Shown here: piece by piece, positions 1 through 64,000 of the stretch
Position numbering within the stretch: position 1 is the stretch's first letter
Layout: each line of letters starts with the position of its first letter
Assembly (NCBI GenBank): GCA_947623455.1
Contig: OX392530.1
Location: 32,519,405-32,583,404 of the forward strand
Direction: 5' to 3'
From: Mimachlamys varia
Lineage: Eukaryota > Mollusca > Bivalvia > Pectinida > Pectinidae
DNA length: 64,000 nucleotides
Notes under the pieces: generated by a model
Seen by the model: the letters and a program-made list of their open reading frames with translations, nothing else
The model's database searches: none
What the model was told of the DNA's origin: nothing
Position numbers and translations under genes: made by a program

Positions 1-1728
1 GGAAAGTGCGCTGCTACTGCTAGCGTAAGTTATAATTTGAATATACACTGTAGGTATAATATTATATTGTCATTTTGTAATTTGTCTTCTATATTTTATG
101 TATGGCTTAAAAAATTCCAATATTGATGCGTAAGTAAAGATATTTTTTGATAAACATATTTATCAAAACTAATTTGAATTCCTGCAATTATCTTTCATAA
201 GTTAATTCATGGGGAAAAATGCATCAGAAGGCCTGCTGTAACGATTTCCTGTTGATCGCCACTGGGGTCAGATGTGTAATTTGACAGAAGATACATTGCT
301 GCTGTACTGGGGTGCCACGTTCATTGTCCTGTTTCTACCAGACAGAAGTTACTCGAAGGTCACCCATGACAACTGTTTGCTGTAATTACGACTCTCAGTA
401 CGTGTGTATGTCAGAACGGGTAAACGGGTAAACACAATACACATTACCATTGTAAAACTATATACCAGCAATCGTGAAAGCAGAGAAGGAACATAGATAA
501 TTGAATTTCACGCCTTCTTTCACTGACGTCATATGTCAATGCACTAACGATAAAGCTGCTGTTGTTGCGATGGACTGGCGAGGGTGACGTGTCGGGTCCC
601 TACCCGGCGGTAGGACATAGACACTGACCACAGGGTACTCACATGTCTACAACTGACACACGTCTTACATACAGTGTACTCTCATTTCACGGCAAATAAC
701 ACCTAAACCATTTATTTACGGTTTATTTGGAATGTTTATTGCTCGTAAACATTTCTCTCGATGTAACTATAATCCAATGTAAATGAATATATTGCTTGGG
801 GGGAAACGACTTTGTGTACTTTTAGTCAAGCTATGTAATGACAATAGTCATATAAGATGTATCATAAGAGTTTGACTAATGTAATTCCAACTTAATTACA
901 TGTAATAGATTTGTAAAACTTCCAATCAGGAAATTAAATAAATATGTATGACAGTTGGTTCTTAATCTGGTTAATGTGTTCATCGTTTACACACAAGACA
1001 AATATGCAGATGAGACAAATAAATAACTCTTTTTAATAATTATTACATTACTAAGTTGACATTATAACGAGATAAGTGATATGTTTATAATGATTGGCCT
1101 TTAAAGTACTTTCATCTGTTATAAGCCGTAGGTTAATTATCTGATATTAACAACAACAATGATTAACAAACAGCTAGGTCATTGTTTATTTTATCACAAT
1201 TGTTTGGTATGTGATTGATGATGACAGATAGTTCCTGGGAGAAGATGACGTATAAAAGGCGGAAGAAAGTGCTTCGCCGGAACATATTGACGGAGGCGTC
1301 TATATGACGTCACAATCAAGGCGCTAAAACCACAACAATGCAATTAATCGTTCATTTCATTTCATAAAAACCGTGTTTTTCATGATATTCATAATTAATA
1401 TGTCACACATATTCACTCCATTCATATTATTTAAATTTGCACTGTAATGGCAGGCGATAGCACTTTAACATAATAAAAGTATTCCTATGAATGATGCGAT
1501 GATGTAAGCTGCTGTTGTGCTCATTTATGTGAAAGTAAGCACTTTATAAGATATTTATGCAAGTATCGACACATCCCGGACGGCATACAGATATATTTGT
1601 TTGAAGTCGTCTGCACCACGCTGGTTAGTAGGGGTCCGTTCGACTCTTCATGTTTTGGCAATGCATTAATTTGGACACATAAACTAGGGCGTACAGACAA
1701 ATAAGTAAATTCAGATTCCTTCACACAG
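1..1728. other. AT-rich DNA, no gene seen
   Basis: No frame longer than 74 codons and no repeat was recognised. Apart from the TATA/CRE pair, the only item is AGC/GTAAGT at positions 22-30, which would make the first ~24 bases the end of an exon if it is a true donor. Confidence 0.5.
1251..1312 (+). promoter_or_regulatory. TATA-like box with nearby CRE motif
   Basis: TATAAAAG at 1251-1258, in the context GACGTATAAAAGGCGG, is followed by TGACGTCA, a perfect CRE palindrome, at 1305-1312. A second TGACGTCA is at 524-531. The TATA context and GC-richer downstream bases look promoter-like. No coding exon follows on the plus strand within view, so any transcript would be noncoding or would have a distant first coding exon. 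Confidence 0.25.
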
Positions 1729-1880
1729 CCATGATCCGAACTCAAAATCGATTAAACTACAGTTGATTACATAAAAGGGGACCAAAGCATGTGTTCCGGA
1801 AAGGTAAGCGTCTTCTGCTTCATCGACGACACCCGCCATGTAAATTTACGTCACATCCTAGTAAATGAAACTGAGAACTA
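1729..1880 (-). mobile_element. RT-element 3' tail fragment, copy 1
   Basis: Reading plus, it has ATCCGAACTCAAAATCGATT, then GTGTTCCGGAA, AAGCGTCTTCTGCTTCATCG and the CCGCCATGTAAAT block, in the same order as the better copies at 18.2 and 22.4 kb. The element's coding strand is minus, so this is the noncoding 3' tail of a strongly 5'-truncated copy. It is decayed and codes for nothing. Confidence 0.75.
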
Positions 1881-4544
1881 GGACATTTGTTTTACAAATT
1901 TGAAGCAACATGACATAAAAATCACCACATAACCATATATCAAGGATACAGGATACTTCTGAATAAAATAATCTTAAAATAGATATTAAGTTATAGTTAA
2001 ACTTTGTGAAGACAGACTTTCAGGGTCAAAGAAGTGTTTAATAAAATATGTAAGTACATGTATATCTGATATTTCCTAGAGAACCCTCCGTTGCTTAAAA
2101 CCAAATGCAAGCAACTACAGTTTATATCAACTTTGACAATAACATATCAACCGTTCATTCTTTATATGTACACTTAAATGGTTGGCTAATGAGCATGATA
2201 ACCGATTCGATTTGACTATTATTATTTATAAGTATTATATCAATACAAAATTGTCAATGGATATACAGCCAATGACGAGAACGTATCAATAGGCTCAAAG
2301 CCCGTTGTCCAATCCTTTTGACAATATAATATCATTTTGTCAATACAATTTGTTGAGATTGAAGTGCTAATCATTAATTTGTTTTATTTGGACATTGAAA
2401 CATCTTGTACGATGTTAAAAGGACAACGTGAATTTGTATGCTATACATTTTAATTCGAAATTTTTAACCATTCGCAGCAATTGCTTAAAAAGAGCTGCCT
2501 AGCTTTGTGTGTGTCATTCTTGTATTTAAAATGATAAGGTAATTATCATAATATCTACGTTAAGAAAAGCGTCATAAACTGTCCATGTTTCACATTCTTC
2601 ATATGCAGTCCAGGAATTGTAATAATGGTCCTCTGTGGGATTATGGTGTATATGCATCATCATATCCGTTAAGCTCTATTAATCATCCATTGGTCACCTT
2701 TTTGTGCATATTGACCGATTCATTCCTGCATTCCTAACTCGGTCGTGACAATATAAGTTGTTATCCAAATCTCTGATACAACTATGTCTTACAATAAATG
2801 TAAATAGTGGATGTATAGGCTCGGCTTCCGTTACTAAGGGATACTATTCTTAAGTGTGGATATATGTTTAAATATTTTAAGTGACATTCACCTCGCATTT
2901 TACAAATAAGTGCATATGTATTGGCGATGCTTTTACCTTTGTTCACTTCCGGTATCTGCGTCATTTAGCATTCAATACATACTATGCAAATGATGTGGCT
3001 GATCTGCATCATTGTTCTTCTATACTCGTACTTTATATTAGCCTGGCACGTTAAGAAGATGCAGAAATAATTTCTACACGAACGTGTACACGACTGGCTA
3101 GGTAGATAGATTAACACGTAATGATGACTTTCAAAGGATAGAGGCAAACACAAAATATCTCATTTACTGGATAATCGTGGCTAGTGATGTAAAATCACTT
3201 TAATCTATTTTCAGATTCATTGCGACACCGCAATGGCTAAATAAACATTTAAATAAACAATCGTAACGTCATTTCAAAATAATGTGTTCGTTAGCCTCGG
3301 AATGCTATTTAAAGACTAAGGACAAGCTTAAAATTGGCCAACATTCCTATTTGATTAAATTTTATTAAATGAAGCTAACTTTTTATTTTGGTATACTGTA
3401 TCTAATACTAAATTTAAAAGGTTTAGCATGTGTCTGTTACGTCATCTTTTATAAAAGAGATCTTAAAAAATATAAGAGTAACTCCCACTTGTTTATAAGA
3501 GAATACCTGAGATATTAAGTAAAGTAGCAAAAAAAAACCAATAACCTGCAACTTGGAAACCAAAAGAACAATTATCAGGTAAATATACCCTGGCTGATGA
3601 CGTAGTATTACGTAGATGCACCAAAACGGATTTCATTGATATGGTACTTGACGAGTTTTAGATCTACAAATGGAAATAAAACAAAACAATAACAAACTCC
3701 ATTTCATTGACTTCATATCACTTTCTGTCGGTGAAATTGCTTTGGATGCTATTGCTATTTTACCCCTTTTTAATTGTTAGACATGTCTATTTTCCCCAAT
3801 TTTATGATACAAAAACGTAGTTAGCCTAGGTAATAGCAGAATTGATTTTTGTAATGGATTACAACCACCACTGATGTCCTTTATTCTCTTTCAATGACGG
3901 TATTTGAATTGGTTAGTATTTTTTGAGTCAAGACATTATGGTACATATAACACCAACTCAAACGTAGAAAAATGTTTCTGGTTATATTACGTTTAGTTAT
4001 GATGAAAGTGAAGAGTAAAATTTGTCAATTTCATCATTAAGAAAATCAGATTAATTATGAACATATGACGGGGGAAATAAGGGTCAGACTCAGAAAACTT
4101 TTCAACCAACCAAACAAAAAGCGGCAGGAAAACACAATACCAATATCTGTTTCTGCTCCACCTTCATCATGGTTGGTCTTTATCGAATAGATGATATCCA
4201 AATGTCCCGAATATCAACCTAACTAGGAGACTGTAGTTATTGGATAATGTATGCATGATTGCAAATATGTTTGAACACTGCCGAGAAGAGTATAGATGTA
4301 TTCTGAACAACACCTCGTATCGACCACCGCATATCTTCAGAACGCTAGTGCATAATGATGTTCTGTATTTCAATCTGATTGCACAATGACGGTTATAAGT
4401 ATTTCAGTCCACACGTACATTGTATTCCTATACAATTTATTAATATAGTATTCAAAATCTAGAAGGTACCTGTATAACTATTACTTAGCATCTCATCCTG
4501 ATCCTTATGAGTAACATTGTATCGTTAAGTACCATTAAATCAGG
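1881..4544. other. AT-rich DNA, no gene seen
   Basis: Apart from the family 2 fragment at 3335-3440, I see no coding frame above 68 codons, no TIRs and no tandem repeat. Stop codons are frequent in all frames. Confidence 0.5.
3335..3440 (+). repeat. Dispersed repeat family 2, diverged copy
   Basis: A GGTATACTGTATCTAATAC segment followed by AATTTAAAAGGTTTAGCATG matches the order GGCATACTGTAT...AATTTAAGAGGTGCAGCAT at about 6745-6785 and the reverse copy at 29.9 kb. Class unknown. It is noncoding, and the match is loose. Confidence 0.4.
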
Positions 4545-4934
4545 CAGGGGCGTAGCTGGAGGTATTTTGATGTGCAAGCCCCGCGACGTTTTCAATTTTG
4601 GGGAGGGGGTACTTCGGGGGGGGGGGGGGGTCACATTTGGACTTCAAATGGTGCCATTGTTTTGAACTTGTTTAAATCATCATTGGTCTGGTCTATCTCT
4701 TTACAAATTATAAATCCGAAAATGGAATACGACATGTTTTATTTCCATGAAGTATGGAAACAAAATCAGTATTCATACCTTTCTTATATAATTAACTCGT
4801 CAGTAAGTAAAACCAGAGCCATTTACATGTAAAACCATCTTTGATATACATACGTCTCTATTCATAAGTATATATGTTCTGTGCAGGACTCAGGAAGTAA
4901 GAACTTATGCTTGTGTTCTTAAGCATAATTTTGT

Positions 4935-5102
4935 ATAATTCTAACAGGCCTAGTTTCATGAAAGTTCGTGAACTTAAAAATCTCCACAGAAAAGAAATAA
5001 AGAATTAATGGGAAAATCTTAAGTTAAAGGAATTTTCCTTAATTCCTGTAAAGCTTTCCTATGGAGATATTGACTTGTAAGTTAAGGAATTTTGACCGGG
5101 TT
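4935..5102. mobile_element. Decayed foldback MITE, same family as 18346-18536
   Basis: The left arm reads TAGTTTCATGAAAGTTCGTG then ATCTCCACAGAAAAG. The right arm reads CTTTCCTATGGAGAT then GTAAGTTAAGGAATTTTG. Together they form an imperfect palindrome that resembles the clean one at 18.35 kb, sharing the TAGGAAAGC and TTAAGG modules. It lies inside the 4545-6058 element. No coding capacity. Confidence 0.5.
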
Positions 5103-5227
5103 TATTAATAATTGTATTTGCTGACATTTTGTTTGAACCGATATGTAGTAAAAAATGGTCCTTCTTTTATTATCCTTAGAATGATAAAAGGGTCATTTTT
5201 TATATTAAATCTCATACAGATTTACTA

Positions 5228-5600
5228 AAAAAACAGAGAGTACCAAAGCGTCAACAAAACCCTAATCCGAACTCAAATTCGATTAAACTAGAGGCAAAAT
5301 ATGAAAAACAGACAAGATAATAAAACCAGGTGTTCCGGAAGAGTAAGCGTCTTCTACTGCCATGTAAATATTGGTCACATCCAAATGAGAAACGAGTCAT
5401 CATAGTCAATAAAAACAAGGGAGAACACTAATGAGCATACTCAAAAACGTCCATCTTCATATAACTTAAAGATACAGAACATGTCCCATGAAACCAAGAT
5501 GGCGACCACAAATTTGCCCATAGTCTTCATCAACCTACATCACTCCATTCCCTGTGCCATAAGTTTGTTCGACAGCAGCTGATTTCTATCATTAAAACCT
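5228..5600 (-). mobile_element. RT-element 3' fragment, copy 2
   Basis: The plus strand has ACCAAAGCGTCAACAAAACC, ACCAGGTGTTCCGGAAGAGT, AACGTCCATCTTCATAT, AAGATGGCGACCA and CCCTGTGCCATAAGTTTG in the family order. An internal deletion removes part of the TCATCGACGACACC block. The coding strand is minus and the reading frame is destroyed. It sits inside the TIR element at 4545-6058, so it either inserted there or was already present. Confidence 0.75.
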
Positions 5601-6371
5601 AATATGACATGATTGTATAAAAAGTCGGCCTAAGTGAAGGTAGTTTCAAACTGATGCTTATGTTTGGATGTTGTTTGGTATATTGTATACAAATTTTCTC
5701 ACGATAAAGCATTTACCTATATTGTCGTAGTGAGCTGTATTATAAATATAATTTGAATTGTGTTGGCTGCGGTCTCCGACATCTTGCACAATTATATATG
5801 ATTTAATATGTATGTGTATTGTAATCCTATATGCTATTGCATTCGGAAAGAAATAAAATTGAAATTGAAGTATTTATAGCTAACAAATTGTCTGCAACCT
5901 AATATGTTAATCTGAAGAGTCGAAAAAAAGGAGTAACAATATCAGTGGACTTTTAAGAATATAAGTTGAATTATGAAATTTCTCGACTTTAATACACATA
6001 CTTTGGAAAATGATGTGCAAGCACGGGCTTATGTGCTTACATGGCAGCTACGCCCCTGTCAGGGCTATTGTGTTATTCTGACACAGCCTACTCCATAAGT
6101 GGAAATAACTACTGTAGGTGTGAATTTTGAAAACCTTAAAAATCTTCTGATCAATCTTGAACACCTCAAAAATGCTTTGCCCATTAAGATATGTTTTGTT
6201 ATCCTGTGCAATACCATATTTAATACCGAGCTGAGGGAATGTCTCCGATCTCTCATTAAGAGAAATTGCTTTCCAAGAAAGGTGGACGACTATACAAATA
6301 TGCGGTTATGAGCTATGAGTAAACTTATTTGAGAAAAATAAAACAAAAGATAATATTTATATACTAAGGAA

Positions 6372-7345
6372 AGGTATAGTACGATTGTTTGATTTCCTGG
6401 TTGACAATATGTTTGCTGAGTTTGGAGAAAAAGATTTTTTCGCAGAATAATACAATGGCATGCCTATGGGAAATTGTTTTTTTTTTACTTCATACGAGGC
6501 TGAATTTACCAATACACTTAACAGGACAGGTACATCCATAACCTTGCCAAACATATTAATTCCCCTTTCAGGTAAATCGACGATGTGTTGTTTTCAATTA
6601 CAAGACGTTAGCCCACCTAATCAATCGTATACGTCATTCTGAATTTTAACACACTATTCGACATCTACTGCTTACTCCTAACATCACCGAAGAGTCCTAG
6701 TAGTACGAAACAGCTGTATGATTCAGTTTAATTCATTTTTTTCGGCATACTGTATATATTACAAAATTTAAGAGGTGCAGCATATGTGTAATATACGTGA
6801 TCTTTGTTATGATTAACATGGACAGCTTACAGCAAAGCTATACGATAAACATGGTAATACGATTTTTCTTGATAGTAACTGCTTCTTTTACTCATGGTGT
6901 TAACATGTCTAGATATCGAGATTGCCATTGTATGTTGGCTGTTGACGAATAACGTTACGGCACAGGGATTTGAGATGCATATTGAGAAACAATATGGCAA
7001 GATTTGTTGTCGCAATTGGTCTCATTGAGAAATATTCGGTATCCTTCTATATGCTAATTAGCACGTCTTTTTTGTTATGATTCAAAACCACACAAACCTT
7101 CTCACTTTGAGAACGTGACAATTACTTGGCATTACCTAGCCTGATACGGTGAATGTCGACGTCGTCGATGATGATACAGAAGACGTTTACCCATCCGAAA
7201 CACTCGGCCTTATTCTCTTGTATTTGTTCAAGGGTCTCCGTAAAGATATTTACTTTGTTCATATTTGACCCAAGTGAAATCGATTTTAAGTTCGGATCAT
7301 GGTTTAGTTTGCGTTTCGGTATTCTCAGATGTGTTTTGAAAACAA
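6372..7345 (+). pseudogene. Decayed reverse-transcriptase element, copy 3 (includes the RT core)
   Basis: This is the only copy here that reaches the RT core. The plus strand encodes F-L-V-D-N-M-F-A-E-F-G-E-K, then G-M-P-M-G-N-C and S-Y-E-A-E-F, then after frame breaks I-D-D-V-L at about 6583-6597, the Y-x-D-D catalytic motif with a stop codon in place of the Tyr. From about 6808 come degraded H-G-Q-L-T-T-K-L-Y-D-K-like and following blocks, and from about 7150 the tail seen in the other copies (reverse complement of the CGACGACACC to AACCATAATCC segment). Several stops and frameshifts are present. About 115 bp of dispersed family 2 lies within it (6685-6800). The class is probably Penelope-like or a related non-LTR RT; I cannot settle it. 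Its 5' end is missing. Confidence 0.65.
6685..6800 (+). repeat. Dispersed repeat family 2
   Basis: GAAGAGTCCTAGTAGTACGA, AACAGCTGTATGATTCAG, GGCATACTGTAT and GGTGCAGCATATGTGTAAT occur in order. The same modules appear reversed at 29895-30035 and 9300-9365. It lies between the RT core and the YDK block of the RT pseudogene, where the usual spacing is shorter, so it probably inserted there. Confidence 0.5.
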
Positions 7346-8214
7346 AAACATCTGTTTATAGTTGATCTTTCCTAAATGATGTTTAACAGTTCATGCCGAC
7401 ATCGACCCAATGCACACATTCTGTAAAATTAGCTGTGCACTGTACTACAAAAATCGTGGGTGGAGCACTATTGTATTACAAGGTAAAAGAAAAGAGAGGA
7501 ACGACCGGAATGATAATTGCAGACGATGACAGAAAGGTAGGCTCGTTTAGTTTAATGATCTATTAGTTAGCTGTAAAGTTTATGTAATGCATAAAATGTG
7601 AACCCTAGATCACAATTACCGTAAACGTATAGTTATATTCACATCGAAATGGGAGTCATTAGGAATTCAAACAAATTACCTTTCCATTTTGAGATGTCGC
7701 AAAGTTAAAGTACAAGATGTAACTACGGAAATATCATTTATCATCAATAGGAATACGAAAGCATGCATATTCTTTTGTAAACCACAACATCGTTAAAACG
7801 GAATGTTATTCCAAGTTCCGATTTGGCAGCAAAGTAACAATCGTTTAAAAAATAAAGAGGATAACCCGACAAAAAATTTGAACTGGCGATTAAGGTCAAC
7901 GGTCAAAACCTACTACATGCAATTGATATATACTGTAATCTAACTTATTTTTGCATAATTTCGCGTTTCATATAAACAGGCTATTTCTGAGCGATTTAAT
8001 TTCGCGATAAATACGGTCGTTAATCCTATGTACAGTACAGTACAGTATTCCTACAGTCTACATACCTCTAATTGAAATTATATCGCGGCAATTAATTTTC
8101 GCGAATTTCAATCATATTTCAATTTCAGTGATTTGAAAATGGACGTTTTTGAGTAACTCATCAGTAACTTATTGTGATTGACAATGATACTCGGTTCTCA
8201 TGTTGAGAACTTGA

Positions 8215-8405
8215 TGTTTACTTGGATGTGACAACAATTAACATAGCGGTTGTCGTCGATGAAGCAGAAGACGCTTACTTTTCCGGAACACCTGGTCTTA
8301 TTCTCGTGTACTTTTACAAGGGTCTCCATGTTAATATTTCCTTTGTGCCTAATTTGCCCCTTTTTAATCAATTTTGCGTTCGAATTATCATTTTGCTGAC
8401 GCTTC
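8215..8405 (+). mobile_element. RT-element 3' tail fragment, copy 4
   Basis: The plus strand carries GTCGTCGATGAAGCAGAAGA, CGCTTACTTTTCCGGAACAC, CTTTACAAGGGTCTCCATG-like sequence and TTGCTGACGCTTCGGTTTTC. This is the reverse complement of the tail in copies 8 and 9. It is only the last ~190 bp. A 123-codon frame at 8374-8745 begins inside it and is not considered a gene. Confidence 0.7.
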
Positions 8406-9299
8406 GGTTTTCTCTATGTCATTTTCAGGTAAACCTTCTTGTGAATCTGCCACTTTACATTTTGTATCGTTTCTTAAAACCCTGGTGATGCTCTATGCCA
8501 TTTCATACATAGGTAACAATGAGCAAAGTAGCTCGAATTTCGTCTTTGGTTTGTTTTATTTAAATATATGCAAGTGCAGATATGATCAATACTTAAGCTC
8601 TGAACGTTTTAGCACATATTGTTACAGTCCTAAAACGCACATTGCTATTGATGACAAAATTAATAAAGCCCGATGGGTTTTATATACGTTTGCCAGCATT
8701 GCCAATGTGAATGAAACAACATTTGCGAAAACGATCATTACTTAAATTTATATTTTGACGGACTCATTGTGCTTGATTTAGTGAAATCAAACAGCTTTTG
8801 AAGATCAAATCAAGTGTTTACAACAATGCAATTGAGAAATGATATTACAATAGAGACTGATGACGTAACAACAGCAAATGTTGTTACAGCATTTGCATTT
8901 AGGCTGCATTACAATAAAAAGGTGCAAAACCAATGTAAATATGACACTTGGATAATCAATAAATGTATGCATAAGGTGGTCCATTCAAACTATTGCTTAC
9001 CGCCTATATAACTATTAGTATATTGCACAGTTCTAGAGCCTTTTTAATCCGGATAGAGAACTGCACTGTTGCATTGGCCCTATCATTCAGTTAGTTTCTT
9101 AATTTAAAATATTTTATATTTCCAAATGAACACACCGTACAATGTAGATGGGTATATTTTAACCGTGCCACATTTTGAATGAACGTCGCACGTAAGTTAA
9201 AGCAAACCTCAGGGATTTAAAGCCCACCAACAGGATCTACTTTGTACGATCTCATACAACACGAGAATAGGACCTTTATAATTTAGAATAAGATAGGTC

Positions 9300-9365
9300 G
9301 AGTCTAAAATGAATTAAACTGTTCCATACTGCTGTTTAGACCTTGTAGAACTCGTCAGTGATGCT
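9300..9365 (-). repeat. Dispersed repeat family 2, fragment
   Basis: ATGAATTAAACTGTTCCATA then CTGCTGTTTAGACCTTGTAG and ACTCGTCAGTGATGC align with the AACTAAACTGCACCATACAG / CTGTTTCGTCCTCCTAGGAC / TCTTCAGTG order at 29.97 kb, with scattered substitutions. Noncoding. Confidence 0.4.
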
Positions 9366-10677
9366 AAGTTAATATATACATGCATATATCTGAGACAGTT
9401 GTAAACACACAAAGACGTCATGTTCGTCGCTGTTTCGTGTGGTATGTCCTTGTACGTGCTGGACGAGTTGTACTGGCCTTTTCAACAATAAAACTGAGAG
9501 AACAGTTATTGGTCCCCTGTGGCCAACAATCCCGAATATAACCGCTTTAATAGAACGTTTGTTAACGGAGCCAATCAGAAGGTGCGGCTTGCACTGCTAT
9601 GTGTCATGGAAATGGTTCCGTGAAAGTGTGTCAGTAGGTTAGGACCCGGTACTGGTCCACCGGGGTGATACTAAACATGGGTACATCTGTTTTCCGGATG
9701 AGACGCAGTTTTATGTATGTGAAGGCAGTAATGCCGACGATTATATACTGCTGTATATAACTAGTGCAGACCAAGGTCCCACGAGTCCCGTTAACGATAT
9801 GACCGGAAAGTCTGATTCATGTTCTTAGAAAATTCTTGCATCCTTTTCACACCACTGCAATACAAAGGCTTCGATGTTGGCACTGATCCCGAGTTTCCCT
9901 TGCTTCTCTCTGTATCAAACAGTTTCAGCATCAACTGACAACAATGTGTCTACATCTGGTCAAAAGCGCATAACAGTTGAATGACGTAAGTGCTTCGGCC
10001 TTAATACGTGCTCTTGCGTCATCACACTTCAAGCAGTGTACATGTACTTTATGTGGATGATGCAATAAACAGTAATCAAGCTTAATGAACTTAATTACGA
10101 GCAATCAAATACTGCTGATGACACACAACGTCACCTCCGCATTTATAAAAAAAGAGATGTCGCTTATTCACTGCATACAGAATAGAAACAATGCTGTGAC
10201 GGCAGCGTGTCTGGCGACATGGGTACAATGTACAACAAAGTGCCTGAAGTTTGTGTAGTATTACAAAGTGATATCACCACCACAAAAAGCATAACTTGTG
10301 AAAACGTGAATAAAATTGACTTTAACATTACTAGAATCAATGCATAGCAAATGACCTTTATGCTTTTCATCTCTAACAAAGTCTTAAAGCAATGTCACAA
10401 ATGCTCAGTTATTAACGGTTTTATTGTTCAATTCATTTATTCACACAATCGTTATAGAATGTGTTGATGTGCGTAACTATGGGGTTCGGGCAAGATATGG
10501 ATGACATACATCCGGAGAGTGATTAACGTATCGTCCAGACACGGTGACATGACTGTTGGAATAGCATAAAGGAAACTAAAATCTTATTATACAACCATCA
10601 TTTGTAAAGATACGTCTTGACCGTAAAAGACGTTTGGCGATACATAGAGGGAAAGGTATATAGAGGATATTTAATAG

Positions 10678-10816
10678 TTTGCCGTTTAATATCAAATATA
10701 TGTCACGAGTATGGCAGATTTTTTTTAGATATTTTCACGAGTGCGTAGCACCAGTGATTTTTTATTTTTTTTTAATCTGCCATACAAGTGAAATAAATTT
10801 GATATTAAACGGCAAA
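10678..10816. mobile_element. 139-bp palindromic foldback MITE
   Basis: TTTGCCGTTTAATATCAAAT on the left is matched by its reverse complement, ending in GATATTAAACGGCAAA, on the right. The arms continue through TATGGCAGATT / AATCTGCCATA. The centre is CACGAGTGCGTAGCACCAGT, itself nearly palindromic. No clear target duplication is visible and there is no coding capacity. The family is unnamed here. Confidence 0.65.
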
Positions 10817-11127
10817 TGATTGGATTTTCTTTTTATTATATTTCGAAAGAGGACTTAAAATACTTTCATTATTTTTGTCTAGGCCCAATCCGTCGAAATC
10901 ACAACCGATCGGGACCAGTTCACAGCTGATTGGGATAAGTTGATCGGAAAAGTTGAACCATTCTCATCTTCCCATCTAATCAATAACTACTGCTGTTGCA
11001 ATTTTTTCAAGATCATCTTTCCCCAATAGACAAGTTCTAGCAGACGACAACAATGCCAAGCCTCCAATGCCAAGGGCAATTGGGGAGTTCGATTCGATCA
11101 AGGGGAACATTTCATTCAGAAGTTCTG

Positions 11128-11352
11128 GTGTAACGTGAAAAATTGACCCGAGTGTAAAACTTCCCACCGTTGAAATCTACTGTTTTTCACTTTTTCACGG
11201 GACGAATTACAGAAATATCGAGAAATATCATTGTTCTACAGATGGCCGTGTAAGAATTCTACTGTGAAAAAACGATCCCGGGTAACTTTTTGCAACGTAG
11301 AATAATTGCCCTGGGTAGTGTTTTGATGCCGGGTCACTTTTTCACGTTACAC
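11128..11352. mobile_element. 225-bp TIR element with GTGTAACGTGAAAAA ends
   Basis: GTGTAACGTGAAAAATTGAC at 11128 is matched by the inverted GTCACTTTTTCACGTTACAC ending at 11352, with one mismatch in about 23 bases. The interior has further TTTTTCAC / GTGAAAAA motifs in both orientations. The flanks give no convincing target duplication. Non-autonomous, superfamily unknown. Confidence 0.6.
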
Positions 11353-13475
11353 TGACAAACCCTTATATTTTCATGAAAAAATTTACATTTTCACAGCTCA
11401 TCACTGCAGTGAAAATACACTTGTATAAGTGTTATCAGTTTGATAATTTTACAGGCAAAAATGTAATAAAAAGAAATCCTCAACAAAACAAAAGAAGCCA
11501 TTGAAATATGCTGACGGTTATCACAATGACAAAAATAAATGAAGGATATTATGTCGAGGTTTCACTCTGTGTGATAAATATAAACAGAAATGGTTTGAAT
11601 ATACTTTTATAAAGCCCCTAAATGTATTCAAAATATACGTCCAACCCCAAATCCTATACCTTTAGGTATGCACACAGCACACTGAAGTGAAGACAAACAT
11701 CGAAGACATTAGCAAACAGATAAAGGTATAAGAACACTGACTGAGGTATTAAATCCGATATACTGGAATAGACATCGGAACCTATCTATGCAGAACACTA
11801 TGTAGGGATGGCGACAGCCGTCAGACGCTCGTCTTGATGGATAGCTAGTTGACATACACGACAACCAAGGTGACAAGTCACAGACAGGTAGGACGCGAGC
11901 TAATGTTCATTGATTAACATTTGATTGCAATTTCATGACATATCTTTAATTAGATAATTTGAATAACGGAAACAGTGTGAATATACCACATGCCGTCACG
12001 TACATTATGTGATGTACTGGCATCTTGATTATAATAAAATATTTATTTTTAATTCCTCGTGAATCCTTAATTTACACATGCAAAACAAAACGAATTTTAA
12101 ACGAAAAATGAAGAGAATGCATTTTATTATTTCCTCAACATAGACATGTATTTTCAGAAAAATGCACGTGCTTTCTTTCCTTTGTTGTAAAACTTGCTCA
12201 CATTGCCATGCATTATCACGGAAAGTCAGCTGTTCATATCTTGGTATATATTTATATTGTATTATGTAGTAAGAAATAAGTAATTAACAAAAATAAATAA
12301 AAAGATCGTCTTAAAATGCAAGGTGAGATCATATTCTTGAAAGCGTTGCAAAACTTTGGCTCCAACTATCCCGGCGGCCGAGGCAACGCCCTTGTCAGTC
12401 CCGTCAATCTTTGATGTATCCTAGCCGTCCAAACTGACAGCGCCAGTCCTTGTCTAGTATTAATTAAATTGTATAGTACGGCATATTAATGTAGATCAAA
12501 CTATAAACGTGACCTGAACGTTACTGGAGAAAAAACGAGGGAATGAAGGGATGAAGAAAATGTCTGACAGACCAGAGGTAGCACCATGATAAATGTTTTT
12601 GATGTTAACATTAGACAACGAGACAGAGGAATGTTTTCCGTTTTATCTAACTCATTGTAGATGTTCAAAACAGTATCGAAAACTGTGCCCAATAGCGTTT
12701 TGTGAGGTCAGTTGTTATCTGTGGATGTATCCCTCAGCGTTTGACATTTGCTGTTGCAGTTTAAGGATATGCTTTCCTCTCCTGCATTTAGCTAAAACGA
12801 TTGCAAAATTTCCTGCTAAGGTATTGATCGAGTAAGCATTAACATTCATGCGAAGTTTATATTAAAATATGCATATATTTTGCATATGGTAATTCACCAG
12901 ACAGTTCGCATATTGTTGAGGACTGGCCTTGCAGTTCCTGTTGTCTTGTAACCTTCCACCTTAAGGGGCATTCATCATGTTGAACGATGTTATGATTGAC
13001 GTGCACGAGATCAAATACAATGATGAATTATGCATATATTACAAAAACGACTAGCATTTCTATTTGTCTATTGGCACCGTTTTGTTTTTATCCTTTGGTT
13101 TAGTAGGAATTTACGAAAACTTGTCCAAGGTCACGCATCGCTTTCATGTTGTCACAGACAACAAAAGCATGTGGTTAATCATTTTGATTTCAACCTTGTC
13201 TACCATTTGACATTTGCCACACTCGTTACTTCGATGTAAGTTAAATCAAATTCAAGACACATATAGGGAAATGATCATGTAACTTAAAAACAATAACAAA
13301 TTGGGTTAATTTTACAATAAACTTTTTTTTTCTCGCGACTGGTAATACCATTTTATGTTGAAGGATTTATGGTTCATTTGAGGAGCGCTTGAACGCTTAT
13401 GATATCAAATGTGATCCAGTATTCGACACTTGGCTGTTACATGTGAGTAGGAATTTTAAATATGTTTTTAAATAG

Positions 13476-13540
13476 AAAGAGTCTTTATCTCATGACAAAA
13501 CTGAACAAAGAGTCTTTATCTCATGACAAAACTGAACAAA
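13476..13540 (+). repeat. Perfect 31-bp tandem duplication
   Basis: A 31-base unit starting AAAGAGTCTTTATCTCATGA at 13476 is repeated at 13507 without change. It is a two-copy direct duplication of recent appearance with no function suggested. Confidence 0.85.
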
Positions 13541-13837
13541 ACTATCCTTTGTCTGAGTAAGATTTTTTATTTGAATAAGTGTGAACATAAATCGAATAAA
13601 AAAACAATAAGATGCATGTTTGATTCAAATAAAAATCATATACATAGTTATAAATATTTCTCTGTAAAAATGCCATTGCAGTATTTGTGTTAATGCTGTA
13701 CATATAATAACAAGTTCAAAATGAGAATGAAACAAAACTCTCCTGATTTACGCGCAATGCTATACGCTATCTATTTGGGTTATCCTTTTCAGTTTAAGTC
13801 TATTTCATCAAAACTAATGCCGAAAAAAAATCAAATC

Positions 13838-14810
13838 AGAACCAACAAAAACAAAACTTGAACTCGAAAGCGATTTAAACTTTGAATAAATATGATTAAT
13901 GGAAACATCAACTTAGCAATCCTTGAACACGTACATTAAAAATATGACCAGGTGTTCTATCGTCGTCGATGTAAATCTAGGTCATATCCAAGTAAATGTT
14001 AAACCTTCAAAGTGAGACACGGGGCTTCATTCTTAATCACAAAGTCGACATACCAATTATCATATTCAAAAACGTCCACTTTCATATCGTTCAAGGGTAC
14101 AAACTATTTCTTAAAGGCCCAATATACGTAACTTTCAGCAAAACTTGATGTGAAAATCAAGCCTAATACGTTTTTAAACAGTGTATTTATGTTACGATTT
14201 ACTGATATCAACAATATTTAAGATGAATTATTTCGCGGTTACCCGTACAGCAGCATTTGAAACACGCTATTTGTAAACACGCGTCCATTTCGAACCGTCT
14301 TCTACCTTCGGTTTGTTGTGGAAGTGGGCCCCACCTGAATTATTTTCAATTCTTTGGATGTTTTTGTCAAGAGTTACTTGTAAGTTACCGCCCAGGCTTA
14401 CTTCGTTTTAGGCTTATTTTTGCATGGTTATCAACTGGATTTTTTTCAGAATTTTTCATAATCACGAAAATTTCCCTGAAGTTACGTATAATGGGCCTTT
14501 AATGAGGCCATGATGGCGATCATACAACTTGCCTATGGTCTTCATCGACCTACTTCTGTCGAATTCCTGTGTCGTGCATGTTTTATAGCAGCCAACATCT
14601 ACAATAAAAATCTCGATACTTAGAGAAAGCTTAAAACAAATACGAACTAACTGCGACATGTAAACACATAGGTTAGAAAAGCATGGATATTACAATCATA
14701 TAGGGATTCAAGATCGGAAATCATCAAAGTAGTTTTTTGTATAGCTTAGAAGTAAGCTGTCCATGTTGGTCAGTTAAAGTAACGACCTAGGTAAGTAAGA
14801 ACTGTAAACG
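13838..14810 (-). pseudogene. Decayed RT element, copy 5, interrupted by a TTAA MITE
   Basis: The plus strand preserves the family order: AACAAAACTTGAACTCG, GACCAGGTGTTC, CGTCGATGTAAATCTAGG, AAAAACGTCCACTTTCATAT, then the MITE, then CATGATGGCGATCATACAAC, TTGCCTATGGTCTTCATCG, AACTGCGACATGTAAACAC and AGCTGTCCATGTTGGTCAG. The coding strand is minus. Small indels and stops have destroyed the frame; a short minus-strand remnant (around 14510-14659) still shows M-K-T-I-G-K-L-Y-D-R-H-H-G-L-I, matching the K-F-Y-G-R-H segment of the family. It is 5'-truncated. Confidence 0.7.
14115..14498. mobile_element. 384-bp MITE with TTAA target duplication (piggyBac-like)
   Basis: AGGCCCAATATACGTAACTT at 14115 is inverted as AAGTTACGTATAATGGGCCT ending at 14498, with one mismatch in 20. 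TTAA stands on both sides (14111-14114 and 14499-14502). It splits the RT-element copy precisely: removing the element plus one TTAA restores the alignment with the other copies. A TTAA duplication is the hallmark of piggyBac-type transposition. The interior has an 81-codon frame with no recognisable product, so this is a non-autonomous passenger. Confidence 0.85.
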
Positions 14811-17699
14811 AGATTGTGATCCGGACATATCGGCCCGAAACACCGACGTATCCCTTTAAGGGTATAGTAACGCAGATAAAAGAACCAACAAAGACTTGAT
14901 AGTATTTTGAGTTCTATTTATGAAACCACGCTCCAGAAATACGAATGTGTAATGAAATTGAAATTATAAAAAACGAACAAAATTTTATACTGACATTATG
15001 TCATACAAAACATCATTTTTTATCTAAAATCTCTATCAATGATGTTAGGCGTATGAGGGGTGTCAACAAAGAATTGAGTCTAACGGTACAAACAGCAGAA
15101 ATGGTAGTTACGGAGCTCCAATGAAACAAAAATATGCAAAAATATAAAGCATTAAAAATGTACCAAGAACGAAGGGCCAGATGTTTAGAATAGGCGTCAT
15201 AGACGACTCCCGTCATGTAAATATGGAAGATAGTATATACAAAATATTCATAAAATTGACAACGTCACAGCGCAAAAAAAGACAATTTCTTTTCAAAGAA
15301 GTTGTGGGAAGTCAAGTAACTTAACTGACTGAGCAAAAATATTGATACAGATATAATTCAACCATTTGTATACAGAAATGTACATGGTTTGTTATTTTTG
15401 CTTTAAGCTATAAATAACAGCTATTTACCTGGTTAAAGATACATGTAACCGTTCGTAACAGTAACACACCTTACCTTTCGTAATGACAGTATTGAAATCC
15501 AATACCTTCCAATTACTTTTTGCCTCATTATAAAAGCTGTGATTGAAATATATCTCTCAGACATGTGTTTTCTGATCTTACAATGTACTTATCCTTTTAC
15601 CACTGGCTCAACATGAGTCCCAGCATGCTGAATTCGGTCAATTGTTTGTTTTTTGATCATCTGAACTTGATTATTATGGAAAACTTGTGTATAAGGAATA
15701 AATGGGAACAAAAGAAAATTATATGAAATCCGTAATTAAAATGAATTACAAGCATTGTTGTTCTAATGTCCTAACTGATACCAGGCAGTTTGAATTAACA
15801 AGAGATGTCGGCTTGCGACATCGCAACAATGGTCTATTCGGTGCGATATGAACTCAAAACCATTCTATTTCGTCATATTTTATTACATTTTTGCATCGGT
15901 ACAACCTAAAACTGTACCGTTCCACTCGAAGAGGAAACGCGAATGCGTCGGGTGCTTCTGGTATTAAGCAATGCTGGAATTGGATAACATAGTTGCTGGC
16001 CTGCATTGTCTGAGTGCTTTAGTAAAACCACTCACAGATATTTTTTATGTAATTGTCTTCGACCAAAAGTACATGTTAACTAGGCTAATTGTTCAGGAGC
16101 TAGACCACTCTACCAACAGTACATAACCATTGTCTGATCGTGCTAACTATCAGCTCAGCTCCCTATAAATCAGGCCATATCGGGATCTATTCCCAGCCCC
16201 TTCCTGTAACTGAGATCTCTATGAGGACATTACAAATGTTTATCCTCTCAACAAACAATAAATTAAATAACCAACAATTTAGCGACACAGTCCATGAAAA
16301 AATGTACTTTTTGTTATCAGCAATTAAATCATCAGTTGTATATCTCCGAGAGCTGGTATTGGCAGTGTATCGACGATCTTCAAAGATCCGCGTCTGACAC
16401 CGGATACTGTAATCCGTCCAGGTGCTCATACGGCACTTTTACAAACAAAGACAGGGAGGGGGTCACAAGAAAAAGGAACAGCCCAAGTACGTATCAGTTT
16501 TTATTCTAATATTTTGGTACATTTATATTGGAATATCTAGCATTGTTAAAATAGGATCAATTCTAAAGGAAAATATCCTTTTTACACACATTTTACACAA
16601 AACACAAAATCAACCAAGGAAACACAAACAAAAGTTAGGCAATAGAAAATAACCATACAAGTGATTTTTACAAGTAAATATAATCGTTTGACCTCATTTA
16701 ATAACTAGACCGCTATTTTAAAAAAATGAATTCGAAACCTCGATTTACCTAAATGTCTTGTGGAACTTAACACCTTATTTAAATAGGAGGCGCAATTGAC
16801 GGGAATTAATTACGAACCGCCCTACACAGGTATAATGTTGAACACAGCGGGATAACATTGCTAGTTTTAAATGCCTCCTAATTGAGTATCACGATACTAC
16901 AGACCCAGTATGTCACAGATACCAGGCCGAGGATCCACAATCCATAACTTCAATAAAAGTCAGGTCCGAGTCTATAAAAGTAATCCGTTAATACGGGCTT
17001 TCATGACGGGTATTTTACTAATCGATATAGCGAGACATCATAACCTGAGCGTTAGATAGTACAACAACTGCTCCACAACATATATCCCTGCTTCAAACAA
17101 AGTATTGCGGGCCTTAACACATTAAACACGACGAACGTGGATAGACACACCGTTCCTGTTGTTTGGCTATAGAGAAAATGCTATGTTACGTAATTGATAT
17201 CTGTATTTTGCCTTTGTCATGTCGTAAGGTATCACAGAAAATGATTATAAAACTGATCGGTATTAACACTATCAAAACACTTGTACTGAAACACAGCATT
17301 ACAGGGTGCCTTGACTTAACATTCTTACGTTATGTTATAGTAATTTCCCTTTCCGCGTTAAACACGAGTTTTCACTCTCAGTCTACGTTTTTTGTTGTAT
17401 GTAAATTGTCTATTATCATTAGGCTGATCGAAAATCTCCCATGATAGTTTGCATGTGCGACTACTCTGGAATCCGTATCACTAGGTCACTACGTTACAAC
17501 GTCAATGACAAAAGGATAAACTAAGGTTGAAATGGGATTCTCCTCTATCAATAAAAACTGCACCTAACGTTTTGACGATACCGTAACTGGAAGTGTGGTC
17601 GTTTATCTGAAGTATACATTTAAGGTTATCTCTCTAAGACTTAATGTCAGATAGACTTGTGAATGAAAAGATTGGTATAGAAAGGAAAACATAGAAACT
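14811..17699. other. AT-rich DNA, no gene seen
   Basis: Contains the weak RT-tail copy at 15170 and several overlapping 60-90-codon frames around 16140-16650 and 17163-17444, none with recognisable motifs or splice context. Confidence 0.45.
15170..15230 (-). mobile_element. RT-element tail remnant, copy 6
   Basis: AGATGTTTAGAATAGGCGTC, ATAGACGACTCCCGTCATGT and AAATATGG match the GTGTTCCGGAAGAGTAAGCG / CATCGACGACACCCGCCATG order with many substitutions. About 60 bp is alignable. Weak but collinear. Confidence 0.4.
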
Positions 17700-17875
17700 A
17701 CCGACGCGATAAGAAAAGCAAAATCAAACTCAAATTCAATAAAATTTGGGACTATATAATTATGAATAGAGAAACAATTGAAACCCTTGACCCAATACAA
17801 GATACTCCGACCATGTGTTCCGGAAGAGTAAGCGTCTTCATCGACGACAGTCACCAAATACAAGGAAAAGATGGA
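17700..17875 (-). mobile_element. RT-element 3' tail fragment, copy 7
   Basis: AAATCAAACTCAAATTCAAT, then a diverged segment, then GTGTTCCGGAAGAGTAAGCG and TCTTCATCGACGACAGTCAC. The second half is close to the family; the first half is eroded. Overlapping open frames on both strands here are repeat-derived. Confidence 0.6.
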
Positions 17876-18224
17876 GCCTGGAAGCAATTAGGGATGGGGA
17901 GACGACTGACGTACGAATACAAGGGGATGGCAATGACAATCATACATGTACACGGGTGTACAGCTGGTTGTCGGACGAAATAAGGAATATAACGAGTGAT
18001 GGGTGGATAAAGAAAGGGAGCTATGATGATAGGAGGAAGGGGTAAGATAAGGAGAGACAACGGTGCAATTATTACTTGCATGGCTATCGCTAAATCAATG
18101 AAAGGCTGAGGTCATAACAAAAGAGATGGCGTTTGAGGAAAGTATAAAGCTATGAATGAAACGAATGTTGTATACGAAGCCAGGAAATAGAGGTAAATGT
18201 GGGATAAATGAATGTGGATAATTG

Positions 18225-19135
18225 AAAAAAAAGCGCCAACAAAACCATAATCCCAACTCGAAATCGATTAAACTAGAGGCAAAATAGGAACAAAGGAAAG
18301 ATTTACATTTAGACTCTCGTAAAAGCTCAAGGAAATAACACCAGGCCCTGGTTTCATCAACGTTCCTTAACTTAAGGAAACTCCTTAACTTAAACATCTT
18401 CATAGGAAAGCATTACAGAATTTAAGGCGAAAATCCTTTCTTAAGGAACTTTCCTTAAATTCTGTAATGCTTTCCTATGGCGATTTTAAAGTTAAGGAGT
18501 TTCCTTAAGTTAAGGAACGTTGATGAAACCGGAGCAAGGTGTTCCGGAAGAGTAAGCGTCTTTTGCTTCATCGACGACACCCACCATATACATCTTGGTC
18601 ACATCCAAGTAAGTATCTATCCTCAAAATGAGAACCGAGTCATCATTGTCAATAACAACAAGTAAGCACACCAATAAGCAAACTCAAAAACGTCCATCTT
18701 CATATCACACAAAGATACAGAATATTTCTCGATGAGATCGAGTTTGCGACCATAAAACTTGCCCAGTCTTCATCAACCTGCATCTTTCAAATCCCTGTGC
18801 CGTTAGTTTGTTCGTCAGCAGCTGACATCTATTGCGAACATCTCGATATACAGAGCAAGCCCTGGAACAAAGAATCAACTGCAACATGTAAACACTATAC
18901 GATGAAGAAGCAGAAAAGTAACTATCAAGAAAGGGAACGCTCGCGATCGGAAAATCGAAATCGTTTATCATACAGCGTAGTAGTAAGTTGCGCGTAATGG
19001 TCAGAGTTTAAGTAAAGATCGAGGTAAGAAGCTGGTGTAGCGGAGTATGCTGTGTCTGTCTTTTATCTCAAGTTCAGTAGGGTTCATACGATCGACTAGG
19101 TTAGCTTTTTGTTGTTTATAGACAAATTATCGTCG
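18225..19135 (-). pseudogene. Decayed RT element, copy 8, interrupted by a foldback MITE
   Basis: This is one of the two longest minus-strand copies. The 3' tail (plus reading from AACAAAACCATAATCCCAAC) is split at 18346 by a MITE and resumes at TGTTCCGGAAGAGTAAGCG. The minus-strand frame 18705-18971 retains D-F-D-F-P-I-A-S-V-P-F-L-D-S, Y-M-L-Q-L-I-L-C-S-R-A-C-S and L-L-T-N-K-L-T-A-Q-G-F-E-R-C-R-L-M-K-T. These are the C-terminal blocks of the RT polyprotein found in many marine-invertebrate genomes. It is truncated before the catalytic core. Substitutions and lost residues show it is not active. Confidence 0.75.
18346..18536. mobile_element. 191-bp foldback MITE inserted in the RT element
   Basis: GGTTTCATCAACGTTCCTTA on the left has its exact reverse complement TAAGGAACGTTGATGAAACC on the right. 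The palindrome continues inward through CTTAAGGAAACTCCTTAACT and TAGGAAAGCATTACAGAATT. The host is interrupted between CCAGG and TGTTCCGG; AGG stands on both sides (18343-18345, 18537-18539) as a probable 3-bp target duplication. The arms are nearly identical, so the insertion looks fairly young compared with its host copy. Confidence 0.8.
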
Positions 19136-21130
19136 ATATACCTGAACGTGAAATTAAAACAATGATAGCGAAATAGGCGACTGAATAAATAAAGAAGTAC
19201 GGATAACTGAAGTAATAATGGATTGGAACTGTTAGTAAGATGACCTAATAAATGCATTTGTTTGGGTAAGATGGATAGATTACACAGGCAAGATCAGATG
19301 TTCACATGATAAAAGCATGGATGCAGATGACTTGAGGATTGCAGATGAGGAGCGATTACTCGGACAATGACAGGCAGATGGAAAGCTATCGCGGGGTGGA
19401 TGACGAAAAAGAGAGCATGCGTTAGATTAAACATGCAATTATAGGAGATATCTCAAACTTTTGACAACAGGAACGCGTCCTGTCTAGATAAAACAGAAGA
19501 TCCGTGACCACTCCTGTTCGTTCATGTTAAAATCTGGCATATTGGTCAGTGTCATTGACTCCACAGAGTTAAGTCACTCTATAAAGTGCTGTACATGAAC
19601 ATGACACTATTGTGACTGTAATCATTTCAATGACAGGGACATTCGAAGCATGTCGTCGTCTCGTGCAATAGGAAATATATGTTAAATGGTACTTTAAATG
19701 CAGCATGCTTGTTTGATAACGGTATTTATATCATGGACGGTCACAGTTTCTAAGGAAGTCAAACACGGGTATCATCTAACCCAGAAGAAATTATGAATAC
19801 AGACATGCTTGTCAGTTCTACTTTGTATTCACACTGATTCACTTATTCGTTATCACATGCTTAATTCTGCTCGTTGTGGTGTGTCGGGTTGCTGTTAGCT
19901 AAATATGAATGGTTCTTTAAAAAAAACACAGGTGAAGTGTCGTGCACTTTTGCGCTGCACTTTTCTTTTAATACCCTGAAATACAATATGGTGCTGCTCG
20001 CTGTTTGTGCGTTTGAAGTTGTCCGTGGTGTCAATCTCGGGTATCCCATTTCCCCACCACACTGCCACAGTTACCGCGGAGACACACCTTTTCACCTATT
20101 GGCATCAGCATATATCAACCCAGACTATTTCATTTAGTTTTCTTACCATCAGGAAGACAGTTGCCTTTGTTCCAAACTTACTGTGAAATAGCCGTGTTTG
20201 CGGGGTTATTTATTTTGTTATTATCGTGGGTACTTTTCACACACAAATTCAGATTCATGAAATAATTGAATGTATAAGTTTGAAATGAAACATAAATATA
20301 CTATTGTGAACGTAATCCATGAAACTCATGTACCCATTAAATGGTAATTGCCAGGAAACAATTACTGTTGGACCCCTTAAGAATAACGTTACTTCGCAGT
20401 ACATGTTCTTCATCTCGTTTGAGAGAATCTCAATAACTTGGTTGTTGCTTTCTCGTTTCTTCATGTATATCAAACCAATATCGATGATAATCCGGTGGCC
20501 ATATTTGTTTTTATTTTCATTTGAGCATTTATTGTTTCTGGCTTTTAAACACTCTTGATTCTTGTAAAGCATAATTCGAAAATTCGCACCTTATCTTGTT
20601 TTATTGTTATCAGAAACAACAAAGACTGATCACCTGGTCTTAAAAATTGTGAAGTATCATCGTTTCAATCTTAATTTCTTCAAGCCAATCAGCCCTTTTA
20701 AAGACGTTTTTATGTTGTCGAAATGGGCGTGTGCTGTGGTTTTTATCATCTACAATCAGTGTCAGAGTACGATTGGAATTCATTTTGATGTGGTCTGGTA
20801 CATAAGAAACTAATTGTGCGACGCTTTGACTTTTACTTGAAATAATTTAACGAATGACAAATTTGTGGAATTTCGTCGAATCTATCGGCCTTTTAAAGTA
20901 CAATGTCTTTGTGGTCATGTTTCGAAGTCATTGTAATGTTTCTCTGTGAAGTTCCTTTATCAGTTGGGGCCTGAAGGTATGGGCGGGACAGTGTAGGCGG
21001 GGCATAACAGAGAGACAAAACATATAACCTCGTAAAGGAATCAAAGTGTTGATGGAAGAAATGCTCGTAAGAAACTGCTATGTCATCATCTTTAAAGTGC
21101 AAAACCGATACCATTCCTGAACAATTCACA
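19136..21130. other. No gene seen
   Basis: Frames of 62-105 codons overlap on both strands near 19860-20570 with no motif. The overlap and lack of codon bias argue against coding. Confidence 0.45.
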
Positions 21131-21250
21131 GGTTTTGGTGGTCTAGTGGTAATTCGCCGAATCCGTGACGAAGGGTTGCGGGTTAGGGCAACTTCACGGT
21201 ACTGTCTGGTATCCTTGCGCAAGATACTTTACTCCACTTGTAACAGTTTA
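21131..21250 (+). repeat. tRNA-derived SINE-like sequence
   Basis: TGGTCTAGTGG matches the RNA polymerase III A-box pattern TRGYNNARNNG at every fixed position. About 50 bases on, GGGTTGCGGGTTAGGGC stands where a B box would be, but it matches poorly. It is followed by GGTATCCTTGCGCAAGATAC and TTTACTCCACTTG, a post-tRNA block of the kind common in animal SINEs. It is not a functional tRNA gene: the acceptor stem does not pair. Confidence 0.45.
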
Positions 21251-22414
21251 CTTATACTTAATTTAATACGTGTTTGGGCATTGATAGAATCATACCAAGC
21301 TATGATCGCCAAAATGGCAGCACCGGCTGTATGCTCCAAGAGGGAGTTGGGAAAATAGTGGTTGTGTTCAAATTCTTTACAACAAAAGATAATAATCTGT
21401 TATCGACCTTAAGGTGACCTGCAAATTGAGTGGTAATAAAGAAGTATATAAGGAACCCGCATTAGTTGTTATCCTATAATTTATACTGCTTGGAATCATC
21501 TTTTAATGATTTCGACTTTGTCTGTTTATGTAGCTATATTATTCTATATTTAAAGTGTGTGGGAGGACCAATAGTATAGTACGCTATTAGTTGTGTATGT
21601 AGTAACCAACCTCCAGGAGGAAGGCCTATTTCGTAAATGCGTTGGAGTGATTTAAGACTGTCATAGTTTACACTTATTACAGCTTTGGTCATCCATGTTT
21701 GCATTGTTTTCATATTGTCAATATACTACCACAACACTACCATGACAACGAAAACAAATGGTACGGAATTGCTATAATTGTACACCATTATGTACACATT
21801 TCCGGTATTGCTACTGATTTATTGCTGCTTGATCTATTTATAGTAACGCCATCGCGTCAGTGGGGGCCTCGGGTTTCCCGATGTAGTAATCGCTGCTATG
21901 TGTGATTAGGTTTTGTAATGATCTTGGTTATTTCTGGAATAATACGTGTTTTATGGCGTCTAAATGGAGTTAAATTCCGGAACCAACAATAAATTGGCCT
22001 TTGATCTGTAGTGCTGTACATACTCAATTTGAAATCCCATTGTATGACACAGTCCCGTGGTGTGTTTGTTATTTGGGACGACGAACACAGATGATAATGG
22101 CATCTTGGAAACTACGTAACCAATATCGCCGATCAGAAGTTATATATCTAATGTTAGTCAAATCACGAGTGATACACGTATAATTTCACCGTCAAACAAG
22201 CTCATGATCAAATATATATATACATATCAACAATATTTAAGGCGCTATCAGTTGAAACAAGTCCGACGTAAAGCAATAAATATCATATATTGCGCTGGCA
22301 AAGAACCATTTTGTATATATCAACTTCTAAAACATTGTTTTTGTAGCAATATAACTTATTGCGCCACCAAACAAGTTCACAGTATAGTAACCGACAAGAA
22401 ATATATCGTCATTA
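21251..22414. other. No gene seen
   Basis: AT-rich, short frames only, no repeats recognised. Confidence 0.45.
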
Positions 22415-23190
22415 AAAAAAAATCAGAGAATACCAAATCGTCAACAAAACCATAATCCGAACTCAAAATCGATTAAACTAGGGGCAAAATAGGAATAAAG
22501 GAAAGATTTACATGGAGACTCTCGTAAAAACCCAAGAGAATAAGACCAGGTATTCCGGGAGATTAAGCGTCTTCTGCTTCATCGACGACACCCGCCATGT
22601 AAATCTTGGTCACATCCAAGTAAGCATCAATCCTCAAAATGAGAACCGAGTCATCATTGTCATCACAACAAGAAAACACACTAACGTACATCTTCACATC
22701 ACACAAAAACGTCCATCTTCACATCACACAAAGATACAGAATATTTCTCGATGAGATCAAGATGGCGACCATAAAACTTGTCCATAGTCTTCATCAACTT
22801 GCATCTCTCGAATCCCTGTGCCGTAAGTTTGTTCGTCAGCAGTTGTCATCTATCACGAACATCTCGATATTCAAGAGCAAGCCCTAGAGTAACGAATCAA
22901 CTGCGACATGTAAACACCATAGGATGGAGACGCAGGAATGTTACTATCAAGAAAGAGAAAGTTCACGATCGGAAAATCGAAATCGTCAGGTTTATCATAC
23001 AGCTTAGTAGTAAGTTGCCCGTGTTGGTCATAGCTTAAGAAAAGATCGAGGTAAGAAGCTGATGTAGGAGAGTCTTTTGTGTCTTTAATCTCAAGTTCAG
23101 TAGGGTATATACGACCGACTAGGTCAGCACACTTCTTGTTGTTTAGCTTGAAATCCAAACAACCTGAGGGAATATGGCGCCACAAAATAA
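22415..23190 (-). pseudogene. RT element, copy 9 (best-preserved C-terminal coding segment)
   Basis: The plus strand runs from ATACCAAATCGTCAACAAAA through ATTCCGGGAGATTAAGCGTC and AAAACGTCCATCTTCACATC to CTGAGGGAATATGGCGCCAC. The minus strand holds an uninterrupted 104-codon frame (22871-23185) with T-E-L-E-I-K-D-T, S-A-S-Y-L-D-L-F-L-S, L-Y-D-K-P-D-D-F-D-F-P-I-V-N-F and Y-M-S-Q-L-I-R-Y-S-R-A-C-S, the C-terminal signature of this RT family. A direct 21-23-base duplication around ACGTCCATCTTCACATCACA (22690-22730) is specific to this copy. There is no RT catalytic core, so it is 5'-truncated. Confidence 0.8.
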
Positions 23191-23261
23191 GCTCTGATCA
23201 TATACGACTGCAAGAACTATTAAGGCATCGAAAAATTGATATAACCGATGGTTTATAAAAA

Positions 23262-23312
23262 AAATAAGAAAATACCGAAGCGTTAACAAAATCATTATCC
23301 AAACCCATTATG
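23262..23312 (-). mobile_element. Short RT-element tail fragment next to copy 9
   Basis: AAAATACCGAAGCGTTAACA followed by AAATCATTATCCAAACCC matches the extreme 3' tail of the family. Only about 50 bp remains. It lies some 70 bp beyond copy 9 in the same orientation and could be the end of a second, tandem insertion. Confidence 0.5.
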
Positions 23313-23584
23313 AATGATGATTAGTCATTTTTGTTTTGTGCATTGCTGTTGTCTTATGTCGGCTGTGGGGATGAAACAGTCAAAATATGTTTGTATGCCA
23401 GAGCCAATTGTTACCCAGTATATTAAATTCAATGCGCATATGATCCTCCTGGAAATATTCATTCAAGCATTTCGATGAACGCTTGTAAATGTTGTTTACC
23501 GGGACGAAGAAATGGTGAGTAGGCAGAACACAGACAACAATAAAAAAAATATTAAGACCCAATATAAGACAATTTCATGAATTA

Positions 23585-24415
23585 AGACAAGAGATCGGCC
23601 CACATCGATGATTTTCACTTGTTCTTAAAAAAATGTTTCGTTCGTTCATCCGTGTATTTGATCCTAGTTTAATATATGGAATTTGAAATGTTCTATTAAA
23701 AACAGTTGAAAAAGTAATCTTGTGCACTGTCATAGTCAAATACAATACGGCTGCCTGTCGACCATATTTTTTTGCGTATCAGCTCAACAGCTGAATAATG
23801 CACATCTAGGGACCAAGTGGAACCGGCATATGCAATGTGAGATAGATCCATCAAATATTTCTCATTCTCACAAACTCTTACTGGCAAAATCCCAAATGGC
23901 TACCTGTCGACCATATTGTATTTCGTATCAGCTCAAAAACTGTTCATTACAAAACCAGCGACCAAGGGGAACCGGCATATGGAATTCAAGAATGATCCAA
24001 CTAGCACTTCTCATAAAACAGCGATCACCAACTATTATTGTCAAAATCCAAGATTGCCGCCTGTCGGCCATGTTGTTTTGCGGATTAGCTCAAAAACTAA
24101 ATAATGCACTTGAAACCAAGAGGATCCACCCCGTACATCTCATTAAATAACGATCACAAATAATCACTGTAGATATCCAAGATGGCCGCCTGTCGGCCAT
24201 GTTTGTTTTAGGATCAACTCAAAAACTGGAAAAAAAATCTCAACTGGGGACCAAAGGGAACCTGTATATGACGTTTCAGAAAACTCCATCCAGTACTTTG
24301 CAAGAAATTAGCGAGCACAAGAATTGTTTCAGGACGGACGGACACTTACGATCCACGGATCACGGATGAAGGGCGATTTGAATAGCCCACCATCATCGGA
24401 TGGTGCGCTTAAAAC
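23585..24415. repeat. Dispersed repeat with four internal GATGGCCGCCTGTCGGCCAT modules
   Basis: A module of the form (ATGGC)CGCCTGTCGGCCATGTT followed by GGATCAGCTCAAAAACTG and GGGACCAAGNGGAACC occurs at about 23745, 23895, 24050 and 24185, spaced roughly 130-157 bp. It ends with GGACGGACGGACAC, a CACGGATCACGGATGAAGGG segment and the small palindrome CACCATCATCGGATGGTG. ACAAGAGATCGGCCC at 23588 may mark the start. A 142-codon frame (23722-24150) crosses three modules and is a by-product, not a gene. The family resembles repeats known from bivalve genomes; its class is unknown. Confidence 0.6.
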
Positions 24416-25044
24416 TTCAAAACATATGTGAAAATCCATCAACTTTCAGATTTCACATATTAATACCTTGTTTATTTAGTTTGACTGCATGAATACTTAA
24501 AAATCTTAAATAACGACACAGTTTATTACAGGCACTCTAATCATGTCGGAGGAGGATCGTTCCATAGCGCATGACAAACCTTTCGGTTTGCATCTATCTA
24601 CACTAATAATCATGCTTAGAACAACCACTTGGATATCAAACTAATTGTTTCTTATTTCTAGCCAATATAAGCGATCATTTTTCAGATTATAGTGCTTTCG
24701 TTAATCTAATTATATCGTTTTATTGTTCTTGTTTTTGTTGTTGTTGACTCCACAACCATGGTTTCTGCTAAAGCTTATGCAATCAGATCTCTGTCTGGAC
24801 AAATCCGGATAAAAAGTCATGTGGGCGATGTTTCATGTGTCTATTGTACCAAATGACATTCTGAAAAACGAAAACCTTTGCTGACGCAGACGTCCGTCTT
24901 ATTATTCGCTGTTGTATTTATTATCATTAGAAATACATTGCATGTATATATAAAGATATCGTTTAATTAAAAAACAAAACCGTCTAAAATTAGATAATTT
25001 ATTGCTCAACACAAGTTTTATTACTTTGGTTCCATTTTATTGCG

Positions 25045-25130
25045 GTTTGATATCGTTTTGTCCCTAGTTTAATCGATTTTGAGTTCAGATTATGGTTTTG
25101 TTGACGCTTAGGTATTCGATGAGTCTTTTT
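25045..25130 (+). mobile_element. RT-element extreme 3' end, copy 10
   Basis: TAGTTTAATCGATTTTGAGT, TCAGATTATGGTTTTGTTGA and CGCTTAGGTATTCG are the reverse complement of the tail seen at 22430-22490. Only the last ~85 bp is present, as expected from severe 5' truncation during retrotransposition. Confidence 0.7.
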
Positions 25131-25215
25131 ATACATCTGTATTGACAGAAATTACATGTACTTGCACATATTGCTCGCACCGCAGTATGACATTAACACA
25201 GAAAGATAGGTTTGT

Positions 25216-25240
25216 TATGGTTATGGTTATGGTTGTTAAA
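25216..25240 (+). repeat. (GGTTAT)n short microsatellite
   Basis: About four units of GGTTAT in a row. It is not the animal telomere repeat TTAGGG and is too short to be telomeric. Confidence 0.8.
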
Positions 25241-26342
25241 TATGGAGTTTATTTCACTGGAGTGAATTTTGTTTTAAAGTTACAAAAAACAAGAGCTTAA
25301 GCAAGTGTCTTTTTAAATTTTAAACATTTATTAAAGAGAGTGAATTAAATTTCATATGCAATAACCACGATTCGTGGGACCTGTTTCTTCCAAAATTATA
25401 ATAAACGCAATGGTAGTGTTGTTTTTCTGGAGTGCACAGGGTGTAGTGGTAGAAATACATGTATATAATTTCCAACATACATCATATGATATCGGTTAGA
25501 CTTATTGACGTCTTCAGCGAACTTTACATGAACATGTTAATTTCTTTCTGCATTCTTTTAAAGATTATTTTACAGTGAATCATTAAATGACAATATAGGT
25601 TTGGCCGATCCTTTAGACAAATGATCCAATATACCGGTACCGATAGTTTTCTTTGAAAAATGATCAATTCGAAAAAAAGTTAGGAGGATTGTCCACCTAA
25701 ATTCAAACTTAATCATTTTTGTTCATCTTTAAGGACGCTCACCCCTACGTAATACACACGTTTTGATTCCCGTTTTGTGTTGATGTAGCTTCCTATTTGG
25801 GTACCCAGAAAAACGGGGTATTAAATTCGTGCTACACAGTGAGCGCTCTTTTGCACAGAAAGGACAGAAAACTATGTCACGATGTTCGCAATGGCGAGAT
25901 GAGAGGGGACAGTTCATTTACTCAACTCAAGATTACGAGAAATCAAAGTATTGCACGACCACTCCTATTGCAAACCAACGACAAAAATAAACGTACACGA
26001 TCGAAACATGGTCGGAGACTGACAGCGACGACAAGAGTTTAGAAACAGAATCGGAAGATAGGCCTAGTACCGGCACAACTGGCCATGGTTTCTCAAACTG
26101 GTAAGAGGGTCGCCGAGTGGTAGAATTATCAGTAGTTGGCAGAACGTTTACACAAGCTAGGGCTGTGCCTGATGTTAATCTATATGTACTGTTATGCTCT
26201 TAAATATATAACAAAGAATGGTACTTGTTATGTTCTTAAATGTTTTAAGCGTGTATACAAGTATACGTGTTATGTTGGAATACTACCCACTACAAAATTG
26301 ATTTCTTACTTTATTGTATGTTTGTGATTTTCAGGAACATTC

Positions 26343-26535
26343 ACTTGATCACATCCAAGTAAGCATCAATCCTCAAAATGAGAACCGAATCATCATTGTC
26401 AATCACAACAAGCAATCACAATAATAAGCAAACTCAAAAACGTCCATCTTCATATCACACAAAGATACAAAATATTTAACGATGAGATCAAGTTGGCGAC
26501 CATCAACCTTTATCCCTCGAATCTCTCGATGAGCT
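26343..26535 (-). mobile_element. RT-element internal fragment, copy 11
   Basis: GATCACATCCAAGTAAGCAT, CAATCCTCAAAATGAGAACC, AAAAACGTCCATCTTCATAT and GATGAGATCAAGTTGGCGAC are collinear with copy 9 and close in sequence. Both the tail and the upstream coding part are missing, so the fragment was cut at both ends. Confidence 0.75.
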
Positions 26536-27710
26536 ATTCATCGTAAATTCGTCTTCCGTTACATTGATGTATTTCGACAATAAGGCAATGCAGGTTATCT
26601 TCAATCCAATACAAAAACAACATCAATATGGACTTCAAAAGTCCTTTAAAAACACTGTCTATTCGGATGAGCTCGTGTTAGATGTCTAAGGTTTATGACG
26701 TTTCAAACATTAGCATATTGATCGTCGTTAATTCCACTTCCAATGTCCAATTTCTAGTAAAGAACATTATCATTTATTAGTAAACATATATTTTGGGGAA
26801 AACAGGTAAAATGAACAATGCTTTATAACCAAAAAGTTGAGAATTTTGTTCTTAATTTAAACAGAAATAATCAAAAATACAAAGCAATCGGACTTTTCTT
26901 TTGTCAAGCAAATAATGCTACATATTGTTTTGGTTTTTTTTTTGTTACAAAAGAAAATTGTTTTCGGAAGCTCGCAAGATATATTTTAAATAATGTTTGC
27001 ACTCAAATCAAACAAGCATATGTCACGCAAATTGTTGATATCGCATTACAACTTGCCACAACATATCACTTCTCCGTGTCCAAATGCTAACTTTATGTAA
27101 TTCAATCGAAATAAAAATAGAAATAATATATTCGCAGAGACGCCACAACTGCTTTTGAAGTTGGCCGCTAAATCCGGTTTACCACCATATGGGTTGCAAT
27201 TTACAAATGATTGTCAAAAAACTATGGAAAAGCATTGTTGTACTGAGACGTAGTGCTGACGTAAAAAGACATACACTTATTTTCAGTTATTATTTAAATA
27301 TGCGCAAGTTGCTGTTAGCCTCAAAATATCAAAAGCAGTTGATACGACGTCGGGTTTTATCGTTTAATCCAGTTTATTGGTGTTTCGTGATACATAGAGC
27401 TACAAGGCAGCTGTTTTCAACAATTATATTTGATTAAACCTCGGGTTTTATGTGATGACTGCACTGTGACATTCATACAGATAGATTGGTTTTGGTTGTC
27501 AATAGTCTAATATTTACCGTATTTACCTTATATCAGCAGAATTAAGGTTCCTCAAAAAGATGTTTACCTGGCATTCAATTAGTAGATATGTTTTCGTTTT
27601 TCTATGAGGATGGTATCATGCAATTACTGTTGCTCTTCAAAATTGTAAGCAAGAACTAAAAGTGGATATGATATGCCTTTTACCACTGTTTGAGTCAGGC
27701 ACTTACACTA

Positions 27711-28632
27711 CAGTTGTGGTATCGCACAACGCACCAAAAACTGCGTGCGTTCATCGTGCATACATCGTGCACACATCGTTCGCCCATGGTGCGCACAACT
27801 GGGCGATCTAAAGATCGTGCGTTTATGTGTGCGATAGAATCGCACACACGCACCATTTGGTACAATTGGTCGATACATATTGCGGAATGAAAAACATATG
27901 GAACCCTCTTGTCCAAAAACTATTTAAATTCGCATCATATTTATTGGGATTATGTCAATTTAACAATATACAGTAAACAGTATTACAGTGACCATGAGAC
28001 AGCCAAGTGCGGGTTTAGCTAACAGGTAACAGAAAAGGTAAATAACATGCCAGAGTTTTACCTGTCCCGTGTGCGGCGATCCGCTCCGACAGCCATTACC
28101 GAGCGACCGTTATGAAAACAAACTGGACTCTTATAATTAGTTATTTGAAAACCCCCTCCCCAACAATTTACCTGTGTTTTCACACCTAGGCGAGTGTTGT
28201 AAGGGCCCCGGGCCAGAGACATCTACATATATTGTCCATGTACAGATGCAGTGTATAACTTGGTAAAAACTGGCAATATTTACTTGAATGAAAACTTGTC
28301 AATATGTGTTGAAAGTTTACATGTGTCTATTTGGTTTGTTTAAAAAACTACAGAAACACTATTACAAATTTTATGAAATATATAGATAGAACTATAAATA
28401 GTTACAATATAGAAATATGTTTAAAACATCTAGCGCGAAACCGTATATATTGTTTAACAATTTCTAAATTTATATCAACCACGATTGTCATCGCACAATG
28501 TTAGTTTATCGTGCGCCCACATGTGCGTTAGAAATTATCGCCCAGGATCGCATCGTTCGCACATCGTGCATACACCGTTCGCCCATCGTGCGCCCACCGC
28601 ACATCGTGTAACGTTGTGCGATCCCACAACTG
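27711..28632. mobile_element. 922-bp Tc1/mariner-like TIR element flanked by TA
   Basis: CAGTTGTGGTATCGCACAAC at 27711 is inverted as GTTGTGCGATCCCACAACTG ending at 28632, one mismatch in 20. TA lies on both sides (27709-27710 and 28633-28634). A CAGT terminus with a TA duplication is the Tc1/mariner pattern. Both ends carry dense CATCGTGC / TCGTTCGCCCAT / GTGCGC subterminal motifs over about 150 bp, and the middle is plain AT-rich DNA. No transposase frame or DDE motif is visible, so it is non-autonomous. Confidence 0.75.
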
Positions 28633-28699
28633 TATCTACGATTACCATCATAATGGTTGCTTTTTAAAGGGGAATTTCGGTGTTTATAATAAGTACGTA

Positions 28700-29012
28700 T
28701 ATGTATAAACTTCGAGTATGTTATCAAATTTAAAAGGTGCAGCATAAATTTTAGTCCCCGAAGTTTGCTGGAGCCACTATAGCCCCAGTTATCTCTTTTA
28801 TGTAGTGGCACAGTAAATAATATACACATGTTCGTAGTACACGATCTGAAATTATATAGAACTTATTGAATTTATATTCAATAGTTATAAACTAAAGAAG
28901 TTTTACGCACCTGACCCTTCTGCTTCTACATAAATTTAGTAAATTTTGATTCCAACCTTTTGGGCACTGGCATCACTGAAGAGTCCTAGGAGGATGCTCC
29001 TCAAACGTCCTT
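28700..29012 (+). repeat. Fragments of dispersed repeat family 2
   Basis: ATCAAATTTAAAAGGTGCAG at about 28720-28745 and CATCACTGAAGAGTCCTAGG at about 28970-28992 each match parts of family 2 (compare 6685-6800). They appear in an order different from the other copies, with unrelated sequence between them. They may be two separate fragments. Confidence 0.4.
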
Positions 29013-29299
29013 TTTAAAGGTGAGGGTCGACTCTGCATCTACCAATGGAAGAGCACATCCGATTTAGAAATCTGGGAAACGCTCTTGCCCTTATGATTTA
29101 TGTTTAAGCGCAATATCTTATTAATAGTACATACCAATTGTCTCAGTCTTATTGTCTATAGCGATTTTTGTATTCGTTCCTATGGATACGGAAGCTTAAA
29201 CTGGAAGACTTTGTATGTCACCGCTGTGAACTGCCATTTAGTGCCGTAGGCACTGCTATAATGACACGCTGACTCGTGCGTGGTAGAAGGTTAACGTTG

Positions 29300-29706
29300 G
29301 TTTGTTTTGTTTTTATTAATTTTACGTCCTATTAACAGCAAGGACCATTTAAGGACGGCATCCCGGTGTATGCGATGTGGATGCGTGTTTATTTGGATGA
29401 TCGGTGTGTTTGTGTAAGACACCTTGCGATGGTCCGGATCCGATTTAAAGTGCTACCGATCTGAATGTTTCAAGTTTTACAGTATACTAATGTTGAGCAA
29501 CAAGTAGAGAACGGTTACTACCATTGTCAGAGACTGTAGTACATCTCAGCCTGGGGACAGAACACACAGAGAACGAAAGTTCACCTGAAGGCCAAAAGAG
29601 AGGTAGTGTTACGTGAAACATTAGGAATAAGAAAGGTGTTTAATAAGAATTGAAAATATGATAAACTAATTTAGTCGCCTCTTACGATGCAATGGGACAA
29701 CAGTTA
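29300..29706. repeat. Dispersed bivalve-type repeat (ACGTCCTATTAACAGC family)
   Basis: It begins with a T-rich stretch and TTTTACGTCCTATTAACAGC, continues AGGACCATTTAAGGACGGCA and TCCCGGTGTATGCGATGTGG, and ends with AGTCGCCTCTTACGATGCAA then TGGGACAACAG. From memory, this start-and-end pair marks an abundant noncoding repeat of bivalve genomes. No frame and no TIRs are seen; it may be a SINE or a degenerate retroelement. Confidence 0.55.
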
Positions 29707-29894
29707 CAATTAACGTTGGATAACTGGAGTTTTAGTGGACGTCGTTGGACAGATAATGCCGGCCAATCGTGTGTCGAGGGTAACGAGTCGGACTTAGTAG
29801 AGCCTGACAATAGGGCGAGATAGAAACATGCCTGTCTCTACGCTTAAGGAATTAACGGAATTAATATAAGCTTTAAGCTTGTTTTCCGATCCCA

Positions 29895-30035
29895 GATTTT
29901 AACATGTATGACGTAACACACACATATGCTGCATCTTTTAGATTAAGTAATAGATACAGTATGCCGAACAAATTAACTAAACTGCACCATACAGCTGTTT
30001 CGTCCTCCTAGGACTCTTCAGTGTATATTTGAATG
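29895..30035 (-). repeat. Dispersed repeat family 2, longest copy
   Basis: Plus reading: ATGACGTAACACACACATAT, GCTGCATCTTTTAGATTAAG, ATACAGTATGCCGAACAAAT, TAACTAAACTGCACCATACA, GCTGTTTCGTCCTCCTAGGA and CTCTTCAGTG. It is the reverse complement of the module order at 6685-6800 and the cleanest copy in the window. Noncoding, class unknown. Confidence 0.55.
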
Positions 30036-31074
30036 AGTAATGAATAAAAATATCGTTTAACTAAGTCTTGTATCTAATAAACAGTTAACATAATAAGTAT
30101 ACCCTTTCTTGACACAGTGATCACGCGTCGTGTCGACTTCGTTTAGGGAAAGAGACAGGAGGATTCCAATTAGGTAAACGTTCTGAACGTCGGACCAGAT
30201 ACGACACAAATGAGTCCAAATAAGAACATATTTTTTTATCAAAATGTAATACCAGGTCTTGACATCAAGCTACGCTTTAACATGAATCGTGTCTTTAATA
30301 CCATTACTGTCTGCCTTAAGCTGACTATTAATGAACGCTACGCGGCTGAACCGTGCAAATCAATTAACGACCGGGGTTATTTCTATCATTGGATTGATGG
30401 CCGATAAGACACACTTTGAAGAAGATGACTTGCAGTTTGGTTGCGGTCGGCCTCACAATTGTGACCACCTTAATCACAGTGGACTGACCTTGTGAAGGCA
30501 TGTAGGATACTTACCCTTGCCTTTGTCGGATTAGGTTGTCTTGTCATACTCTCCCGCTATGGAATGACAAAAAGTCCTCAGGGCAAATAATTTTGCTCTA
30601 TCACCGATCAAATATAGATTTGTTTTCAGGTTGATGCGAATAATTTGGTTTTGACAATGTTGTTTTACATGAATATTCAGTGAACTCAGTATTATAATGT
30701 ATATAAAAAATCAAACTAAATGTATGTCTTATAAACGGTAGAATTTGTTAAGATGCCTTAAGTAATGCGGACAGCTAATATGCTAACGAGGAACATCCAA
30801 TACAGTTATATCATGTAGTGTGTGTCTGTCAAAAGTTACAATGTAAATATACATATCAATGATGCCAAGCGCAATACATCCGCTAAAGGGGATATCTGAA
30901 TTCTTTATTATCCAAAATCATTCACGTGGTTTTTGTTGATTTGCTTCGTCGGGTATCATTAACGCTACACATCTCTTTGATTCAATGCTATTAACAGTTA
31001 TTGCTAATTCGGAGTTACGTTTTTGCGTTTTACTTAGGGACCATTATTTATGTACTGGGTAAAGACGTACTTAA
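30036..31074. other. No gene seen
   Basis: Frames up to 65 codons, unrecognised. It borders the 48-bp minisatellite. Confidence 0.45.
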
Positions 31075-32290
31075 GGTTTGTGCCAAGGTGACCATTGGCA
31101 TACTGTGGTAACTTCTTATTGTAAAAGAAATATGACCATTATTGGCATACTGTGGTAACTTCTTATTGTAAAAGAAATATGACCATTATTGGCATACTGT
31201 GGTAACTACTTAATGTAAAAGAAAGTTGATCATTATTTGCATACTGTGGTAACTACTTATTGTAAAATAAGGTCGCAATTATTGTAATACTACAGGTTAC
31301 TATTTCGTGTTAAAGTAAAGTATCATTATTCCATTACTACAGGTAACGACCGGTACTTAGTGTGAAAGTAAGATATCATTTTTGCATTACTACATGTAAC
31401 TACGTATTATAAAAGTAAGGTGACCATTGTTGTCTTACGGTGGTAATTACTTATTGTAAAAGTAAGGTTACTGTTGTTGCCTAACTGTGGTAACTACATA
31501 GTGTAAACGTAAAGTGACCATAATTGTATTACTTCAGGTAACTTCTTATTGTAAAAGTAAGATGACCAATGTTGCCTTACTGTGGTAATTACTTATTGTA
31601 AAAGTAAGGTGCCATTGTTGCCTTAATGTGGTAATCACTTAGCGTAAAGTAAGGTGATTTTTTTGGTATTCCTACAGGTACTTATTAAGCGTAAAAGTAA
31701 GGTGACTTTTTTGTATTCCTACAGGTAACTATTTCGTGTAAAGCTAAGGTGACTATTATTGTATTTCTACAGGTAACCATTTAGTGTAAAAGTAAGGTGA
31801 CTATTATTGTATTCGTACAGGTAACTATTTCGTGTAAAAGCAAGGTGACTATTATTGTATTCCTACAGGTAACTATTTCGTGTAAAAGCAAGGTGACTAT
31901 TATTGTATTCCTACAGGTAACTATTTCGTGTAAAGGTAAGGTGACTATTATTGTATTCCTACAGGTAACTATTTCGTGTAAAAGTAAGGTGACTATTATT
32001 GTATTCCTACAGGTAACTATTTCGTGTAAAAGCAAGGTGACTATTATTGTATTCGTACAGGTAACTATTTCGTGCAAAAGCAAGGTGACTATTATTGTAT
32101 TCGTACAGGTAACTATTTCGTGTAAACGCAAGGTGACTATTATTGTATTCGTACAGGTAACTATTTCGTGTAAAAGTAAGGTGACTATTATTGTATTCGT
32201 ACAGGTAACTATTTCGTGTAAAAGCAAGTTGACTATTATTGTATGACTACAAGTAACTACTTAGCGTAAAAGTTATGTGACCATTATTGT
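31075..32290 (+). repeat. Minisatellite, 47-48-bp unit, about 25 copies
   Basis: The core from about 31730 has a 48-bp unit containing GGTGACTATTATTGTATTC and ACAGGTAACTATTTCGTGTA. The left part (31075-31260) uses a 47-bp variant with GACCATTATTGGCATACTG, and the middle is more diverged. Because 48 is a multiple of three and the unit lacks stops in one frame on each strand, frames of about 150 codons with a 16-residue period stay open on both strands (31781-32246). They are not genes. Confidence 0.9.
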
Positions 32291-34029
32291 CATACAACAT
32301 GTTTTGTTTCGTTCGATCTGAACCAGCGTTTAGCGAAACTTGATCCGTGCTCTATCTCCTCTAGGTGCTGTATTTGTGGGTGGTAATTTATGGCGATGTC
32401 AGGGATAGTTCTCAATTTAACTGTCAAAGTAGTTTTATCTGCGTAATAACCGCACCGTATAATGACACGTCTTAATTATTTTTACTGAGGTGGGAAGATG
32501 TCGCCACGTTATTACTGCCGATATTTACAATGCATGTGGTATTTATGGAAAGTATGTCAACACATGCCATGTTTGACAGAACAAGTGCACGAGACTTGTG
32601 TGACCTTCCATTTTTTGACAGGCAATAATAGCGGGGGAGGGGTTGTTCATCTTACCCGATTAGTACAGCATACACACATTAAAAATAAATTACTTGATAA
32701 ATATTTTGGAAAATGAGTATTCTGTAACATATTTTAATTTGCATAAATAGAGGTTGTCTCCCTTCGTATAATCAATTCACCTCCGCCTGCCTGTTGGGTA
32801 GTCGGTATATCATCCTTGCTCCTTTAGCAGCTACTTGCCGCGATTCTGTCTGCACCACACTGACGTATACGCACTTGACGTGGACAATAGTACGCTCAAG
32901 TGCCCGTGGATTGCACGTCCTTGACATGATATTCTCCACTTCAATATGCGGTGTATAACCACCAAGGAGTATTTATATGCCAATACTTACGGCTTGGGTT
33001 TAATCCTTATCATAAAACCTCAATAAACAACACTTCTATAATCATGTTACTCATGTTTGACCAGATATACTACTTGCATTGTTTGTTTATTTATAAAAGT
33101 GTCATATAAGACGATCAGTATAAGTTGATAACTGTGTATGATATACATAGACAATTAAGACTGATAAAGGCCATTTTATGCAGATAAGAAAACGTGAAAT
33201 AAATTGGTCAGAGCCACTCGACCGTCCAATGTTTACGGACCCCTACAACGAGCAACCTAAATCACTAACAAAGATCCTCAAGATATATTTGGCTGTTTCA
33301 GAAAAAAATCCTCTTATGAATTTTGATAGGGAGACTTTGGGTGGGTATCAGTGTGTTTTGGGCAGCGATGCAGAAACAGGTGTTTGTAAACAATGGCGAA
33401 AGAGCAAGGTGTTTGAAGATCGACAAGGACTGCTATGACAAGTGGGGCCCGACGGATCCTCCAATTATTTGGGGTTAATCACGTGACAGCGATCTATCTG
33501 CCTGGATGGACAATGGTTTTACATACCAACCTTATACGTCAAGGTCGCACGCTCACCTCGCCTCAGACTCGGGGCCTTTTGTTGGCAGACTTCTCGCTTA
33601 GTTTGTTCCCTCTCTCTTGCCACCACAGTAGATTTCCACGTTCTATACCCGGCTTCGTCATGCATAAAATGTAGATTTTATAGTTAGACCATATATGTGG
33701 TCGCGCTTTACTACGAAGGGAAGAAACGCAAGTGCGACTCAAACAGAAGGGTGAAGTTAAGTGCTAAAAAACAGGAGTTGGTTGCGACTGGATCAAGGCA
33801 GCTTCAAATAAAAATAAGTTCATTATACTGTATATGGATATGGTGGCTTTTTGTAAAGCATGTGTCTACGTCCCTATCAATGAAACGATATCATTAATGT
33901 TTTAACCAAGCTTAGTTAAACAGTTAAGGCTAATGTGTCTGCACTAAAACGAAGTCTTTAGCCGAGGTATGTTTTAAAACCTATTGAAGTATTCATAGTT
34001 GCGTTGGTCCGACATGTAGTTTCCTAGAT
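32291..34029. other. No confident gene; one 86-codon frame
   Basis: The plus frame 33178-33438 is unbroken and has mixed composition (S-E-K-N-P-L-M-N-F-D-R-E-T-L-G-G-Y) but no recognisable domain, and it overlaps no repeat. It could be an exon fragment or chance. Confidence 0.3.
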
Positions 34030-37000
34030 TGATTTCAGTTTCTGTGGTTCCAAGTTTATTGTCCGTGATAATGTTGGTTTAGTTTCCATGGTATAATGTT
34101 TACTTTCTGTCTTAATCTGTCAGGTTTTCTTGCTATAGTGTTAAGATTCCGTGGTACGAAGTTCAGTTTTCGTAGAAAGTTTCTAGTACCTAGGTAGCGT
34201 GTTGAGTTTCCGTAGTGTTATGTTAAGTACCTTTGTTATGATGTTAATGTTCTTGATATGATTATTAGTTTCTGTGTTTTAGTGTTTAGAATATTTAATA
34301 TGGCGTTAATGTTCTTGAAATGGTTTTTAGTTTCCTTTGTATAATGTTCAGTTTCTGTCATATGGAGTTGTAATTAGTTTTTTTGTACAGTGTGATGTTA
34401 AAATGGTACGATGTTTAGTTGCTTAACTACCAAGGTACCATTTTTAGGTTTTCGTTACATTGTTTTTCTTTTCTTTGGTAACATGTTAATATTCCGGGGT
34501 ATTGTTTAGATTCCATGGTACCGCTTAATTTCCTTAGTACAGTGTTTGGTTTCCGTGGCATTGTTTAGATTAGTTGGAACAGTGTTTGGTTTCCGTGGTA
34601 TTGTTTAGATTCTTTGGAAAAGTGTTTGGTTTCCGTGGTATTGTTTAGGTTCTTTGGAACAGTGTTTGGTTTCCGTGGTATTGTTTAGGTTCTTTGGAAC
34701 AGTGTTTGGTTTCCGTGGTATTGTTTAGATTATTTGGAACAGTGTTTGGTTTCCGTTGTATTGTTTAGATTCTTTGGAACAGTGTTTGGTTTCCGTGGTA
34801 TTGTTTAGATTCTTTGGAACAGTGTTTGGTTTCCGTGGTATTGTTTAGATTCTGTGGAACAGTGTTTGGTTTCCGTAGTATTGTTTAGATTCTTTGGAAC
34901 AGTGTTTGGTTTCCGTGGTATTGTTAAGATTCTTTGGAACAGTGTTTGGTTTCCGTGGTATTGTTTAGATTATTTGGAACAGTGTTTGGTTTCCGTTGTA
35001 TTGTTTAGATTATTTGGAACAGTGTTTGGTTTCCGTTGTATTGTTTAGATTATTTGGAACAGTGTTTGGTTTCCGTTGTATTATTTAGATTCTTTGGAAC
35101 AGTGTTTGGTTTCCATGGTATTATTTAGATTCTTTGGAACAGTGTTTGGTTTCCGTGGTATTGTTTAGATTATGTGGAACAGTGTTTGGTTTCCGTAGTA
35201 TTGTTTAGATTCTTTGGAACAGTGTTTGGTTTCCGTGGTATTGTTAAGATTCTTTGGAACAGTGTTTGGTTTCCGTTGTATTGTTTAGATTATTTGGAAC
35301 AGTGTTTGGTTTCCGTGGTATTGTTTAGATTCTTTGGAACAGTGTTTGGTTTCCGTGGTATTGTTTAGATTAGTTGGAACAGTGTTTGGTTTCCGTGGTA
35401 TTGTTTAGATTCTTTGGAAAAGTGTTTGGTTTCCGTGGTATTGTTTAGGTTCTTTGGAACAGTGTTTGGTTTCCGTAGTATTGTTTAGATTAGTTGGAAC
35501 AGTGTTTGGTTTCCGTGGTATTGTTTAGATTCTTTGGAACAGTGTTTGGTTTCCGTGGTATTGTTTAGATTCTGTGGAACAGTGTTTGGTTTCCGTAGTA
35601 TTGTTTAGATTCTTTGGAACAGTGTTTGGTTTCCGTGGTATTGTTAAGATTCTTTGGAACAGTGTTTGGTTTCCGTGGTATTATTTAGATTATTTGGAAC
35701 AGTGTTTGGTTTCCGTTGTATTATTTAGATTATTTGGAACAGTGTTTGGTTTCCGTGGTATTGTTTAGATTCTTTGGAACAGTGTTTGGTTTCCGTGGTA
35801 TTGTTTAGATTCTGTGGAACAGTGTTTGGTTTCCGTAGTATTGTTTAGATTCTTTGGAACAGTGTTTGGTTTCCGTGGTATTGTTAAGATTCTTTGGAAC
35901 AGTGTTTGGTTTCCGTTGTATTATTTAGATTATTTGGAACAGTGTTTGGTTTCTGTTGTATTGTTTAGATTATTTGGAACAGTGTTTGGTTTCCGTTGTA
36001 TTGTTTAGATTATTTGGAACAGTGTTTGGTTTCCATGGTATTATTTAGATTATTTGGAACAGTGTTTGATTTCCGTTGTATTGTTTAGATTCTTTGGAAC
36101 AGTGTTTGGTTTCCGTTGTATTGTTTAGATTCTTTGGAACAGTGTTTGGTTTCCGTGGTATTGTTTAGATTCTTTAGAACAGTGTTTGGTTTCCGTGGTA
36201 TTGTTAAGATTCTTTGGAACAGTGTTTGGTTTCCGTGGTATTGTTTAGATTCTTTAGAACAGTGTTTGGTTTCCGTGGTATTGTTAAGATTCTTTAGAAC
36301 AGTGTTTGGTTTCCGTGGTATTGTTAAGATTCTTTGGAACAGTGTTTGGTTTCCGTGGTCTTGTTTAGATTCTTTGGAACAGTGTTTGGTTTCCGTGGTA
36401 TTGTTTAGATTCTTTGGAACAGTGTTTGGTTTCCGTGGTATTGTTTAGATTATTTGGAACAGTGTTTGGTTTCCGTGGTATTGTTTAGATTCTTTGGAAC
36501 AGTGTTTGGTTTCCGTTGTATTGTTTAGATTATTTGGAACAGTGTTTGGTTTCCGTGGTATTGTTTAGATTAGTTGGAACAGTGTTTGGTTTCCGTGGTA
36601 TTGTTTAGATTCTTTGGAACAGTGTTTGGTTTCCGTGGTATTGTTTAGATTCTTTGGAACAGTGTTTGGTTTCCGTGGTATTGTTTAGATTATTTGGAAC
36701 AGTGTTTGGTTTCCGTGGTATTGTTTAGATTATTTGGAACAGTGTTTGGTTTCCGTGGTATTGTTTAGATTCTTTGGAACAGTGTTTGGTTTCCGTGGTA
36801 TTGTTTAGATTCTTTGGAACAGTGTTTGGTTTCCGTGGTATTGTTTAGATTCTTTGGAACAGTGTTTGGTTTCCGTGGTATTGTTAAGATTATTTGGAAC
36901 AGTGTTTGGTTTCCGTGGTATTGTTTAGATTATTTGGAACAGTGTTTGGTTTCCGTGGTATTGTTTAGATTCTTTGGAACAGTGTTTGGTTTCCGTGGTA

Positions 37001-37275
37001 TTGTTTAGATTCTTTGGAACAGTGTTTGGTTTCCGTTGTATTGTTTAGATTATTTAGAACAGTGTTTGGTTTCCGTGGTATTGTTTAGATTCTTCGGAAC
37101 AGTGTTTAGTGTTCGTGGTATTGTTAATTTTCCTTGGTACCGTGTTGATATTACGTGGTATTGTTTATATTTTATGGTACTATGTTAAGTTAATTTGGTA
37201 TTGTTTATTATCTTGGTACCATTTTTAGTTTCCGTGATATTGTTTAGATTCCGTGGTAATGTTTAGTTTCCGTGG
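34030..37275 (+). repeat. Minisatellite, 40-bp unit, about 64 homogeneous copies plus degenerate flanks
   Basis: From about 34545 to 37110 a 40-bp unit containing GGAACAGTGTTTGGTTTCCG and TATTGTTTAGATTCTTT repeats with few point variants. The flanks (34030-34545 and 37110-37275) hold the same words, GTTTAGTTTCCGTGGTA-like, with irregular spacing and much divergence, so the array was homogenised from the centre. Larger blocks are duplicated within the core. Every third unit reopens a 64-codon frame; these frames are artefacts. Confidence 0.95.
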
Positions 37276-40200
37276 TATAGTATGATGGTACAATCGTATA
37301 TATGTAAACATATGTACACGAGGTTATGCTTAGCTAGCTCAAGTATTTCATGCTAGCATGTTTTATAGACTAGTACTCGGTGAATATCTTTCTCTGTCAG
37401 TCGTGTGTGGAATCTTCAAAGGTTTCTTCTCATCATGCTACAATCTACTGCTCGTAAACGGAAAGCGAGGACGGATGTAAATATCATTATTATTATTTTA
37501 TCTCGAAAACTGAATGGAATGAAACTTAATGAACTGCGGAAATTGTGGAAAATATGCGTACAAACAAGCAATGTTTTACAACGTGATTTCTGTATTGTAA
37601 GGTATCTAACTTTGTAAGCCTTACTGAGATATGCTGTTTAGTTATCTAGGATAAAAGGATGGACTCGAGACCCCTTTCTACTGCTGAAGTAAGTGTCTGA
37701 AGTGTGGGACAAGTACGGGAAAGTGGATGGCGATCTTCGCCCCGTCCTGTAAAGTGATGTTGACAAGTCATCACTGCATCTGATTCAGATCAAACAACCA
37801 ACACAAAGCCCTTAAATGGGACTGTTACCAAACACATTCTCAAAAGGTCAATCAGTAAGTACGTCTCTAATCCCCATGAGAAGACGCAGTAACCCGGTGG
37901 TTACATAAAACCAAGCGTTCACAGTTTCCTTTTAAGGAAACACCGTCTGACATCATAACATGGAGACTACATATTTAGTTGATTTGTTTTCGATTTTGTC
38001 GACGAGAATGATATAAATATCTTCCAATGATCAGTCGAGAGCCATGTAAACTCATCCGACTCTTCTCGTCCCTATCTTTTAGTACAACAACGTCGACATT
38101 TTCATCAAAATTCAGACAAGTTCTGTCAAGCTTGCCCATTTGTTCCGTGTCCCTCTTTCGAGTAAGCATATACATTTCACGTCGCCGTTCTCATCGAAAC
38201 TCTCGTCTGTTCGGGTAAAAGTACACTTCAGTTCTTGCCTTATACATCATATCCTCAGCTGATGGAGTACCGATACCTATCGACGGCAAGACACATAGGT
38301 ATCTATTTAGACACATATTGCATTTTTAATCTTTAAAATGGGCCAGCCTGGAACATAAAGCTTTCTATGGGGGAATATCAATGGTTTTTTTTCACGCTGT
38401 GGGCATCTTGTATGGAGATGATTAAAACCGAAAACAGTTTATGTATATTTAAATGAACGATGGAATGGCAGATAAGTCCTTGTACATTATGCCAATTATA
38501 GATAGTGAAGCAATTTATGCGGAACGCTTACATCATTGCAAAATTGATTATACCAAACCATCCTGATTCCATAAAAGTAGCGACAATCAGCCGATGGAAG
38601 TCGTCGATACGACAAACGTGAATGAAAACAAGACATATCACCAGCCCTTTAATAAATTCGGACATAACCAAGCAATCGAATCATCTCATTTCTTGTTTAA
38701 CTGATGAAATCTATTCAGAAAAACATTTTCCATTATTAATATATTTTACACCGCTTAAACGACACTGTTGTAAATAAATTTCGTTATCGACTAGACTTGG
38801 TGCTTGTTTATGATCATGACTATGTAGTTATATCATGAAACTGATGTTCGTTGCACGTGAATCATATTTACTGATATGGATGTTATTTTCGGAAAATAAA
38901 TTGTCAACATGATATGAAAATGTGATAAGATCATTTTCTTTATAGGTATTTTTGTCCGAAGGATGGTCTTTTGTGGAATCCTAGCATATATTATAATTTG
39001 TTTTGCAAGTCGTTTGTGATGTAAGGGAGTTCCTCTGTCAGAGTGGTTTGTTGACCGTTACAGTTCTTTTGGTATATTTTGTTTACTGTGACGTTTGTTG
39101 TTTATTGTTTTCATTTTGTTGATGCAGTTAAGTGTGGAAGTGTTTTATACTCCTAAGTTTCTGTTCACAAGCTTCCTTGATCATTAGATCATGGTTCGGA
39201 CGAACTGTTTGCTGTATTCATGTCCTGCTGACGGCCAGATCCATTTTAACACTGCAGCGTTTTACATCCCAGATTAATTTGTCTAGAACATTTTCTGTAT
39301 GTGAATGATTTCTCTATTGACATCCGAAAGAGTAGGCAAGATTTACCAGAGTGAACAAAGTAAAATTATTTCATCGTTTATAATGAAAAAGGTACATATC
39401 GCTGGTGACTTGTTGCCATGGAAACCTTTTATATTTCTATTAAAAAATATATCTTAAGAATGCCGGGAACTGCTGAGTTCTTCTAAGACAACGAACATAT
39501 AAATGCATTGGCCTTTGCATGACTTATCAAAAATGTGATAATCCGAATCGATAAAAACAATTGAAGTTATTCATAATAACTGCAATTGAGGATTGTAATG
39601 GTATTATTTCAAAGAACTTATTGAACTTTAGATTGAAATTATTCTACTCTACTCTCTATTATGAAATGGTTGCCGGGTTTTTCTTTCGCCGACCTCGTCA
39701 TCTATTGTTTATTTGGACAAACGATATTACGCTGGCTGCTGAAAGTCGGTAAAGGAGCCGACTGATTATAAAGCGCTTCTGATGAAGTTATTGATATGAA
39801 GTATTGATAAATCAGTTCCTTCAAAACTTTAACCGTAAATTAATTGACCACAAGAATCTCAAGGCGCAGTCTAGTATTACAACTACAAATCTAACGTCAA
39901 AACGATCGTTCATGCACCGATGACAAATTGTATTTCTGTAACATGAACAAAGTCATTATATTTCCATTTTACTATCGAAAAGGAACTTTAAATTACTTAC
40001 GCTGTGTGTACACTTTGGTGGCAATGAGACAATATACGCCATTTAGGCATTAACCATTAATGGGTTACTAATAAAAGCTTATCAATACTTCGGTGAATGT
40101 ATCGAAGAAGGAATGCCAAATTACCATAACTCTTCAGAACAGGAAGTTTTTTTTTCAGTTAAATAACTTCGTGTACATGTTATCTAAGAAAGTCTAGTGT

Positions 40201-41137
40201 CATTTTGCTTATCATATCAACTTCCTGTAGCTAAACCCTAAAATATCTCAGCCAAATATTTCAGTTTAAAACTTAACAAATGCTTTTTGTTCAAGTTTTT
40301 CTCATAATTAACCGTGAAATTCGTTGATTAGACCGCTGTGCGTTGCCCCGAATCGCCTTTGGACTTTGACCTCACCCTGTAATACTCGGGAATTATCATT
40401 CTGCTCTGAACACAAATTAAAAACACTGAGACATACATTTTTTCAGTGTTTTTTATATTATATTTTATGTTTTGTAGAAATTTTACAATAATTTAAATAG
40501 TCATAACAAATACCACTTTCATAACGATAACACAACTCCCATCCAAACAGACGCATACATACAATGAACAACATTCTACCATACGCCACGCATCAGCATG
40601 CACGTGCTGCTGCAAGCCCGAAATGTTCTACTCACTATGGCAAATATCAACTACAATGGTTCGTAAAGCCATTTGTGTCGTCTCGTCAGTCTCCAGTGGT
40701 CCTTAACCTTCCTTAAATGACTGTAGCGTTAAAACTGAAAAGTTTTGGAAAAACCGTGTTGTCTTTCCGCGTTGGATTGTGTATCTGTCCTTAGCGTGCT
40801 TTATAGTGTATACCGGACGAATAACTCGTCCAGACGTACACACAATACGGACAGTAGGGTCCGTTTCTGAACACATAAATCTACCTTGGTACTGCTAGCA
40901 CGAAATGCCTGTGGATTTCTGGAAGACATTGTCTCCCGCGCACACTTGTCATGCTTTTTGCTTGAATGTCCGCCGCCACGGAGCAGTCTGTGTTACAGGG
41001 AATGTTGTCAGTACTGGCAGTAACTCATCCAATAACAACAATAAATGCAGTATAATAATATTCATAATTAATAATATATCACAACACATAAGCACGGGTC
41101 GGTGTCTTTAAATCATTGCACGCATCCTTATCACGAC
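37276..41137. other. AT-rich DNA downstream of the ligand gene, no gene seen
   Basis: Frames are at most 70 codons. No repeats were recognised. The right-hand part may include the ligand gene's 3' UTR. Confidence 0.45.
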
Positions 41138-41172
41138 ACCGCCCGTGCACAAGTCCTGTCTTGACGGGCGGT
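41138..41172 (-). other. GC-rich hairpin downstream of the ligand stop codon
   Basis: ACCGCCCGT at 41138-41146 pairs perfectly with ACGGGCGGT at 41164-41172, leaving a 17-base loop. It lies about 275 bases downstream of the ligand stop, so it may fall in the 3' UTR. No AATAAA was seen on the minus strand between the stop and this point, so the UTR end is unknown. Its GC content contrasts with the AT-rich surroundings. A regulatory role is inference only. Confidence 0.4.
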
Positions 41173-41446
41173 CTATATTTACTGGCTACACAACGTGGTC
41201 CCCTCCCCCCAACCCCGGCCCCCACTGGATTTCATAACATACGTAATAAATATACGAACTCTGGGTAGTACACACAGGTCGCAGAGTTAGCCAGGCCTGT
41301 TCTTAGTAGCAACAGGTGGAATGGAACTTCCTTCGAGAGAAGTATCTCTTTTAAAAGTAATCCATTGGGTTGCGGCACCATTGTATCACAGTTGGCGCAT
41401 GCGCACGAACACGTCACTGTCACGGAAAATCCTTAGTTTATAAATA

Positions 41447-42364
41447 TCACACGTCCCTCGGCCGTCTTCGTCGGTTTTTCCGCTTACGTTTGTTTTTTGG
41501 ATTGCCACACTCACACCAAACGTTAACATGAAGTTTCTCGAACACCCAAACCTCCTCGTATGTCGTGTTGAGCCCCACTGTGGGGACAGGGTTACATCGG
41601 TTAGGGTCCATCTTAAACAAGTTGATTGTGTACCCCTGCTCAACGCATTCGTTTAACTTATAATAACACAATTTTGTTAAACATTCCACGGAATTATAAT
41701 ACTTTGGAAAGTACCCTGGTTTAGTTTTATTCCATTTCTTTTTCATCTTACACTTCCATGACAAGTGGTCCTTTCTTTTAAGTTTCTGTTTTTGTTTTCG
41801 CCTCCTTCCACTACGACCCGCTCGCTTATGTCTTACATTTAATTGCATTAATCTTTGGTAAAATGTCACATCCACGTCGAAATCATCATCGTCCTCGTCC
41901 TCTTCTTCCTCTATTACCGCTCGTCGTTTTCTCCTCTTCATGAATTTCATAGAATCTAAAAACGCAGATTCCTGCGTTCGAACCGTTCTGTCTTGTGAGT
42001 TTCCGTAACCACCATCACTCATCATTGTGTTCGAAAGCGAATCAATATTCGAGTCGAAATCATCCAGCGAATCACCGAATTCATCATCGTCGTCGTTTTC
42101 GAAATCATCGTCGTCCTCGATAGAACGCTCTCGTAACGTGCTCCTTTTCATGTCCTCCTCGTCCATTGCCATCCTTGACTCGTCGTAGTGTTTGCCCATA
42201 CGGTAACGCAGATGTTCTGGATCGACGGGACGACAACGAGGCACGGTAATTTCCGTGATGTTATTCAGCTTGGTTGGCGGGCGTTTTCTCGGGTAGGCCA
42301 ACACGGGGCTTGTCAACATCACAAAACAAATCAAGAGCAACAGAAACTCGCTGGTTCTCTTTGC
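41447..42364 (-). CDS. Trunk/PTTH/Noggin-like secreted cystine-knot ligand, 3' coding exon
   Basis: This exon encodes a secreted growth-factor precursor. Residues are numbered from the in-frame ATG at 42400, which is probably intronic. Residues 13-35 form a signal peptide with a hydrophobic LLLLICFVML core and cleavage after VLA. Noggin/Trunk-like features follow: a C56 segment, then G69-K-H-Y-D ending in M-A at 77-79. Two acidic stretches (94-118, 163-178) flank a KRRKRR site at 155-160. A furin-type RHKR site at 190-193 would release the mature domain. That domain has W215 and cysteines 217, 240, 245, 252, 269, 296 and 298, with FPKYYNSVEC and EEVWVFEKLHVNVWCEC. Trunk and Noggin share the F/W-P-R/K-Y...C...C spacing and the terminal C-x-C. 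The E-x-W-V-x-E...V-N...C-x-C ending looks closer to Trunk, a Torso-receptor ligand in insects. Sequons lie at N47, N224 and N278. The tail after residue 300 is highly basic. Stop TGA is at 41447-41449. The assignment within the superfamily is by eye. Confidence 0.8.
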   Translation of the reverse strand, partial: AKRTSEFLLLLICFVMLTSPVLAYPRKRPPTKLNNITEITVPRCRPVDPEHLRYRMGKHYDESRMAMDEEDMKRSTLRERSIEDDDDFENDDDDEFGDSLDDFDSNIDSLSNTMMSDGGYGNSQDRTVRTQESAFLDSMKFMKRRKRRAVIEEEEDEDDDDFDVDVTFYQRLMQLNVRHKRAGRSGRRRKQKQKLKRKDHLSWKCKMKKKWNKTKPGYFPKYYNSVECLTKLCYYKLNECVEQGYTINLFKMDPNRCNPVPTVGLNTTYEEVWVFEKLHVNVWCECGNPKNKRKRKNRRRRPRDV

Positions 42365-42397
42365 CTGCAACAACAAACAGGAGAGAAAACATTTAGT
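42365..42397 (-). other. Splice acceptor of the ligand exon (branch point, polypyrimidine tract, CAG)
   Basis: On the minus strand TGACTAAA (a good branch-point match) is followed by a tract rich in T and C and then TTGTTGTTGCAG, directly before the GCA codon at 42364. Branch A to AG is about 28 bases, a normal distance. The intron joins in phase 0. An ATG at 42400 keeps the frame open through this tract, so a single-exon start there is possible. It would put MTKCFLSCLLLQ ahead of a signal peptide that already looks complete, so I prefer an upstream first exon. Confidence 0.65.
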
Positions 42398-42400
42398 CAT

Positions 42401-44944
42401 CGCAGAGCATTGGAAATGTGATAGTTTGAAATAAAATCAGAAATAGTTAAATCGATTGCAAGATCATAGATATTGGTTTCTTGATTGGGACACCAATGGG
42501 TGTGTTCGTCATTGTGGAGTAGTAAGAACGACACGCCTGTTTGGATAGTATTTTGTATTAGCTAATCTCGATATCTAATCATTGTACATGCTCGCCATTA
42601 TAGCATTAGTTTTCCTGCCTACGACTCGGCCATAATGGGGTGACAATTGAGCCAATTCTACCCGTTAAAAACACGACGTATTTACTAGATTAACACTATA
42701 ATGTATCTTGATGACAACCACAAACCAAAGCCTTCATTTTCGAATTGTTCCAATGACCATGTACCAATGGAAATAAGTACCAATTGTCAACATTAAGGAC
42801 CAATCACACACCTGAAAGAGGTACTAGTTAAATGTGTATTAAAACCGTGTTACACTATCACTAGAAGTAAATAGCTGGGTAGACCCGCATCATTACATTC
42901 ACAATTTTTCAAATTCAATAGGTTAGGGCAATTCAAAATCTTTGTTGTACATCACATATGATTTTTACAAAAAAAAAGCAATATTTTCAAAATGAAAATG
43001 TTACTTAACTCAATCACTTTTATCGAGTGTATTCCTTGTATACGCGTATGTGTAAGGAAAATGTCATCGTCTAAATCTATAGACACCTAATTTAATATTA
43101 CACGGATTTACAATATGTACGTTTCAGTTAAAAGCATATCTCAAATGAATACGATTAGCGTCACATTTAACAAACCTAACCAATCCCTAACTATGGCAAA
43201 AATGTTGCGTCAGTACATGATATAATATGTGCAATTATTCGTCACAAGGATGTGTCAAATGTAAAAATATCGCTAAAATGTCTGGTGTTTTTTATCTATC
43301 TGCTTATCACTATTATCGTCAAATACTTTTAGTATGATGCAAACTGCATACAGATGTGAGATAATGTCACTTATATCCGCGTGTTCCTGATCATGATTCT
43401 TTACCCAAATAATGATGAAAATGTGTGAAAATTCAGGACGTCGACATGATTTAAAACTAACACCCACATACAAAAAATGTATGTAGAAATTTAGAAATTG
43501 TCTGTGCATATACACATGTGTAATTTATGAAAGCCAAATAGGTGAACACAAGAGTAGATATATGTAATGATATATAAACACGTTTTAAAAGTGACGTATC
43601 ATGACCATTCCAAAGGCATGTGTATGAAAAAAAAATACCTGAACGAAAATGTTCCCAAGTGTTGTATGTTAAAAACATGACTCGATAATTTTTGGTGTCT
43701 AAGCCAAGTTGAGATGTACATGTTCCCTCAATAAATATATTGTTTGATTGACAGAATTCACACAAAGGTTAATGATATATGTCAGTATTATCACTATTAG
43801 AAATTGTCTCATATAATTCAGGTACTATTGTAAAGACTTTCGAGATTATTTTGCACAAACCGAAATACATTGTCTAACGTCATAGAGTGTTCCTAGTGGT
43901 CAAGACAGGAGATATATCGTATGGAATATGGATAGAAATGTTACTATCTAAACGTAAACGGTTCGAGGACTTCCAAATCTAATAAATCTATATTATTTAA
44001 CTTAAAAGCAATAACTGAGCGTAAAAACTTGTACAAAATAAAAGAAAACTAATTAATATAGCACAGAATTCGAAAAATATAAAATGTAGGAGAATGTGAA
44101 TTTTTTATGTAAGTGCCAGGGTACCGTCGGGTGGTTATAGCGGTTCCACACTAGTCGATGTTGACAAACCTTTAACATGCGGAATTCAATAGCTCGGTAA
44201 ATATGCAATCTATGACAGGTAAGACTCAGGTTTTAATTGATGTATACGCGTTGTTATTTATATTTTACATCTCGCTATTGGCTATTTTAGATGTGATTTG
44301 ATAGACACTAGTTACAGGAAATTCCAACACCATAACCACGACACCTTGAACTATACTGCCATCCACATTCCCAAGTAGTGGCGACAAGGACTGACACAAC
44401 CCGGTGGAGTGCAATGGGAGGAGATTTTATAAATCGCAATAACTCAACAATACGCCACTCGCTATTCAGTGTAAGCCCTCCTTGGAAAGCCTACTCGAAT
44501 ATATCCTAGTCCCTCTCAAGATTAAAGACATGCCTCTCTAGGTAGCGTCACTTCTAGTGCGTCCCGACTCCCCGGGAAACAGGTACAATCGCTTAACCTA
44601 GTGCCCACAAATAAGCATGAATCTCAGGAAACTGCTAATAGTTTTAACTCAGCGTTAAAAGAACGCATATTTAGGCATTGCTTATAAGTATTTCCTGGTC
44701 CAAAGGAAACTGGAACACTGCCTGTCTCCGCATTCCGAGGACTCGTGTTTAGGTAGAATTCACTAGCATGGGTGAGCACGGGAAACTCGTTCGCGTCCCA
44801 ATTTCTCACGCATTCCCACTTTCATCATCACGTTTAACCGGACGTTTGGACCGGAATATGATAAGGTTATTCATCATTCCACTAGAGAATATACACATGT
44901 AGAACGCAGTTCGATAACAGCAGATGCAGCAGCCGTAAGGTTCA
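42401..44944. other. Probable intron or upstream sequence of the ligand gene
   Basis: If the acceptor at 42365 is used, this is intronic. It is AT-rich, with frames up to 102 codons on minus (43457-43765) that show no motif. A GC-richer part lies at 44300-44830. Confidence 0.4.
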
Positions 44945-45860
44945 ATGACGTCGGTTACAGAACATAACCTATCCAAACTAGAATATACCGTCAGTTACAG
45001 AACATAACCTATCCAAACTAGTATATACCGTCAGTTACAGAACATTACCTATCCAAACTAGTATATACCGTCGGTTACAGAACATAACCTATCCAAACTA
45101 GTATATACCGTCAGTTACAGAACATAACCTATCCAAACTAGTATATACCGTCAGTTACAGAACATAACCTATCCAAACTAGTATATACCGTCGGTTACAG
45201 GACATAACCTAACCAAGCTAGTATATACCGTCGGTTACAGAACATAACCTAACCAAGCTAGTATATACCGGCATCTACGTCAGTTAAAGAATATAGCCTA
45301 ACCAAGCTAGTATATACCGTCAGTTATAGAAAATAACCTAACCAAGCTAGTATATACCGTCAGGTATAGAACATAACTTAACCAAGCTAGTATATACCGT
45401 CAGTTATAGGACATAACCTTACCAAGCTAGTATATACCGGCATCTACGTCAGTTATAGAACATAGCCTAACCAAGCTAGTATATACCGTCAGTTACAGGA
45501 CATAACCTAACCAAGCTAGTATATACCGGCATCTACGTCAGTTATAGAACATAGCCTAACCAAGCTAGTATATACCGTCAGTTATAGAAAATAACCTAAC
45601 CAAGCTAGTATCTATCATCAGTTACAGAACATAACCTAACCAAGCTAGTATATACCGTCAGTTACAGAACTTAACCTAACCAAGCTAGTATATACCGTCA
45701 GTTACAGAACTTAAACTAACACAGCTAGTATATACCGTCAGTTACAGAACTTAACCTAACCAAGCTAGTATATACCGTCAGTTACAGAACTTAACCTAAC
45801 CAAGCTAGTATATATCGTCAGTTACAGAACATAAACTAACCAAGCTAGTATGTACCGGCA
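44945..45860 (+). repeat. Minisatellite, 40-bp unit with 49-bp variants, 22 copies
   Basis: The unit contains CAGTTACAGAACATAACCTA and AAGCTAGTATATACCGTC. The first six copies have CTATCCAAACTAG and the rest CTAACCAAGCTAG, so the array has two sub-families with a sharp border near 45200. Three units (near 45269, 45439 and 45527) carry an extra GGCATCTAC. It begins about 2.6 kb upstream of the ligand exon and may lie in that gene's intron. Confidence 0.95.
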
Positions 45861-47309
45861 TTGTCATAACAGTAAATGACGTCATCAACAAAACACAATC
45901 AATGAAACCAAAGGAAAATATCGTCATACACTTCAGTTTGGTTTTTTTTTTCTAAAAAGAATGTAATTTGCGTTGACCTTGTTACGTTTGATCGATATCT
46001 AAATCAATATTTTAACCACAATTATACCAAAACATGTTTTGGGACGTTTATATTCACTGGTTAATAGCTGGTAGTAAATTATATATAGTTCCTCACAACG
46101 TTAAAATTGGGTGAAATATGTTTTTGATGATAAGAACAATTGTACCGTTTAGTGGACATATAAAGAAAATGTAAAATATTACCAAAGTTGAGTTTCTGTT
46201 AACTGTCCTGTAAATCCCATGTATGTCCATTCGTCCAGTTCAAACTTAACATTGACATTGTTTCTTACTACTGCTCGCACGAGACTGTCCCGTTATATGT
46301 CGAGATTCCCAAACACGCTGTCTATTTATCTCACGATTTCTCTGCGGTCTGAAGTACTTTAAAATACGCCCCCTAATCTGTCGTAACTTTGTGTAATATT
46401 AAAATAAGTATGCGTCATCACGTCAAAAAGAAGGTTTCCCCCAACATACTTGAAATTCTCGGTTAAAGACAAGATGTCAATACAATCCCAAATATAGCCT
46501 GGAGTGTTTGTAGTGACTTCGCTAAAAAAAGCTTCCGAAAACCAACCAACAACTCTGATAAAAGGTTTTATTTAAATTTGGGTGTTGGCCGTTTCAATTA
46601 AAGCGATATATTTGTAATGTACTCCACGTTTTTGAATGTACGGAATGCTATTTTCTATTTCACCGTTATACATGTGACTTATAATCCGCATGTCAAATTT
46701 CATCAGCTTTTTAAATATCAGAACAGTGTGGACTGCCATGTGATACGGTCACATTGGCGTACCTTTATAACACCTGGATTAACCTATGAATCAGTTAAAA
46801 ACGTTCTGAAAGATTACAGACGGGTGGAATTACACACAGTCTGACAAACACAGTTTGCGTGAAAAATCCCTGTGTTTTGAGAATAATTCAGACGTATCAG
46901 AAACACATGCATCATTATTGGTCCGTTGTTCTACCGAGGTGAGATTTTGAATCATAAGTGTTGGTTTTATCGACAAAACAGTATCTGATTTCCCAGTGTA
47001 CAGGGGCATTAACACCCTTTGTGACCAATAATAGCGGAATGTATTGGAGATCAAATGTTAAATATCATCTCAAATACCCCATCATCATCACAGACCTAAG
47101 AGTGTGCACTGGCTGTACACAGCAAAGGAAAACTGTAGGCAAACAATGAAGGCCATACGGAACATAGCAAACCGCAAACCTCAAACAGTCGGTTGTGCAA
47201 ACTGGCATTAATGATACTATTTATATTGTGCCCATCGTTCACAATGCAATACAGAGACAATCGGCATTGAAAATACAAAAGCATACATACCACCATACTG
47301 AAACCGACG
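45861..47309. other. No gene seen, possible intron
   Basis: Short frames, no recognised repeats. Confidence 0.4.
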
Positions 47310-47645
47310 GCAGTATATCAATTATACCATAAAAACTAACAATACTGAAACACGGAATAACTTACCAATTATACTATAAAAACTAACAATACTGAAATAC
47401 TGGGTAATCTACCAAACATACCATAAAACCTAAAAATACTGAAACACGGGGTAATCTACCAATTATACCATAAAAACTAACAATACTGAAACACTGGATA
47501 ATCTACCAAACATACCATACGAAACACTGGGTAATTTGCAAAATTGACCTTACAACTAACAATGCTTACAAACTGCACATTTTACCAAATATACCATTCC
47601 TCTTATAATACTAAAACACTCGAATTTGTCAAATATACCTTCAAT
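47310..47645 (+). repeat. Degenerate minisatellite, ~47-bp unit, about 7 copies
   Basis: Words ACCATAAAAACTAACAATAC, TGAAACACTGGGTAATCTAC and CAAATATACC recur at roughly 47 bp with deletions (one unit lacks the first word near 47515). It fades out to the right. No function suggested. Confidence 0.8.
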
Positions 47646-50600
47646 TTACAATAAGATAACACTCCGCAATGTACCATTTTTTTCTTTTATCGTACACAAG
47701 AGAAAGGCGAGATTATGCTTTTTGTGCGAACTTGTTTGCAAATTTTGGGTATGTTCATCTAAAAAGCTTACCGGACACGGTGAAATGTTCAGGACTTTGG
47801 TCAGATGTAGTGTCACTGTGTCTCAACTTATTTCGGTACTTTTTAAGAGAGAAACATCCTTTATGATGACAGGTTAAAGATACATTTTGTAAGGGTTAAT
47901 TTAATCCTGGGAGTTCTTACACTTGGTCAAACCTCTCGAGTATAATTTTTTCTTACATCCCCGGTCATGAAAGAGTTATACGCTATTTTTTTCAGATAGC
48001 TTTTGATTACTACCGTCGAGTGATTTTTCATGATGTAATGAATAATTCAAATGAAATTATCTTAATTCATATTTGAAAATTAATGAAAATAACATTTTAA
48101 AGTTGAAAAACAATGGTTCCAAAAGTCATATATCGCAACGTGCTTAACAGGAGATAACAAACAAACATCATGAGAACAAAATTGAGACAAGTATCGTTCC
48201 TGAAAGGGGATGTTTCTTTAAATTGCGTTATAGCTAACTTCATCAGTATCAATGTAAAAAATGCCTGCATTTGAAACACAAAAGAAAAATGTACTCGTGA
48301 CCCCTAAGGTATCTTTGTGTTTTGTGCCTTGTTTGTAAAAGTATTAACGGATCATCATCATAATCTGGTCTTTAAGGGGTCACACAGCAGTAAACAAGGG
48401 GTCACACGAGTAAACAAGTAGGCGGTAGGTAACAAAGAGGAATGATGGGGCAAACTGTCACAGAAAAACAAGACAGAAAAGTCCTAAGCATTTTGATGAA
48501 TTTGCAAAACGCTGGACAAACATACACTCTCTGCAGTGATTGGCTAAGAAGGTAACCGGGTACTCGTGGAAGTAAGAGTGTGTTTATTAATATTTACACC
48601 TCTCCTGACTTAACGAATCAAATCGTTCCTTCTGATTCAGCAGCAGGGTACTCCAGTGTATTTGTAATGTCCCTTAATATCTTATTGTGTGATCGACAGT
48701 AATAAAGTAATTTCATATAATATATCGAAGTCTGCAGAAATTATCATAAATTTCTGCAACCAAAACTGATACCATACACACATCTCTGCAATAAACCACC
48801 ATACATCCAGCTGTATATTCACCAACTACATCAATTTTCACCGCTCATTCATATGTATGCTCTTCACTAAGATATCGAAAGTATACAAACGCACATTCAC
48901 TTATTTACAGTGTTGTCATCCAACAGTTCAAACCCAACAGAGATATATGTGCCCTCTGAAATGGACACATCATGGATCAAATGTCCATCAATGGATCAGA
49001 AATGATAACTCCAAAATACTTCTAGTCTACAGTAAACTCAAAACGGTCCATCACAGCAACATAACAAAGGGTTGATACGTATCAAACACTGAATGGAGGA
49101 CAGCGTGCAGTGTCTATGAATCAATGAAGGTATCCTAGCCTGGGTATGATGGACAGGTTTATACAGAAAGTGCAAAACATATGTTCCAAATAACGGCACA
49201 GAGGGTAAAAACGACGGGAATACAAACCAAAAAATATGGAAAGTTAGAAATCTCCCAAAGTGTCCCACGAGGACAGAATATCATCAGAAGTCCCTTTGTT
49301 ACACCAAATACAGTGAGTATGGTGGGTACAATCATAAAACATCCCCAAGTTAACAAGTTCAAAAGCATAAGTAAATTGTATTCAACACAAACCTCTTTTA
49401 AAAACCTCGTAAATAGACTACTCTCTTAAGTTCCCTAAAAATTCCTAGACAGAAGGAAATCATTAAACTTAACTTAAATTTTAGGAAAGCAGAACTAAAG
49501 TTAGTTTAAGCGTCGTATATGTTTTCCTTACACCCCTTTAATTCTTATCTTTGAAGAAGAAATCAAACTCAGAAATAAATACTAGTTCAAAGCTAATATC
49601 TTTGAAACTTATAGGGAGAACGCAGTGCATCAACTTTAAATGTCTCGCCTACCAGTAAACAAATAAATGTCCCCGTGAGATTTGCGTGATCATCAATATG
49701 ATCACCGAGGAGGAATTTAGCAATTTCATTCTGAATTACTTCATTTTGGTAAAGAAACGGGTACAACTTGAGGATAACATTTGCATTGATGGTCAATCGG
49801 TATAACTGGTCACTCGTCACGTGACCTTAGCTTTTATAGATGATCGTGAACCTAATCAGTCAAACTGTTGTCGTCTGCCAGATTAACAAAACATGTGCTG
49901 ACGTTACCCTCGTGATCGGATCAACAACCTAACGATTTGATAAAGTTTGTCAATGAACAAACGAAATCATGGAATACCCCGAACGTGAAATTTAGACCAG
50001 GAAAAAATCGTACATGTCACCAGAACATAGCAGCAACGATATTTAAACGTATTTGGCAATTTGTAAAGTGTAAATCATTATGTACTTGCATTTACCAATG
50101 TTTGCATAGGTTTGTCAAATCCGAATCCTTTTTGAAAATCATTTTTTGCTTGTTTTTGTAGAAATTGTAAAGAGGAGCGCAATACATGAACACAAAACTA
50201 TCTCTTCAAAGTCAACATACAAGGACAGAATATACCACAGTATTACACACATTAATTAAAATATACCACACCGTCAACAGGTGAGGTCAAAAGAAGCCAA
50301 AGAAACTGATATGCTACCAATTTAAGGCAGAACAACATCAACGTTCATAATGAACGAAAACGAGAGCAATGGTTCAGTAAATGATAAGTATAAGCTACGT
50401 CACGTGGACATCTTCATGTTAAATTGCAAGCCCAGTATAATATTCAGTTTGTAGGGTACGACATGGTCTTTAAAAGCATTGCTTACATCTTAGAAAAGAG
50501 TTTAATATACGGGGCTAGTAAGATATTTATCGAACCTTCGACAAACCAAGGAGTACGCAAGCTGTCATTCGTTATTGTTCTTTAGTAGAACATATATTGT

Positions 50601-53600
50601 TCGTCGTAGTGGAGTATACGTACCTGTGTCACAATCAAAGGAGAAAACATTTCACGACCATTGGAACGGTAACAAGGACTTCTCACAACTGTGTTGGGTA
50701 GCAGTCTATTGGAAATCATATCAGGTAGGGCCCGGGTGTTGGCTCGCCGGTCTCACCCACGGGACGCTCGGCCATCACCCCCGGGATACACAGCTTCCCT
50801 AGCTCGTAATAAATCCAAAAAAATAATTCCCAAAATCTGGTTATTTATCACCGAATTATTATAACAGATATAATCCCGAATATGTTGGGAGTCACATCTA
50901 GGCGTATGTTTCGTTCCTCCGTTCGGAAGACCACGGGACACCGTGGTTATCGCTCATTTACATAGGTTGTACACTTTGGCAATCCTCGGGTCACAATAAT
51001 GATCCAACACTGAACTATAACTTCCATTCCATTTCAGAATTAATCCCTTTCTAGTGGCACAGCCTTGAACGTCCGTGAGGTTCCGTCTACGCCACCCACG
51101 CACGTTCTACAGGACAGTCGTAAATTCGATGTCATACACGTGCAGTGTACTTGATCATATCTGGAAAATATCAAATAGAAAATTCATGAAAAAATGATAA
51201 AAAGAGAATATGTAAATACAAAATAATGTTTATATTGAAAATGTTTTCAATGTATTTTATTTTCTTTGTAGAAAGACATTAGCTTTGATTCAAAACCAGC
51301 CTTATAAAGCTTTCAGGCAACCCATCATAAGTTTGAAACCAATTTACGATTAGTGGAAAATAATTCCTGAAAAAGCAATAATTAAGTAAATAATCCAGGT
51401 ACTTTGTTAAAGATCTATGGCCAAAGAAGGTCCACCGAGTCCATGACCAAGAGGTACCAAGATGTATATATCTGTATAGGATTTGACCAAATTCCCAGAG
51501 TAGACAGATCTGACCACATCAGGGAGGGAGAAAACCCACATACATAGCGTCCTGTGACTCATAAAGCTTATATAGGAGTGAAACAGTTCATCAGCATATC
51601 ACGAAAAATCGATGTTCATAATCAGCTGTCCACACCTCGTGGCCACGGCCCACGGTTTCCTACTGGTCCGCCCCTCCAGTCAACCCGGTCTCCTTGGCCA
51701 CTGTCTAACTTCAATATCAACTTTTTTCCTGCCTGGGCATAAAAGTCTTTTTAAAAGAAAAACATATGTTGTGATAAAGCAACATATGGTTAGTCAAACG
51801 CCAACTCACAGTGTCTAGAAAAATTCGCGCGTTTTTTGGTAGGTGTGTTATTGTTGCGCAAGTCGGTTGTAAGTTGTAACCTGTTTCGATGTTAACAGAC
51901 CTCCGTAGAAATACACTTGTGGGGCACATTCTATAACATGCTATTTGGATGGGAAATCATGCGTGAACTGAATACCAATTCAACATTCCTTTACCGTACA
52001 TGCATGCATTATCATTCTTTATTTCATATTTAGATTTTTATGCGCTTACATTTCTTGATTATTTATTCTATATAGAGCGTACGTGGAAAATATGTCCTCC
52101 CTATTTTTTAGAATTCAAATAATGCCATTATTAGTATTTAACGTGTGATTAATGCACGCGTGTTAATGTACGTTTACCATGTATAGTCACAGACTCCTAG
52201 CACATGGTCGGGCCTTTCCGCGTTCTGTCGCGATAACGCAAAGCGAGACACATAGTTTAAGGTAACTTAACAGTTTTAATTAAAGGGGACAGAGACCACA
52301 GGTAACCTGTAACAGGTGTATGAGAGAGATCAGCGTACCAGTCCAGGTGACAATGAACAGAGGGAGGGGGTACTCTAAGTCACCTCATGTAACACATACC
52401 TAAGCCTGATGACGTACGATCTGAAAATAATTCAAGTACTCGTCATCGTCTAAAACACCAAACTTTGGTTTCTAACGAAAGTTTCAATTCTTTTTTTTTA
52501 TATTCTCTGGCTGTGTTAGCACAGTGTCTTGGTTCGTCCCTCCACAATGGGAGTAAACACGGCCGTAAAGCGGCCTATAGAACGCTGTGCTAATTACTTA
52601 AACTATGCTGCTTAACACACAATCATATTCTATTCTGAATAAATATTGAAGTTTGATTAAACATGGACTTTTTCATTCCACAATGCTTCACTTAAAGAAC
52701 GTGTGGTATGAAAAATGGGCGTTGAAGTTTTAAAAGTGAAATTCATCTGACTTGCAATTCGTCACGGCCATGGCGACTATAAATAGTAAATACTTGTGCA
52801 TTTCTTTGAATACCGCCAACATCTGATACATAAGGCAACAATATTTAAACAGCGAAAAGGAATTTCCCAATTTCCTAAAATTATATATATCGATAATATG
52901 GCTTAAAAGAATTCCACAAAGCTTGTTTGGAGCTTCCTTTTTGGACAGTAGCAAACAAAATGTAGCATAGTGATAAATCAGAATATTGCATTAAATCGGC
53001 TATGATTTACCTGTAAGGTAAGTTCACTCTACCTGGCAGACTGTGTAGATTACATGTACATCGATCGGATTAATGTATATATATACAATACCCACATAAC
53101 ACATAGCTGCTTACCAGTCGGTTTCTCCATAACACGTGTACACTATACAATGTACCCCTTGAAACGATGGCCACTCTATCAGTTATATTTGTCAATTATC
53201 TTCACATTTGAGCCCAATAACCTATAAGCGATAGGAGAGAATACAGATATAAGATCTGATGATAACCCAACTGTATCCCGCTCCTCAATAAACAATGCTC
53301 GGCCAATTTGTGGGGGGACTTTACGACGGTGATTCACTAGTTCCGGGATTGTGTATCCGACTCCGTCCCGGGTTTGGACAGTCCATCACCGACTGGTGAG
53401 TAATACAGAGAAATCAATGGCGGGTCGGACCGGGCATTGCAGGGAGGGGGGAATGACCACACGCCGATTGGACAAATGGAGGGTCTCTCGTTCATCGGAG
53501 GTCAAGGGATAAGATGAATCAAGGGGAAAGTGTCCAATGTCCGCTATATATCGAACGTCAACTAAACAAATAGACGTCTGGTCAATTTTCTTAAGACGAA

Positions 53601-55689
53601 TCGCGCCATTCATTCAGTGGTCTCAAAGGATTCGAACATATAGTCATAACACTATCAAAATATGTTCCAATATCAGCTATAATCACCCAAGTCCAACCAA
53701 GCCCGTCGATGAAAATTCTTTGTTTATGCATATAGAGTTCAACCACACGTTATTTGTTTATCTATAAATACAAGTGTAATTATTATCAGACATTTTTTTA
53801 GTTCATTCATGTACAACTGAGCACCATTGTCTCCACCATCTGGATGAGCCGACCTTTGTGTTTGTGTGCAACTATTTCGTTGTAATTGTCATGTTTACCG
53901 ACGACCTAAATATATACAGATTAAGTTACCTTATTGATAATTCTAAATGATATCGATCTAACCATCCGAAAACTAATGATGAAAATTAAAATGTATTTAA
54001 CCATCCATGAAAGCAACTAAACTATATAAAAACAACCTCACAAAAAGCTACTAAATTTCACCAATATCCCATCTCTGAAGGACAAAACTAAATATTATAT
54101 AAGCTACCATAAAAACAATATTTGTTGACATAACACTCCAACTAAACGAAAGAAAAAGTGGAGTGGGTTTTTTCTTCCAGATATTTTCAAGCATGTCTGA
54201 CTTGGGAAGAAGTACTATTTATGCTCATAACAGCCGAAAGCATTTCAATACAGCGGGCACAGCAGATTAAAAGAGTTTTAAAAAAAAAACAGAAATTGTT
54301 CAAACATGTAACAGAAACTATTCAAACAATGCGAAACTAGGTTTGGATAGCATACTTAAGCCTGTATGTTTTGAAATCGGGGCTATACTGCTGGAACAAA
54401 GAAGGAATCAATGCACCGACAGATATAAGATAGCTGACAGCCAACGATATATCTTTAATAATGAAGATGTACAAAAAATATTGTTTACCTGTAGTTAACA
54501 AAGATCAACATTGCACACAGTAGTTCCCACCTGATGTCACATCACATACTAAAACCGCACGGATATCGATCCAGCTCCAGGTAACTTCAGTTTACACCTA
54601 TGCGGAAACCACAAGGGTCCCAACACTGATAATCCGTGTGGAATTCCACAAACTTTCTCCGGTACGTATACTAATATTGGAGATGTATTTCAATAAATAA
54701 GTAGTAAATCAGTTAACACGTCTGGGTCCTATCCGAGGGTAAAACAATGAAACACACAAACAGCTGTGCCAGGACGAAGTGCAGCGTGTAGACTTTCATA
54801 AGTATCGCCAATGATGGGATGTTTAAGATGCGGAAGTCGGAATTCCGTATCGAACTTTAACCGTGTACGAGTCCAGATTACACCATACTGACTGTACGTC
54901 TCGTGCTGGACTTATCAGGTTTTGTTTAAAATCCATCGGAATAAATGTTAGGCTTAGAGCGCTGTTCGGTATACGTCGTGTCACAAGCTCGCTATGATAG
55001 CTAGGTGTGATCGTCTCGCTCTGTGCGCACAGGTATGTCTTAGGCAGTCCCTTCTTTAGTAAGACCCACGTACTGTCCCGTCTACTTTCGTTCCCCACTT
55101 AAAAACGCCAGAACATCACTGTGGCCCATTTACCAGATCATTATAACTTCTTGACTTATTTGTGGTAATCCAAATCTAAAACGACTCGATTAGTTGTGAG
55201 TTTTAAAATCTAAAATTAAGTATTTACCAAATCAGTGGCGACGTCTATGTCTTGAACCATGAAATGATTAAATAGGACTAGCGAGATCAGTCTTACTGGA
55301 TAGACATATGATATAATTAATTACAGCTAATTGATGCATTACGTACACGTTAAAGCAGAGCGGGACCTCTCTATACATTCACACAGACTGTGATCTGTCA
55401 TCAGGCTACAGGCCTATAACACAGGGGTTTTGTGTCGCCCCCTTAGTAGTCTTCATATCGGTGTATAAGTTGGAAATTAAATTGATACATACATTGAAAT
55501 ATCTATAGCTTTATTACTTTATTTTGGCTTACACTTGCTATATTGTTTTGATACATTTTAACTACCGCAGCGTGAACGAGTCGTCTATTTTTCTCTTGTC
55601 ATCAAAACCTGTCAAAATATGATCGCATGACATTCCTTAGGAGCGTGCACGGAAATCCAACTGGGACAGGAGTAATGGTATACTTTAAC
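47646..55689. other. Eight kilobases with no recognised gene
   Basis: Small items only: a duplicated GGGGTCACAC...AGTAAACAAG near 48375-48420; a palindromic-looking patch at 49425-49510 resembling the foldback family; GC-richer patches at 50710-50810, 51640-51710 and 53280-53480; and TTAGCACAGTG / CGCTGTGCTAA inverted words near 52520 and 52580. Frames of 60-91 codons show no domains. The missing first exon of the ligand gene may lie here. Confidence 0.4.
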
Positions 55690-57115
55690 CGTCTCACTGT
55701 TAGAACAAACTGAATACTTTCAATATTGAAACAGTGCTACACTGAATATTCTCTAAACCAATACGGTAATAAAGTGAATACAATACACTCTAAACCGATA
55801 AAGTATTACATTAAATACTCTCTAAACCTATACAGTACTACACATAATACTCTGTTAACCGATACAGTACCACACTGAATAATCTGTAAACCGGTAAAGT
55901 ATTACACTAAATACTCTCTAAACCTATAAGTACTACACATAATACTCTGTTAACCGATACAGTACCACACTAAATAATCTGTAAACCGGTTAAGTATTAC
56001 ACTAAATACTCTCTAAACCTATAAGTACTACACATAATACTCTGTTAACCGATACAGTACCACACTGAATAATCTGTAAACCGGTAAAGTATTACACTAA
56101 ATACTCTCTAAACCTATAAGTACTACACATAATACTCTGTTAACCGATACAGTACCACACTGAATAATCTGTAAACCGGTAAAGTATTACACTAAATACT
56201 CTCTAAACCTATAAGTACTACACATAATACTCTGTTAACCGATACAGTACCACACTGAATAATCTGTAAACCGGTAAAGTATTACACTAAATACTCTCTA
56301 AACCTATAAGTACTACACATAATACTCTGTTAACCGATACAGTACCACACTAAATAATCTGTAAACCGGTTAAGTATTACACTAAATACTCTCTAAACCT
56401 ATAAGTACTACACATAATACTCTGTTAACCGATACAGTACCACACTGAATAATCTGTAAACCGGTAAAGTATTACACTAAATACTCTCTAAACCTATAAG
56501 TACTACACATAATACTCTGTTAACCGATACAGTACCACACTGAATAATCTGTAAACCGGTAAAGTATTACACTAAATACTCTCTAAACCTATAAGTACTA
56601 CACATAATACTCTGTTAACCGATACAGTACCACACTGAAATATCTCTAAGCAGAAACACCACAACACTTAATACTCTCCGATACATTTTTAAACAGAATA
56701 CTCTCTAAACTGATGCACCACGATACTACATACTCTCTAAACTGATACATTTCTACACTGGATACTCTCTAAACCGGTACATTACTACATGTACACTGGA
56801 AACGCTCTAAACTTATACACCACCGCACTATACGTAATCTCTAGACTGAAATGCTACCACACTGAATATTGAATGCTTCCTTAACTGAAAGAGTTTCACT
56901 CTGATTAATTAAAATTTAATACACAACAAAATTTAATAGTTTTTAAATAGACACAACAGCATATTGAATACCCTCTAAACTGATACACTAGCAGAACGAA
57001 TACTCCCTAAACTGGTACATTACCTAATGAATAGGTTCAAAACTGACAACCAGGATACTTAATGCTCTCTCAAATGACATCATTCCATTTCGGATAATCT
57101 TGAAATTGACAAAGT
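55690..57115 (+). repeat. Minisatellite with 95-bp higher-order unit (three ~32-bp subunits)
   Basis: Between 55871 and about 56640 a 95-bp unit repeats about eight times in exact register (starts 55871, 55966, 56061, 56156 and so on). Each contains three diverged 32-bp subunits: GTAAACCGGTAAAGTATTAC, CTCTAAACCTATAAGTACTA and CTGTTAACCGATACAGTACC. Left (55690-55870) and right (56640-57115) flanks hold the same ~32-bp words singly and diverged. The 95-bp copies are nearly identical, which points to recent amplification. Confidence 0.95.
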
Positions 57116-60100
57116 ACCACACAAAACAGTATGTAGTACTAAACACCACAGATACAGTAGGTAGTACTAAACACCACAGATACAGTAGGTAGTACTAAAC
57201 ACCACAGATACAGTAGGTAGTACTAAACACCACAGATACAGTAGGTAGTACTAAACACCACAGATACAGTAGGTAGTACTAAACACCACAGATACAGTAG
57301 GTAGTACGAAACACCACAGATACAGTAGGTAGTATTAAACACCACAAATACAGTAGGTGGTACTAAACATCACATATACAGTTGGTGGTACTAAACACCA
57401 CAGATACAGTAGGTGGTACTAAACACCACAGATATAGTAGGTAGTACTAAACACCACAGATATAGTAGGTAGTACTAAACACCACAGATACAGTAGGTGG
57501 TACTAAACACCACAGATACAGTACGTTGTACTAAACACCACAGATACAGTACGTGGTACTAAACACCACAGATACAGTTAGTAGTACTAAACACCACAGA
57601 TATAGTAGGTAGTACTAAACACCACAGATATAGTAGGTAGTACTAAACACCACAGATACAGTAGGTAGTACTAAACACCACAGATACAGTAGGTGGTACT
57701 AAACACCACAGATACAGTACGTTGTACTAAACACCACAGATACAGTACGTGGTACTAAACACCACAGATACAGTTAGTAGTACTAAACACCACAGATACA
57801 GTAGGTGGTACTAAACACCACAGATACAGTAGGTAGTACTAAACACCACAGATACAGTAGGTAGTACTAAACACCACAGATACAGTAGGTGGTACTAAAC
57901 ACCAAAGATACAGTAGGTAGTACTAAACACCACAGATACAGTAGGTAGTACTAAACACCACAGATACAGTAGGTAGTACTAAACACCACAGATACAGTAG
58001 GTAGTACTAAACACCACAGATACAGTAGGTAGTACTAAACACCACAGATACAGTAGGTAGTACTAAACACCACAGATACAGTAGGTAGTACTAAACACCA
58101 CAGATACAGTAGGTAGTATTAAACACCACAAATACAGTAGGTGGTACTAAACACCACATATACAGTTGGTGGTACTAAACACCACAGATACAGTAGGTGG
58201 TACTAAACACCACAGATATAGTAGGTAGTACTAAACACCACAGATATAGTAGGTGGTACTAAACACCACAGATACAGTAGGTGGTACTAAACACCACAGA
58301 TACAGTACGTTGTACTAAACACCACAGATACAGTACGTGGTACTAAACACCACAGATACAGTTAGTAGTACTAAACACCACAGATACAGTAGGTAGTACT
58401 AAACACCACAGATACAGTAGGTAGTACTAAACACCACAGATACAGTAGGTAGTACTAAACACCACAGATACAGTAGGTAGTACTAAACACCACAGATACA
58501 GTAGGTAGTACGAAACACCACAGATACAGTAGGTAGTATTAAACACCACAAATACAGTAGGTGGTACTAAACATCACATATACAGTTGGTGGTACTAAAC
58601 ACCACAGATACAGTAGGTGGTACTAAACACCACAGATATAGTAGGTAGTACTAAACACCACAGATATAGTAGGTAGTACTAAACACCACAGATACAGTAG
58701 GTGGTACTAAACACCACAGATACAGTACGTTGTACTAAACACCACAGATACAGTACGTGGTACTAAACACCACAGATACAGTTAGTAGTACTAAACACCA
58801 CAGATATAGTAGGTAGTACTAAACACCACAGATATAGTAGGTAGTACTAAACACCACAGATACAGTAGGTAGTACTAAACACCACAGATACAGTAGGTGG
58901 TACTAAACACCACAGATACAGTGGGTAGTACTAAACACCACAGATACAGTACGTGGTACTAAACACCACAGATACAGTTAGTAGTACTAAACACCACAGA
59001 TACAGTAGGTGGTACTAAACACCACAGATACAGTAGGTAGTACTAAACACCACAGATACAGTAGGTAGTACTAAACACCACAGATACAGTAGGTGGTACT
59101 AAACACCAAAGATACAGTAGGTAGTACTAAACACCACAGATACAGTAGGTAGTACTAAACACCACAGATACAGTAGGTAGTACTAAACACCACAGATACA
59201 GTAGGTAGTACTAAACACCACAGATACAGTAGGTAGTACTAAACACCACAGATACAGTAGGTAGTACTAAACACCACAGATACAGTAGGTAGTACTAAAC
59301 ACCACAGATACAGTAGGTAGTATTAAACACCACAAATACAGTAGGTGGTACTAAACACCACATATACAGTTGGTGGTACTAAACACCACAGATACAGTAG
59401 GTGGTACTAAACACCACAGATATAGTAGGTAGTACTAAACACCACAGATATAGTAGGTGGTACTAAACACCACAGATACAGTAGGTGGTACTAAACACCA
59501 CAGATACAGTACGTTGTACTAAACACCACAGATACAGTACGTGGTACTAAACACCACAGATACAGTTAGTAGTACTAAACACCACAGATACAGTAGGTGG
59601 TACTAAACACCACAGATACAGTAGGTAGTACTAAACACCACAGATACAGTAGGTAGTACTAAACACCACAGATATAGTAGGTAGTACTAAACAGCAGAGA
59701 TACAGTAGGTAGTACTAAACACCACAGATACAGTAGGTAGTACTAAACACCAGATATACAGTAGGTAGTACTAAACACCACAGATACAGTAGGTGGTACT
59801 AAACACCACAGATACAGTAGGTAGTACTAAACAACACAAATACAGTAGGTAGTACTAAACACCACAGATACAGTAGGTAGTACTAAACACCACAGATACA
59901 GTAGGTAGTACTAAACACCACAGATACAGTAGGTAGTACTAAACACCACAGATACAGTAGGTAGTACTAAACACCACAGATACAGTACGTTGTACTAAAC
60001 ACCACAGATACAGTGGGTAGTACTAAACACCACAGATACAGTAGGTAGTACTAAACACCACAGATACAGTGGGTAGTACTAAACACCACAGATACAGTAG

Positions 60101-61825
60101 GTAGTACCTAACACCATATATACAGTAAGTAGTACTAAACACCACAGATACAGTAGGTAGTACTAAACGCCACAGATACAGTAGGTAGTACCTAACACCA
60201 TATATACAGTAGGTAGTACTAAACACCACAGATACAGTAGGTAGTACTAAACACCACAGATAGAGTAGGTAGTACCTAACACCATATATACAGTAGGTAG
60301 TACTAAACACCACAGATACAGTAGGTAGTACTAAACACCACAGATACAGTAGGTAGTACTAAACACCACAGATACAGTAGGTAGTACTAAACACCACAGA
60401 TAGAGTAGGTAGTACCTAACACCATATATACAGTAGGTAGTACTAAACACCACAGATACAGTAGGTAGTACTAAACACCACAGATACAGTAGGTAGTACC
60501 TAACACCATATATACAGTAGGTAGTACTAAACACCACAGATACAGTAGGTAGTACTAAACACCACAGATACAGTAGGTAGTACTAAACACCACAGATACA
60601 GTAGGTAGTACTAAACACCACAGATACAGTAGGTAGTACTAAACACCACAGATACAGTAGGTAGTACTAAACACCAGATATACAGTAGGTAGTACTAAAC
60701 ACCACAGATACAGTAGGTAGTACTAAACACCACAGATACAGTAGTGGTACTAAACACCACAGATATAGTAGGTAGTACTAAACACCATAAATACAGTAGG
60801 TAGTACTAAACACCATAAATACAGTAGGTAGTACTAAACTCCACAGATACAGTAGGTAGTACTAAACTCCACAGATACAGTAGGTAGTACTAAACACCAC
60901 AGATATAGTAGGTAGTACTAAACACCATAAATACAGTAGGTAGTACTAAACTCCACAGATACAGTAGGTAGTACTAAACACCACAGATACAGTAGGTAGT
61001 ACTAAACACCACATATACAGTTAGTACTTAACACCACAGATACAGTAGATAGTACTAAACACCACAGATACAGTAGGTAGTACTAAACACCACATATACA
61101 GTAGGTAGTACGAAACACCACACATATAGTAGGTAGTACTAATCACCACAGATACAGTAGGTAGTACTAAACATCACATATACAATAGGTAGTACTAATC
61201 ACCACAGATACAGTATGTAGTACTAAACACCACAGATACAGTAGGTAGTACTAAACACCACAGATACAGTAGGTAGTACTTAACACCACACATATAGTAG
61301 GTAGTACTAATCACCACAGATACAGGAGGTAGTACTAAACACCACATATACAATAGGTAGTACTAATCACCACAGATACAGGAGGTAGTACTAAACACCA
61401 CAGATACAGTAGGTAGTACTAAACACCACAGATACAGTAGGTGGTACTAAACACCACAGATACAGGAGGTAGTACTAAACACCACAGATACAGGAGGTAG
61501 TACTAAACACCACAGATACAGTAGGTAGTACTAAACACCACAGATACAGTAGGTAGTACTAAACACCAGATATACAGTAGGTGGTACTAAACACCACAGA
61601 TACAGTTGGTGGTACTAAACACCACAGATACAGTAGGTAGTACTTATCACCACAGATACATTAGATGGTACTAAACACCACAGATACAGTTGGTAGTACT
61701 AAACACCACAGATATAGTAGGTGGTACTAAGCACCACAGATACAGTAGGTAGTACTTAACACCACAGATACAGTAGGTAGTACTAAACACCACAGATACA
61801 GTTTGTAGAAGTTAACACTGCATGC
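57116..61825 (+). repeat. Long satellite array, 28-bp unit, about 165 copies, with a 1204-bp higher-order repeat
   Basis: The unit contains GGTAGTACTAAACACCACAG and ATACAGTA, period exactly 28 (for example 57134, 57162). Variant units mark a long repeat. The GTACGAAACACC unit is at 57304 and 58508, the CACCAAAGATACAG unit near 57901 and 59105, and the GTATTAAACACC unit at 57332 and 58536 and again at 58116 and 59320. All are 1204 bp, or 43 units, apart. The last 1.5 kb is more diverged, with CATATATAC variants. Minus-strand frames at 60023-60313 and 60331-60537 are repeat artefacts. Confidence 0.95.
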
Positions 61826-64000
61826 CCTTTAGGTAGTTCTAAAAACTACATGCACATCGGCCTACAAATTTTACATTCATAGCCGATGCTTGGTACGTGC
61901 ATTGACATCAACGACGAAGGACTATTAAATCCAAATTTAAAGAAATTGTACCGAATCACAATCAGCCACACATGGATGAGTATGTACAGCAGATATACCT
62001 ATGGGTTGCATATGTATACAGTATAGTGATAGGTAATAATACGAGACAGGTATGTACCTGTGTTTAGGTGATACATACCAATAGAAAATTGTTATAACAG
62101 TGAGCTTCTCCTTTGAATACATCAGAATGCTAGTCATATCACCTCACTATATATGGGTATATGGAGTCAGGCAACTATAAAAATGAACGTACATATTTAT
62201 CATGCTTTTCCTTTATGTGCAATTTTTGGGTTTGAATTCCTGTGTCAGCTCTGTATTGTGGACGGTACGTGGCTAGCTTACCAACCCTGTAACCGAGCGT
62301 TAACCACATGCGAAGCTCAGCTAAGCGGATTTACGAGGGTACACTGAGTTATACCTAAGCAGGTCTCCAGAGTTTTGGGGGACCACCACAGCTCTATAAT
62401 ACTTCGTATATATCTTAATTACGCTGTACATAAACTTTATCTTTTTTGACGTGAAATCTTGAACAGAACTTCTTACAGTTGTGATAGTGACTTTCCAAGC
62501 TGACAAAGCTCGCGTATCGGAACATTGGCTGTTTGCCGAGTGGTCACGATCATGATATCTTAGTACTAAGTTGCCTTTTTAATGTAATTGTAATGCCGTA
62601 GAAATGACACATTTTAAACTGTCCTTATCAGAGTTTCCGACAAGAAATTCTACATTTAGGTTTGGCTAGCAGCTAAATGTAATGGACAAGAAAAACACAC
62701 AACAAGGATTGACATTCTTTTCTTCTTCATCTATGTGTACTTGCGTCAGGAATAATTTGAACGTAATACGACATTGCAATCCATCGGAATCAACTCGTTA
62801 TCTTTCGGCAAGTACTAAACATTATCTTCAGGTTTTCCAAACTAACGAACAGGTGACTGGCCGGTTCCAATTATTCTTCAATGGATTGGAAGATTTGGAA
62901 GGAATACAACATCCGATGTATCTAGATTATAATAGTATGACAAATTCAGTTGATGATAAAGGACTCTGTTAAATTCGTACTGACACGTCTAACATAGGTT
63001 TGCCATTCCTTTACGCCTACCCTTACATGGATTCCGATCCCTTTCTTCCACTACCCGCTCTATTAGCCACGCAAAATCGTCGGTGCAGTCATTTGTTTTA
63101 AACGTTTGTACTTTCCTATAAAACTGAATATAACCGAAGAAATATCACAGCCTGTAAGTGTAGATATACATTGTATGTACTGGAAAAGCACCTGTCTCTT
63201 ACGGTATAGGATTCGAGGGAACTGATGCGCGCCACAAGGTCAGCCATTACGCTCAGCCCTTCAACTGGCGGGAAATCTGATCCTGATGGTGTTTAACTCG
63301 CTTTATACTTCCCCTCCCCATGCCAAACGTCGACACGACACCTAAATCCGACACGCTCTGTGACGTCACCACGGCGGTATATCTACATCTTCCATCTTCC
63401 TTGTATCGAGATTGTAGTTCAAACACTATCCAAGTACAATCAAGTTACAAATAGTTGTTGATTTACATAAGGAAAGCAGAAATAGATAAACTATAGTGAA
63501 ATCAACTGCATGTTGGTCTTGTAAAACGCCAGAAGACCGACATATATTTGAACTGAGGGTAGCCATTGTTTTATCGCTATATCAGGGTACAATTTTAAAT
63601 TATCTTTTTAATGTAAATGTATGTCACGTTATAATTCTTATCCGCGGATGATATGGAACATATTAAAAAAATACATTTGTATTGAAGAAAAATGTAACAA
63701 TTCAAATAAATCTGAAAAGGTAGAAGTTCAATGATAACACTCAAGCAGTGCAATGCAGCGAAATGTTGATTGCAATCAAAGCGGAAAATATCTCATAAAT
63801 GATACTTTCACGAGCGAAACGATAACGTTTATTGTTTTAGCCGGTGTAAACAGTTATAACGTCACAAAAGGAAAATTAAAAAAAGTGACTGACGCATATT
63901 CAGATTTGGTTGAAACAAGATCAATTTTTTACAATAAACCCAAAATGAGAAATAAACTCAGTTATTTAAAAGCCTGGATATATGTTCTAAGTAGGTATCC
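61826..64000. other. No gene seen; GC-richer patch with a CRE motif
   Basis: TGACGTCA occurs at about 63360 in a GC-richer patch (63220-63400), which could be a promoter. Frames at 62153-62347 and 62682-62972 on plus have no recognisable domain. Confidence 0.35.

What the first reader, a model, noticed from the sequence alone, without database searches (positions are those of the whole stretch)
41447..42364. Mollusc-type Trunk/PTTH/Noggin-like ligand
The mature region keeps the superfamily frame (W-x-C, Y-F-P-K-Y-Y, C-x4-C-x6-C, terminal C-x-C), and the E-x-W-V-x-E...V-N ending looks Trunk-like, while the G-x-H-Y-D...M-A block in the prodomain looks Noggin-like. A precursor combining both would bear on whether Trunk, PTTH and Noggin share one ancestor. 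Torso-type signalling outside insects is poorly described.
Basis: partly seen in the sequence, partly recalled or inferred. Interest (0 to 1): 0.75.

Follow-up and report, generated by a model that had tools for sequence, protein, structure and literature searches.

The report
Scallop Trunk-family signalling protein gene
This is a scallop version of Trunk, a hormone-like signalling protein known from insects and already reported in molluscs; its sequence suggests that a part thought to be cut off and discarded is an inherited piece shared with the BMP blocker Noggin.

The parts
41447..42364 (-). last coding exon (exon 2), 305 aa plus stop; phase-0 acceptor TTGTTGTTGCAG|GCA
   Evidence: relatives
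50624..50719 (-). first coding exon (MISNRLLPNTVVRSPCYRSNGREMFSPLIVTQ), donor CAG|GTACGT, phase 0; which Met starts is not settled
   Evidence: tblastn 74% to the P0002 N-terminus, E 6e-13; sequence; joined frame
42365..50623 (-). intron between exons 1 and 2 (about 8.3 kb)
   Evidence: inferred from splice sites
42296..42352 (-). hydrophobic stretch of a probable signal peptide (SEFLLLLICFVMLTSPVLA)
   Evidence: read from sequence; no signal-peptide predictor run
42164..42235 (-). prodomain block C44-M67 (CRPVDPEHLRYRMGKHYDESRMAM), shared with insect-type Trunk and, more weakly, with the Noggin N-terminal arm
42143..42148 (-). K73-R74 dibasic site (KRST) after the block; candidate counterpart of Drosophila Trunk K75-R76 (KRSS)
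   Evidence: KR at +8 in 17 of 23 family rows, window included; PMC4640135 passages
41921..41935 (-). RRKRR basic cleavage candidate
   Evidence: read from sequence; similar sites in relatives
41822..41833 (-). RHKR furin-type site before the mature region; RHKR is seen in P0001-P0005 only
   Evidence: read from sequence; relatives
41507..41758 (-). cystine-knot domain W203-C286 (C205, C228, C233, C240, C257, C284, C286)
41594..41596 (-). C257, seventh cysteine, invariant in all 35 rows of A8 (molluscan family and insect-type Trunk), without counterpart in Bombyx PTTH

Best explanation
A scallop Trunk: a secreted precursor whose C-terminal cystine knot is released by furin-type cleavage and acts as a dimeric ligand of a Torso-type receptor tyrosine kinase, switching on Ras/MAPK. 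The N-terminal block (C44-M67) is an inherited helical arm that lies against the knot in the precursor, as the corresponding segment does in Noggin; cutting at K73-R74 and/or RHKR181 would detach it. Shown here: gene structure from sequence, Trunk homology of knot and block, the dibasic sites, a predicted fold. Inferred: secretion, which site is cut, dimer formation, receptor, and tissue role (in oyster, Cragi-PTTH1/2 are expressed only in visceral ganglia, PTTH3/4 in most adult tissues; PMC8398477, passages).
Confidence: 0.85

Rival explanations
1. A Noggin-like BMP antagonist: the protein binds BMPs outside the cell and blocks them, with the N-terminal block as part of the binding arm.
Against: Window below the Noggin cut-off; the N-terminal region of own Noggins before the block (RPxPSDD..., taken as the clip from memory) falls on gaps; ends C-E-C-G, not C-x-C-x-C; knot far closer to Trunk (Noggin profile of two sequences); dibasic sites lie between block and knot. 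The genome has two clear Noggins.
Confidence: 0.08
2. An IL-17-type cytokine acting on IL-17 receptors, only superficially Trunk-like.
For: IL-17A/F top the fold searches of the mature domain and the Foldseek list of the full model; IL17 Pfam matches below cut-off in relatives, up to 23.6 bits against 24; paralog C6 passes the cut-off with 27.1 bits.
Against: hhalign of the knot: IL-17 E 1.3e-5 (13 own loci) against Trunk 6.6e-26. No IL-17 chain among sequence matches to PDB up to E 10. The window protein has no IL17 match up to E 10, and the IL17 scan of the genome, 34 places and a lower bound, does not list this exon.
Confidence: 0.04
3. A Trunk relative that has lost the ligand role, for example a matrix-bound protein kept by its very basic tails.
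For: Long acidic prodomain and K/R-rich ends of the mature part.
Against: Knot identical between window and Ylistrum over the compared stretch; seven cysteines kept in 22 of 22 relatives.
Confidence: 0.03

Closest known systems
Insect Trunk (Torso ligand)
   Same: Prodomain block C-x12-G-x2-[FY]-[DN]-x3-M (spacing in 13 of 14), KR after it, W-x-C knot, and the extra Cys257
   Different: Here a long acidic prodomain, KR 8 residues after the block instead of 16-27, WCEC instead of CCDC (or similar) at the end, basic C-terminal tail
Oyster Cragi-PTTH3/4 and bivalve 'trunk-like' proteins
   Same: Bivalve Trunk/PTTH-type precursors with an additional peptide and dibasic sites (PMC8398477, passages); Crassostrea relative P0011 is 50% identical to Pinctada P0007
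   Different: That P0011 is Cragi-PTTH3 or 4 is inferred; the paper's sequences were not compared
PTTH (Bombyx, PDB 5aoq)
   Same: Six knot cysteines line up; best PDB sequence match
   Different: PTTH has an additional Cys before the knot (P-C-T-C) and lacks Cys257
Noggin (PDB 1m4u, 7ag0; two copies in this genome)
   Same: Knot plus an N-terminal block; the full-length model superposes best on Noggin
   Different: No clip region, no C-x-C-x-C end, dibasic sites between block and knot, Pfam score below cut-off
IL-17
   Same: Similar cystine-knot fold
   Different: Far weaker sequence relation than to Trunk

Membership tests
Trunk | significant profile match to known Trunk proteins | tested here: met
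   61.9 bits, E 7.2e-16; shuffles at most 12.2 bits. Of the 13 profile rows 5 are named 'protein trunk' by their source, 2 'Spaetzle domain-containing' (Anopheles), 1 is an unnamed beetle protein, 5 have neither name nor taxon
Trunk | C-terminal cystine knot with W-x-C and terminal C-x-C | tested here: met
   cysteine pattern; predicted fold
Trunk | dibasic furin-type site separating the N-terminal part from the knot | tested here: met
   present in sequence; actual cleavage not tested
Trunk | signal peptide | tested here: inconclusive
   hydrophobic stretch ending VLA-Y read by eye; no predictor run
Trunk | activates Torso | not testable with these tools
   needs a cell assay; a Torso gene was not searched for in this genome
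PTTH | additional cysteine before the knot (Bombyx Cys15, interchain; role recalled) | tested here: not met
   W-K-C only; alignments
Noggin | Pfam PF05806 over its cut-off | tested here: not met
   14.3 bits against 24.1
Noggin | N-terminal clip region (its place recalled) | tested here: not met
   aligned to gaps in A5
Noggin | fold of N-terminal arm plus knot | tested here: inconclusive
IL-17 | Pfam PF06083 over its cut-off | tested here: not met
   no IL17 match for the window protein up to E 10
IL-17 | cystine-knot fold like IL-17 | tested here: inconclusive
Spaetzle and BMP/TGF-beta | Pfam profile match | tested here: not met
   no such family among the matches listed up to E 10 (filters drop most weak matches)

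The most novel reading that the evidence does not exclude
The 'prodomain' of Trunk is the same structural element as Noggin's N-terminal arm: it lies against the cystine knot in both, and the difference between a BMP trap (Noggin, arm kept) and a receptor tyrosine kinase ligand (Trunk, arm cut off at a dibasic site) arose by gain or loss of that cleavage site. Molluscan Trunks such as this one keep arm, site and knot together and so record the split.
Probability: 0.32. Interest if true: 0.6.

Novelty: new member of a known kind. Interest (0 to 1): 0.38.

Why it matters
The gene itself adds one scallop genome to a family already reported in molluscs. More useful is the shared N-terminal block: a second region of likely homology, outside the short and fast-changing knot, for asking whether Trunk, PTTH and Noggin share one ancestor. 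It also suggests a concrete mechanism, cleavage between arm and knot, for how a BMP antagonist and a receptor ligand could come from the same protein, and that can be tested with ordinary cell assays.

Tried and rejected
Hybrid Trunk/Noggin precursor: rejected because insect-type Trunks carry the same block. IL-17 membership: rejected on sequence, fold undecided. PTTH orthology: not supported by the cysteine pattern. Short-block HMMs were too insensitive; an ungapped BLOSUM62 column score was used instead, chosen after those runs. The knot tree does not settle whether this family is closer to insect-type Trunk than the short molluscan paralogs are. A hairpin at 41120-41200 folds no better than shuffles (z -0.58). 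No Rfam match in the window at gathering scores. PTTH is not among the 50 rows shown although it is ninth; that is not evidence against it. No paper stating the shared block was noticed in the listings; none searched for the motif itself, so absence from print is not shown. Odds: the novel case was lowered from 0.35 to 0.32 on rechecking, because many IL-17 rows start at the same model residues.

Full report
What is there. It starts at a good splice acceptor. A first coding exon was found at 50624-50719 by similarity to the N-terminus of a Ylistrum protein, with a consensus donor and matching phase; the joined frame is 337 aa. The host is inferred to be a pectinid scallop: the nearest named proteins are from Mizuhopecten (92%), Ylistrum (82%) and Pecten (82%). 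The window lies in a 975-Mb assembly.

Which family. Two searches gave 10 and then 22 relatives; those with an organism name are all bivalves, one named 'protein trunk-like', one 'Protein trunk'. All 22 keep the seven knot cysteines and three have an eighth. One sequence alone is too divergent for PDB or Pfam, but the profile of the family finds Bombyx PTTH first (E 7.7e-4) and Noggin third (0.26), with no IL-17 chain up to E 10. In the same genome, paralogs on C6 and C16 link the gene to PTTH step by step. A search with a four-row alignment (C16, C6 and the knots of two long-family relatives) reached proteins named 'protein trunk' in mosquitoes at E 1.5e-20 to 3e-18 among 5.8 billion sequences. 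A profile of 13 insect-type Trunks scores the window at 61.9 bits, against 12.2 for the best of 10,000 shuffles; a two-sequence Noggin profile gives 6.6 bits, below its best shuffle of 12.9. 'Insect-type' is my label: of the 13, eight have an insect taxon and five have none; the 14-row set adds P0037, also without taxon. Profile-profile values for the knot: Trunk 6.6e-26, short molluscan-type genes 8.5e-27, IL-17 1.3e-5, Noggin 8.4e-4; the Noggin profile had two sequences and is at a disadvantage.

The prodomain block. Scoring molluscan block columns (18 rows) against other proteins put the top site on the block in 14 of 14 insect-type Trunks; 11 had no shuffle of 2000 as good, two had one, one had four. 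The two own Noggins gave 12 and 17 of 2000. Six short Trunk/PTTH-type proteins gave nothing above chance, 386-1415 of 2000. Thirteen of the 14 insect-type blocks share the C-x12-G spacing; P0037 is one shorter. In an alignment of 35 rows L52, M65, C205, C228, C233, C240, C257, C284 and C286 are among the invariant columns. So block and Cys257 are Trunk features. Standard HMMs of the short block mostly missed it, and the window's own match to the insect-type HMM covers only residues 139-287. The block claim therefore rests on the column score, on the full-length profile-profile alignment, on matches of some relatives that do reach the block (P0011, P0018-P0021, P0030), and on the structure below.

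Cleavage. A KR pair follows the block by 8 residues in 17 of 23 family rows, window included (18 of 23 within 40 residues), and by 16-27 in 13 of 14 insect-type rows. Neither own Noggin has KR in the 40 residues after the block (read). In Drosophila, Trunk is cut inside the cell by furins and K75-R76 (KRSS) is critical (PMC4640135, passages). That the fly site is the same site is inferred from position; the fly sequence was not held.

Tree. With Noggin as outgroup this family joins insect-type Trunk and PTTH (96/95), but PTTH is a very long branch; without it support is 84/89 and other arrangements are not rejected.

How it likely works. A secreted precursor is cut by furin-type proteases after the block and before the knot, freeing a basic, dimer-forming cystine-knot ligand for a Torso-type receptor and MAPK. 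Torso has been reported from lophotrochozoans (PMC6660194, passages) but was not looked for here, and formal proof of Trunk binding Torso was still lacking in 2018 (PMC6303783, passage). In oyster, Cragi-PTTH1/2 are expressed only in visceral ganglia and PTTH3/4 also in most adult tissues (PMC8398477, passages).

Known or new. Trunk in molluscs is published (PMC6660194, PMC6425005, PMC8398477; passages only), and the Noggin/Trunk relation with a multifunctional ancestor has been proposed (PMC9071555; abstract, introduction and discussion read). The gene is a new member of a known kind. The shared N-terminal arm is the one point a specialist might find fresh.

Noticed in passing
G000:C6:30240480-30240839 (L002/L010) and G000:C16:18645855-18646148 (L011): Two short Trunk/PTTH-type paralogs without the prodomain block in the exon read; C6 passes the Pfam IL17 cut-off (27.1 bits) and C16 the Noggin cut-off (25.5 bits), so Pfam labels in this superfamily cross over.
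   Followed up: partly
G000:C1:44477127-44477729 and 44437169-44437825 (L003, L004): Two Noggin genes about 40 kb apart, each in one open frame (234 and 147 bits); the second has an insertion in the knot and a divergent arm.
   Followed up: partly
G000, mainly C6, C10, C16: Large IL-17 family: 34 places matched at E up to 1 (one of them the C6 Trunk paralog), many in clusters.
   Followed up: no
window 31094-32295, 34539-37278, 44949-45857, 55791-56639, 57126-61802: Long tandem arrays (48-, 40-, 40-, 95- and 28-base units, up to 167 copies), with strong strand skew over two of them; the 44949-45857 array lies inside the gene's intron.
   Followed up: no
P0001 and P0003 N-termini: Mizuhopecten and Pecten isoforms X2 begin differently from the conserved first exon; no clear match to these starts in the window.
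   Followed up: partly
P0018, P0019, P0022 versus window C284-C286: Three relatives end C-C-E-C, like C-C-D-C in insect-type Trunk, while scallops have W-C-E-C, leaving Cys257 without that possible partner.
   Followed up: no
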